Positions 1 to 64,000 of a stretch of DNA of 64,000 nt are shown one piece after another. Position 1 is the stretch's first letter, and every line of letters starts with the position of its first letter. This DNA is from Siphonodentalium dalli (Eukaryota; Mollusca; Scaphopoda; Gadilida; Siphonodentaliidae). The translations under genes were made by a program, and so were the position numbers. The notes under the pieces are model-generated. The model was not told the DNA's origin. It ran no database searches and saw nothing but the letters and a program-made list of their open reading frames with translations. The DNA lies in contig CP136063.1 of assembly GCA_032622095.1 (NCBI GenBank), positions 277,009,426 through 277,073,425 of the forward strand, written 5' to 3'.

Positions 1-2470
1 GATAGCCCTCGATGGCGAGCTACCTTTGATAGCCCTGGATGGCGAGCTACCTTTGATAGCCCTGGATGGCGAGCTACCTTTGATAGCCCTGGATGGCGAG
101 CTACCTTTGATAGCCCTCGATGGCGAGCTACCTTTGATAGCCCTGGATGGCGAGCTACCTTTGATAGCCCTGGATGGCGAGCTACCTTTGATAGCCCTCG
201 ATGGCGAGCTACCTTTGATAGCCCTCGATGGCGAGCTACCTTTGATAGCCCTGGATGGCGAGCTACCTTTGATAGCCCTGGATGGCGAGCTACCTTTGAT
301 AGCCCTGGATGGCGAGCTACCTTTGATAGCCCTGGATGGCGAGCTACCTTTGATAGCCCTGGATGGCGAGCTACCTTTGATAGCCCTGGATGGCGAGCTA
401 CCTTTGATAGCCCTGGATGGCGAGCTACCTTTGATAGCCCTGGATGGCGAGCTACATTTGATAGCCCTGGATGGCGAGCTACCTTTGATAGCCCTGGATG
501 GCGAGCTACCGTTGATAGCCCTGGATGGCGAGCTACCTTTGATAGCCCTGGATGGCGAGCTACCTTTGATAGCCCTGGATGGCGAGCTACCTTTGATAGC
601 CCTGGATAGCGAGCTACCTTTGATAGCCCTGAATGGCGAGCTACCTTTGATAGCCCTGGATAGCGAGCTACCTTTGATAGCCCTGGATGGCGAGCTACCT
701 TTGATAGCCCTGGATGGCGAGCTACCTTTGATAGCCCTGGATGGCGAGCTACCTTTGATAGCCCTGGATGGCGAGCTACCTTTGATAGCCCTGGATGGCG
801 AGCTACCTTTGATAGCCCTGGATGGCGAGCTACCTTTGATAGCCCTGGATGGCGAGCTACCTTTGATAGCCCTGGATAGCGAGCTACCTTTGATAGCCCT
901 GAATGGCGAGCTACCTTTGATAGCCCTGGATGGCGAGCTACCTTTGATAGCCCTGGATGGCGAGCTACATTTGATAGCCCTGGATGGCGAGCTACATTTG
1001 ATAGCCCTGGATGGCGAGCTACCTTTGATAGCCCTGGATGGCGAGCTACCTTTGATAGCCCTGGATGGCGAGCTACCTTTGATAGCCCTGGATGGCGAGC
1101 TACCTTTGATAGCCCTGGATGGCGAGCTACCTTTGATAGCCCTGGATGGCGAGCTACCTTTGATAGCCCTGGATGGCGAGCTACCTTTGATAGCCCTGGA
1201 TGGCGAGCTACCTTTGATAGCCCTGGATAGCGAGCTACCTTTGATAGCCCTGAATGGCGAGCTACCTTTGATAGCCCTGGATGGCGAGCTACCTTTGATA
1301 GCCCTGGATGGCGAGCTACCTTTGATAGCCCTGGATGGCGAGCTACCTTTGATAGCCCTGGATGGCGAGCTACCTTTGATAGCCCTGGATGGCGAGCTAC
1401 CTTTGATAGCCCTGGATGGCGAGCTACCTTTGATAGCCCTGGATGGCGAGCTACCTTTGATAGCCCTGGATGGCGAGCTACCTTTGATAGCCCTGGATAG
1501 CGAGCTACCTTTGATAGCCCTGAATGGCGAGCTACCTTTGATAGCCCTGGATGGCGAGCTACCTTTGATAGCCCTGGATGGCGAGCTACATTTGATAGCA
1601 CTGGATGGCGAGCTACATTTGATAGCCCTGGATGGCGAGCTACCTTTGATAGCCCTGGATGGCGAGCTACCTTTGATAGCCCTGGATGGCGAGCTACCTT
1701 TGATAGCCCTGGATGGCGAGCTACCTTTGATAGCCCTGGATGGCGAGCTACCTTTGATAGCCCTCGATGGCGAGCTACCTTTGATAGCCCTGGATGGCGA
1801 GCTACCTTTGATGGTCTGGATGGCGAGCTACATTTGATAGCCCTGGATGGCGAGCTACCTTTGATAGCCCTGGATGGCGAGCTACCTTTGATAGCCCTGG
1901 ATGGCGAGCTACCTTTGATAGCCCTGGATGGCGAGCTACCTTTGATAGCCCTGGATGGCGAGCTACCTTTGATAGCCCTGGATGGCGAGCTACCTTTGAT
2001 GGCCCTGGATGGCGAGCTACCTTTGATAGCCCTGGATGGCGAGCTACCTTTGATAGCCCTGGATGGCGAGCTACCTTTGATAGCCCTGGATGGCGAGCTA
2101 CCTTTGATAGCCCTGGATGGCGAGCTACCTTTGATAGCCCTGGATGGCGAGCTACCTTTGATAGCCCTGGATGGCGAGCTACCTTTGATAGCCATGGATG
2201 GCGAGCTACCTTTGATAGCCCTGGATGGCGAGCTACCTTTGATAGCCCTGGATGGCGAGCTACCTTTGATAGCCCTGGATGGCGAGCTACCTTTGATAGC
2301 CCTGGATGGCGAGCTACCTTTGATAGCCCTGGATGGCGAGCTACCTTTGATAGCCCTGGATGGCGAGCTACCTTTGATAGCCCTGGATGGCGAGCTACCT
2401 TTGATAGCCCTGGATGGCGAGCTACCTTTGATAGCCCTGGATGGCGAGCTACCTTTGATGGTCTGGGTGG
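1..2470. repeat. 27-bp minisatellite array (about 91 units)
   Basis: The unit reads GATAGCCCTGGATGGCGAGC followed by TACCTTT and repeats head to tail from the first base of the window, so the array continues to the left. Variants (CTCGATGG, GGATAGCG, GAATGGCG, ACATTTG) are scattered through it. The marker pair GGATAGCG/GAATGGCG recurs at about 607, 877, 1228 and 1498, and the double ACATTTG variant near 968/995 recurs near 1589/1616, which gives a 621-bp (23-unit) higher-order period. A divergent unit GATGGTCTGG lies at 1810, and the same variant closes the array at 2457. Since 27 is a multiple of 3, long reading frames stay open on both strands. They are repeat artefacts, not genes. Confidence 0.97.
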
Positions 2471-2486
2471 TGACTGATGTCGCACT

Positions 2487-2874
2487 TTAACCCTTTACCC
2501 AACAAACCGGCCAAAACCGGCCAAATAAAGCTTCAACAGCCTAAAATATCTTCGGTCTGTCTCAATAGAACCATACAAATATGGATATCATTGGAACCGG
2601 CTCCTTGACCACATTGTGATAGTTACAGTTATACCCTGTGCCAATGCATTCTCTTATATATGCGAGTCAACCATAGGTCGCCTCGCATATATAAGAGAAT
2701 GCATTGGCCTAAAAAAAATATTTTTACCATTTTTTCTTAAATTCTTTAACAATTTTATAATTTTTAATGTGTTAAGCCAATGCATTCTCTTATATATGCG
2801 AGGCGACCTATGGTCGACTCGCATATATAAGAGAATGCATTGGCACAGGGCCCTTCTATTGGGTAAAGGGTTAA
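2487..2874 (+). mobile_element. piggyBac-like MITE, family P copy 1
   Basis: The element is flanked by TTAA on both sides (2487-2490 and 2871-2874). Its ends are CCCTTTACCCAACA and the near-perfect inverse. Inside are two separate hairpins of about 66 bp (2640-2710 and 2775-2845), each with arms like CCAATGCATTCTCTTATATA. TTAA target duplication with CCCTTT-type ends is the hallmark of non-autonomous piggyBac elements. There is no coding capacity. Three more full copies lie in this window. Confidence 0.85.
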
Positions 2875-3259
2875 CTACCAAATCCCCAGGTCGCTTTGAT
2901 GGCACCGTAGGTTTCAGAGTTATCAGCCGTGGAATATTTGCCTTGTAATCATGAAACACCTAAGTTGCACCTATCCCCATTATTGCGGTGAATAAGTTCC
3001 ATAGGTGCACCCGATTCTCCTATTGGACAACTTCTGTTTTTCACATTCTGGCGCTGAAATATTTTTTTACAGCCAGGACTCTTATAACCAAATCCTGATG
3101 GCTTTTCAAGGATGTGCCATTCAACACCAAACTTAAACTTTACATCGAAGTCATTCGAAATGTAGCAGCTCCAATATGGAATCAAGAAATAGAAGAATAA
3201 GCCATTACGATTCCTGCTGATCTATTTCTTCGATATATGTATTTAAACTTAATATTTGT
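2875..3259. other. No recognisable gene
   Basis: This is AT-rich sequence between the MITE and the gypsy remnant. A 78-codon minus-strand frame (2949-3185) lies just downstream of the integrase end in the minus orientation and could be a decayed pol tail, but I see no motif in it. Confidence 0.5.
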
Positions 3260-3261
3260 GA

Positions 3262-4990
3262 CAGACATGACATAAAAAAAGCATTTTATAAGGTGAAACA
3301 CCTGTAGTTTCATGGACCGAGGAATTGTGTGCCATCATTACTAATGGTACATATTGATCCCAATCTTTCTGGTTTGATGCTCCATACGGTACAAGAATTT
3401 TTTTGTATTGTTTGATTTACACGTTCCATCATTCCATTAGACTGAGGTCTATACGGTGTCGTACGAGTTTTTGTCATACCGAGTATTTTGCATACTTCTA
3501 TGAACAGTTTTGACTCTAAACATACATGACGCTTGTTCTCTGTATATCGATTGTGGTACTCCAAAATGGGATTATACATCTCTCGTGATGGCCTCCTGAT
3601 TTGATTGGTATTATTTCAAAAAGTTATCACCAATTACCAACAAGTGTTTATTTTGTTTATTGCTGGTTGGCAATGGTCACATAGTGTCGAGGGTTATTCT
3701 TTAGAATTGCATTCCCACCAGAAACTTTGTTATTGGTGCCTTTGGGGGTTTATGGGCCCTTTCTTGGAGGAACTACACAGAAATATCTAATTCTAATTTT
3801 ATCAAACGTCTTAAACGCAAGATGACCTGCGCCATTCCGTGCTCATTGATGCCAATCATGGTCAACATATTGACAAATAACTCATTTGTCAGAGTTGTGT
3901 CACTATCGTCAGTATCTGCAGGAGATACCTCAATATCATCATTATATATATATATTCCACTCTCAGACAGTGGCTATAGTTTTTGTCTAGACAGGGTATC
4001 CTGGGCATGCCATCGGCATTTGAATGGATTCTTCACTGCCTATGTTCAATTGTGTAGTCATATTGTGATAGTGTCTCAATCCATTGCGCCACTTGGCCTT
4101 CTGTATTTTTGAAATTGATAAGCCATTTCAGAGCTGCATTGTCAGTTCTGATGTTGAAATGTCTAACAAACAAAAAGTGGTGATGTTTGATGGCTAAGAT
4201 GATGGCCAACAAGTCACGAGTTACGCAATATCTTCTCTCTGTGCTTGTTTATTTTTAACCTGGGAAATCACAGCCCCAGCAGCAAAATTACTGGCATCAC
4301 AATCGATCGCAGATTTATCATCCCGAGTTAGATAGCCCAATATGGGTGCTTAGTTATAGCTCCTTTTAATGTTTCAAATGCGACTTGTCATTCTTCTGTC
4401 TATTTAAACTGTCTTTCTTTTAAGGTCAACGTATGTAAGGCCCTAAAAAGAATCTGATCTGCTTCACGTTTCTGGGCACAGGCCATTGTTGCACATCCTG
4501 AATCTTCTCAGGGTCTGTAGCCACGGCTTGTTTGCTTGCCACACATCCAAGAAATGATACTTATGTCTGTAATAGATTACATTTCTTGGGACTCACTCAG
4601 AGATTGCTAATCTTTATTCTCTCAGATATTTGTTTTAAATTACCAAACATGTCGTATGTCAGGACATCATCAAGGTAAACATTTCGAAATATGTAGATAA
4701 ATAATTATATCATTTTTATAAATTTATTAATCCTGGAAAGAACAATATCATTAATTTTGAGCCCAAATGTTATAAAATAGGTTCACCCATACAATGTATA
4801 ATCCAAAATTGTCAATGCACGGTACGTCCGAAATTATAAGGCTCTGTATTTGATTTGCTTAGTTTCCATTGAACATTGTATTTATATAATACAAGTATTA
4901 ATCTATAAAATTCTCGTCACTTTTCTAAGTAACGCCAAAATCTCCATAAAAGGAATCTGTTCAATATCTGGTTTTTGAAGTATCCGCGAT
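3262..4990 (-). pseudogene. Ty3/gypsy-like pol remnant (RT, RNase H, integrase)
   Basis: Read on the minus strand, the order is that of a gypsy polyprotein. The reverse transcriptase palm has the YLDDV catalytic box at about 4664-4681, followed by a connection segment with PKKCNL, FLG and TDPEKI motifs near 4450-4620. RNase H has DCDAS near 4287-4304 and a TDNAALKW-type box near 4122-4151. The integrase core end has TPYRPQSNG near 3425-3460. Frames change many times and stops are frequent, so the copy is long dead. No LTRs, protease or gag were found; the remnant is bounded by unrelated DNA. RT upstream of RNase H upstream of integrase separates it from Ty1/copia, where integrase precedes RT. 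I leave the reading frames unrepaired. Confidence 0.8.
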
Positions 4991-5999
4991 GAGTTGTTGG
5001 GATAGTTCATTAGTCCAGTACGTATATGTATATAATTATATTGCTGATATATATTGCTGATATATTTGCTGATATCTTTGGAAAATAAAAAAAAACGAAT
5101 GCTCAGATTTATAGCAAACTATGACGTATGTATATGGCCGTGGCACGGCTCTGCCAAAATTGAACCACACAATTAAACTCACGGGGATGACTAAATGTAT
5201 ATCTAATTTTGGACAAACCATCTTGTTGGTGCCAGCTCCATTAAAGACAATATTAGCTTTCTCTTCTCTATCTCCGAAGAATGACACTCGGACCTGGGAA
5301 TTTTAACAAAATTTAACCAAAAGAACACTGAGTTGCTTTTTAAAAATACTCTACCTAAACTGATGTAAAAACATGAAGATCGTCCTTGACTGATCGTTCT
5401 GATGACTGAGCGTTATATATCGGTTATTTCCACAAATTTCCCACCTAAATTTCTATATATAGCGTACTGAGAGTCTGCGATATATATCAGTTTGAAATAC
5501 TGTAAATGAACGACAAATGTGACCTTAATATTTCGTCACTTTTTTACTTATATACGCGGCTATTAAATCCAAACTCATAATCTTAAGTACCTATATACGC
5601 TTAACTTTACACATGTGTCAACATCACAACATGCCGCCAAAATCACGAGGCCAAATCCAAAGGAGTACTATAGGAACGAAACAAGCGCTTCGTCAGATTT
5701 CCTAGCAACAGAGAAAGACGCAAGAAGTATACAGATTCTGTAATTTCCGAATCTGCAAAGAACAAAACAGATATGAACAAGGTCTACTGTAGAAGTTATC
5801 GGCTCACCATGACTGACAGCATTCCTCTCTCGGAAGCTATGTTTATGTATTATCCACCAGAATTTCACTTTGAAGCTCCAAGCTCTCAAGTCCACAGGCA
5901 TCGCCATATATGTAAATCCGGAAACGGTTAAGAAGTAGTTAACGGATACCGATTTTGCAGGGATACTGGAACCATTTGCAAAGTTGGAAGATAAAATCG
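4991..5999. other. AT-rich stretch, no confident gene
   Basis: No domain is recognisable. A frame around 5671-5920 on the plus strand is open for about 80 codons and lies just upstream of the pseudogene at 6013. It could be its 5' part, but it carries no motif I can name. Confidence 0.4.
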
Positions 6000-6012
6000 G
6001 TTATTTCGAATA

Positions 6013-6306
6013 GTGCAGAGCAATGAGACGATGGAAACAAAGAGTGAAATTGGTGCAAAGGGATGCGAGTATAAGAGAATGTTCACGGAACATTTGAAGG
6101 GACAATATGTTGTTTTCCTGCAACACACCAGCCGAGTATCCGCCCAGTATAAAGCATTATTGGAGCTGAAGGAAAACCTTTCCAAAGGCCACATTGTTAT
6201 CGGAATGGACTTTTCGGAGTTTTTGTATGCCAAACAATGGAGGAAATTCAGTCAGCATATATACTGGCATCAAAACTGCAGTGAATTTTTTTATAATTTT
6301 TATTGA
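6013..6306 (+). pseudogene. Fragment of an uncharacterised multi-exon gene (MDFSE / EIQSAY motifs)
   Basis: The frame encodes a helical stretch (HTSRVSAQYKALLELKENL) followed by GHIVIGMDFSE. A neighbouring frame carries EEIQSAY, and the first frame resumes with YWHQN. From memory, proteins with a VIxMDFAEN ... DEIQSAYW block form a widespread, functionally uncharacterised invertebrate family that is often dispersed like a transposon. The split of one conserved block over two frames shows at least two indels, so I call it a pseudogene. A piggyBac-like MITE begins 36 bp after the frame ends. The exon at 8002-8437 has motifs that, as I recall, follow this block in the same family, so both are probably parts of one broken gene. 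The function is unknown. Confidence 0.5.
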
Positions 6307-6341
6307 AACAGTCAGATGATCTTCCATACAGAATGAATGGT

Positions 6342-6741
6342 TTAACCCTTTACCCAACAGAAGGGCCCTGGGCCAATGCATTCTCTTATATATGCGAGTC
6401 GATCATAGGTCGCCTCGCATATATAAGAGAATGCATTGGCTTAACACATTAAAAATTATAAAATTGTTAAAGAATGTAAGATAAAATGGTAAAAAGTGTT
6501 AAAAAAAGATTTTTTTTAGGCCAATGCATTCTCTTATATATGCGAGGAGACCTATGGTCGACTCGCATATATAAGAGAATGCATTGGCACAGGGCATAAC
6601 TGTAACTATCACAATGTGGTCAAGGAGCCGGTTCCAATGATATCCATATTTGTATGGTTCTATTGAGACAGACCGAAGATATTTTAGGCTGTTGAAGCTT
6701 TATTTGGCCGGTTTTGGCCGGTTTGTTGGGTAAAGGGTTAA
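6342..6741 (-). mobile_element. piggyBac-like MITE, family P copy 2
   Basis: TTAA lies at 6342-6345 and 6738-6741, with CCCTTTACCCAACA ends. It is inverted relative to copy 1. It contains the same pair of internal hairpins, separated by an AT-rich spacer with AAAATTATAAAATTGTTAAA-like sequence. Confidence 0.85.
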
Positions 6742-7040
6742 CATGTTGGATACAAAATATAGATAATATTCATCTGATACATACATTCAGGCATACACTC
6801 CGTCACGCTTGCACTCTTACGTACACCAACGGGCATTCAGTGGCTCTAAACAGGCGATCGGGCAATCTTTTATATTGTAATTGAAATAATGATATACAGC
6901 AGAGAATGATTTGAAGTTTTAAGTCATGTTAAACATGTTATTTTCATTTTTTGTTTCGGTTTAGCACGACACTCAACTGAAGGGTGACTAAAATTACTAT
7001 AATTGAAGGGAGTATAAGAGGTAGAAAGGAAACATAATTC

Positions 7041-7631
7041 TTAAAGGGGTACTGTACGCCATTTTCATTAAATTTCCGGTGACAACAACGATCTAATATC
7101 GATAATATATAGAAACATAAGTAATTTGAGTCGAAGATGTATTCTGTAAACGCTCAGGTTAATAGGCTATCTTAAAATTTAATAATTTAAAAGTTAATAA
7201 TTTGATATAAATTGAATTTATGACTGGAGCCATAAAATGGCGTCAATTAAATTACGAATTACCGTAATCAAAAATAGTAATTGAGGGATACTGGATTTTT
7301 AAACCGATCGCACACACGATTGCTTAAAATATTATGATGATACGGGGAGAACACTCAAGCCACTCACTGACTAGCGACGATACAATAACTTAAATGATTA
7401 TATGGGACTAGTATGCATATAATATAACTTTTATTTGATTCATTTGGTTGAAAACTTTACAAAAATTACTCGACAACGACAATTTGTATTTTTGCATTCC
7501 GGTAAATTTGTCATCCGTAACATGACTTCGTACTCAACAGACTTTCAAATAATGGAAAAATTGTTACCTTATTCTCCGACTCGGAGACTATAGAGACCAA
7601 CAACAACATGTGGCGTACAGTACCCCTTTAA
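7041..7631. mobile_element. TTAA-flanked MITE, family G copy 1
   Basis: Terminal inverted repeats AGGGGTACTGTACGCC (16 bp, perfect) are flanked by TTAA at 7041-7044 and 7628-7631. The interior is AT-rich with no coding frame. A second copy with closely matching sequence over its whole length lies at 19267-19866. The TTAA duplication suggests mobilisation by a piggyBac-type or other TTAA-specific transposase. Confidence 0.85.
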
Positions 7632-7920
7632 AGGAAGGTGCGCGATTCTAATGAGTATATATATCAATAAATGCATGTTTGTTTTATTTATAGTGTTTTC
7701 TATCAGGAACCAGTTATTCTCGAATTCTGCAATCTTCATATGACAACGAGCATTGAATTTGTCACATCGATACCTGTATTGGAGGGCTGCTATAAAAGCA
7801 TTGACGGACAGCATGTCCATCCACTCTTACTGTGGAAAAGGCGAGTCTCAAGACAACATTTGTCTATTTTCGTAAAACAAAATATAGTTTATAAATTTAT
7901 ATCGTGTTGAATCAGGCTTT

Positions 7921-7986
7921 TCACTTTTATGGCATGCACGTTGCTTTTATGGAATGCACGTTGCTTTTATGGCATGCACGTTGCTT
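7921..7986 (+). repeat. 20-bp tandem repeat, three copies
   Basis: The unit TTTTATGGCATGCACGTTGC is present three times with one substitution. It lies just upstream of a probable splice acceptor. Confidence 0.9.
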
Positions 7987-8001
7987 TACTTTATTTTTCA
8001 G

Positions 8002-8437
8002 GTTCATGTGACGTGATTGGTGGAACTGTCAAACGACGTGCGTCGGATGCCGTCAATCAACAGAAAACAGTTAGACAAGATGCCAGGGATTTTTTAAATG
8101 GTCGGAAGGACAGTCTTCCACCACGCCTGTATTTTATTCAAATGCTGAGTACGAAAGTGCCCAGAAATTTATGGGTAAACTTATCACCCAAAACCGTACA
8201 AAACAATGAAACAACCTTCTGTTTGTTAGAGAAATATCATGCTATTGGTACAATTGTAGGGAGTTGCAGTCTTCCTGTGGTATTTACAATGGGACAAATT
8301 CCAATGGTGGTGATGTTGTCGGAAAGGTCATGGAACTGGAAGATGATGGCGAATTGTATGTTTCGTATATGACGAAACAGACTACCAACGGTCTGACCAG
8401 GTTTCACTGGCCCTTTGTTGCAGATGAACTATATTAG
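8002..8437 (+). pseudogene. Terminal exon of the same uncharacterised gene (GGTVKR motif)
   Basis: A pyrimidine-rich acceptor (TTTATTTTTCAG) precedes the exon. The first frame starts SCDVIGGTVKRRASDAVNQQ and continues with a DARDFL segment; this CDxxGGTVKR motif is, in my recollection, the C-terminal half of the family whose MDF-EN block appears at 6013. Around 8230-8290 the meaningful frame shifts: the next frame reads GKVMELEDDGELYVSYM and FHWPFVADELY before a stop at 8435-8437, a plausible beta-strand C-terminus. Between the two parts lie MITE insertions at 6342 and 7041. The frameshift could be a small unrecognised intron instead, but no obvious GT/AG pair is seen, so pseudogene is preferred. 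Function unknown. Confidence 0.45.
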
Positions 8438-8840
8438 TACCACCCGACACTATTATTTGTCTGGTTGCCGAGCCTTTATCTTAATCGTTTATTTGCCCTA
8501 AGAGATGCTTATATGAACTCAGTTAGAAACAGATTTAAATTATCAGCAAGTGTCATGGATGAGGCATTGCGAAGCTGTCGGTTCATTGTTACTACCAATG
8601 GTTGTGTTTTTTATAGGTGAACGGAATTTGTGTTTTCGGCGCTTATATATTTGATCATTTATATGCATATAAAAAAATTATATAGACTGTATAGTTAACT
8701 TGCATGTCATGACTGGGGGAATGGAATTGTGGCACGAATTTCACACGGCACTCTTATTTAATTAATTTTAACATCAGTACAAGGTCAGCAAAACAGTATG
8801 ACTCGCAGTATAAGTGAAGGTTTTGCTTCCCATGACAAGT
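8438..8840. other. No recognisable feature
   Basis: AT-rich sequence downstream of the broken gene, with no gene or repeat I can name. Confidence 0.5.
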
Positions 8841-8906
8841 GAACTGTTTTTAACTTATGATATATATGTTGAAAAAAATACGACTGTGTCACGCCGTCAC
8901 GATTGA

Positions 8907-8962
<56 letters not shown>

Positions 8963-9040
8963 TTTTTGGTCAATATATATGGTCAATCGTGACACAATAG
9001 TATTGTTTTTCAACATATATATCATAAGTTCAAAGCAGTC
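8841..9040. repeat. Foldback palindrome centred on an (AT)n microsatellite
   Basis: The arms (about 8841-8908 and 8970-9040) are inverted copies: AACTTATGATATATATGTTG on the left matches CAACATATATATCATAAGTT on the right, and the inner parts share GTCACGATTGACCATATATA. The centre (8909-8960) is uninterrupted AT dinucleotide. It looks like a short foldback element whose loop expanded as a microsatellite. Confidence 0.8.
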
Positions 9041-9212
9041 TCTCACATGTGATCCGTCTATTTTTTTGATTTCTATAAATGGCCGGATTTACAGTACCAC
9101 TTTAATGCATTGAATATACATTGAACATTATAATTCAGACAGTGACAAAATTCTGCACAACTTAACAATATAAGTCAAATATGACTTGTAAATGTGTTTC
9201 CACTATTTAAAA

Positions 9213-10177
9213 TTGCATACTGGAAACAGTATTTGAATACTTATATTCATTATATTCAGACAGTTCAGGTACGAAATGTTAATATATGAAAAAATTCTAC
9301 ACAACTTAACAATATAAGTCAAAATGACTTGTAAATTTGTTTCCACTATTTAAAATTGCATACTGGAAACATAGCTTTTGGCATTCCGAAATTTTGCTAC
9401 CCATGTTTTCGGGTAAGGAATCTAACTTATAAATGGGCTGACAATTGTTGAATCTATAATTAAAGTTATTTTCCACACGTTAATCAGATAACGACGACTG
9501 TCATGATTACAGGGCCACTTAAGAAACACTTAACGTACATGTATACCTGATTCCGAAGAACAGATTTTCTGTGACATTTTATCTTTTCAAGCTAATTACA
9601 GCAAGGTGATCAAGTAAAATTTGGTAATTATTTGCTGTGATTATTCTCGAATGACTCCAATTCAATAAATAAGTCGAATGATTCGAATTGCATACTGGAA
9701 ACAGTATTTGAATACTTATATTCATTATATTCAGACAGTTCAGGTACGAAATGTTAATATATGACAAACTTATACACAACTTAACAATATAAGTCAAAAT
9801 GACTTGTAAATTTGTTTCCACTATTTAAAATTGCATACTGGAAACAGATAGCGTTTGGCATTCCGAAATTTTGCAACCCATGTTTTCGAGTAAGGAATCT
9901 AACTTATAAATGGGCAGACAAATGTTGAATCTATAATTGAAGTTATTTTCCACAAGTTAGTCAGATAACGACAACTGTCATGATTACACAGCCACTTAAG
10001 AAACACTTAACGTGCATATATCCCTGATTCCGAAGAACAGATTGTCTGTGATATTTTTTCTTTTCCAGCTAATTAGCAACAAGGTGAACAAGTAAAATTT
10101 GATCATTATTTGCTGTGCCGTGCCGACTGATTATTCTCGAATGACCCCAATTCACTAATAAATATGTCGAATGATTC
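9213..10177 (+). repeat. Tandem duplication, period about 475 bp
   Basis: Two consecutive copies begin with ATTGCATACTGGAAACAGTA at 9213 and 9687. They run through the same landmarks: TTCAGGTACGAAATGTTAAT, a TTTTCGGGTAAGG segment, and CTGATTCCGAAGAACAGATT. Part of the unit (AGTCAAATATGACTTGTAAA) is already present upstream at 9163. The 3' part of the unit occurs again alone at 18001-18140, so it belongs to a dispersed family. Confidence 0.85.
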
Positions 10178-10412
10178 AAAAATGTGTTGGACAGAAAACT
10201 TAACATCTCATTATAACATTCTGTTTCTGTTATCTGTTGTGCAACTTTATCTTTCACTTCAGACTGTCGTGATTCACGCAGCTTGTTTACAGGTACGTTT
10301 ACACCATTTTCGGAATACCTGTATATGTGTGGTCCGAATCTTATCAGCTCACAACCTCTACATAGATATGCGTCATCTTGTGTTAATCGAACATTGTTAC
10401 CACCACTGCATG
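10178..10412. other. No recognisable feature
   Basis: A short spacer between the tandem duplication and the Ngaro left end. Small open frames here carry no motif. Confidence 0.5.
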
Positions 10413-10589
10413 TTACGTCATTTTACATAATACACTGGAACTTCTTATTTCATTCGTTGATATAGTTAGAAAATACGTCAGTATACATGACCTTTGAACT
10501 TCTCAGTTCAGGTACCCATAATTCCTATCTGTTATTTAAGCATTCGCGCCCAAATTTTCCTCACCATTCGAATATTTTGACAGATCAAT
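10413..10589 (+). repeat. Ngaro split direct repeat A1
   Basis: Left-end copy. It shares TACATAATACACTGGAACTT through TTGACAGATCAAT with A2 at 15254-15430, with only a few differences visible over about 175 bp. The first dozen bases are less similar, so the exact 5' end is approximate. Confidence 0.9.
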
Positions 10590-11402
10590 ATTTGAGAGCT
10601 GACTCACGTCTCAAAAAGAACGTAAACAATCAATTCAAAAACCTAAAGTTAGGGTTTACATCGGACACATGTGATGATGAAATGGACAGTGATGCATCAT
10701 CTGATAGGTCGGCTATATTTAAGGAGAGACCGAAAACAAACAAGTAAAGGCAAAACAGAGTAATAGTTGGAAGCCAAATCAGCTATCACAATTTTGTATC
10801 CACAATTATGCCCACAGTCAGTGTTGCAATTAGAGTATGTGAATAAAGAGAAAAAAAGATATCAAGACCTCTCCTTCAGCCAATTTGTTGCTAGAGAACT
10901 TGAAATTATTATGCAGATCAGAAATGAGAAAGAAAAGAAAGGTCGATTGTTTTTATTACGTAAAATTGCTTATTATTTGGAAATTTATGAGTGGAAGTCA
11001 CTGTTGGACTTTTATGCTGCTGTCATTCGAAAGATCGAGTATGGTTAGGCAGACTGGGGTGATGACACACCATTGTTGGAAACCCCATTACTGGTTGGTC
11101 ATACTCGGCCAAAATATGGTAAGACGTTTGCGTTGAGCACTCAGAACAGAGCCAGTCCTTTGGGTGGTGTTGCATCAGGGCGATCTACCCCAATCAAGGA
11201 TAATTCGAACAAGGAATGGTTCTGCGCTGAGTTTCAATTAAATAAATGTCCAAAGAAATCACCTCATTTGAGAGTTGTTCAGGGTCAAATGAGACATGTG
11301 CAGCATATTTGTGCAAGTTGTTTGGAGAAAGAGAAGATTTGTTCTTCTCATTCTGAGTCCAGCTCGACATGTCCTCATCGGGAAATCTCATCAGGCTCAT
11401 GA
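10487..11402 (+). pseudogene. Ngaro gag-like ORF, broken
   Basis: The frame from about 10767 encodes FSQFVARELEII and EWKSLLDFYAAVIRKIE, features usual before the zinc-finger part of Ngaro/DIRS gag proteins. After an in-frame TAG at 11046-11048 the same frame continues to a Cys/His cluster (WFCAEFQLNKC, HLRVV, MRHVQHICASC, CPH; about 11217-11385) and stops at TGA 11400-11402. The upstream 10487-10747 frame is in another phase and carries an acidic DEMDSDASSD stretch, so a frameshift lies near 10750-10830. The product would be the RNA-binding structural protein of the element. Lesions: one nonsense codon plus at least one frameshift. Confidence 0.75.
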
Positions 11403-13189
11403 CTTTCAAATGAGGCCAGTAAGAACAATGACAAATGTTCTGTGAAACATGTCGAGGCGGATTCATTTGAATTAACATCTTTTTCTGTCTCAGAACACAG
11501 TATAGCCGGTGACAGTTCATTCAACGAAACAGTAGTGAATGAAAACATCAAAGTTAGACAGTCCGGTTTGTACAATTTTGAGTTATGTCGCATACCAGTT
11601 TATTCAAAATTAAACATTGAATTTTTTGAGTCAATGTTGACAAGTTATGAAGATAAACGGTTATGTGATTTTCTAAAGTATGGTTTTCCCATTGGCATGG
11701 GAACTCAACATGTTAGACCAACAAATGTTAGAAGTAGGAATCATGCTGGTGCTACTTCCTTTCCAAATGAAATGAACCAGTATATTGAGAAAGAAATATC
11801 TTATCAAGCAGTAATCGGTCCCTTTCAACAAATTCCATTTGATACTGCATTTCTTTCTCCATTAAATTCTGTTCCCAAGCGAGACAGTGTAGAAAGGCGA
11901 CTCATTTTAGATTTGAGTTTTCCCCAAGGAAATAGTGTCAATGATTTTATTCCAAAAAAATGTATATCTTGGAGAAAATTACAAATTAATATACCCATCA
12001 GTCGATAGCCTTGTTGAATTGGTGAGAGAATGTGGTCAGAATTATTTGATATACTCCAGAGATTTGAAACGATGCTAAAGGCAAATTCCAGTTGACGTTG
12101 GTGACATTGATATGCTTGGTTATAAGTGGAAGGGTCAAATTTATTTTGATAGAGTTTTACCAATGGGGTTAAGAAGTAGTGTTTTAGCATGTCAATCTAT
12201 GACCAACTCATTAAGATACATGATGAATCAAGCTGGATTTAACTTGGTAAACTATCTTGATGATTTGGCAGGTTGCCAAGTTAAAGAGGAAGCTGATGGG
12301 CATTTTTATATTTAAAATATTTATTGGATAGTTGTGGGCTTGAAGAAGCCGAAAACAAGAATTGTTCACCGTCAACACAGATGAAATTGTTGGGTATTCA
12401 ATTTGATACCGAAAGTCTTTCATTGAGTATAGATTCAGTTCGCCTTTGTGAAATTCTTGATCTTGTTCGATCTTGGTTGAATAAGAAAAAGGCCACGAAG
12501 AAGGAACTGGAATCATTATTGGGAAAATTTAATTTTGTTTCATCTTGTGTATGACCTGGGCGATTATTTGTTTCACGACTCTTAACATGGTTACGTACAT
12601 TTAACATCAATAGGCAGAAAGTTTCTATTCCGGAATTTGTTAAGAAAGATCTGGAGTGGTGGTCAAAATTTCTTTGTCACTATAACGGCATATCATTGAT
12701 GATGCTGGAAGAATGGTCAGCACCAGATGTGGAACTGGCATGTGATTCCACTTTAACTGGCTGTGGGGCAATTAGTGCCAATGAATGTTTTCACAAGGAA
12801 TTTCCTCAGTTCATTTTGAAGTTGAATTTACATATAAATTGTTTGGAACTTCTTACAATTTTAGTCAGTCTCCAATTGTGGGTAGTCGGTATGCAGGCAA
12901 AAGAATTACAATTTATTGTGACAATTCAGCTTCAGTGACAGTATTAAATTCCGGTGCCACTCATGATTCGTTTATGCAATCCTGTCTCAGGGAAATTGTT
13001 TTCATAGCAGCCACTCATCAATTTGAAGTTAAAGGTATCCACATATCAAGCGAGTCTAACAGGATTCCGGATCTATTATCTAGATGGTCTGATATGAATG
13101 CTTATAAATTCAAAGAACTGTTGGGTGACAGATGTGTAAAAACAATTGACATTTCAGATGATCTTTTTAAATTTACAAATTATTGGTAA
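11403..13189 (+). pseudogene. Ngaro reverse transcriptase / RNase H, broken
   Basis: The frame continues from gag past its stop. RT fingers carry SPLNSVPK and RRLILDLSFP (about 11850-11930). A frameshift near 11960-11990 moves to the next frame with YPSVDSLVELVREC and YSRDLKRC, then a TAA at 12076-12078. The palm follows with MGLRSSVLACQ and the catalytic YLDDLAG (about 12250-12270). Another shift leads to a thumb and connection (KKELESLLGKFNFVSSCV), then TGA at 12552-12554. RNase H runs from about 12725 (ELACDSTLTGCG) through HINCLELLT, and after a further shift YCDNSASVTVLNSG and NRIPDLLSRW (to about 13100). The family normally makes one RT-RH protein; here it is split by two stops and about three frameshifts. 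Confidence 0.88.
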
Positions 13190-13230
13190 TAAATTTCAGA
13201 GAAATCTTTTATTAAATTACAGATAGTGAT

Positions 13231-14208
13231 ATGAGAATATTGAAAGCAGATGCTAGACTATCCACAAGAGCAGCCTTTGCTAAAGGCACAATGAAGAATT
13301 TAAAGATTCAATTTGAGTCATATTTATTGTTTTGTAGTCCTTTTAATCTGGTATGTTTACCAGCAGACTGTGTAGTAATTCAGTTGTATGCTCAATTTCT
13401 TAGTAGATCATTTGAATCTGTTGATGCCATAAAGAATTATGTTGGAGGAGTGAAAACATTACATTCATTAACAGATCGTGGATTTCCGTCTGATACATAT
13501 CAACTGAAGCTAATGTTTAAAGGTATAGCTAGATTGAATCCACATTCAATTAAAAGAGCGTATCCGATAACTCCTGAAATTTTATTGGAATTTTACAACA
13601 TAATGGATATCAACAAGGCATTTGATGCTACCTTTTGGTGTCTATTTGTCATAACATTCTTCACATTTTCAAGAAAGTCTAACTTAGTTCCGGATTCTGT
13701 TAAGTCTTATGATTCATCCAAACAATTAACCAGAGGTGATATTGCCATAACAGATAATTTGATGACTATTTCCTTCAAATGGTCAAAAACTAACCAGTTG
13801 GGAGAGAGAATTTTACAGATACCATTAGTATCAATTCCAGGCTCACCATTGTGTCCCATTTTTGCCTTTAATAATATGTGTAAGTTGACACCAGTCTCAA
13901 TAGAGGCACCAGCCTTTTTAATCAGAAAGACACGAAAACCACATAATTTAAAGATAGTCACTTATTCTGATTTTCAAAATAGATTGAAGTCACTTATACA
14001 CATGACTGGTAGAAATCCAATAAATTTTTCATCCCATTCATTCAGAAGGGGTGGTTGCACAGTAGCCTTTAGATGTGGCGTGCCTTTTGATCTTATTCAA
14101 ATTCATGGTGACTGGAAGAGTGATGCATATACAAAATATTTGGAACTGATTGTTGAAGATAGGTCTCAAATGTCAGAAGTCTTGAAACAATATATTTTGA
14201 ACTTATAG
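13231..14208 (+). CDS. Ngaro tyrosine recombinase (325 aa, intact)
   Basis: The uninterrupted 325-codon frame encodes a DIRS/Ngaro-type tyrosine recombinase, which would integrate the circular cDNA. The N-terminal SAM-like DNA-binding part covers about residues 15-100 (VIQLYAQFLSRSF, IKNYVGGVKTLH). The catalytic domain has Arg148 in FTFSRKSNL, a Lys in FKWSKT (183-187), His269-x-x-Arg272 in SSHSFRRGG, His292 in IHGDWKSDAY and the nucleophile at Tyr300 (Tyr303 is the alternative). All catalytic residues are present. The ATG at 13231 is preceded by an AAATTACAG acceptor-like sequence at 13214-13222, so the protein might be translated from a spliced mRNA. It is the only undamaged ORF of the element. 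Confidence 0.92.
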   Translation: MRILKADARLSTRAAFAKGTMKNLKIQFESYLLFCSPFNLVCLPADCVVIQLYAQFLSRSFESVDAIKNYVGGVKTLHSLTDRGFPSDTYQLKLMFKGIARLNPHSIKRAYPITPEILLEFYNIMDINKAFDATFWCLFVITFFTFSRKSNLVPDSVKSYDSSKQLTRGDIAITDNLMTISFKWSKTNQLGERILQIPLVSIPGSPLCPIFAFNNMCKLTPVSIEAPAFLIRKTRKPHNLKIVTYSDFQNRLKSLIHMTGRNPINFSSHSFRRGGCTVAFRCGVPFDLIQIHGDWKSDAYTKYLELIVEDRSQMSEVLKQYILNL

Positions 14209-14237
14209 AAATTCATTAGTTACATTATACAGATTCA

Positions 14238-14792
14238 TTGATTAATGTTTCTATATTTATATTTATATTTACAGAGAAATCTGTTATTCTCCTTTCTGAC
14301 TCCATATGCAAGTATGTTAAAGGAGTCAATTGTACTAAGGTGGAGGCACATCGAGGAGCGTCCATCGAAAAAATAACCTCGATTATAAAGAAAAACAAGG
14401 GGAGTATTAGTTCCAAGTACGTTTTGATTCATGTCGGAACTAATAATGTTAATTCACATTCTGTGGAAGAGATAAAATCTTTATTTAAAAAATTATTAAA
14501 AGCAGTTAAGAATTACACTCATTGTAAACTGATCATTTCCGCCATATTGCCTAGACCAGTTGATTTTTCTTTAACAGAACAAAAAGTTATTGATATTAAT
14601 CTTGCCTTGGCAAAATTATGTAAGAAGAAAAGAATTAGGTTTGTCAGGACATTCAAATCTTTTATTCATAAAGGGAGCCATAAGCCTTTGAGACAGCTTT
14701 ATGCGGATCGAGATGGAGTCCTTCATTTAAATTTTTAAGGTACACGAGTGTTAACTAATTTCTTTATTCAGGTTATCAAGCATTTGACTTGA
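14238..14792 (+). pseudogene. Ngaro SGNH/GDSL-like hydrolase ORF with late nonsense codon
   Basis: The frame encodes an SGNH-hydrolase-like fold: block I LLSDSICKYV (Asp21, Ser22), block III HVGTNNV (Gly67, Asn69) and block V RDGVLHLN (Asp159 ... His163). Ngaro elements are known to carry such a hydrolase ORF after or near the recombinase. A TAA at 14736-14738 follows LHLNF, but the same frame stays coding-like (GTRVLTNFFIQVIKHL) to TGA at 14790-14792, which suggests a premature stop costing about 18 residues. DGVLH has one residue more than the usual DGLH, a second possible lesion. The true start may be an exon boundary: TTATATTTACAG at 14262-14273 resembles a splice acceptor right before KSVILLSDS. 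Confidence 0.75.
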
Positions 14793-15015
14793 ATTATACA
14801 TTACATGTTTGGTTTATGTGTTATAAACTCTGATTTTGGCGGTTTATTGATTTTTAATTGAACTTGATACTGATGTCTTTTCCCTTTATTCCTTTCAGGA
14901 GATAGTGTGAACCGCATCTCTTCCCAGATGATCAGAGGCTCTGATGACACCTCTGACTTCTGGGTTTCCCTCTCTTGAAGACATCGGTATTAATTTATGG
15001 AGGCCTACGGCTTGG
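14793..15015 (+). other. Ngaro 3' non-coding region
   Basis: Sequence between the hydrolase ORF and repeat B1. It contains an imperfect GATGATCAGAGG / CCTCTGACTTC stem-like stretch near 14930-14970. No gene. Confidence 0.6.
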
Positions 15016-15197
15016 CGTGGTAACATAATATGTACATGTATTGTATGTTAATGTGTTGTATTTGTTTTGATTACATGTATATGTATTTAGGGTTTTCTCC
15101 CTATCAACGGAGAAAACTTTCAATAAATACTGGTGCCAAAATAGCCTCTTATTTATTGGAATAGTTACCCATGCAATAGTAAGGCATCATGGTAATT
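15016..15197 (+). repeat. Ngaro split direct repeat B1
   Basis: Runs from CGTGGTAACATAATATGT to AAGGCATCATGGTAATT and matches B2 at 15593-15781. Contains AATAAA (about 15122-15127), a possible polyadenylation signal. Confidence 0.9.
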
Positions 15198-15253
15198 GGG
15201 CTATTTTGGTACCAAAATATGTAATTACTGAGCCTGGAGATATATTTAGAATT

Positions 15254-15430
15254 TTACGCCAGTTTACATAATACACTGGAACTTCTCATTTCATTCGTTG
15301 ATATAGTTAGAAAATACGTCAGTATACATGACCTTTGAACTTCTCAGTTCAGGTACCCATAATTCCTATCTGTTATATAAGCATTCGCGCCCAAATTTTC
15401 CTCACCATTCGAATATTTTGACAGATCAAT
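15254..15430 (+). repeat. Ngaro split direct repeat A2
   Basis: Second copy of A1, ending at TTTTGACAGATCAAT. After it the sequence diverges from the internal sequence that follows A1. Confidence 0.9.
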
Positions 15431-15592
15431 TTCCCTCCCACCCACCCCTTTTATATAGGGTTTAATTTAAATTTTAATAGTCTTAAAATTATCATGAGAA
15501 ATGAGTATGTAATCAAATTAATTTGTTCTCTTTTAGAACATATGTTTAAATTAGTTTGTCTTGTATGTATTGCGGTTAAAATCAATTTTGCT

Positions 15593-15781
15593 CGTGGTAA
15601 CATAATATGTGCATGTATTGTATGTTAATATGTTATGTGTTGGATTTGTTTTGATTACATGTATATGTATGTAGGGTTTTCTCCCTATCAACGGAGAAAA
15701 CTTTCAATAAATACTTGTGCCAAAATAGCCTCTTATTTATTGGAATAGTTACCCATGCAATAGTAAGGCATCATGGTAATT
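15593..15781 (+). repeat. Ngaro split direct repeat B2, right end of element
   Basis: Copy of B1 with a short insertion (TGTTATGTGTTGG against TGTTGTATTTG). Its last shared bases (GGTAATT) mark the right boundary of the retrotransposon. Confidence 0.9.
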
Positions 15782-15851
15782 ACTTTTCATCATTTATCAG
15801 ATAATACCAATAGGAAACAACCAACAGTTTGTCCGACGAATAACATGGTGT

Positions 15852-16875
15852 CAGGGGCGGCGGAGCCGGGGGGGGGGGGGGGGGGGCACGTGCCCCCCCC
15901 CCCCACTTTTCCCCCAATTATGGGTACATAATCTTCCAATACTAAATACATTGGAGAAAATAATTTTTGATTCCCAAGAAAACATTCCATTAGTAGACAA
16001 AATTGTTTTTAATCTTATCAGTTATGCCACTATGGCTAGCAATATAGATAGTTAATCCCTTGGTCAGTATTGACACTGTGTCTGGGTAATTGCTCTCTGG
16101 GAATTTAACTACAGACTTTCAGTTCTTTGTAGAGCTCAGGTCTTCTGGGAGCACCATCATAGCCATGTCTTGGATGCAACAGCTTATCTAATTAAAATCA
16201 CATTCATCATACCAATCAAAGGTTTAAATTTGAGTGTCGTCAAGAAAAGTGCAAGCCTGGGGCTTGGCAGGTATACAATTTCATGCCAAGGTGGTCAAAC
16301 TCCTGATATGAGATCACTTGCTATATACAATATTAGTTGATGCTGAGTATTCATTGGAATAACTTGACTATGATTTTTATCAACTCAGCTAATTCGTTAT
16401 TACCGAGAAATAAGAAGGGTTAGAATAATTATTTTCTACATGAAGTTTACTGTGTACATGCAAGTGTTTGTGTACATATATATTATAGTGTTATTTAATA
16501 TTCAAAGTTACTTGTGATTATTGTTTCTTCGATATCAACGGTTGTCGTATGTGGAGTGAATTGGATTATACAGTATAGTGTATACTAATTTCATCATAAC
16601 ATTTATGACAAAGGACGCATGTTTTAGAAGTTGTATCACCGTCATAGGTGATCATCTTTCACACATTGGCTGCTAAAATAAGTGAGTAGCAGAGTAGCAT
16701 CATTTAAACTCTTTCTTATTTTCTACCTCCATAATGGTACATGCTGTAGCCACGAATAACATCATACTAAACAATCTTTGCGCTGGCGCATATTGGAACA
16801 GTTTTCAATTCATTCATGTAGTATTTAAAAAGAATTGTGCCCCCCCCCCACTTTTTGTCGCTTCCGCCGCCCCTG
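15852..16875. mobile_element. hAT-like non-autonomous element (tentative)
   Basis: The ends CAGGGGCGGCGGA (15852) and TCCGCCGCCCCTG (to 16875) are 13-bp perfect inverted repeats of the CAGGGG type common in hAT elements. Each is followed inwards by a G or C homopolymer next to GTGCCCCC/GGGGGCAC. The flanking 8-mers (CATGGTGT and CATGTATA) agree only in part, so a target duplication is not demonstrated. The 1-kb interior has no coding frame. Confidence 0.55.
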
Positions 16876-18000
16876 CATGTATACATTTACATCTTTCCAG
16901 TTCATTAAATTTTCATACTTTAACAAGAATTTCCTTCCGACATCGCAAGAGGCGGTTGCTACGGTGGTGCCCATAGTTCAGACCAAGTGGTCCCTGAGTA
17001 TTTTCCCGTTTTTGATGAAGTCCTCATTCTTCTTCCCGCATCCATGCCCATGTCATTCCGGGTAGACCCGAATAGTGACAATCACAAAAGGAGTCTTGCG
17101 ATCCTATCCACATCTGCGCGACTGAAGATGTAACATCAACTCTCGGCCTCTGAGTTGAGGATGGGGATATGATAGATTGAGTAGTTTTCGAAGCCTGCAT
17201 GGAACTCCTGTATCTTTGGCCACTGGGGAGAGAGCTATTCCATCCATCATGGTCGTCATTCCTTCGCTGCGTTTTGGTTACACTGGTGTAAATAGGGTTC
17301 GGAGTGACATCTGGCGGATGCGGGGGGGGGGGGGAATATATAGGAAAGAATAAAATAGACACTGGGCCCTGATTGGTCAATAGCCTTGTGTGCTTTTTGC
17401 ATAAAAAAAATCATCACACCTCTTCCCTATGATTTCCCTATGATTTTGTAGTGAAGTTTGAATTTTTTGGTGTGGTCTAAATTAACACAGTATTTTTTTA
17501 TGCGGTTCTGACACTAGTTACGAAAACACAAGATTTAAAGGCGAATTTCCTGCTAGACGGACATGATTTGTTTCATAAAAAGTTTCTCCAAATGTCAATT
17601 TTTTCAGATTTAAAGAAAATTTTGGACCCAAAATTTATATTGCCAACAGTATACGCTAAAACGTTAGCACTGAGGCCTATGGAAAACATTTACACCAGTG
17701 TAACCTTTTTAGCTGCCTTGCTTCCTGAGAACGTTGCTGTTTGATAATTTGTTGTTTAACTTGTTTAGCCAGCCTGATCTCGTGAACATAAGCACAATCC
17801 AGGCTTATTTTCAATGTCGCGTTATAAGCCCATACAGAGCATATAATACTATTTGAGAAAAACTACGCTCTATATGGGCGTAAAACGCGGCGTTCAAACC
17901 GAGCCCGTATAATGCTTATTATACGCCAGTTTGAAAAAGGTTATGCAATTATGTAATCAGTCTGTCCGTCCGTCCGTCCCGTCTGCCTGCCTGTCCATCC
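16876..18000. other. No gene recognised
   Basis: Contains a G-run at 17322-17333 and, at about 17945-17995, a (CCGT)n/(CTGC)n-like microsatellite leading into a dispersed repeat. Confidence 0.5.
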
Positions 18001-18140
18001 GTGCATATACCTGATGCTGAATAACAAATTGTCTATGACGTTTTAATTTTCAAGCTAATTACCAACAGGGTAGACAAGTAAACATTGGCAATTATTTGCT
18101 TTGCCGTGTGTGCCGACTGCTTGAGTATTATCGACTAAAT
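18001..18140 (+). repeat. Dispersed copy of the 3' part of the 475-bp unit
   Basis: Shares GCATATACCTGAT, CAAATTGTCTATGACGTTTT, TTCAAGCTAATTACCAACA and ATTATTTGCTTTGCCGTG-type sequence with 9545-9670 and 10015-10160. A tetranucleotide-rich tract lies immediately upstream. Confidence 0.7.
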
Positions 18141-18889
18141 GGTATTGAAAGGATGTCACACACGTGGTGTCTCGATGCTACATATAAAGCATGCGTATGT
18201 ATACGAGTAGCTCCGCCTTGGAAATCTAGAGTCCAAGAACATAATGCTCGTTCGTTATTTTCGGGGTAGCCGGAACTTTCACATTCTATACCAAAAGAGA
18301 ACGTCATTCATCACCAGTTGTATATATGTGTCCATGGGAATATCCCTATTGCTATCCGATGTGAAACGACTCTCCTTCAACCCGAATTTACCATCGGTAG
18401 TCTGTTTCCCATTTCTAGTATTCTCAAAAATGTACTCTCGGAGGAGCATTCTTCGTTTCTCACTTACACAAGTCCGCTTTTGAGTCTATCGGTATCCATT
18501 TTATCCTTTGTTGAATGAATTTCATCCCCTTCGATATGATTGAATTATGTGAGTCCGTAATAAGTATAATTATAGGGATTTGTAATAGCCTATCTATATA
18601 TAGGCAATTTATAATTGCTCGATTCTCGAACGGGTTGCCGGTAGTGCTCGTGTCCGGTTCATGCAGATACATTGTGTCGATCTTCATCGTTGGCGTTTTC
18701 CCGACTGTCTGCGATGTCACGACATTCAAACCAGTCTATGAACAGCGCTTTAACCACAAGTAAACTTCTTCCAGAATTTGAAATTTGCAGAAATAACTCC
18801 TTGATAGTTTGCGTGAAAATTGAGATTGCATTTAACGCATTTATACTGTCGTTCCCTTTGAATTCGTTATGACACGTGATACAAACACT
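18141..18889. other. No gene recognised
   Basis: Open frames up to about 89 codons exist on both strands, overlap each other and carry no motif. Confidence 0.5.
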
Positions 18890-19266
18890 GTAAATCCATG
18901 TGTTAACTATTTGAACACGAAAAATGTAACAGATAATTAACACATTAATGTGTTCAAATTTATAGCACATGCGTTAAAAACATTAACACTGGTGTTAAAT
19001 TTTTTAACACATAATGGCATTCAAAATTACTTACACTAGCGTTCAAATTTTTAACGCCAGTGTTCAAAACTTTAACGCTAGTGTTCAAAATAGTTAACAC
19101 TGGTGTTAAAAATAGTTTAACACAAACATGTGTTCTGAACACATGTAACAGATAATTAACACATTTTGGTGTTAAGAACCCAAAATTTTTAACACTGGTG
19201 TTAGAATAGGATCACACTGATGTTAACTCTTAATAACACCAGTGTTACATTTTGATAACATCAGTG
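18890..19266. repeat. Cluster of TTAACACTGGTGTTAA-type palindromes
   Basis: About 15 imperfect copies of a 16-bp palindrome (TTAACACTGGTGTTAA and variants such as TTAACGCTAGTG and TAACACCAGTGTTA) are packed into about 375 bp with short A/T-rich spacers. A family G MITE begins at the TTAA of the last motif. Confidence 0.85.
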
Positions 19267-19866
19267 TTAAAGGGGTACTGTACGCCATTTTCAATAAATT
19301 CCCGGTGATAACAACGATCTATTATCGATACTATATAGAAATATAAGTAATTTGAGTCGAAGATGTATTCTGTCAACGCTCAGGTTAATAGGCTATCTTA
19401 AAATTTAATAATTTAAAAGTTAATAATTTAATATAAATTGATTTTATGGCTCCAGCCATAAAATGGCGTCTCTTAAAATTCGAATTTCCGTGTACAAAAC
19501 GTAATCAAATTATAATTGAGGGATACTGGATTAGGAAAACAATTGCACACACGATCGTTTGAAACATTATGCTTATACGGGGAGAAAACCCAAGCCACTC
19601 ATTGACTAGTGACGGTACACTAACTTAAATGAGTATATGGGACTACTAAGCATATAATATAATGTTTATTTGATTCATTTGGTTGAAAACTTTACAAAAA
19701 TTACTCGACAACGACAATTTGTATTTTTGCATTCCGGTAAATTTTCCATCCGTAACAATACTTCGTACTCAACACTCTTTCAAAAAATGGAAAAGTTGTT
19801 ACCTTATTCTCCGACTCGGGGATTATAGAAACCAACAACAACATCTTGGGTACAGTACCCCTTTAA
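19267..19866. mobile_element. TTAA-flanked MITE, family G copy 2
   Basis: TTAA at 19267-19270 and 19863-19866. The left end is AGGGGTACTGTACGCC; the right end has one mismatch region (CTTGGGTACAGTACCCCT). The interior closely follows copy 1 at 7041-7631, in the same orientation. Confidence 0.85.
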
Positions 19867-21655
19867 AATAAGATACCCATTATTCTTTCGCTAGAATGAT
19901 TGACAAAAGATGAATTGTCCTGAATGAATTTTAATCAAAACAGATGATTTAAACATTAAACCAATCCAAATACATGTATGTATATGATACATAGCATTAA
20001 GAACATAACATTCCTTCAACGAATTTAAAATAGTCCGAGAATTGTTTTCCTTTGAGGATAATACATGTATGTGACCACTACTCACAATGTCTATAGTGTC
20101 GGAATATAGTCCCCAAATTTCTCACTACCAACACCAGAAACAGGAATATCCACTTTTGTGAGTACCAAATTCACATATTTTTGGGGTAGAGGATCCACGT
20201 GTAGTTTAATACTGGAAACATTGATGAAGTCGCACACGTATATCCGCCATGCTATCACACAGTAACGTCCAGATAATAATAAATAATAATACCGACACAA
20301 CCCATGCACTTTTTTTTATATATCTGCTTTGATTGAATAAACACTATTTCCGATAGAGGTAGAATTTTAGCTAAACGGTCGTAATAGTTCCTGCTTCCAG
20401 TGTATCCAGTATGTGCATTATTCACATGTACAGCTTTTGACATTCAGCGTGTGAGGTTACATTTCATCCAACCATGTATTACAGCTTGAGTTTTCTGTAA
20501 AATGTGAATCTCCGATCACTTCCGAAGCATGCATATGAGCGCTGTCACGGCGCGTTTGATTTTGCACCGTTCAGAAGATTCCTGTCGATAGTTTTTCATA
20601 TTCTTTCTGGTTCGATCGAGCATATGTCTGAAAAAGAGATTAAATAATTGTTAATAAAATTGAAATACGCTGTATATGCCCAGATGCTTGCAGAGTTATC
20701 AGGAATTACCGAACACATCCCGTTATTGTATTTGTGGACAATACAACGTGTATCCTCAAATAAAGGCGTCGATGACGGCCTATGTATATTTCTTAAATAT
20801 AATTCATTAATTTACCATAATATATAAAGAACATGTATATATCGATTCGCGGTTAATTGAAGGTATAAATGTGTGTAGCAATTGTAAAATTATAAACTGA
20901 TTAAATAAAATTTATATACTTTGATAACAACAAAACTGACCTCATATATGTTTATTCCACCTAGTACAAACGCTATCGCATGCCAAATGGGGTGGGATGC
21001 TGAAAAATCGCAAGCCAATTTGCGCGCGATTTAGTTTGCCGTGTCCCGCGTGACTCAGCATCGCATGCGAATATGTTTCGATTGTAAAATTCAAAGAAAT
21101 GTAACTCTAACATACCCGTTATTTAGTAAAAAATCATACCAAAAGAATGACACCACAAAGAGACACGTTTCAAAAACACTATAGGAAAAATCACTTTTAG
21201 GGAGGCGGACGGCCTTCAAAATTCAAACGTCACCCCTGATGGCTCAAGGGTAGACTGAGCAAATCGAGACGGGATGCTGGTCCCGCCAAACTCTCCAGAC
21301 GGCATCGACATATCAAAACGCATGCGATTCTCGCCTATCGTATCCGTATTTGGACGAGATTGTAAGACCATAGCCTGGTTTATTCATCTGGCAGGACTGC
21401 AGTGATCAATTCCATTTTAACAAAGTCCGTCTTTCTATAACCACTGTGTGGTCATGGCATGTTGTATAGCGATAACACTCCACATCTGGTAATACATCCA
21501 CATCCTTATCTGTCTGGGTATATTACATAATGTATTCCCTGCTGGTACCATTCGAAACATCTTCTATGACCTTGGAAGTCAAATTTAATTGACGTAGAGC
21601 ATTGGCCGCGGGCTAATTGCTATGTATACAGTCTAACGGCATGTCCATCTTAAAT
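19867..21655. other. No gene recognised
   Basis: AT-rich sequence; small frames without motifs. No repeats I can relate to other parts of the window. Confidence 0.5.
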
Positions 21656-21990
21656 TTCATCCAGTAAAACATAACGCCTGCGTTATGTGATTTGAACACG
21701 TGAATTAACGCCAGTGTTAAAAAAGTATCGTCCGTGTTTCCAAAACACGAAAAGGCGTATTAAATGCGTTAAATATACACATATATGTCTTTCAAATAAC
21801 TAAACAATTGGAAATTGACATGTCTTACGTGGTGGGATGTATCTTAATGACACATTATGGTTGCCAATTTTATATGCTGATAACATTGTTTAACGCGACA
21901 TGGCGTTAATTAGAGAAAGCAAACAGTTTAGTTAACGCTGGTGTTAAGATTGGCCAAGTATTTGGTTGCGATGTAACACTGGTGTTATTT
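21656..21990. repeat. Second, looser cluster of TTAACGC/GTGTTA palindrome motifs
   Basis: Motifs such as AACGCCTGCGTTA, TTAACGCCAGTGTTAA, TTAACGCTGGTGTTAA and TAACACTGGTGTTA recur over about 330 bp. They are of the same type as those at 18890-19266 but further apart. Confidence 0.65.
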
Positions 21991-22215
21991 ATTATAACGC
22001 TTAGCCAGGGGTGCCAGGGGAAATCACTCTACTAATTTGTATTTGGTGTATTGTAACCTGTTATCCCGGTGGGGTTTTTATCAGCCGATGCAGTTTTCTC
22101 TTTAAGCGACTTCGTTGACATCTTGAAACACTGTGCTTGCTGTTCGCGAATATAAATAATTGTCTGTGACGTTCCGCTAATTTCGTGCACAATTTTCTAT
22201 CACTAATATATTTCG

Positions 22216-22693
22216 TTAAAGGTACTCAATCCGATCAGACGCTCCTAAATTACTATTTCTTTGGCTTCGGGGGTAAAAAATATTTGATTCGAGTCGAGGA
22301 ACCCACCCATCAAAGCTCAGATTGATTAGATATCGATGTTTGAAATATGTTGTTTCTATTGTTTGTGGTCCAATCTTTTCGAGGACCACGTGCTAAAAAC
22401 GGACAAATTGCTGTTGTAAGATGGATAACTCTAAAATCAAGTTGTTTCTATTAACAATAATAACCACTTGATTTTTAGAGTTATCCATCTTACAACCGCA
22501 ATTTGTCCGTTTTTAGCACGTGGTCCTCGAAAAGATTGGGACAGAAACAATAGAAACAGTACATTTCAAACATCGATATCTAATCAATCTGAGCTTTGAT
22601 GGGTGGGTTCCTCGACTCGAATCAAATATTGTGTACCCCCGAAGCCAAAGAAATAGTAATCTAGAAGCGTCTGATCGGATTGAGTACCTTTAA
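22216..22693. mobile_element. Foldback TTAA MITE, family K copy 1
   Basis: TTAA at 22216-22219 and 22690-22693; terminal repeat AGGTACTCAATCCGATC. The inverted repeat continues almost to the centre: the two arms (CTTCGGGGGTAAAAAATATT, AAAGCTCAGATTGATTAGAT, GAGGACCACGTGCTAAAAAC and so on) pair over about 210 bp each, with only a short loop near 22440-22460. There are no coding frames. The right TTAA is also the left TTAA of the next MITE. Confidence 0.9.
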
Positions 22694-23089
22694 CCCTTTA
22701 CCCAACAAAATGGCCCTGTGCCAATGCATTCTCTTATATATGCGAGTCGACCATAGGTCGCCTCGCATATATAAGAGAATGCATTGGCTTAACACATTAA
22801 AAATTATAAAATTGTTAAAGAATGTAAGAAAAAATTGTAAAAAGTGTTAAAAAAAGATTTTGTTTAGGCCAATGCATTCTCTTATATATGCGAGGCGACC
22901 TATGGTCGACTCGTATATATAAGAGAATGCATTGGCACAGGGCATAACTGTAACCATCACAATGTGGTCAAGGAGCCGGTTCCAATGATATCCATATTTG
23001 CATGGTTCTATTGAGACAGACCGAAGATATTTTAGGCTGTTGAAGCTTTATTTGGCTGGTTTTGGCCGGTTTGTTGGGTAAAGGGTTAA
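22690..23089 (-). mobile_element. piggyBac-like MITE, family P copy 3
   Basis: TTAA at 22690-22693 (shared with the K element) and 23086-23089, CCCTTTACCC ends, two internal hairpins as in the other copies. Same orientation as copy 2. Confidence 0.88.
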
Positions 23090-23832
23090 TTGCACCGCAT
23101 TCCAGTTTTACATAACACTGCAATGTACTTAGCGTGATCATTTTTGCTGTGTTTTATTAGTTTGTAGACGCCGTATTTTTGTAATTTGAAGGTTAATTGT
23201 CCAGAGCTATTTCAATATGCTGTTGCCATGTTTGCCTCACAATTATATCTGAACAAGAATAATTGCGCGATATGTACAATACGCACTCAGTTGAGACCCC
23301 CAAACACACATAACGTATAGTCAGCTTGCGTATTGTTCGCAAAACTAATAAAGAGCGTTCACATAACTAAATTTCCGAAAAAGGCAATACATAAAGAGCG
23401 TCAATCTACAATGGCGTCGTATTGTCAGTTGTATGATTAAATTGACTGCATGTGCTTTAACCACAGACGTATCATAATTGATTAAATATATACTTGGTAT
23501 CGGTCGGTAGTACTACATTACGATTGGACGGACCTGGGAATCTAACGTGCCCACTGGTACTGAATATCTGTGCTATAACTGCTCATAGAACAGTGCATCT
23601 ACTGTAGCCAACATACCCTCGCGCAAATAGGTTCATAATCGACCTATAATAGACAGTTTCGTGTTGGACTAATTTGAATCTGAAATAAGCTCATAATGGA
23701 TTGGATCTATACCCGTTATTCCGTTGGATTGGCCGGGGCACAGTAAAAATACATTGTAAAGAGCGTAACCTGGTATGACGTGAGTTGGTTTATTCGTTTT
23801 TATTTTCCAGTGTTAAAATAAGCACAATGTGG
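23090..23832. other. No gene recognised
   Basis: Contains several short ATAAAGAGCGT words (about 23348, 23391 and, as AAAGAGCGT, 23758) that resemble the LINE 3' tail seen near 45500. They are too short to call. Confidence 0.4.
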
Positions 23833-24050
23833 ACTTATTTCACATTGAAGTAGTCCACTATAGGGCTGTTTTAGTAACCATATTTTAGGTCCATATAGGG
23901 CTTATTTCACATTGAAGTAGTCGCATATAGGGCTGTTTTAGTAACCATATTTTAGGTCCATATAGGGCTTATTTCACATTGAAGTAGTCGCATATAGGGC
24001 TGTTTTAGTAACCAGCGTTTAGGTCCATATAGGGCTTATATCACATAAGT
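23833..24050 (+). repeat. 67-bp tandem repeat, three copies
   Basis: CACATTGAAGTAGTC recurs at 23841, 23908 and 23975. Each copy also contains TATAGGGCTGTTTTAGTAAC and TTTAGGTCCATATAGGGCTT. Confidence 0.9.
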
Positions 24051-24077
24051 AAAATCGTTAAAAATGTCGCATTCTCG

Positions 24078-24478
24078 TTAACCCTTTACCCAACAAACCG
24101 GCCAAAACCGGCCAAATAAAGCTTCAACAGCCTAAAATATCTTCGGTCTGTCTCAATAGAACCATGCAAATATGGATATCATTGGAACCGGCTCCTTGAC
24201 CACATTGTGATAGTTACAGTTATGCCCTGTGCCAATGCATTCTCTTATATATGCGAGTCGACCATAGGTCGCCTCGCATATATAAGAGAATGCATTGGCC
24301 TAAAAAAATAATTATAATTTTTAATGTGTTAACTTTTAATGTGTTAACTTTTTCGGTCCAGCGCGAACACTACTGTTAAGCCAATGCATTCTCTTATATA
24401 TGCGAGGCGACCTATGGTCGACTCGCATATATAAGAGAATGCATTGGCACAGGGCCGTTCTGTTGGGTAAAGGGTTAA
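24078..24478 (+). mobile_element. piggyBac-like MITE, family P copy 4
   Basis: TTAA at 24078-24081 and 24475-24478. Same orientation as copy 1. The spacer between the two hairpins differs from the other copies (contains TTTTCGGTCCAGCGCGAAC), while the hairpins themselves are conserved. Confidence 0.88.
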
Positions 24479-24886
24479 CGAGGCGACGCTCTTTATAGTT
24501 ATTCGTCATAACGAATACTTTGCCAGTAACAATAGAATACATAGCAAGTATGTAGGAATCACTGAACTAAATGGTTTCCATAGACGATAGTGTTAAAGTG
24601 ATGTGAAACGATCCGGTAGGGTGATCAAATAGAAATGGAGAATGATCTTGTTCACAGTGGTGATTTTTACAAATATTATATATAAATTGACAACACACAC
24701 CGTCATTCTTATACATTAATTAAATGCTGTGACTGCCAATGGCAAATCGTTAGTTTATCGCCGATAGAAGCGTCCCGATTCGAGTAGTAAATATTTATAA
24801 TTTAGCGCAGTTCAGACAATGTTTTCTATGGAGTGGTACGGTCGATTTGCTTGCGATTTTCGGTGATGTTAGTAGAATGCTACATT
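24479..24886. other. No gene recognised
   Basis: AT-rich spacer with nothing I can name. Confidence 0.5.
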
Positions 24887-27444
24887 TAGTCCAGGCACAT
24901 AAGGTTTCACTAGTGTAAAAAATCGGGGAACACTGATTTTTTCAGGGATCAATAAGAACATGTTTATGAACAACGTGTCAAAAGTCCCCTAAAATCAGAG
25001 TTGAGCTTTTTGAGATATCTTGATTTTTCGGAATGGTTCAAATTCTGAAGCATCTCCATCAGGCCATATTGGAATGCAGTCATGTTAGATCAATTAATTC
25101 CAAATTCATAATACATTGACATACATACAAACAATGCTTAGCCGTGAACCATATAAGTTGAATTGAAGTCCCAAAATGGCCAAAATAGAATGAAATTTAC
25201 ATTTTATGCATAATTGAATAGCTAGTCCCATAAGAGTGACAACACGCTCGAAATATGTGAGGAAGAATGATTGCAGAGAATAAGAGAAACATTTTATCGG
25301 GTATGTGCGAATTATCTCTAATATATATCGCGAGAGATATAGCGAAAAGCAAGGTCTCATAAAATGGTTAAATCTGGACTTTTTGTCCGCAAAGAAACGG
25401 GAGAATAAGGCAAATTTTTCTGCACTATTTATCTTGAATCGTGTGATATATATGTACACTACACTGTAAAATGAAATTTAATAGCGAAGAATTGATTCTG
25501 TGACCTTTCATAGAAGCCGAAATATATGTGCTCATAGCAGTATCACGAATGTGACCGGTCATCGTTTCTTTTGATATATACACCATCAAACCTTTCGAAA
25601 TACACTGCTATAGAGCAGTATGAGAGATATTCATAGAGTAATGGGTGAATTGTGTAGATTATATTCTCCGTGTCTTAAAATATTAGTAATTTTTGCCTAA
25701 GAATAAGTAATAAAACACGAATATTTCGCTGTTATCACAAGAATGCATGGTGGTATACTATGAAAGCAATTTATCAAAACACAAAGGAGTACCATATACT
25801 TTCTTTACAAAAATCTAAACTTGACCAAAATTGCCCACATACTCTGTGACAGAGACTGTCTTTACACCTGGAAATAATATTTGGTTATATTCACCAAGGT
25901 CACATATACGCGAAGGGTACTATGTTTTCTGCAACCGCATTACCGTGTGTATCCCTTCTCCCTAATGTTACACATATCTGCTGAACTAACAACCATAACT
26001 AGCAACATTGAGTCAATGTTCAACGCTGAAATAACAGCTTTAAACGATGATCACCTGATATTTTGCACAAGTTCATGGGTGGTTTTGGCAAGATATTTTC
26101 AAACAACAAAATACGGAAAACTAATATTGTACATTGCGTAATAGCATATTCCAGTTGCAAGTTGCCGACTGAAGTAAGTTGAACAAATTGTTTACTAAGA
26201 GACCGGTTTGGAAGCAGCACGAAAATTAGTCGTATATCAAATGTACGATGTGCTGTCTATTTGATCAGGTGTGATGCAGTGCTAATCTTTTGAAGAGGTG
26301 GCGGTTTCTTTGCAATATAATAAGAATTGCAACATACGTGTGTGGTTTATTATCATGTACAGTGATGAACAATCCGGAAATGTAACTACTATTTATACCG
26401 CAAGGATATGCACTCAAGTTTCTGCGTTCCATTCAATAATTTATCATCACGCCGAACGAAACTACCATACACTGTGTGGCGAAACATTACTTCGTATGTT
26501 GCATGCCCGAAATTATTATTTTTGGCCCCGACTGTAAACAGAAAACCCGAAATTTTAAAGACGTAATTCATTGGGTTTGACCTGCGTTGCAATGGCCGAT
26601 AAATCCTCCACATGGGCCTGTTTTAATGAACTGTGTACCTTTAAAGATATTTAACAACAGACTTGTATATTGTTAATACGTATTTTACCTACTAGGTGGT
26701 TATATAATAAGTTGCCATCATTTCGGCTTAGCTTGGTGGTTGCGGCCATTTTGACAGCCATTTCATGACCGCGTTTGTAGTATTCTGATTGTGTCACTAT
26801 ATTCGCTCTCGTACTCATATTTCACATATACTGGTATAACTTAGTAATGCATATGACTAGCTTAGACAAAATAGAATATCAAAATACGACCAGATCGTTG
26901 ACAACCAGTTTCGGGGGTAGGGTTATGTTTTTACAAGTTTTGACAACTTATGATGTGCGTACTCGCTAGTTCTGCCTATTATAGCGACGGGGTGGTGTCT
27001 GTGCAGTTTTTAAAATAGATAGCTTGCGCCTATGTTTTGAGAAGCCTGAGAAATCCGACATCGAATACATCAGTTTGTCTTCAAAATCGTCAGTATTTTG
27101 GCTCAGTGTTTTATTTCATATCTATATATGCGAAATTCATTCGATATTTCCCTTTGAATGGGTGTCGTTGGTTCGAGAATTGTATATCGAACAATATTGA
27201 GTGCTTTTTGTATACGTTTCGGCTGAAAAATTGTTACAACATCCAATTATTTCCATCATTGTGAAAAATATTGTTTTGTTTAATTATATGGAAAAAATGA
27301 TGTAACTCAGAAAGCTCAAATCGGATTTTAGGGGACTTTTCGTGACGCGTCCGCGATGTTATGGCCAAAATAATTAAAAAAAATCAGCTTTCCCCGATTT
27401 ATTTCCTTACTTTTCCACTTCCATGTCTAATGTGCCTGGACTAA
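24887..27444. mobile_element. 2.56-kb non-coding element with terminal inverted repeats
   Basis: TTAGTCCAGGCACAT at 24887 matches ATGTGCCTGGACTAA ending at 27444 (15 bp perfect). The similarity continues inwards imperfectly for about 150 bp: AAATCGGGGAA, CTGATTTTTT and AAAGTCCCCTAAAATC with a TTGAGCTTT word occur at matching distances on both sides. The interior has only short frames without motifs, so it is a non-autonomous or decayed DNA transposon of unknown family. A target duplication is not clear (T/TT flanks). Confidence 0.7.
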
Positions 27445-28668
27445 TTCCCCCAGTTGGCATAGCACCTGAATATTAACTTATCAGTTCCACGCACCCGAAC
27501 AAGTACATAATATGTCTTTAATTCACCAGTTTAAATTATTTAGATATGATGTACAAATCAAATAAACAAGATCATAAATCAAATAATGGAGCACATGTAC
27601 GAGGTGAAGGCCATTCTTCGGTTATCCTTCACCTTTAGCATTCCACGGTGTATACGATCCTGACATATTTAGCTCCCTGATTCCTGTACGATCCTCATCG
27701 ATGGAACGTTCGAAAAAAAAATCCAACCATCTTCTTCCAACTCTACACTGTATACATACATTCGTCATCGGAAAGATGTGTCCGTTGGTGTATGGATTCC
27801 ATCCAAACTCAACGAACATGCCAACGATTTTTCAATCTGGTGAAACAGAAGTCAGCAGAACTTGACATCACCATTAGTCCAAGAGCAATGTTCCAGTTTA
27901 TGAGATAGCCTCCCAAAATGCCATGACAGCTATAATTCCAACATGATGCCTTTTCCATTACGGCCAAGCAGTTTTAGTTTTGAAGTTGTAAAGAAATGCG
28001 ACCTGCAACACCTATGTTAAGAAACTGATTGCAATGATCAAAATAGCCCCATAAGACGAGCTCTAGCCCTCCCTGTGGTACCGGTCGCGATGGTTGGTAA
28101 TGCCTGGTTCGAAGCTCCAGAAGATTATAATTCGAGTAACAACACGTCGAAGGATGGCACCGAAAACTTCTGTTGGTGCTGTCCTGCTCCCACCCGAAAA
28201 TATTCAGGATGATAGATTTCCTAAAGAAAGAGCTAGCCTTCCAGGAAGTAACCATCATCCAGCTGAGATCAGGTGGGAGGTGTTGTAGATTTGGGTCTTC
28301 AATTAAGTTGTATATGTCTCCCCCCCCCCCCCCCCCAATGACGAAGATGGCAAGTAGGCAGATTAAGATTAATTCAGCGTCTCAAGATGTGCGGTTGACG
28401 TGGACATAGCTCCCAGTGGCTTCTGATTTAGTTCTTCGGGTGTTTCTCTAGTGATTATACACTAGAGTGTTTTATAAAATTAAACCAGTCTGCCTGACTG
28501 GATTGAAAGTGGACAGCTTTAACGGGGTGGTGGCCAAGGTATAGGACAAGCTCCATTCTATAAAAAGTAAACAAATCGACATTTCTCGTCGTTAAATTAA
28601 TGCCATAAGTTCACTTGACTTGGAACAATATACCCGAGTCCTAAACCTTGGTCTTCATTGCAATTCAT
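27445..28668. other. No confident gene; C-tract at about 28320-28337
   Basis: Minus-strand frames at 27622-27819 and 27974-28258 look faintly protein-like, and a plus or minus hydrophobic stretch appears near 27850-27960. Frames break repeatedly and no domain is recognisable. Confidence 0.35.
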
Positions 28669-29680
28669 AACTAGAATGCACTCAGAGAGATGCCAACGTG
28701 CGCAAAAATGTAATAAACAATAATTTAAAAAATAATTTCACTGTATGTTATTTAATTTATTTTATTTAATTTAATGTTAGCAAAAAAAGACAATTACCAT
28801 TTCTCATTTCATCACAGATAAAAGGCAAATTACTATATTAATCATTTAAGTAATTAAAACCAATTCCATGTTGCCGAAAGGATGAGACTTTAATATCGAT
28901 TACATTTTTTTCATCGGCATATTTTCATTTTCCGATAGTCAAAGTTGACCAAAGGAGCATTTATAAGAAATAATTAATACCATTTGTGTAAATATTGATA
29001 GCAGCCAATATGCAACAATAAATATCAATAATTAATCAATAATTAATCAATAACGATCATTTTATGTAATAATAAACTCTTCAAACGGTGTTTGTGTCAA
29101 CAAATGCGTTTTGTTTTGTGTTACGTCATTCGTCGTATTTGACCCGGAACTCGGCTGAAGGTTAGGCTATTCAGCCTATTGCGTCGAATTACGAAATCGC
29201 GTTTTGAATGTCTCTCTTTTCCCGCACGATAGAAAGAGGTCTTCGCACGAACCAAAAATGATAAAACTTCCCAATTATAAGTAAAAATACCCAAAATGAA
29301 GGAGTCTATGTAGATCCCGAAGGAGTCTATAGACTCTTTGATGTAGAGTTCTGATGGAGAAAATGTAGGTCGATCTATTTTTGTCATAACTCTGACGTAT
29401 TTTGCCCCGGGGAGAAAAAATCGAAATCGAGGCTCACTACGAGCATGCCAGTTTTAAATATAGAAACAGGGAATCCCGACAAATGGCCGCGATATCGGCG
29501 ACAAACAAATAATCGAAAACAACACATAAAATAAACATAGCAAAAACGCGGCACAGTAACAATGTCAGAACGCCACGATGTTTTACGTCGTTTTTGATAA
29601 CGTCATGGAGTTAAACGGAGTAGGGTGACACCAACGTACGAATCTGTCTGATCGCCATACTGTTGCGCGATCGCACGTAA
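28669..29680 (+). repeat. Left arm of the 3.7-kb inverted repeat
   Basis: Outer end AACTAGAATGCACTCAGAGA; inner end near GCGCGATCGCACGTAA. Matches 31385-32399 in reverse complement. Confidence 0.85.
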
Positions 29681-31384
29681 TAATATCCTGATATTACTTT
29701 GAACCGTTAAGTATGTACATGAGATGATGTCTAAGTCATTTATATGTCAGATGACATTTGCTATAAGATTTATTTTATATTTTATGTTGTTCTGAGAGAT
29801 GACCCGGTCATGTGCTGGCATGCTTTCTGTGTAATTTGGAAATTCCAAAACTACTATTTGACTGCACTGCAGGTCAGGTCAGTTCGAGATCGCAGCTTGT
29901 CAGTCATTGACTGTGCTACATCAATTGCTCGTGTGGTGATTATCTTCCCTCCACATTCCTAAATCCAAATATATCATACAGCTCAGCACTTTTTATTACC
30001 AATTGAGCAAGCTGAATCGAAAGGAACTCGGCTGTTTTTCCATACAGCACGAATGGCCCATTAATGTCAAGTATTAGGTAAATAACAGAATTCCTCCGAT
30101 ATCTGATAAAAGACACATGTGTAGTCCACAATATTGGAGTCTAGTTAGTAAATATAACCACAGACCAGTTAATTATGATGGACAGTTGTAAAAGATTTCC
30201 TGATAAAACAGTGCTTTTAAAAGCTTGCTGGATGGTGTAATGTGAACATTCAGCATAACCCCCTGTGGTTACCATTTGAAGCTGAATTAAGCAAGCTTAA
30301 TCGTGTAATGGCACCTGTATACTGTAGTTACGAATTAAGATCAGGGCAACAAAAATCACAATCCCATAATTAAATGACATATATATATTTATCATATGAC
30401 TCAATCATTATTTACTTTGGAAAGTACATGTATGTCATAAATCAATTTCATATGAACTACTAGTTCATATCACCTTCCGATAATTTGATTGGTTTGTTGA
30501 CAAAAAGTGTGTTCTGATTGGCTGAATGGCAGCCGGGGCCGAGCCGTGTCTCTAACTAAATGCAGGTCAAATTCGTGCGCGTCAATTAACGCGATGCCGA
30601 AATTATCGCAATTATAATCTTGAAATATATAGTTTTGGACATTGTTATACGATAAATAGAATATGTAATTCGTATTTATCTAATAAACATACGATATAAT
30701 GTCACAAACTGAGAACAGAATAGCGCACTATATCTTCGCGTGCATATTATTTCTGCTATTTCACCAGGTGTAATTGGGCTTCCGGTGCAATGAAGTGACG
30801 TCACATTAACCTTTTGCTGCCGATGTCATATAGCTATTTAGTGAGTTGTGTGCGTTTTGGACATCATAATCAATTTATATGTGTCATATGATAAATAGAA
30901 TATGTAATTCGTGTTTCTCTCATATAATATTTATGAAACTCGTCACGAATTTTCAGTTTTCTCTCGCCGGAGGCTCGAGAAAACTGAAAATTCTTAGACT
31001 CGTTTCATAAATATCATATGAGAGAAACACTCATTTCATATCCTCTATATATGTAGTTATTATGGGTATACCGAGAACTTGAAACATCGCAGCCGCCGTG
31101 TTCTCGGTTGGCGGTAACACAAAGCCATGATCCGTGCCTATGTGTTAATATAAGTACTAACTAAGTGCATGGTGATTCAAAATATATCGCCAGATAGATC
31201 CAGAGCTGACGAGACCAACCCTGACATACATGTAACAGCAAATATACCGACTACAACGACAAAACAGCCTTGTATCATGCCAGCTTCATCTACCAATTGA
31301 AAAAAATTCGGACACCAACACCAAATCCCCGGCAAAACTCGACATAACCACTAATTCCCGATAATTATGATAAAAACGATAGTC
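29681..31384. other. Spacer of the large inverted repeat
   Basis: No coding domain. It contains a foldback at 30896-31041, a related non-palindromic word (GATAAATAGAATATGTAATT) also at about 30650, and a block of about 50 bp near 30320-30370 (GAATTAAGATCAGGGCAACA) that recurs near 33890-33935. Confidence 0.6.
30896..31041. repeat. Foldback hairpin of about 145 bp
   Basis: The arms ATATTTATGAAACTCG ... GAATTTTCAGTTTTCTC and the inverse GAGAAAACTGAAAATTC ... CGTTTCATAAATAT pair around a GC-rich loop (CGCCGGAGGC). Outer parts TGTTTCTCTCATAT and ATATGAGAGAAACA also pair. Confidence 0.85.
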
Positions 31385-32399
31385 GTTACGTGCGCTCGCG
31401 CAACAGTATTGCGATCAGACAGATTCGTACCTTGGTGTCACTCTACTCCGTTTCACTCCATGACGTCACCAAAAACGACGTAAAACCTCGTGGCGTTCTG
31501 ACATTTTTACTGTGCCGCGTTTTTGCTATGTTTATTTTATGTGTTGTTTTCGATAATTTGTTTGTCGCCGATAACGCCATTTGTCGGGATTCCCTGTTTC
31601 TATATTTAAAACTGGCATGCTCGTAGTGAGCCTCGATTTTGATTTTTTCTCCCAGGTCAAAATACGTCAGAGTTATGACAAAAATAGATCGACCTACATT
31701 TTCGCCATCAGAACTCTACATCAAAGAGTCTATAGACTCCTTCGGGGCCTACATAGACTCCTTCATTTGGGTATTTTTACTTATAATTGGGAAGTTTTAT
31801 CATTTTTGGTTCGTGCGAAGACCTCTTTTTATCGTGCGGGAAAAGAGAGACATTCAAAACGCGATTTCGTAATTCGACGCAATAGGCTGAATAGCCTAAC
31901 CTTCAGCCGAGTTCCGGGTCAAATACGACGAATGACGTAACACAAAACAAAACGCATTTGTTGACACAAACACCGTTTGAAGAGTTTATTATTACATAAA
32001 ATGATCGTTATTGATTAATTATTGATTAATTATTGATATTTATTGTTGCATATTGGCTGTTATCAATATTTACACAAATGGTATTAATTATTTCTTACAA
32101 TTGCTCCTTTGGTCAACTTTGACTATCGGAAAATGAAAATCAAAATATGCCGCTGAAAAAAATGTAATCGATATTAAAGTCTCATCCTTTCGGCAACATG
32201 GAATTGGTTTTAATTACTTAAATGATTAATATAGTAATTTGCCTTTTATCTGTGATGAAATGAGAAATGGTAATTGTCTTTTTTTTGCTAACATTAAATT
32301 AAATTAAATAAATTAAGTAAAATACAGTGAAATTATTTTTTAAATTATGTTTTATTACATTTTTGCGCACGTTGGCATCTCTCTGTGTGCATTCTAGTT
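31385..32399 (-). repeat. Right arm of the 3.7-kb inverted repeat
   Basis: Reverse complement of the left arm; ends at TGCATTCTAGTT. Differs from the left arm by scattered substitutions, for example GATATCGGC against GTTATCGGC. Confidence 0.85.
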
Positions 32400-32608
32400 A
32401 ATTATGTGATGTTGATGATTATGACCAAGCTACCGCAACAGCTGTCGGAAACAATAGATGCCGGATTAACAGGACGTATATACTTGTTAGGTCCCCACCG
32501 GTGTGTGCCTCATTCTCGATCCGGCTGCCCTATGGGAAGGTCGCATTAGTGCTAGACGCGCTAAGCCATTGAGTGACCGTGAGCTATTTGTCGAAGGCTC
32601 GGTGGACA

Positions 32609-33342
32609 ATGGATTCTACTCTAATCCCCACCGAGCTTTTGCATGCGCTGAGTAGTTTCCAGTCGGCCCATTGTGTTAGCTGGACTCTACTTGCTAACAG
32701 GGGTCGGCTGGAAGTGGTTTGGATATCCAGGTCACTCCGGTAGAACCCTCTACCGGCCGTGGCCTGGATGGACCGACCGGACTCCTCCGGTCCGGGGCTT
32801 ACAAGACCAGCAGTACCGAGAAGAAGAAGACAAAAAAGACACCCTAAACACGCCGACAGGAGGGCCAAGTGGAAACGGGGAACTGAGAGACGCCCAGTTC
32901 CACCCACTTGGCCTCTGGCCCAGAAGACCGGCCTGTGGTTGCAGTAACCACCACCAGCACGGACAGGGATGCCGAAGTCTTTCCGGATGTCCCGGTCGTC
33001 GTCGAGGACAGCGGAAAAGGGTACACCGACGTCACCCCCGGACGTCCCCGCCGCTGTTTTCGTTGTGGAGCTGGGAACACCACCTTACCAGTCTCCACCA
33101 GGTGTGCGGAATCTACCACCACCGTCCCTGCGACGCCGAGATACCTGGAGAGGCCGGCGTCGCCCACTGAAGATGGGGATACAGTTACAGAAGCCATGGT
33201 CCTGAAAATGATGGAAGATGCAAATAAAAGACTGAGTCAGATCACAGAAGAGCATAACACATGGAAAGAGGACTATATAACCGACAACGGTGAAAAACAT
33301 CAATCAAAAGGAAGAAAAAAAGAAGAAATAACAACTTTGTAA
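32609..33342 (+). pseudogene. GC-rich broken coding region, possible gag-like or ORF1-like protein
   Basis: An ATG at 32609 opens MDSTLIPTELLHALSSFQ, followed by HCVSWTLLANRGRLEVVW, then a TAG at 32741-32743. The same frame resumes with MDRPDSSGPGLTRP and a very basic stretch (PRRRRQKRHPKHADRRAKWK) to 32947. A second frame from 32908 carries a Cys-rich motif (RRCFRCGAG ... TRC), an acidic TEDGDTVTEA and a helical end MMEDANKRLSQITEEHN, stopping at 33340-33342. AATAAA follows at about 33371. The order fold-like N-terminus, basic region, Cys motif resembles nucleic-acid-binding ORFs of invertebrate retroelements, but I cannot name the family. The region is markedly GC-rich compared with its surroundings. 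One stop and at least one frameshift make it a pseudogene unless introns are involved. Confidence 0.45.
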
Positions 33343-33479
33343 TAATTGCTTCTTTTTTTATGTATTATTAAATAAAGGCATAAAATGAGGGGTTAAGAGG
33401 AGGACAAATCGGTCCTTCTGAAGATCCCGGGGTTAGCCCCCCCCCCCCCCCCCCCCCCCCACGAAATCACAATTACGCG

Positions 33480-33640
33480 GTTAGTGCCGGACAACTCCTT
33501 TACAGTTGTATACCCTGAGTAAATGCCATAATCTTGCTGGACATTGGTCGATCGACTGCGGAAGTGGCAGTGTACCATATGGTACATCGCACCCTTCCGC
33601 ATGTGACCTTTGTCCAGAAATAATTTGATACGTACCGCTC
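33480..33640 (+). repeat. Direct repeat, left copy (pairs with 36272-36420)
   Basis: TTAGTGCCGGACAA ... TACCCTGAGTAAATGCCATA ... GACTGCGGAAGTGGCAGTGT ... CCATATGGTACATCGCA is repeated in the same order and orientation 2.8 kb downstream. A poly-C tract (33438-33460) lies directly upstream. Confidence 0.85.
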
Positions 33641-35850
33641 TTGGTATAGTGCACTATCTTTAACAACCAAAGGGAAAAATACAGAAATCTCAGAATAGCC
33701 TATTGTTTAGATTTTGTCTTGGGCTACATAATTGAGCAACTGTAGGGTACAAGGAACATCTAAGAATGGATTGTTGAACAGTGGGTTAATTAAAGAAAAC
33801 TGTTGCCAATGAAGAAGATTGTGGACTCAAACTCAAACGCTCCCAAATATCTATCCGAATTCTTCACCAGAGTTTGCTTTTACTGTAGCTATGAATTAAG
33901 ATCGGGGCAACAAAAATCACAATCCCTCATGTAGGACCTATTGGCTCGGACAGTTTATGTTGTACAGGAGTAGTACTCTGGAATGATTTTTCTAACAAAT
34001 TGATATCGAAGGTACTTAAATTAGCCAAATAATAACGCTATTGATAGTAACGCTGTGGGAGCACTTCGGTTGATGGCGAAGCAAATCATTGTCGATTTTA
34101 TTGTCACTTTCATATGTCCATTTCATAATTCCATCCATAAAATACCGCCCGAACGCATGTCGATTTCGAATTCGGCGGATACGTCACCATTGACCGAATT
34201 CATGTGAACCTGCATGGATATGTCTTCTGCTGTGTTCGTTATTATAATGTTTCTTCTTATTCAAGAAATAGTAGGATTATATCTGGGACTAGTCCCAGAT
34301 TATATGATATCGATGGATTATAAGATACACATATACGTACTATCTAGTCTTATAGCAATTTCATGTTTTGTTTCGTTAAATGCAGTCGTTTTGCACAATA
34401 GTCTCGTATAGACAACAAACACAGGCATTTTTTGGCCAACGTGCTGTACATTAGTTGGAAAATAAAGCTTTGCTCATGAAGCTAATGTTGTGGTCTTTTG
34501 ATTGCTGGTGAACTGCATCTCCCAATCGCACAAACAAAAATGTAAAGCTATTCTAGGATCTCAGGACTATGTAGTGGAAATGTCAGTCAATTTATTGATT
34601 AAGTACCCACACGTACAAGTTCTAGGGATGTGGCTAGAGGTTTCCTCAAGTTTCCGGCCAACTGCACCCCCCCCCCCCCCCATTGAACCAAACATCAATC
34701 TCACAGGTTCGCAGAATTCCATTTGCACCCCTTGGAAATAGCCAACCTGATACACACTAAGATTGGAAAATTACCAACTTTTACTGGTTGAAAAAATCAA
34801 ACAATGAGAACAATTCCAACCTATATATGGTGTCAAATTAATGTCCAACTAATGTTGTGTCATGCATGAAATTTCCAACAGCTGGAAATGTACCAAAGTT
34901 TAGTTTAAACATATTTATTTCAAATATTTGTCTAATTTAGATAACACATGATATATATATAACACATACATTTGTTTATACATACAATGGGATTGGAGGA
35001 CAAGTGCTGACTCACTGAAGGGTACCCCCTCTCCCATATGTTATTACATTGAAAAAATAAATAATTAGTAATGGCAAAAGCAACATGACTACCAAAACAA
35101 GTTGAACATATATACAGATCATCGGTCACCCCCTCTCCCGAGTTAGTCATAAGTTTGTATATGTATTTATTTAAAATCGGGTTTGTTGCGTTTGCTGGCT
35201 TGTACGTGTCATTATTTGGAACAGTTAGTCAACAGAATCCTGATTTTTCCTCACGTATGAATGACTGCACGGCTAAGCAAATTGTACCAAAGTTCGGGGG
35301 GGGGGTCGAGACACCCAACCAACCCCTGTCGTCACGTCCCTGTGCAACTGACAAGTTTCGTGTGTTCTTCACAACATCTTCGGAATTCGATTCAGGAGGC
35401 CTAGAGCTGTTAGAATTAAATGTTTGCCCTCATCAATAAACACACTTTAACTTGAAAAAAAAGATGCGATTAAGTCGGATTGGCAGCAAATTATGTGCCG
35501 TGTATATATACGCATAGAAGAAAGGCATGACTTTCACAACAAACGCGAACTTTATAAATATAAGATACAAATGATACTTGTGTCAAATACATGAGCCATG
35601 TTTGACGCTGGGAGAACATTAAACATAGTTTCGGAGACCACGTGGATTTCAAAATCTGACCTAGAATCGGGAATTAACTCCGCCCCCGTAATCGGCTTTG
35701 GGATCTGAATCCCGATTCCCACGAGATAACGACTCAGTGGAATACTTGATGGCTATCTCACTATCACCTGTCGTTATTCCAATTTCAGCTGACCGATTGC
35801 ATTTCATTGTTAAATCAAACATATATTTTTTAAACCAGTGGTTTAATCCA
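33641..35850. other. No confident gene
   Basis: Holds a short C tract (about 34668-34681), a G tract (about 35297-35305) and small frames. The frame 35155-35439 (94 codons) begins with a hydrophobic stretch (KIGFVAFAGLYVSLFG) and is followed by AATAAA at about 35436 and an A-run, so a small secreted or membrane protein or a processed transcript cannot be excluded, but nothing else supports it. Confidence 0.35.
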
Positions 35851-36158
35851 CGGGTCCGTGAAGTTAGCACAACATTCGTTCAACATTCGTGTGAAGTTGG
35901 CACAACATTCAACATTCGTTCAACATTCGATTTTTCTTATACATAAGTTTTGTTAACGTGGATGGATTAAGTGGGTCGTATATATAGCACCCCTATCAAA
36001 ATTATAGGCGTGCTATATATATACGACCCACTTAATCCATTCACGTTAAAAAAATCTAAGTACAAGAAAAATCGAATGTTGAACGAATGTTGAATGTTAT
36101 GCCAACTTCACACGAATGTTGAACGAATGTTGAATGTTGTGCTAACTTCACGGACCCG
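35851..36158. mobile_element. Foldback element with CGGGTCCGTGAAGTTAGCAC ends
   Basis: The 308-bp element is one long palindrome: CGGGTCCGTGAAGTTAGCAC at the left, its exact inverse at the right, and a centre around TATATAGCAC / GTGCTATATATA near 35990-36020. Each arm contains 2-4 copies of a CAACATTCGTT motif. The flanking 9-mers TTTAATCCA and TTTAATTGT agree at 6 of 9 positions, possibly a decayed 9-bp target duplication as made by Mutator-type elements. Confidence 0.75.
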
Positions 36159-36271
36159 TTTAATTGTGACGGTATAGGACGCGTATGGGTGTGTTCCGGT
36201 CTCTCATGTGAACATAATGGAAATAAATGGTCTTAATAGGACTGTTTTCTTATGATGTTTTGGTCACCTGT

Positions 36272-36420
36272 TAGTGCCCGACAAATCATTTACAGCCTTA
36301 TACCCTGAATAAACGCCATACTAGTGCTGGGCATTGGTCGACTGCGGAAGTGGCAGTGTACCATATGGTACATCGCATCCGTCCGCATGTGACATATGTC
36401 CAGTAATAATTTAATAATTT
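36272..36420 (+). repeat. Direct repeat, right copy (pairs with 33480-33640)
   Basis: TTAGTGCCCGACAA ... TACCCTGAATAAACGCCATA ... GACTGCGGAAGTGGCAGTGT ... CCATATGGTACATCGCA. Confidence 0.85.
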
Positions 36421-36899
36421 GATATTCTACATCTTACTTATTTCTGTTAAATCTGGTACGTGTTATATCACGTATATACCGTGTATTCCTGTTGTCTATT
36501 TGATCCTCACATATATGTTGTCCTACACTATAATGTGTGTTAAAAGAACATTAAAACGTAGCTTACATCATTCTGTCAGCTTTAACAGTACGGAGGAACT
36601 TGTGGCCCCTAGTACGCACAAATGGTAGGGAGATGTATACATCTTGGTGGCGGATTTTGTATAGCATGACCAGCTAGGGAGGAGAATATTCTTCTTTGTT
36701 GAAGGGTTTGCCAATTTAGTGTGTGGAGCAGATCTGTTATGTTGTCTCTGTCGTCGCTACCATAACTCGTTTTCATGATTACCCGGATGTAACTCTGCGA
36801 GTAGTAGTTCCGGTCTGAGAGACCGCTTTGTTTACATTCGCACAACACGCTTCTCGCTCAATCAATCGCTCGTTTATTTTCAAATTGTACGGTAAAAGT
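36421..36899. other. Upstream region of the SWIM/YqaJ gene
   Basis: No ORF of interest. The left end of the transposon should lie in or near this stretch, but I could not find a terminal inverted repeat shared with 43621-43808 by eye. The open frame extends 24 codons upstream of the chosen ATG. Confidence 0.4.
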
Positions 36900-39800
36900 A
36901 TGCCACCAAAGGCCGATAAAAACATCAAGACACCGAAAACGTACAAGGAGGTTAAGAACCTATCGTATGTTAATTTGTTACGTTTGTGTAAAAGCCAAGA
37001 TCTGCGTGTCACGTACGACGAAGCAGGGAAAGGTGCTATCCCGAGAGACGCTCTCGAAATTCTTGTATGCGATCGCCTAGGAGTGTCTACTGTTGACTTT
37101 AAAGATGGTGTTTCACAACGAGAAGAGAAAAAACCTCGTTTAGACGATCACTGTTTGGACGATAAGGAATTGGTGGAGTTCAAAAAACTAATGGCACCTT
37201 CTGACGTCCAAGCCCTGACTGGCTGGACAAAGACAATTTCTTCACTCCCTGAACTTGACACCAGCACTGTCAAGAAATATCTCCTAAGATCAAACAATCC
37301 AGAATTTTCCAGGGAAGACTTGAAGAGGTATAAGCTTTCAAGACCATATGCACATTTGAAAGCAAAAAACATTCATAATGTTATGGTTAATATGTTGCCA
37401 GAAAGTAAAACATTTTGTGTTGTGAAAGGACAGTGCCTACCTTCACAGAGTACTGAAACCAGAAAAGTAAAATGGCTTCATGTTGTTCTGGACAAATCTA
37501 CAGGGGATCCATATGGCGCATTCTGTGTGTGCACAGTAGGGTAAGTTAAATTAATACTCATTCTATAATAACTGCATGTACTCTACATGTATGTTTATAT
37601 ATATTTTTTCTTCATGCCGTTATATTATTATACAAAGGTATTATCACACTGGTGACACCGCAATCACCATATCAACTTATCAAGTTGATATATGAACATT
37701 GGCGGTTTTAGCGTAAGCTGTTAAGCTCTATTTATATATAGAAATACTTAAATAATTGTATTCTAAATCTATAAATATATGGGTAACGGTAATGTCCATT
37801 TAAGAACTTTTACCTGTACCGGTACATACATTAAGGAATGTGTATCATTTCGACAATGTGTGCCGATTGCTGTTTAGCTTCAAATAAAATATAATGTCAT
37901 GAAAATAGTTCAAAATACATGCAGTAGTACAATTTCTACATGATTAAAGATTTTTACTCCTCGACCGACAAATCAATATTCAATATTCTTGTATCTTTGT
38001 TAGTAAAACATGATATTGATTTATTTTCAGACAAGGACAAGCATGCTCACATGTTGGAGCTCTGCTATTTCTGTTATGTGAACTGATGGCAAGTGGGGAA
38101 GAGCGTCTTAAAGATGATGTTTCATGCACTGACACATTATGTGAATGGACCCAACCAAAAGGGGCACATGTGAACCCACTGGAGGCTCAGGACATTTCAG
38201 TGAAACAAGGTAAACTAGCTGGAATCAGTAGCATCTAGGAATACATTAACAGTTATTCCTTGAATAGAACTACATGTACATTGTATTCCAAATACCACAG
38301 CCTAAATTGCACATGTACTAGTACATGTAGTTCTATTCAATGAATGACTGCTGCATTCCTAGAATCTAACTAATACATATATGTACATGTACCGGTATTA
38401 AAGATGGAATTGTTGAAGATAGTTAAAGGATGAAAAGTCACTAAATATTCAATTCAAATTTTAATTTATAAAATTCATTATCAATACTATCTATGGAATA
38501 CAATTATGGCCACTTCCCAATTTACATGTAGATGTATACAATTTTGAGGTTTTCACAATATTTATATTTCTTTGAAGATGCCATTATATTGATTGCTTTT
38601 TTCAGATGGCACATCAGACTCAGTTCTTCTGAGTGTTTATGCTGGACAAGTGGCACCCACGCTTTCTAAGGAGGATGAATATCAACGTGTGCTGAAACTG
38701 CTCTATGATGTCCGAAACGCTAACCTTGCTTCATCTATGCCACCAATTGTTCATTCTGTCGATTTGAACAAGTTCCGCCCGCAAGCCATGCCAGAACCAA
38801 AATATCAAACCAATTTGGCAGATAAGTATACAGATTATGATCTTCCATACTGTGCAAACATAGAGATCTCTACATACCCAATGCCAGTCTATAAATTCCA
38901 AACCAATCAAATGTTAGTGGATATTAAAGAGTTTGTATCATCCATCACATTTTCAAGTTTTGATATCTGCAAAATTGAAGAGCTGACACGGCAGCAAAGC
39001 TTTAGTGAAGAATGGTTTGAACAGAGGAAAGGTGCCATAACTGCCAGTAAGGTTCGGAAAGTTATAAACTACATGACCAATATCAGTTCATCAAAGACAC
39101 GTGGCAACGCCGATGTTTTGGTTGGGGACATCATGCAATACAGCAATGATCGTGAACTTTATAAAAAGGTACCTGCTATATCATGGGGAATAAAAAACGA
39201 AGCACGAGCTCTGAGTAGTTATCTAGCACAGATGAAACAAAATCATGATGATGTTATGCTGGAAAGACCCGGACTATTAGTACACTCCGAGTTTGGATAT
39301 ATTCGAGCAAGCCCGGATGCATTCATGTCATGCTCATGTCATGGTAAAAAAATTGTAGAAGTAAAATGTCCATACAAGTGGAGAAATGAAAATCTTCATG
39401 AACTTGCGGTCAATGGGCAAATAGACTACATACATTCAGACGAGAACAACCTCTCACTTAAAATGAAAACACGTGGATATCGAGACCAAATCATTGCTCA
39501 ACAAGCTATTTCAGGTGTTTATACAGCGGAAATGTTGCTTTGGTCCAAAAAAGGCATTCTGTTGGTAAACGTGCCATTTGATGAAGCTTATTGGGACAAC
39601 ACAGTTCTGCCCTATTTGAAAGACTTTTTCCTGATGTTCGTAGCACCAGAGATATTAACACATAAATTAGAAAATAGAGATATACTTGCAGCTGATTCTT
39701 CATGTGATGACAGTGTAATTGTTATAAAGTCATTGGCATCAACATCTAACAACCAACAAGTACATGTACATGAATCTGTTTCACCTAGTGACGTTGATTC

Positions 39801-40146
39801 GCAGAGTGCATGTGTGACATCTCATGTTGATTCAGAGGTAACACAGTCAGAAACATTTGTTGACTCAGGAGATGCTGCTTTAATAAATGACAATGCAATT
39901 TTGGGATGTTCGAACAAATGTAGAGACAATAAAGCATCAAATTATTCAAAAGTGAAAGGAAAAACAGTTGAATGTAATATGAATGCTGATGAAAATTGCA
40001 ATCCCGGCACCCGGTACCATCTAATCTGTGAAGGATTCCGAAGATTACCAACAGAAATCAACTGTATGAAGTATGCTTGTATCAAATGCAGACTGATCTG
40101 TTCTGATGAGAACACACTGAAAGAAAATAATGGTTTCTTCGGGTGA
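36900..40146 (+). CDS. SWIM zinc finger / YqaJ-type nuclease protein, 3 exons, 786 aa
   Basis: Exons 36900-37540, 38031-38209 and 38606-40146 have canonical borders (GTAAGT donor at 37541, TTTTCAG acceptor before 38031, GTAAAC donor at 38210, TTTTTTCAG acceptor before 38606). Joined they give exactly 787 codons with one terminal stop. Residues 40-80 look SAP-like (VNLLRLCKSQDLRVT). A SWIM finger CxCx7CxH (Cys209, Cys211, Cys219, His221) spans the first exon junction, followed by CTDTLCEWTQP. The YqaJ domain lies in exon 3: WFEQRKGAITASK (Arg414), GIKNEARAL (Glu472), ASPDAF (Asp511) and VEVKCP (Glu525, Lys527), i.e. the PD-(D/E)xK nuclease core. A Cys-rich C-terminus (YACIKCRLIC) ends the protein. 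Likely the accessory nuclease of the transposon. The alternative, a domesticated host gene, is less likely given the neighbouring transposase. Confidence 0.88.
38230..38370. repeat. Foldback in intron 2 of the SWIM/YqaJ gene
   Basis: CATCTAGGAATACATTAACA ... TTGAATAGAACTACATGTAC at the left pairs with GTACATGTAGTTCTATTCAA ... GCATTCCTAGAATC at the right. It probably is a small MITE inside the intron and does not affect the splice sites. Confidence 0.75.
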
Positions 40147-40173
40147 TGTAATTTACTGTGAATTCATTATTCA

Positions 40174-40390
40174 TACAGTAATGCCCCAAGTAATTGACCA
40201 CTTAACCACAGCAGAATTATGGGTAATTTTCCAGGATTTAGTCGGAAATATGGCTTGTTGCCATTCATCGGAAAGCTCTCGCCGAGAGCTTTCCGATGAA
40301 TGGCAACAAGCCATATTTCCGACTAAATCCTGAAAAATTACCCATAATTCTGCTGTGGTTAAGTGGTCAATTACTTTGGGAATTACTGTA
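40174..40390. mobile_element. Tc1/mariner-like foldback MITE
   Basis: TA at 40174-40175 and 40389-40390 flank a near-perfect 213-bp palindrome with ends CAGTAATGCCCCAAGTAATT; the centre at about 40282 is GCTCTCGCCGAGAGC. TA duplication and CAGT ends fit Tc1/mariner. It begins 27 bp after the stop codon of the SWIM/YqaJ gene. Confidence 0.85.
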
Positions 40391-40391
40391 T

Positions 40392-40545
40392 TTAAAGGTA
40401 CTCAATCCGATAAAACTCCTCTCAATTACTATTTCAATGGCTTCGGGGGTCAAAAATATTTGATTCGAGTCGAGGAAGTCACCCATCAAAGCTCAGATTT
40501 GTTAGATATCAATTTTAGAAATCTATTATTTTTCATTGAGGTCAC
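40392..40545 (+). mobile_element. Family K MITE fragment (left half)
   Basis: TTAA at 40392-40395, then AGGTACTCAATCCGATAAAA and the usual GGCTTCGGGGGTCAAAAATA and AAAGCTCAGATTTGTTAGAT words. The right half and second TTAA are missing. It starts 1 bp after the Tc1-like MITE's TA. Confidence 0.8.
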
Positions 40546-40978
40546 CGGAGAGTGAATTTAGTGCTGCTATCCCACACAGCAGGCTATCATTACCAAATTC
40601 ACTCTGTGGGGACCTAATTCTGCTTAGGCCTCATCTTCTGGGAAGTGTCCATTTTTCCCTTCTGAGAAGTTTCTATATACCCTAATTTGCAGAAGAAAAA
40701 ATGCATGATCAATCATCATGGTGACTAATGGGTGAAAATCACCAACTTAGATCTGTCTCCTTTTGCAGTAGATAATGCCATGAATCTCTACTCTGTATAA
40801 CACAGAGTAGAGATTCGTGGCATGATCGACTACATCAGTTGAGACCTAACGGTAAGCAGTCTAGAATGAGGTTCCCAGAGTGTGAATTTGGTAATGCCAG
40901 CTAAACTCACGCTCTGATGACATCATTCTGAAAATGACAAGACACTATTCGCAGACTTGAGTCCAATTGAAATTTTAT
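40546..40978. other. Intergenic DNA between the two convergent transposon genes
   Basis: No ORF. A short inverted repeat (CATGAATCTCTACTCTGT / ACAGAGTAGAGATTCGTGGC) lies at about 40779-40824, and two related GTGAATTT(A/G)GTAATG-type segments near 40550 and 40880. Confidence 0.5.
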
Positions 40979-41060
40979 TTAAAGGTACTCAATCTGATTT
41001 GATGGTCGCCATATAATCAGATTCCAACAACAATTTGTTTTTAAATGCCGCTCCAGCTAT
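40979..41060 (+). mobile_element. Family K MITE end fragment
   Basis: TTAA at 40979-40982 followed by AGGTACTCAATCTGATTTGA and CAGATTCCAACAACAA, as at 59343-59395. No matching right end nearby. Confidence 0.6.
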
Positions 41061-41261
41061 CGCTATTGTTTAATTGTCCAAATATAATGTTAACATGCTA
41101 TTATACATGTATTTTGTGTTGATACTGGTACTATATCTCACTCATTGCCAAGAGATATATGTATTTCCTCGGGAAATTATTCATTTCTCTCGCCAACTCA
41201 TGAGATATTTTCGATATAAACTAAAAAAATAGAACTCTCAGACCACATACTTTTACATGAA

Positions 41262-43620
41262 TCAAGACTGTTTGATTGGACTCTGGAAATTAACTAGATA
41301 AGCACAAACAGTAAAAACTTGTTCAGCTATATCCTTCATAGAGAGTTTAAGTTCACCATCAAGAATATGGTAAGTTTTTATTCTCTGGATCGCACGCTCA
41401 ATATGTATGCGAACTCTGGATATTTCCTCCGACATCACAATTTCATCAGATGACAATTGTGGTCGGTTCGGCCCTTTGAAAGAAGGCATGTACAGTTTGA
41501 CGGCCATCTCATTCATGATGCCGTGAACTAGAAACCCTCGGTCAGCCATAACAGCCCTTTTGCTATCCTTGAGATTGTCAAGCAGATCCTTCGAATTAAG
41601 AGTTATATGTTTGTCAGAGGCTCTACCTCCGTACATCCGACTTATGTAGCTGATTCCCATCTGTGGGTTTATTCCAATAAGAAACTTATAAGTATTGTGA
41701 TGCTTGTATGGCGAATATAACTGTTTTTTAGCATCAGGCTTACTTGGATTTTGAATAAATAATTCTGTACAGTCCAGAATCACTTGCACATCTTTATAAG
41801 CCCTCATTGCTTCAGATGTGTTCTCGCTGGTAACAGCTTTTGATGGCAGTTCACAGAGTTGTTTCAGATCAGTGTACATGAGTGTGACCCAGGTGGTAAC
41901 AACTGACGAAACAGTCCCAACAGAAATACTAAACCTCCTTGCTATATCTTCTGTAAGGAGTCCAACTCGCAGTCTGACAATTGTTAGAAAGAATTCATCC
42001 AACAATGATAATTTCCTATTGGGTCCAGATTTGGGTACAGATGAATTATAAGAAATATTTGACATGTCAGTCTGTTGAGGCCCTCGCCAATACTTGACAT
42101 TTTTTGCTCTTGGTTCCAGGTATTCGAATAAGGCGATGAACGTAGCATAGTTGGTGAATCCCGTCCAGAACTGTATTTGTTTTGTGCTATTTTTTATCTG
42201 ATCTAAAGATAATAACTGCAGCTTTAATTGTTCTACATCAAACACTTGCTGCTCAAGTTCAATAATTTTAGTTTGTATTTCTGGCAAATACTGCTTAATT
42301 GAAGAACAATCTTCCATTTGTGTACATATATAGTCATGATCAACAGGCTGTGGTGTCATTTTATTTTTTTTCTCTGCAACTGGTGGGGTGCTGAAAGTCA
42401 ATCGTCTCTTCCGTGGTTGAGGAACAAGCGGGGGTGTTGTCAATATCGCCGATGAATTTTTTGTAGACCTTGGTGTTGGCTCTTTCTTGAAGGTGAAAAT
42501 GGTCGGCATGTAACCTGGGTGGGATGGTTCATGACCTTTAATACCTGAAAAAGTATGAAGAACAAAATTCAAATACATGATACTTGATAGGTAACTGGTA
42601 TTGGCTACAGTCACAACTTACATGTATAGTGTACATGTACACAACCGGTATTGAATCTATTATTTTAGTATAAATTGCTAAACATTCATATATTCTTTAA
42701 CAAAAGTCATTGTTTGTTTTTATTCCCACTACTTGCCATTTGATCTTCATGTAACCAACCACTGACTTAATCCAATTAGCACCTAAATAGCTACTCGGCG
42801 GCTGACTCCAACTACAACTTTTAGTGTGCCGGTGAACAAAAAATGTCGATAAAAGTTGAAATATAAGACTTTTCAATTACGACAATAAACAAAATTGAAA
42901 ATCCCAACTACATCTTTTACTGGGCTCAGACTCGGACTACAACTATTAGTCTGTCCCTGTAGACCTACCTCTGCTACCGTACACCAGTCTGACAGTGCAT
43001 GTACATTGTAAAGAAGTTAAAAGAACCTACATTTAGTGATTTACATCAATACAAGTATGCATGTATCCTATTAAATATTATGTTCACCGTCCATGGTCAT
43101 TTACAGTAAATAGTGGTCTCTAAGACTTGTGTGTCCACTGGATCTCTGGGTCCAAAGCCAAGATATGTGTACACTGTTCATAATCACTCACTCAGACTCA
43201 GTTTCACTCAGTCACTATCAGTATCATCAGATTTATCCGAGCAAGTGGTCTCACAAATTTATTCACCAATTTCATGTCATAAAATTACATGTACAAGTAT
43301 ATTTTACCGACTACAACATCAAAATTATTTCATTACTTACCGCCGACGAAGTGATCCGAGCATAGTCTATTCCATGATTGATAATCCCAGTCGTCCCGTC
43401 TGATCATTTTCATCCACAAATCGAATTGCCTTTTGTTCGTTGGGAATCGGTAATAACGGCGCTTTTCGCCCGATATTTTGTCTTTTCCGCTCAAGTTAGA
43501 ACATCCAGGTGCAGCACAATTGCTACCACTGCCATTCTTGCGTCTAAATGCCCGTGGAGATCGCGTTGTTTTACTGTTAGAGCTTGTATTGTCGCTCAAA
43601 AACGTGTTGGTAGCATCCAT
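41262..43620 (-). CDS. THAP / DDE_Tnp_4-type transposase, 2 exons, 520 aa
   Basis: Minus-strand exons 43620-43341 and 42544-41262 are joined across a GTAAGT donor and a TTTTTCAG acceptor, giving exactly 521 codons with one stop. The N-terminal THAP finger has Cys35, Cys40, Cys87 and His90 with FP (59-60) and Trp69; it would bind the element ends. A coiled-coil-like segment follows (about residues 175-210), then a helix-turn-helix (about 273-320, FFLTIVRLRVGLLTEDIARRF). The DDE nuclease has Asp351 in LDCTELF, Asp428 in MADRGF and Glu476 in IHIERAI, with YKFLIGI and RASDKHI between. All three acidic residues are kept. An upstream in-frame ATG at 43785 would add 55 residues; I prefer 43620 because the THAP domain follows closely, but the 61-kb relic covers the longer leader. 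Confidence 0.9.
42545..43340 (-). other. Intron of the transposase gene
   Basis: 796 bp with GTAAGT donor and pyrimidine-rich acceptor on the minus strand. No other feature recognised. Confidence 0.8.
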
Positions 43621-43807
43621 TGGCAAAAATATCCATCTCGCAGAGGAGTAGATTTTTACAAAGTGTAATAAGTAGCTGCATTGAAGCACGTGTAACCGAC
43701 AAGCAGGCGTCGATAGAAGAGGTTTTTCAAGGGAGGTGATAACGTTGTTGAGAATGCGACTCGGCGAATTCCACAGCGAAGCCATAGCCGCATCAGAATT
43801 CGCTGAT

Positions 43808-46475
43808 CGGGTTTGACAATATATTAAAGGTGCTGCCAGAAACCATAGACTTTAGAACTATACATGGAAAACTCTTTGTACTAATAAAACTAAATTGTTA
43901 TGTATCAGATGTAATAATTAAGTTAACTAACTAGGATATATACCCAAAATTGTGTGAAACTAAATTGAAACACATGGTCATGTATAAATATATCGGCCAT
44001 ATACAAGAAAGGAGACAAGCATGCTGCCGAGAACTACAGACCGGTATCTTTAACATCTGTTCCATGTAAAATACTCGAACATATCGTATGTAGACATGTC
44101 CTCAACCATCTAGAGCAACACGAGATCCTCACATCGTTGAACCATGGTTTTCGGCGCGGTTTTTCATGCGAGACACAACTGGCCGTCACCACACATGACC
44201 TACTCCAATCATTTGACAATCGGCGACAAGTGGACATCGCCATCCTCGATTTCTCAAAGGCATTTGACACCGTGCCTCACCGGAGATTACTACAAAAATT
44301 GGAAAACTACGGGATCAGAGGACCACTACTGAGATGGATGACATCATTCCTCGTAAACAGAAAAATGCGCGTAGTAGTAGATGGGAAAACATCAAGAGAG
44401 GAAACAGTAGACTCCGGGGTACCACAGGGGACTGTACTCGGTCCATTATTATTTCTATGTCACATTAACGACCTCCCAAACAAGATCCAATCGAAGGTGC
44501 GTCTATTTGCTGACGACTGTCTCCTGTATCGAGAAATCGACAACTTTGAGGACCACCTAGCCATGCAGGAAGATCTCTCCATCCTGGATGAATGGGCCGA
44601 CACATGGGGAATGAAATTTAACACCAAAAAATGCTTCATAATGTCATCCCGGAAAATCACCGACTATTACTACAGACTGAAAGGAGATATACTTAAGGAA
44701 GTACAAGAACACCCGTACCTTGGCCTAACTATAAGCAACACCATGACATGGGACGCCCACATTAGAAATGTTTCCAGGAAAGCAGCATGCACTCTTGGCT
44801 TCCTGCGAAGAAACATACGACACTGCTCAGAGGACTGCAGAAAAATGGGCTACATATCGCTGGTCAGATCCATCATGGACTACGCAGACACCATCTGGGA
44901 CCCCTACCAACAAAACCACATCGACAAGCTGGAAAGAATCCAGCGTAGAGCAGCCCGGTTCATCAAAAGAGACTACAAAAGCAAAGAAGACGGATACATG
45001 ACCAAGATCCTCCACGAGCTAGATCTACCAACACTGAAGAAACGGCGAAAAATAAACCGACTGGGATTCATGAGTAAGGTGGTGGGCGGATTGGTCCCGG
45101 CTATACCCCCTAATCAATACTTTACACCCGAAACAAGGCGTCTTAGATCGCAAAGCAAAATTCTGACAGGCTACGTCACCAGCCAAATTCCTCGACACCT
45201 AATAAGAAACAACAGTCAGTGCTACGAGGCAATACCATACGTGTCAGCTCAGTTCGCTAATTCCATATTTGTTAGAACTATATGCGACTGGAATCAGCTG
45301 GAGGAATCCTTAATACTACAACAACAGCCTGTGGATTCCTTCAAGAGTGCGCTGAAGGAAAATATCTGAGACTCTCTCGACCGCTGCGAAATTACCAGAA
45401 TTGGGATCTGCAGCGGAAACCATTCAGATTCAGAGTGTCGAGGAATAGATGCCGTTGATCCCAGATGACTTAAAGGGGTACACATAATTTATAAGATCAA
45501 TAAAGAGCGTTTCTTATCAGCTCAGATGCAGCTCGTGGACTATTCCTCCTCGATGACCACTATTCCTATATGTTCGACAAGAACATCTGTGGCTGGATCG
45601 AAGTCAATCTACGTGCATGCACTTGACCAGCTAGTAAGAATAGCCACTAGGCCCTATCGAGTTTGACAATATATTAAAGGTGCTGCCAGAAACCATAGAC
45701 TTTAGAACTATACATGGAAAACTCTTTGTACTAATAAAACTAAATTTTTATGTATCAGATGTAATAATTAAGTTAACTAACTAGGATATATACCCAAAAT
45801 TGTGTGAAACTAAATTGAAACACATGGTCATGTATAAATTGGAGTGTCGAGGAATAGATGCCGTTGATCCCAGATGACTTAAAGGGGTACACATAATTTA
45901 TAAGATCAATAAAGAGCGTTTCTTATCAGCTCAGATGCAGCTCGTGGACTATTCCTCCTCGATGACCACTATTCCTATATGTTCGACAAGAACATCTGTG
46001 GCTGGATCGAAGTCAATCTACGTGCATGCACTTGACCAGCTAGTAAGAATAGCCACTAGGCCCTATCGAGTTTGACAATATATTAAAGGTGCTGCCAGAA
46101 ACCATAGACTTTATAACTATACATGGAAAACTCTTTGTACTAATAAAACTAAATTTTTATGTATCAGATGTAATAATTAAGTTAACTAACTAGGATATAT
46201 ACCCAAAATTGTGTGAAACTAAATTGAAACACATGGTCATGTATAAATTGGAGTGTCGAGGAATAGATGCCGTTGATCCCAGATGACTTAAAGGGGTACA
46301 CATAATTTATAAGATCAATAAAGAGCGTTTCTTATCAGCTCAGATGCAGCTCGTGGACTATTCCTCCTCGATGACCACTATTCCTATATGTTCGACAAGA
46401 ACATCTGTGGCTGGATCGAAGTCAATCTACGTGCATGCACGTGACCAGCTAGTAAGAATAGCCACTAGGCCCTAT
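43808..46475 (+). repeat. Tandem 410-bp unit, three copies, first one containing a LINE fragment
   Basis: The unit runs from GAGTTTGACAATATATTAAA through ACATGGTCATGTATAAAT, then GAGTGTCGAGGAATAGATGC, AATAAAGAGCGTTTCTTATC and CACTAGGCCCTATC. Copies 2 (about 45657-46068) and 3 (about 46069-46475) are nearly identical. Copy 1 is split: its left part is 43808-43988 and its right part begins near 45429, with the LINE reverse transcriptase between. The right part of the unit contains the LINE 3' tail followed by sequence like the adjacent 155-bp satellite (AGCTAGTAAGAATAGCCACT). Confidence 0.9.
43990..45369 (+). pseudogene. 5'-truncated LINE reverse transcriptase (Jockey/CR1-like)
   Basis: The frame is open from about 43996 (YKKGDK, NYRPVSLTS at 44002-44055) to a TGA at 45367-45369. 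RT motifs are in order: HGFRRGFSCETQL, AILDFSKAFDTVPH, GVPQGTVLGPLLF, catalytic FADDCLLY (about 44506-44530), WGMKFNTKKC, YLGLTISN, and the C-terminal VQRR-type box IQRRAARFIKRDY followed by the usual LPTLKKRRKINRLGFMSKV. The endonuclease and ORF1 are missing, as expected for 5' truncation at insertion. No internal stop or frameshift in what remains, so the insertion is young. Its 3' UTR would be the GTGTCGAGG...AATAAAGAGCG part of the tandem unit. Confidence 0.88.
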
Positions 46476-48340
46476 ATATAGTCATCCGGGGTGTTGAGCC
46501 TATATACATGTAGTATATAGCCAGTTGCACTAGTCAGTATAAGCTAGTCATAGTATGGTTATTTAATAGGACTATCGGTATATATGGGCAGTAATATTAA
46601 TCAAAGTAGCTAGATATGGTGGACAGTCCATAGAGCAGACTAGTACGAATATCCAATATAGCGAACCATGGCGGAACGTCTAACACCATGTACATTAGTC
46701 ACTGCTGTGATAGGATAATCATATATAGTCATGGTGGTTATTCCGTATATATATGGACAGTAATATTGGTGAATGTAGGTAGTCAGGGTGGATAGTATAA
46801 AATTCAAGGTAATGCGACTAGTCACTATATAGCTAACCAGGGTGCATGGTGAGTCCACCTAGTCAGTACATTAGTCACTATATCTATTCATGGTGGTTAT
46901 TCAGTAGGCTATATGGCAGGTAATATTGATCAATGTAGCTAGCTATGGTGGCTAGTCTATACAGCAAGCTAGTAAGATTCGTCACTGTAGCTAAACATGG
47001 TGATGAGTAAATCAAGCCAGTTACATTAGTCATTATAGCTAGTCATGGTGGTTATTCAGTATATATGTGCAGTAAAGTTGACCACTATAGCTAGCTATTA
47101 TGTACAGTGGCTTGTCTATCTATCCAGCAAATAAGAATTTTCACTATACCTTACAAGGGTGATGAGTCCACGAAGCCAGTTAAATTAGTCACAATTATAG
47201 ATAGTCATGGTTGTTACTCAAGGAGTAATAATGATCACGGTAGCTAATAATGGCGGATAGTCTGTCTAACCAGCTACTAAAATGTCACTCTATAGATAAC
47301 CACAGGGTGGTAAATCTATCTAGCCAGTTATATTAGTCACTATATCTAGTGGTGGTGGTTATTCAGCATAAACGCACAGTATGCCGAAAGCTATGTATGG
47401 TGGATATTTTATACAAACAGCTATGAATAGTAGTTACTTTAACTAACCAGGGTGGTAGTACTATCTAGCCAGTTACATTAGTCACTATAGCTAATCATGA
47501 TGGTTATTTAGTAAATATGGGCAGTAATATTTATCAATTTAGATAGCTCTGGTGGATATTATATAAAGCATGCTAGTAAGATTAGCCTCTGTACACAATA
47601 AGGGTGATAACTCTATCTAGCCAGTTAAATTAGTCACAGTTGCTAGTCATGGTGGTTATTCAGTTGATCCTGAGAGTAATATTGATCAATATAGCTAGCA
47701 ATGGCGCATGGTCTATCTAACCACCTACTTAAAATTGTCACTATAGCTAACCGGGGTGATAATTCTATATATGCAGCTACATTATCCACTCTAGCTAGAA
47801 ATGGTGGTTATTCAGTATGCACGTGCAGTAATATTGACCAAGGTCGCTTGCTATGTGGATAGTCTATATAGCAAGCTAGTAAGTGTAGTCACTATAGCTA
47901 GCCAGGGTGGTAAGTCTATATAGCCAGTGAACATTAGTCTCTATAACTAGTTTAGTGGTATTCGGTTTATATATATATATATACAGTAATATTAAGAACT
48001 ATAGCTAGCTATGGTGGCTTATCTATCTATAGCCAGCATGTATAAATAGTCACTATGTCTTACAATGGTTATGAGTGTATCTAGCCAGTTACATTAGTCA
48101 CAATGGCTAATCTAATCATGATGATTATGTAGTCTATATAGGCAGTAATATTCATCAATATAGCTAGCACTTGCAGATATATCTATCAATCCAGCTAATA
48201 ATCATAGTCACAATAGATAATCATGGTGGTAAGTCTATCTAGCGAGTTACATTAGTCACCATACCTAGTCATGGTGGTTATTCAGTACATATTGACAGTA
48301 CTATTGATCAAAGTAGCTAGGTATGGTGGATAATATATAC
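46476..48340 (+). repeat. Degenerate 155-bp satellite, about 12 copies
   Basis: The motif AGTCATGGTGGTTATTCAGT recurs at about 46727, 46887, 47045, 47202, 47354, 47505, 47645, 47800, 47953, 48115 and 48268, i.e. every 140-162 bp. It alternates with GCTAGTAAGATTAGTCACTA and ATCTAGCCAGTTACATTAGT words. A lone inverted unit lies at 60178-60345. Confidence 0.9.
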
Positions 48341-48343
48341 AGA

Positions 48344-50279
48344 AAATGGGTATGTGCCTATATCGTTGGAATCTGGGCATATAATATGGATGTTGGGGTA
48401 TATATGTACCCTCATACATCTGGACATGACTCAGGTATAGTTGACTTATGTTTTCACTGCACGGGCTCCAATTTGGGGTTCAAACATTTAAGGGCCCACC
48501 ATAGAAAATGGGTATGTGCCTATATCGTTGGAATTTGTGCATATCATATGGATGTTGGGATATATATGTACCCTCATGCATCTGGACATGACCCAGGTAT
48601 AGTTGACTTATGTTTTCACTGCACGGGCTCCAATTTGGGGTTCAAACATTTAAGGGCCCACCATTGAAAATGGGTATGTGCCCATATCGTTGGAATCTGG
48701 GCATATAATATGGATGTTGGGGTATATATGTACCCTCATGCATCTGGACATGACTCAGGTATAGTTGACTTATGTTTTAACTGCACGGGCTCCAATTTGG
48801 GGTTCAAACATTTAAGGGCCCACCATAGAAAATGGGTATGTGCCTATATCGTTGGAATTTGGGCATATAATATGGATGTTGGGATATATATGTATCCTCG
48901 TGCATCTGGACATGACTCAGGTATAGTTGACTTATGTTTTCACTGCACGGGCTCCAATTTGGGGTTCAAACATTTAAGGGCCCACCATAGAAAATGGGTA
49001 TGTGCCTATATCGTTGGAATTTGGGCATATAATATGGATGTTGGGATATATATGTATCCTCGTGCATCTGGACATGACTCAGGTATAGTTGACTTATGTT
49101 TTCACTGCACGGGCTCCAATTTGGGGTTCAAACATTTAAGGGCCCACCATAGAAAATGGGTATGTGCCTATATCGTTGGAATTTGGGCATATAATATGGA
49201 GGTTGGGATATATATGTATCCTCGTGCATCTGGACATGAGTCAGGTATAGTTGACTTATGTTTTCACTGCACGGGCTCCAATTTGGGGTTCAAATATTTA
49301 AGGGCCCACCATTGGAAATGGGTATGTGCCTATATCGTTGGAATCTGGGCATATAATATGGATGTTGGGGTATATATGTACCCGCATGCATCTGGACATG
49401 ACTCAGGTATAGTTGACTTATGTTTTCACTGCACGGGCTCCAATTTGGGGTTCAAACATTTAAGGGCCCACCATAGAAAATGGGTATGTGCCTATATCGT
49501 TGGAATTTGTGCATATCATATGGATGTTGGGATATATATGTACCCTCATGCATCTGGACATGACCCAGGTATAGTTGACTTATGTTTTCACTGCACGGGC
49601 TCCAATTTGGGGTTCAAACATTTAAGGGCCCACCATTGAAAATGGGTATGTGCCCATATCGTTGGAATCTGGGCATATAATATGGATGTTGGGGTATATA
49701 TGTACCCTCATGCATCTGGACATGACTCAGGTATAGTTGACTTATGTTTTAACTGCACGGGCTCCAATTTGGGGTTCAAACATTTAAGGGCCCACCATAG
49801 AAAATGGGTATGTGCCTATATCGTTGGAATTTGGGCATATAATATGGATGTTGGGATATATATGTATCCTCGTGCATCTGGACATGACTCAGGTATAGTT
49901 GACTTATGTTTTCACTGCACGGGCTCCAATTTGGGGTTCAAACATTTAAGGGCCCACCATTGAAAATGGGTATGTGCCTATATCGTTGGAATCTGGGCAT
50001 ATAATATGAATGTTGGGATATATATGTATCCTCATGCATCTGGACATGACTCAGGTATAGTTGACTTATGTTTTCACTGCACGGGCTCCAATTTGGGGTT
50101 CAAACATTTAAGGGCCCACCATTGAAAATGGGTATGTGCCTATATCGTTGGAATCTGGGCATATAATATGAATGTTGGGATATATATGTATCCTCATGCA
50201 TCTGGACATGAGTCAGGTATAGTTGACTTATGTTTTCACTGCACGGGCTCCAATTTGGGGTTCAAACATTTAAGGGCCC
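48344..50279 (+). repeat. 162-bp satellite, 12 copies with 972-bp higher-order repeat
   Basis: The unit starts GAAAATGGGTATGTGCC and ends TTTAAGGGCCCACCAT, exactly 162 bp long. Copies 1-4 carry the same diagnostic variants as copies 7-10 (for example TTGTGCATATCATATGG in 2 and 8; TGCCCATATCG and TTTTAACTGC in 3 and 9), so a six-unit block of 972 bp was duplicated. The unit is a multiple of three and keeps one frame open for long runs (48323-48667, 48710-49639, 49682-49963), broken by TGA at copy junctions. Confidence 0.95.
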
Positions 50280-50450
50280 ATTTTCTATGGTGGGCCCTTA
50301 AATGTTTGAACCCCAAATTGGAGCCCGTGCAGTGAAAACATAAGTCGACTATACCTGAGTCATGTTCAGATGCACGAGGGTATACACATATAGATGTTAG
50401 GACACATTTGGAGCCTCTTGTATCTGGGCATGACTTAGGCATAGTTGACT
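50280..50450 (-). repeat. Inverted terminal unit of the 162-bp satellite
   Basis: Directly abutting the last plus unit, TTTTCTATGGTGGGCCCTTA and following sequence is the reverse complement of the unit, diverging after about 110 bp. It makes a perfect-arm palindrome with the preceding copy. Confidence 0.9.
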
Positions 50451-51409
50451 TCAGTTAATTTAGTTATTTTTTTTAGATAAAGATCACCTGTTTCGTGACA
50501 CCCTCGGGATATCTTTAAAGTTGATAATACATGTTCTTTATTGCTAAGTGTTAGTGCCCTTTTAACTTTAAGTCGTATGCGGTCGAAGGCAATTATCTTC
50601 ATATATTTGCCAGTCGAAGGGGGGTAACTCTATAATAAAATATTAACTATATTTATCGCCAACGATTCTCCCATCAGTTCGGACGCGTCCATGTTTTCCA
50701 CTCTGGATGGGACATATGATGCACACATGCTCCTGGTGTGCCAGACTCTCACTGTACACTCAATTTCACAACACAAGTATTAAATCGATTGTTATTGACA
50801 TTCTGAGCGTGATTAATTTATTGGCGACTTTTCAATGATATCTATGAATTTTGCCTCTGTTTTTTGCATTGACTTCAGTCTGCTGACTTGCGATTTTCTA
50901 TCGGAAAGTAATACAGTACAAGAAAACTAAGATGCATGCATCAGGTCGGCCGTGAACTATCAACCATAGAATTGTTGTAGCTATCGATTATACATTTTGA
51001 AACACCTGTCTGTATGTATGTATGTATGTGTGTATGCGTGAATGCATGTGTGTATGTGTTATAGACTCTAACACTGCTCGAATTTGGTATTTAACGTGTC
51101 AACTTGACCTCGCTCATAGGCATGTTTCTGGACCTTGACCGATCCGACTAAAAATTTGTGTGTAGGACTACTTCGATCCCGGGAGCAATATGGACGGGTC
51201 CAATTTCACGTGGGACCATGTTCTCGAACGTGCTGATATAGGCATGTTTCTGGACCAATTGAACAATAGTTTGGCCAGACGCTGTATATACTGGGTACTG
51301 TCCAGATGGAGGCGATCACAAAAAAAATCCCTAACTAGCCCGAACGAAGTCGAGTACATCAGCTAGTTTAATATATATTTTGGACATTTGTCTGTCTGTT
51401 TGTCTGTTA
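50451..51409. other. No gene; (GTAT)n microsatellite at about 51012-51058
   Basis: CTGTATGTATGTATGTATGT with derivatives. A GGCATGTTTCTGGACC word occurs twice (51118, 51240). Nothing else recognised. Confidence 0.5.
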
Positions 51410-51855
51410 GCTATGGCCGGGAAAACTGCCGGACAGATTTGACGAAATTTGATACCTAGGGGAAATTATTTCCAGGGAGTATTTTGGACGGGTCAAATCT
51501 TGATCCCGACCTGACTTTGACATTCAAAAAGATCAATTCAAGGTCAAATCTGGTAAAACGGAAGTATTTCAACGAAATTTGATACCTACTGTTACTTTTG
51601 TCGCAGGAGTGTTTCGGGTGGGTCAAATCATGACCCTGATCTGATCTTGACATTCAAAATTGTCAATTCAAGGTCAAATCGGGTATAAAGCCGGGCGGAT
51701 TTCGACGGGTACTTTTGTCGTGACTTTTGTCCGGGGAGTGTTTTGGACGGGTCAAATCGTGACCCCGACGTGACCTTCACCTTTAAAATAGTCAATTCAA
51801 GGTTAAATCGCGCATTTCTTCGAAAATCAGAGGGGAACATCCCGGACGAAGTGGG
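51410..51855 (+). repeat. About 130-bp tandem repeat, three degenerate copies
   Basis: GACGGGTCAAATC / GTGGGTCAAATC recurs at about 51487, 51618 and 51748. Each is followed by a TGACCCCGA...TTGACATTCAAAA segment and TCAATTCAAGGTCAAATC. Confidence 0.85.
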
Positions 51856-53790
51856 GTCCACGAGCTACTATTATATATTTCTAGATTTAGTTACAAACTA
51901 AATACCTGTATATTGTACAAAGAAATGTTTGACAAATATATCTGTATCAATATTACCATACGGGTCATTAAAATAGATACGACGAAACAAATTTTGAAGG
52001 GTGCATGTATCAGGTAAATTTTTATATTTCAAATGATGACAGGAATGCAGAAAGTTGAAGTACCTACGTAATACTGGCTATCCGCATGAAGAGATATACA
52101 TGTATATAACGAGAGGCCAATCACGATCGGCAGATGTTTAACCCATACCTTGGCGATAGCGACTAGCCATAACTGATAATTTGTCAAAGATATGATCACA
52201 GGAATTAATCCATATATCAGTACCCAACTTGAAATCAAAAGCTCAAATAATTTGTCTTAAGAAAAGGTTAAAGTATTTGGGTTGGGGAGGAGTAGTTTTA
52301 AATCTCATAACTCTGTCCCTATTCACACAAGGACCTCTCACTGTGAGATCCAATGGTTTAGTGATTTCGGAGGACATGTTTAGGAGTTTAAGTTAACTCA
52401 TTGGAAGCAAAAGTGATAAATCCCTAACTTTGCCACTTTTGACATGCCAGATATTCAAAATTTATTATTCACTTCTAAAGAGAAATTATAATTGTTGACT
52501 GCTTAGAACGACATATATGTAGGGGATTCCATCTCGTATTTAAATGGTACTTTAATTACCCCCCCCCCTTCCCCCATTCTCCCCAGTTATTTTGTTTATC
52601 AAACATGGACAGATATAAGATCAGATCTGACCTGTGTATTAAATAAGATTAAGTGTTTCATAACAGGGGTGTATGGTTTTCAAAAATATATGTAGTTTAT
52701 ACAATTCAAAAGTATTATCTATATAATGTTATACAGACATAATATGATGGGGATGCTGGCCCCTATGACCACTAAATCGTTCATATAAAAGAAAGTAAGT
52801 TAGCCCTCATTTGAATGGTTTCACACATTACAATGTTTTACAAGTAGCTTGGGCACTAAAAGCCACAACCTTCAATGTTAATCTTCTAAGTGCTCTGTGG
52901 CCCCTAAAATTCAATCAACCATGAAAATGTGAACAAATGGGAAAATAAGGTTCCTGGAAATACTAACATCTACCATATTGATTTTCAAAACAAGTCATCA
53001 CTTACAATAGTCATGTATATTTATCTTCCCATTGCATAGATAAATCATATTGGCTATCAGCTGTTGTTTTAATTTCAAATTGAAAGCACGTGTCTGAAGG
53101 GTTAATATATTTTTCAAAAATCAATTAATCAGTCAATACCAAAATTGATAGAAGTGAATAGTGTGCCAAGATACCCAATAGATATTAAGAGATATGAGGA
53201 AGAGTCCATGTACATTATAGCATGTGTCTATGGAAACCTTGGAAAGGGTTAATTATTTTTGAAGCAAATTAATAGAATTTAGAAGACACTTATATAGGTG
53301 AGGGGTGCCCTTATCTCACCCTGTAATGAAATTTCAAGAATAGGAAAAACACCAGTCTTGTGCTGCCATTAATCAATTTGACAGTTAGAATAAACAAACA
53401 GCCAACCACCAGTGTTGTTTATCTTGCTTGACCCACCAGAGCTCTGTATCATATGTCATCACTCATTTCATAACAGATTTCACTTGCAATGACAACATCT
53501 ATAAAAATCCTCTCATATACTCTGGATGTTGGATGATCACATGGTAATTTATTGATATCATTATATTACATGAAACTATTGCAATAAAATCTTCATATTT
53601 TCAAAACAGGATATCACACCTAATTAATCGTAAAAAACTAAAATAAATGAAAGCGTCAATTTTTTTTATTATTTAAATTTTTTTTTTATTGTTATTATTA
53701 GTTCAAACAAAATTTAATATTTGTATATGCTAAATTTAGCAAGGAGCTAAATCTAAAAAAATTTAATTTAAAAAAAACAAAAAAACAATT
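51856..53790. other. No gene recognised
   Basis: AT-rich DNA with a C-tract at 52559-52568 and poly-T/poly-A stretches at 53660-53800. I see no frames with motifs. Confidence 0.5.
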
Positions 53791-53799
53791 CTCATTTTT

Positions 53800-54114
53800 T
53801 TTTCTCGAAAAAGGGTCGTAACTCCTTTAAAATTAATCGGATCAAACCCATATTCGAACTCGGTCTGTATTTTGGGCTGTGAAACTCACATACCAAATTT
53901 GGTTCCAAAAATGTTTGAGTTATGGCAGAATGCGTGAATTCTAAGTTGAAAAATGGCCATAACTCTGTAACAAAATCTCGGATCAAACCCAAATTCGAAC
54001 TCGATCTGTATTTTGGGCTGAGAAACCCATATACAAAATTTGGTTTCGATCGGATAAAAAATGTTTGAGTTATCGCATTACTCGTAAAGTGTCTACGGAC
54101 AGACAGACAGACAG

Positions 54115-54149
<35 letters not shown>

Positions 54150-54215
54150 GACGAACGACGAGTGGTCAATCCGGGCAACGACACTATGTTTACCATACTA
54201 TGGTATGGGTAAACA
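53800..54215. mobile_element. Pearl/Helentron-like repeat with two 138-bp units and a GACA tract (tentative)
   Basis: Two tandem units share CGGATCAAACCCA, TTCGAACTCG, CTGTATTTTGGGCTG, CCAAATTTGGTT and AAAAATGTTTGAGTTAT (53830-53945 and 53970-54080). They are followed by a (GACA)n/(GACG)n microsatellite (54098-54160) and a hairpin CCATACTATGGTATGG (about 54192-54207). Tandem core, tetranucleotide tract and terminal hairpin are the layout described for mollusc pearl elements and HINEs, but exact ends were not identified. Confidence 0.5.
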
Positions 54216-55420
54216 TAAAAACCAGATGAGGGATATGTCTGTACAGTTGCTAAACAATTCAGTCATGCAAAAGAGGATCAAAGAGTAAGATACCAAATTG
54301 CTGCCTGTGGTAATGTTTTTTAACGAAATTCGGGAAAATTAGATTACTCTCACCCTGGTTATCCAGAAGATAATTGTGGAATCTGATGACGATCGGACAA
54401 GGGTGTCGTCTGTAGGATCACCAAATTATTTAGCCATAAAAATAGTAAAATTGAAGATCACCGCTGGCAGTGATGTCTTCACAAGGACAGTTTGAGAACA
54501 AAATATGGCTTACATCTAGCGGTGACCCAAAATATCCACATAAGAAAAAGTTCTCCAATAAAAGCTGGCTGCAGAGTGCGCCAATTGATTCAAATTCGAA
54601 ATTTAGCAGGGTGTACTGCTTGTGGCCATGTTTTCCCCGCAAATTTGATAGACTGATGGACAAAACCACTGAATCCGTTGAATCAATATACATGTATACA
54701 TGGATTAATTTATATGCATTGTTATACACAGTACTGGTATATAAAGGTACTGAAAATAACTATATTACTAGTATACACAAAATAAACCATATATCATGGC
54801 TATGGGTTCTAATATCCGAACATGACAGCTGAGAACTTGGTGTGAATTAAAGAGTGGTGGTTTCTCAAGCATTTCTAACCCTCCACGTTAGCAACATGCC
54901 ATTAAATGTCATAAGTATAATCTAGCTTGAGGACAGAAGTGATCCATAAAACCCCCCTTAATTCAACCAGGTCCTCGCGCGATGTATGATCGATCACATG
55001 ATGATCTAGGGGGATTAGAATTGATGTATAAAAACAGCACTGCATGTAAATATAAAATAAAATAGTGCTACATCTTATTACAGATTATTGCCATATATAA
55101 TCAGTGATTATACAGACAGTCTGACAAAATAAAGTTTCAGTGACACTCTATCCGAAGAGGGGAATAATTTCATCTGTTACAGTCAATGGAGCAATTATGA
55201 ATCTGGAAAGGTGAAATTTCTAAGTAATACTAGATATCGACATGACGCGATAAAATATAACGTAAATGCAATATGGCCGCTGGCGACCATTTTTTCCTAT
55301 GAAATTAAAAAAATATTTGATAGCTCTCATCTGATAAATCAATATCAAGATAAATATGAAGTTTGGTGATGATCGGATGAGTGAAGTGGACTGTGGTCTG
55401 TGCTAAACGGTTTAGTAATG
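54216..55420. other. No gene recognised
   Basis: Small frames only, for example 54470-54832 on the plus strand, without motifs. Two GATGATCGGATGAG/GACGATCGGACAAG words (54390, 55370) suggest old related repeats. Confidence 0.45.
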
Positions 55421-55735
55421 CTTAAAAAGATTCTTACCTTAATATTTTTATGTTCACTTTATAAACTTCACTGAGTCATCTTTGTCATGTATTGAGTTTG
55501 ATATCTTTTGTTAACAGTTTATATATCATGTATGTCTCATGTTTGTTATTTTAATTTATGTGTTTATTATCATTAAATAAAGTTGCATTCCTTAAAAAGA
55601 TTCTTACCTCAATGTTTTTATGTTCACTTTATAAACTCCACTGAGTCATCTTTGTCATGTATTGAATTTGATATCTTTTGTTAACAGTTTATAAATTATG
55701 TATGTCTCGTGTTCTTTATTATATTATATACACTT
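55421..55735 (+). repeat. 170-bp tandem duplication
   Basis: CTTAAAAAGATTCTTACCT begins at 55421 and 55591. The copies share ATGTTCACTTTATAAACT, CACTGAGTCATCTTTGTCAT and TTTTGTTAACAGTTTATA. The first copy ends with AAATAAAGTTGCATTC, which looks like a retroposon 3' tail. Confidence 0.85.
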
Positions 55736-56965
55736 TATAGTGTGTTTTCAGAACGAAAAAAATTTGAATAAAATCAACAAATTTGTAAATTTAAAAACAA
55801 TTCAAACGTTGTTGTATTCCATGTCCCAGCCCGGACATATACACCAAATTTCAATAATATTCATTGAGAAACAACGGACCAAACGCTATATAACACCCGT
55901 ATACATCTTTTATTCCGAATCGGACTCGGGTACATGTTATAGTAGGTACCGAATTGACACACGTCGACTGGGCGAGTTGGCCATGGGGCGATTAGGCCGA
56001 TTCCGGCACATTCTATAATTTACCGTATGTATCCGTTTACGCGTAGTTTACTTTAGAAAGTTCCGCAATTAATACCGTAAATAGAGCGACCTTATTTGAC
56101 AGAGAATGCCTCTGTTATTGATTATCAAGTTGCTGTACATTAAAAACGACAAATTCACATGCTCGTTCAAGCGCAGTAGTCTATTTTCCCCATGTTAAAG
56201 GACATCCACAAATACTAAATAACGCTAACCTACTGCCGAATGTTTGACACGACAACTGTTAACATATTTGGGCTGAATTCATCTGACGCGGTATTATTCC
56301 TCAAAATAAACAACAAAACCATCGTTACTTGGAAATGTAGTTTGGGCTAACATTTACATAAATCCTCCAGATCAATTATCCGACACACACGTCAGATGAA
56401 AAAGTCACATGAAGTAACCGGCCAAATTGGCCGAAATAACTAATAAAAACTTCTAAGCACGCAATCAGTACTTTTGTAGCACATGCCGTTATCTATACGT
56501 GATAGCACTATATAATTAATATTGATGTCACTCTTGCACGGCTTAGTAATGCTATTACAATAACATTTTGTGACAAATAGTGATTAACACAGCAATTAAC
56601 ACGGGGCTAATTTCGAGGGTTTATAGTCGAGTGCGGAGCGCTAAGATTGTGCGTCTGTATTTTGTGTTTAGCGTTTGAGTTATTCCTTTTGCAGGACAAA
56701 CGAAAAGATTCGATAAAAACGAATTCCGTAAAAGGTTTATATCGGATCGAATCATTACGGCGGTTTCGAATCGAACCGAACCTCGAACGGTTCACAGGGG
56801 ACTATTTTCTGTGTAGGTGCGTCCAAACTACCCACCTCCTCTATATAACATAGCTCAGGAGTAAAAACCCTGAACTATATTTCAACTATTACATTAATAC
56901 TATAGTTGCACAGTTGGTTTAACTTGACACTAAGTGGTGACCCTATATATACAATTTGGGCTCCC
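55736..56965. other. No gene recognised
   Basis: Frames at 55698-56018 and 56647-56853 are open without recognisable domains. Confidence 0.45.
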
Positions 56966-58050
56966 CGGACATATGGGCAGCCAAATTAACATATACTCAA
57001 ATATTTGGAGATATCTCTAAATATTTGGAGATATCTCTAATTCATTTGGAGATATTTTCAAATAAATTGCAGATATCTCTAAATCGATTTGGAGAGCTCT
57101 TCAATTCATACCCTAACTATTTAGGACATCAAAGCATTTGAAGATATCTCTAAATATTTGGAGATATCTCTAATTCATTTGGAGATATTTCCAATTATTT
57201 GGAGATATCTCCAAATATTTGAAGATCTCTTCAAATCATTTAGAGATATCCACAAATGCATTTACAGAAGTATATTCGATTTATCCACTTATCCATAAAT
57301 CATTTAGAGATATATCCAATTCATTTAGAGATATCTCCAATGTATTTAGAGATATCTCTAAATGATTTGGAGATATTTCCAATTGCTCTTCTTATTACGG
57401 ATAAGTACTTATTTGAGGAGAAGTACAAATCATTTAGAGATATCTCTAATTCAATTTGGAGATATCTCCAATTCATTTGGAGATATCTCCAATTCATTTG
57501 GAGATATCTCCAATTATTTAGAGATATCTCTAATTCATTTGGAGATATCTCCAAATAATTAGAGATATCTTCAATTCATTTGGAGATATCTCCAATTATT
57601 TGGAGATATCTCCAAATATTTAGAGATATCTTCAACTGAATTAGAGATATCTCCAAATATTTAGAGATATCTCCAAATCGAATTATGGAGAAGTATTTAT
57701 TTACGGATATGTCCAATTGTGGATATGTCGATTTAGAGATATCTCCAATTCATTTAGAGATATCTCCAATTCATTTAGAGATATCTCCAAATGATTAGAG
57801 ATATCTCTAAATAATTTGGAGATATCGCCAATTATTTGGAGATATCTCCAAATCGAATTATGGAGAAGTATTTTATTTACGGATATGTGACATATGTTCA
57901 AAAAGAACTTAAAAATGAGTCAGATTCCAGGTTCAATTATGGATATGTGCTGATTTAGAGATATCTCCAAATCATTTAGAGATATCTCCAAATATTTAGA
58001 GATATCTCCAAATATTTGAGTATATGTTAATTTGGCTGCCCATACGGACA
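56966..58050. mobile_element. 1.07-kb foldback transposon made of GAGATATCTC subrepeats
   Basis: A perfect 6-bp direct duplication CGGACA (56966-56971 and 58045-58050) flanks terminal inverted repeats beginning TATGGGCAGCCAAATTAACA and continuing ATACTCAAATATTTGGAGAT. Nearly all the interior is an irregular array of 16-24-bp subrepeats, each centred on the palindrome GAGATATCTC with TTGG/CCAA or TTAG/CTAA arms, so most of the element can fold on itself in many registers. Internal blocks with TCGAATTATGGAGAAGTATT occur twice (about 57677 and 57852). There is no real coding capacity; LEISPNxLEIS-like frames on both strands are repeat artefacts. Confidence 0.88.
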
Positions 58051-59160
58051 TACCTATGTTGAGATTCGGTATGATCAGTCTAAAAATCCTGGTTTCTATA
58101 TAGAGGAGACTGGACTTATAAGACGACTGCTTTCCCACATTGTTCGTTCTGATTTGGTATAGCACCCAATAACGGTGAATAACCGTCGCGCCATGCATCA
58201 TGCATGTAATACATAGAGAGTCCACAAACAAAAAAACGATGCACAGTAAGAGGAAACCAGTGATCCCACACACTCGTTTATGAGTCAAAACTAAAAACAT
58301 GTCAACCATCAACTCTATATTTCAATGAACTCTAAGCTTCCAAAAGCGCACATTCGCATTATAATATGTGTTAACTAACATTTAAGCCACAAGTTCGGGA
58401 GATGGGTCAGTGTGTTGATGGTCCTTTCATAGTTTTCTGTGCGGCGAAATTGTCTATGAATTTGTCCCCATGTCTATGAATTTGTCCCCATGTCAAGTAT
58501 TTCTATTGCAATCAGAGCAAGTCAATCTGGTTGTTCATGCCAAATGGTAGATCGCAAATATGTTTTGATCAGTTGCAACTATGTAGTCTGCATATATGAC
58601 ATTTCAAGGATATACCAACTGGAGATCAAATACATACACTGTGAACAATAACAACATATGCAATGTTTTATAATCAGTATACACTTACCTTTAAAAATAC
58701 AATGTCCACAGAGCACCTCGTGGCTTCTATATAGTAATATCTTTGAAGAATGCGGTATTCATTATATTGAATCTGTGTTACAGGAAGTATGTAAATTATC
58801 TTAATGTGTTATTTGATAAGCATTACATTACAGACTGGATTCAATCTCACATGATGCCATTTGCTCACACTGAGCCCAGGCCCCTTATCAGCTGTGACAT
58901 TAATGTGTTTCTCTTATTAATACCAGGTGACAACCTCTCCCAGAGCTCACCAGTCATACTTCCTTTCTTTATTATTACCGAGACGAGTCATCAATGGAGG
59001 TAAACCCTGCATGGAGCTTGACCAGGTGGTTGGGGGGTTGGTGTATTGCTGGCGAGAATCAACATGACATACACTGCAATACTATTAAGAAAAGCAAAAT
59101 GTATTGCAACTTTATAACATTTACAAGACAGAATCTGCGCTGGTGCAGCATTAAAGATCA
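58051..59160. other. No gene recognised
   Basis: A 20-bp duplication (TGTCTATGAATTTGTCCCCA) lies at 58453-58492. Small frames only. Confidence 0.5.
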
Positions 59161-59215
59161 TGTGCCAATACATTATGTTGTATATGCGAGTGTGCCATAT
59201 ATATGATAGACTCGC

Positions 59216-59254
<39 letters not shown>

Positions 59255-59278
59255 AGAATGTATTGACACATGGTTTTC
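59160..59278. repeat. Relic of a family P hairpin expanded by (AT)n
   Basis: GTGCCAATACATTATGTTGT, ATATGCGAGTGTGCC, ACTCGCGTATATAT and AAGAGAATGTATTGACACAT are the two arms of the family P internal hairpin with changes. The right arm's TATATA has grown into a microsatellite (59217-59252). No TTAA-flanked ends are seen around it. Confidence 0.7.
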
Positions 59279-59338
59279 GCCAAAAAAAATGCAGAAATCT
59301 CCTGTAAAAGAGAGTTAAAGAACATTAATTCGGTTCAG

Positions 59339-59820
59339 TTAAAGGTACTCAATCCGTAAAGAGGGTCCCCATCTCAACAGATTCCAACAACAACAATCCG
59401 ATCAGAGGGTCCTATATTACTATTTCTTTGGGGGTAAAAAATATTTGATTCGAGTCGAGGAACCCATCAAACAAAGCTCAGAGTTATTAGATATTGATTT
59501 TTGAAATTTGTTATGTTCTCGAGATGAGTACTAATAATTGCCGTCAATTTCGTATCCTGCTCGAGATTTCTACACCAAAACTCTATTCAAACAGACAAGG
59601 ATGGATAACTCTAAAATCAAGTGGTAATAATAGCGCAATTTTGCCTGAGATCTGGGCCAGAAAGTATTCCCGATAATGAAAAATAATAGATTTCTAAAAT
59701 CGATATGTAACAAATCTGAGCTTTGATGGGTGACTTCCTCGACTCGAATTAAATATTTTTGACCCCCGAAGCCATTGAAATAGTAATTGAGAGGAGTTTT
59801 AGCGGATTGAGTACCTTTAA
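59339..59820. mobile_element. TTAA MITE, family K copy 2
   Basis: TTAA at 59339-59342 and 59817-59820, ends AGGTACTCAATCCG and CGGATTGAGTACCT. The two arms are less alike than in copy 1: the left arm has GATCAGAGGGTCCTATATTA, while the right arm (AGAGGAGTTTTAGCGG) resembles the fragment at 40392. Confidence 0.88.
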
Positions 59821-60177
59821 GATAATCGTGACATTATATATGGTTCTGGTGGACAAAATTTAATAAACATGTATACAGACCGAAACAATGACGATATATT
59901 TACACTGATACAGGTAAGAAATTTCCGGGAAAATTAATAAGCGTACGGATATAAATAGCCAGGTTCAGCCACACGTACATTTTTTAAATTTTGATTGTCA
60001 ATGAAGAATAATTGCTATAATAAACATACCAATAATACATACCATGACATAATACAATAGAATGATATAAATTATAATCACAACATAGATAGAAGGAATA
60101 TACAAGTTTACTGAGTCTAAGTTAAATAAATTAAGTTTGTAATATAAATTATAATATTGTTATTAACAATTGTAACA
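59821..60177. other. No gene recognised
   Basis: Very AT-rich sequence without recognisable features. Confidence 0.5.
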
Positions 60178-60345
60178 ACGTATAGACTATCAACCATAGC
60201 TTTATATCGATAAATATGACTGCACATATACACTGAATAACCACCATGGCTGGCTATAGTGACTAATGTCGCTGGATATATAGACTTAACAGTCTTGTTT
60301 GGTATAGTGACTATTCTTGCTTGCTGACTAGAGCGATAGGCCACT
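60178..60345 (-). repeat. Single inverted unit of the 155-bp satellite
   Basis: CACTGAATAACCACCATGGC, GGCTATAGTGACTAATGTCG and TATAGTGACTATTCTTGC are reverse complements of the diagnostic words at 46476-48340. Confidence 0.75.
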
Positions 60346-60524
60346 AAAGTTTGTACTACCTGATCAGAATCAAACTTGTAATGTGTGTTCTGGGACTAAT
60401 ATAACACATATATATTAGTCCCAGGTATGTTTTACAGTTGAAAATACATGTATATTGTGGTGGTGCAATTGGAAATGACTAACAAGCATGTTGTGTCACG
60501 CCCCACCGATGCGTATGTCCCATA
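60346..60524. other. Spacer with a small palindrome
   Basis: TGGGACTAATATAACACATA / TATATTAGTCCCA (about 60390-60423) forms a hairpin. No gene. Confidence 0.5.
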
Positions 60525-60612
60525 AGATAAGAAACGCTCTTTATTGATAGTATAATTGATTTTCCCCCTTAAAGTAGCCTGATGTCATCGGCATCTATTT
60601 TGGACGCTCCGT
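60525..60612 (-). repeat. LINE 3'-tail relic
   Basis: ATAAGAAACGCTCTTTATTG ... TTAAAGTAGCCTGATGTCAT ... GGCATCTATT is the reverse complement of the tail seen at 45436-45520. Confidence 0.75.
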
Positions 60613-60984
60613 GTGTCAATTCAACCATGTCTTTCAATTTTCGCCGACCAGATTTTAACTATTTTAATTATATAATTAGTTATGTAGTTAAATTTATTAT
60701 TAGTGCCATTTTAATACATCTGAGGTGTATCAGTCGGACAAACGAACAAACAGACAAAAATAGATTGAGTTTTATTAGCACAGATACCGATGCCACATTT
60801 TAAAGCATTTTCCATGTCAAGTTCTAAAGTATATGGTTTATGTGATCACCTTTAATAGTTTGTCGAATTCCTCAAACTCAACAACAAGCTGCAAAACAGA
60901 GTTCAGTCATTCTGAACTCCTCGACCTGTGACCTCTGAAACGGTGACGGAATCTGACGAGGTTTGCCGAATGAGAGTTCAGTCT

Positions 60985-61115
60985 CACGGCTTACTGAATA
61001 GAATTATCTCCCCTACAAAACCTCTTCTATCGGTAACTTATAAACAGCTACTTATTACACTTTGTAAAAATCTACTCCTCTGCGAGACGGATGTCCAAGC
61101 CATCCATTGTTATTG
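60985..61115 (+). pseudogene. Relic of the ISL2EU-like transposase leader
   Basis: AAAACCTCTTCTATCG and GCTACTTATTACACTTTGTA followed by AAAATCTACTCCTCTGCGAG match, in sense orientation, the stretch just upstream of and overlapping the transposase N-terminus (43632-43731 read on the minus strand). About 20 bp are missing between the two blocks, and the match stops right after GCGAGACGG. The THAP and DDE parts are absent. Confidence 0.75.
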
Positions 61116-61129
61116 AAAAATCGATATAT

Positions 61130-61490
61130 TGCCAAACCGGAACTAGTACAGAATCCAAGGGAAATAACCCACTCTAAAACACTGTTATATCTATTTAGAG
61201 TGTAGCGTGCAGCCCGTCTCTGTACAATTTCTATACTTTCTCTTTATTTGTGATGGTAGTGATGTGGGTTTTCCAGGATAGGTCATTTGAGATGGTTATG
61301 CCGAGATATTTTGTAGCTTCTGTTGATTTGAGTAGCCGGTTATGGAGTGTGTAGTCATGGAGAATAGGGTTTTCTTTACGAGCGAAGAAAAAAATATTAT
61401 CTTATTCCGTACGTTCTTGACAGCATTCTCGTGTATGCACAGTTGCACACCAGCTGAGAAGATTCGACCAGTCTATTAAATTGATCTACT
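61130..61490 (-). pseudogene. LINE reverse transcriptase C-terminal relic
   Basis: Read on the minus strand, words like DYTLHNRLLKS, KYLGITISNDLSWKTHI and VQRRAARYTLNRY appear in several frames. They correspond to the YLGLTISN and IQRRAARF regions of the LINE at 43990. The catalytic part is missing and frames are shifted. Confidence 0.7.
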
Positions 61491-61664
61491 GAATTTAATT
61501 AGTGCAGGAATTATGGCTTGTGGACAGCTTGGTCTTATTGAAAGAACGTTTAGTTATAACAATATCAACACTAATTAAAGGCTTATATATGTAACCTCTG
61601 ATAATACTCTTCCTAGCATACCATGGTTTTACCACCAATTTCCCACATATCTTCTAGACTGAAA

Positions 61665-61725
61665 ATAAACGCTCTTTATTGATAATATAATTTATTACCC
61701 CCTTTTAAGTCATCGGAAGTCAAAT
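61665..61725 (-). repeat. LINE 3'-tail relic
   Basis: AAACGCTCTTTATTGATAAT ... CCCCCTTTTAAGTCATCGG, reverse complement of the tail near 45470-45510. Confidence 0.7.
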
Positions 61726-61831
61726 GTCATATACAAGAACAGTGGTGCTTTATTCTCAGCCAGTATGCGCCCATTCCATGACATTCCCCTGGTCGGGGGG
61801 GGGGACCCATCTGTAAGAATTGTTCTTTTTA

Positions 61832-61905
61832 AGGAACGCTCTTTATTGCTCATGCATTATATTTGCCCCTTTAAGTCACCGTATAGGTCAACGGAATCTA
61901 TCGCA
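61832..61905 (-). repeat. LINE 3'-tail relic
   Basis: GGAACGCTCTTTATTGCTCA ... GCCCCTTTAAGTCACCG. Third minus-oriented tail within 1.4 kb. Confidence 0.65.
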
Positions 61906-64000
61906 ATCTACTCTACGGGTCAATTTATCCACGTGTTTCAATTTTCACGAAAATATACTTCCTTTATTATAAACATAAAATAATCTTATAGAAAATGTAA
62001 AAAAAATATTTACAAAACATCATAAAACTATTAAAATTCCTGTCCAAAGATAGTTATAAACCCAGGAAGATTCTGCCAATAAAGCAGCCTAATCCAAACT
62101 CCATACAGCGCCCTCTACGCTATCGCTGCGATATATCACTGCCACAATGGGTGTACTTTGCAGACGATAAATCTATTTTTACATATCGTCGCGGAACTGT
62201 ATTTACTACTATTTAGTCACCTTTTATCTTGTTTTGACCACCAATTTTTTTTTTAAGTTTGCAATAATGGTAATTCTTTCGGTATTGATAAGAACAATAT
62301 GAACTGAGCCAGACATAGACAATTTTAATCCTAAAACATAAGAACTAAAAACACGTAAGAATTCCTTAGTAATATATATATATTCACCTGGTCGGTGAAA
62401 AGATCATTTCTTTTAAAATAAACATATTCACAATCATAAGATTACTTGTAAATGTAGCACTTATGATGATAAATTATTTTATCCACATTGATGATGGCTT
62501 TATCAATGTAAAATATCAATATATTAACATTGATGTCATTACGATTATTTTTTAGTATCAAAATGGAGAATTTTGTGGTAACTATATTGTCTGCCTCGTG
62601 GCCGGTAGCATATCAGGGGACCACAATGGAATTAATCCTTCGAGTGCTTTTTGTGCCATCCCCGACATCTAGCCGTACATGTACTCTGCGATTTTTTTCT
62701 AAATTTCAGCCATCATACCATTGGTATTCACTTTGACTTCTTTACAGCCTCATTTTTGTTTCAAAATTTGCGATTTCTTATATAGCCTAAAAACTGAAAT
62801 TATGTTAAAAACTCCTTTTTATTTGCTTGTAATTTATTATATTTGTAACCTGTTAAAACAATATACGTGTATGTCCACGCCCGATAACCCTATAGGCTGG
62901 TGGCTGTGGGTAGGCATATTGCTGTAGTGAGATTGTGTGGCGGTTTTCACACGTGTGCTCAGAAATTGAGGAAAATCATAAATTCTGGAATCCACCCGGC
63001 GAGAACGCTTATGGCATTAGATAGGACCATGAATGGTGTATTCATACATCGTTTGTGATAGTCGTGTGCCTTTAGATATATTTTTTATTACGTAATTTGT
63101 CGAATTTTACAACCGGTTTTTGTCATTTATCAAAGAAACTACCTAATATAAATGGTAGAAATCTCGATATGTAGGCTTCATGTACACATGTCACTAGATG
63201 CACATTCTATTGATACAATGAAACCAAAATCCACAATAAAACACATATTTTTCGTGGATAAATATCGATTTTCCTGAGTGTCATATCACAAATTTATGAC
63301 AGGCATATTGCCTCCGCAGATAGGCTCATGGCAAAGCACAAACTTGTTATGATAGGCAAGTGGCATTGTTGATAGGCACGTGGTAAATATTGACCAAGCT
63401 CCAATTTAGCACTTTAAAGCCAACAATATGCAACTTCTGGCATATATTATTTGATAAATACACTCTGGAATGATTATTCATTCATATAAAATAGACAGAA
63501 CCACACATATGTGTGCATGACGTGAACATTAACGCATGAGTTTGTTACGCGGAATGTTACAACGTTACAACGATGGGGCGCGAGTTGTAACTTGCAGCAT
63601 AATTTAATTTTCTCACCACGCACACATAATGTGTGGTTGTGTTTTATTACACACCCACTAGAACTATTCAACATCGAGATTTAGCGTTTATTGATTCGTT
63701 TCTGCCGTAATTTATAGCCATTTTTATCAAACTGATAGGCGACTTTATTAATAAAGTTTGTAGTTCTTGTTCAAAAGATAAAGTTGACGTAATTTGTGAC
63801 TCGTGACGTCGACGTTTTCCGTATTGTATACGTGTTGAATACGTTGGTAAAGATGTTGTATGGGCTACACACTGCTCAATATAATAAAATTAACACAAAG
63901 ATTCATCTAGATCGGGCTCTATTTCTTCTGGTTCCGACATTATTTTAGCTTCTTTCTGAAATAGATAATTGAGCGGAGCCTGAGTCAGATATAAATACAA
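61906..64000. other. No gene or named repeat recognised
   Basis: AT-rich DNA with short frames on both strands that carry no motif. Confidence 0.5.

Follow-up and report, generated by a model that had tools for sequence, protein, structure and literature searches.

Our analysis indicates that the two convergent genes found in the window, a stretch of 64,000 nucleotides (C3:277009426-277073425) in a genome of 2.23 Gb in 9 contigs, that of an animal to judge by its element types, very probably belong to a young, low-copy DNA transposon of the ISL2EU group (PHIS superfamily) that has been mobile recently. The reading frames of this copy are open, yet the element itself has been split by the later insertion of a 17.5-kb element with terminal inverted repeats. 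Its second gene encodes a predicted nuclease for which we propose, tentatively, a part in transposition.

Gene structure and the nested insertion

The putative nuclease gene lies at 36900-40146 on the + strand (787 codons with the stop, 786 aa) and the transposase gene at 43620-41262 on the - strand (521 codons with the stop, 520 aa). The initial annotation had both spliced frames closing exactly with canonical introns, and this we can confirm: the two introns of the nuclease gene and the one intron of the transposase gene are all GT/AG (Table 1). Open frames alone cannot settle the joints, since many other GT/AG choices keep long frames (24 combinations above 750 aa for the nuclease and 10 above 480 aa for the transposase). 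The proposed joints of both genes are instead supported by GT and AG being kept at each of the three introns by the window and four other copies (L001-L004), by the motif of the relatives described below, and by the THAP profile, of which the spliced transposase covers all 87 positions versus 58 for the exon ORF alone.

Table 1. Features of the two-gene element, its nested insertion and its target repeat, in positions of the window
Feature	Position	Strand	Remarks
Target repeat, left half	36571..36764		92.8-94.3% in 4 repeat copies (L010, L011, L012, L016), gapless into right half
ISL2EU-type element, main part	36765..43622		Left end ACTCGTTTTCATG; left boundary common to copies holding it
Left subterminal stretch with GTAGTAGTTCCGGTCTG	36795..36824	+	Inverted counterpart near right end
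Nuclease exon 1	36900..37540	+	Start codon, first half of SWIM motif
Nuclease exon 2	38031..38209	+	Second half of SWIM motif
Nuclease exon 3	38606..40146	+	Predicted YqaJ / lambda-exonuclease-like domain; Pfam and profile match to solved lambda-type exonucleases
Palindromic miniature repeat, 219 bp, in spacer	40173..40391		Inverted arms; many other places in the genome
Transposase exon 2	41262..42544	-	HTH_Tnp_4, DDE_Tnp_4, stop
Transposase exon 1	43341..43620	-	Start codon, THAP
9-bp duplication CATCCATTG, left copy	43614..43622		Contains transposase ATG on - strand
Nested element, 17,478 bp	43623..61100		Inverted ends (GC..ATCCRTCTCGCAGAGGAGTAG)
9-bp duplication, right copy	61101..61109		Made by nested insertion
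Displaced right terminal 76 bp, ending ACTGT	61110..61185		98.9% to L001 right end over 89 bp
Target repeat, right half	61186..61243		As far as alignable without long gap

The domains called from the letters were recovered by Pfam, which matches the transposase with DDE_Tnp_4 (1e-40) and THAP (3.1e-12), as well as HTH_Tnp_4 (4.5e-14), and the nuclease with YqaJ (1.4e-13). String searches likewise located residues for the sets that had been claimed: D351, D428 and E476 and the THAP C2CH set at 35-90 in the transposase, and the PD-(D/E)xK residues D511, E525 and K527 in the nuclease. Going by known motifs, we take D351, D428 and E476, as well as D511, E525 and K527, to be catalytic.

The SWIM set fared less evenly. 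A SWIM-type CxC..CxH motif is present (CVCTVGQGQACSH, residues 209-221), but Pfam SWIM (PF04434) gives no match in the window nuclease at E<=1; it appears in one of six relatives at E 0.11, below cut-off, and none of the 34 places listed in a genome-wide Pfam SWIM search falls at the window nuclease gene. Among 20 further YqaJ loci, picked for long frames or diversity and read from translations without splice evidence, the motif is uninterrupted in 7 (L019, L020, L025, L027, L028, L031, L032), apparently split after CxCxxG like the window's in 5 (L021, L026, L033, L034, L035), and represented by its second half only in L037. In the remaining 7 (L018, L022, L023, L024, L029, L030, L036) it was found neither whole nor split; L022, L023, L024 and L029 are Mutator-like/YqaJ fusions, and with these set aside 12 of 16 loci have the motif in whole or split form. 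The strict uninterrupted form, seen in those 7 of 20 loci, occurs 0.03 times per 20 in base-shuffled sequence (100 rounds). We describe SWIM in the putative nuclease solely as a conserved CxC..CxH motif.

The interval had been presented as an apparently intact two-gene transposon. For the coding part this holds, both frames being open; for the transposon it does not, since the right end sits 17.5 kb away, past the nested insertion. Four other copies and a fragment (L009) continue for 76 bp beyond the point at which the window diverges from them, 43622, and those 76 bp are present in the window on the far side of the nested element. The insertion point of the nested element is two bases upstream from the ATG of the transposase gene, and because the nine bases that it duplicated include this ATG, the transposase frame survived. 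Its relative L040 has the same ends and, as judged by eye, its own 9-bp duplication, GTTTGTTTG. Mutator-like elements are defined by a duplication of about 9 bp, terminal inverted repeats and a MULE transposase. The 9-bp duplication and inverted ends are seen in the nested element, and no transposase was recognised by eye among its ORFs of at least 110 aa, the Pfam scan within it having covered the RT ORF only.

Copies, target sites and classification

Six copies hold most of the element (the window and L001-L005), the near-identical ones lying on other contigs. With indels and the miniature repeat left out, there are 8 substitutions between the window copy and L001 (6622 sites) and 16 between the window copy and L002 (6626 sites), which puts the window copy 0.1-0.25% away from these two. 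Of the six aligned copies, two, the window and L002 (C9), have both frames open, and L002 has both ends in place as well. In L001, 11 bp are missing from the nuclease gene and the transposase contains a stop; the L003 nuclease has gained 2 bp, stops break both frames of L004, and L005 is badly decayed. L006-L009 are fragments, excluded from the frame and divergence counts; L017 was unused, and L043 and L044 served for the ends only. Matches to the left end number 7 at 97-100% and 3 at 85-88% (10 of 10 candidates scored), and matches to the right end 6 at 88-100% (6 of 6 scored). Five copies, the window's counted, have both ends, and among the genome matches to the two ends there are no short derivatives holding both.

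All four of the copies L001-L004 have AT on both sides. When their flanks were queried together for empty sites, a search whose result covers L002 only, all 40 scored candidates matched the joined L002 flanks, carrying a single AT, at 96-100% through the junction. The window copy sits in a repeat, and the composite 36765-61185 is absent from all four repeat copies examined. Its flanks are CCATA before the element and TATATC after it, versus CCATAGTTGTATC in the empty copies, with no clean AT duplication; the insertion is compatible with a TA duplication if the target differed by 4 bp, and equally with none, since the element's last bases GT also suit the target's GT. Taken with the near-identical copies found by searching the same genome, the AT duplications at four copies and the empty sites support recent activity of the family, as the initial annotation had suggested.

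How does the element compare with known systems? As given in PMC4482050, ISL2EU elements combine a THAP-HTH-DDE transposase gene with a YqaJ exonuclease gene, make a 5'-AT-3' target duplication in the context A-AT-T, and have terminal inverted repeats of 6-259 bp usually starting GG. With the group as described in PMC4482050 and PMC9179366, our element shares the same two genes (an ORF with DDE, HTH and THAP and a second ORF with YqaJ) and an AT duplication with a paralogous empty site; the duplication is a property of the family (four of four other copies and the L002 empty sites), the window itself being TA/TA or none. There are also differences. The ends ACTCGTTTT and ACAGTGTTTT are imperfect, poorly matched terminal repeats that start AC, not GG; the length is about 6.97 kb (L002) versus an average of about 4.84 kb; and the SWIM-type motif on the partner does not feature in the portions of the ISL2EU description consulted. 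Moreover, the target context is AT-A rather than A-AT-T, the base after the right AT being A in 4 of 4 copies (T in none) and the left base A in 2 of 4, and we treat this context as a preference rather than a defining feature. With the two-gene domain content and the AT duplication of its four sister copies supporting the ISL2EU-like identity first proposed, we file it as a putative new ISL2EU family.

That it belongs to a different PHIS group, either PIF/Harbinger, with its 3-bp TWA duplication and Myb partner, or Spy, which makes no duplication, we consider very unlikely. DDE_Tnp_4 and HTH_Tnp_4 are common to PHIS groups, the window insertion is readable without duplication as in Spy, and the duplicated flank of L001-L004 can also be read as a 3-bp ATA, an A following the right AT and the element starting with A. 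However, the window keeps the A of ACTCG next to a different target, so this A belongs to the element; ATA in any case differs from TWA, and the partner gene is YqaJ rather than Myb or Myb/SANT, beside a transposase with THAP. For Spy, with an AAATTT target, the AT found in four of four other copies and the L002 empty sites stand against it. KolobokE is likewise a DNA transposon carrying a PD-(D/E)xK lambda-exonuclease-like nuclease, described in PMC9587614 as lying downstream of the Kolobok transposase domain, with a TTAA duplication; here there is a separate nuclease gene beside a PHIS transposase with DDE_Tnp_4, and the duplication is AT.

THAP transposases are known to give rise to host genes, and the open state of both window frames had suggested that one or both genes may have been domesticated. 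This we regard as highly improbable, given that the window copy is so close to two others, that both frames are equally open in L002, which also retains its two ends, and that the transposase start has been severed from its adjacent terminal sequence by the nested insertion. The open frames, which L002 keeps along with both ends, reflect youth. Selection between copies, also raised at the outset, was compared: transposase pN/pS is 0.06-0.55 in 15 copy pairs with few changes, as would be expected of a lineage maintained by transposition.

The YqaJ partner and its possible role

The nuclease is predicted to be lambda-exonuclease-like. A profile of nine YqaJ domains (the window's and those of 8 loci), each of the nine matched by Pfam YqaJ, finds among solved structures LHK exonuclease (3syy, 1e-24), lambda exonuclease (1avq, 3.2e-14) and protein R354 (3.2e-14), presumably a mimivirus protein. 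The D and ExK are retained in 21 of 21 rows of the YqaJ alignment, read by eye, and what the nuclease has in common with 1avq and 3syy is the profile match and the D...ExK plus Q residues. Those two are phage-type recombination enzymes, whereas here the putative nuclease belongs to a eukaryotic transposon and also carries a SWIM-type motif. Single-sequence searches of the PDB yielded, for the nuclease, a weak match to YqaJ (E 3e-4) and one row that looks like chance (E 0.17), and nothing at E<=1 for the transposase, and single-sequence structure prediction of the YqaJ region has a mean pLDDT of 32. For a relative, L019, there is a weak hit to SAP (1.3e-4) that falls below cut-off.

In the genome at large, a scored DDE_Tnp_4 hit lies within 12 kb of at least 67 of the 150 scored YqaJ hits, versus 0.26 expected by chance, a comparison for which 150 hits were scored out of 328 candidates and 150 out of 910; 61 of these pairs are convergent, 5 divergent and 1 in the same direction. 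Such numbers imply that two-gene ISL2EU-type elements are common in this genome. Since scored hits only were used, an unpaired YqaJ hit does not mean absence, and one apparently lone hit, L038, has a broken DDE alongside. The matched domain is stop-free in 127 of the 150 scored YqaJ matches. In the light of these counts and of the two fully open copies out of six in the family, the description of intact coding as rare is doubtful here.

Four of the 20 sampled loci (L022, L023, L024, L029), which we infer to be KolobokE, have a Pfam 'Mutator' transposase fused to YqaJ. In a tree of 21 YqaJ domains these fusions form one clade with a support of 100, and a support of only 68 joins them to L018/L019/L027, so that independent capture of the domain is no more than a possibility. 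That a second transposon group (KolobokE, and the fused forms here) has an enzyme of the same kind is, if indirectly, the strongest argument for the nuclease being of importance to transposition.

In a related family at C9:13.42 Mb (L037, L041, L042), the YqaJ domain shares 54% identity with that of the window (51% over 357 codons). Over its first 73 bp, this relative is 88% identical to the window left end (a stretch 85-88% identical at three other loci), and at the right it likewise ends in ..AGACTGT, with AT on both sides. This better conservation of the termini than of the coding sequence suggests that related transposases recognise them. Moreover, an inverted subterminal motif, ..TTCCGGTYTG, lies near both element ends of the window's family and is likely a transposase binding site, as judged from sequence.

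We propose a model in which the THAP-HTH-DDE protein would bind this inverted subterminal motif near both ends and cut and paste the element, while the SWIM-YqaJ protein, as a DNA exonuclease of the lambda-exonuclease type (5'-3'), would trim or resect DNA ends during excision or at the donor gap. We put forward, as a possibility with a small chance of being right, that this protein is a dedicated recombination enzyme, that ISL2EU transposition would then include end resection (perhaps with single-strand annealing at the donor gap) instead of plain cut-and-paste, and that Kolobok/Mutator-type elements reached the same solution through fusion of nuclease and transposase. The YqaJ gene could alternatively be a passenger, or a host or viral nuclease with no part in transposition. 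The role of the nuclease is untreated in the accessible portions of the open-access literature searched (including PMC9179366, PMC10225492, PMC7826175, PMC9587614, PMC5718144 and PMC12730594), and 83 of the 150 scored YqaJ hits lie without a scored DDE_Tnp_4 within 12 kb, an overestimate that counts scored hits only. The mostly convergent pairs far above chance, the D and ExK retained throughout and the Mutator-like fusions in the same genome make a passenger quite unlikely. Substitutions in the nuclease are weak evidence of selection: pN/pS among family copies is 0.49-0.71 in the 12 of 15 pairs with more than two changes (two of the other three have two silent changes only and one has no change), and in other families dN/dS is 0.45-0.86 for 6 pairs of close relatives, dS being saturated in 4 distant ones.

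In the window copy, the terminal promoter of the element has probably ceased to drive the transposase, in which case this copy would be mobile only with transposase supplied in trans or with a promoter in the nested element. This copy illustrates that coding intactness can mislead, its frames being perfect and yet the transposon split by a nested element. More generally, with its defined ends, its empty site and a relative whose termini are conserved, the low-copy, recently mobile ISL2EU family to which it very probably belongs makes the role of the YqaJ partner directly testable.

Miniature repeat and insertion sites

The spacer that separates the two genes of the window ISL2EU-type transposon holds a 219-bp near-perfect palindrome whose arms are 97% complementary and which genome matches identify as a multi-copy miniature repeat. 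L003, another genomic copy of the transposon, has a member of this repeat family about 12 bp from its own left end. The copy L001 (C1:271.5 Mb) is surrounded by a C2H2 zinc-finger coding array, and joining its two flanks gives a 157-aa open frame that spans the junction.

The 17,478-bp nested element, which occupies window positions 43623-61100, carries a reverse transcriptase frame and a tandem repeat; judged by paired ends, and with one relative read, its relatives elsewhere in the genome appear to be some 6.5 to 20 kb long.

Features located in the window and at other loci
Feature	Location	Detail
Palindrome	window 40173-40391	219 bp, in spacer
Reverse transcriptase ORF	window 43969-45369	RVT_1 1.8e-34 (Pfam)
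Tandem repeat	window, from 48342	162 bp, ~12 units
L001 flanks examined	L001 1-664 and 7588-8201	
Fusion L022	C8:25.3 Mb	
Fusion L023	C1:141.2 Mb	
Fusion L024	C3:26.2 Mb	
Fusion L029	C3:126.1 Mb	

Relatives of the nuclease gene

Among the matches listed in the genome search, 11 YqaJ matches with equal or nearly equal scores span about 5 Mb of C7 (18.8-24.0 Mb; L032, L038, L039). Two of these loci, when compared, are 99.6% identical across 8.9 kb; the nuclease frame is open (484 aa) and the adjoining transposase is broken. This cluster probably reflects a decayed ISL2EU element that retained its nuclease and was multiplied by segmental duplication. Another relative, L019 (C3:68.8 Mb), has a weak SAP match close to its N terminus (1.3e-4, below the cut-off).

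Transposase-YqaJ fusions

At four further loci (L022, L023, L024 and L029) a Mutator-like transposase (PF20700, Pfam E 3.7e-66 to 1.8e-82) and a C-terminal YqaJ domain share one open frame of 765-990 aa. This fused layout is the same as that described for KolobokE (PMC9587614).
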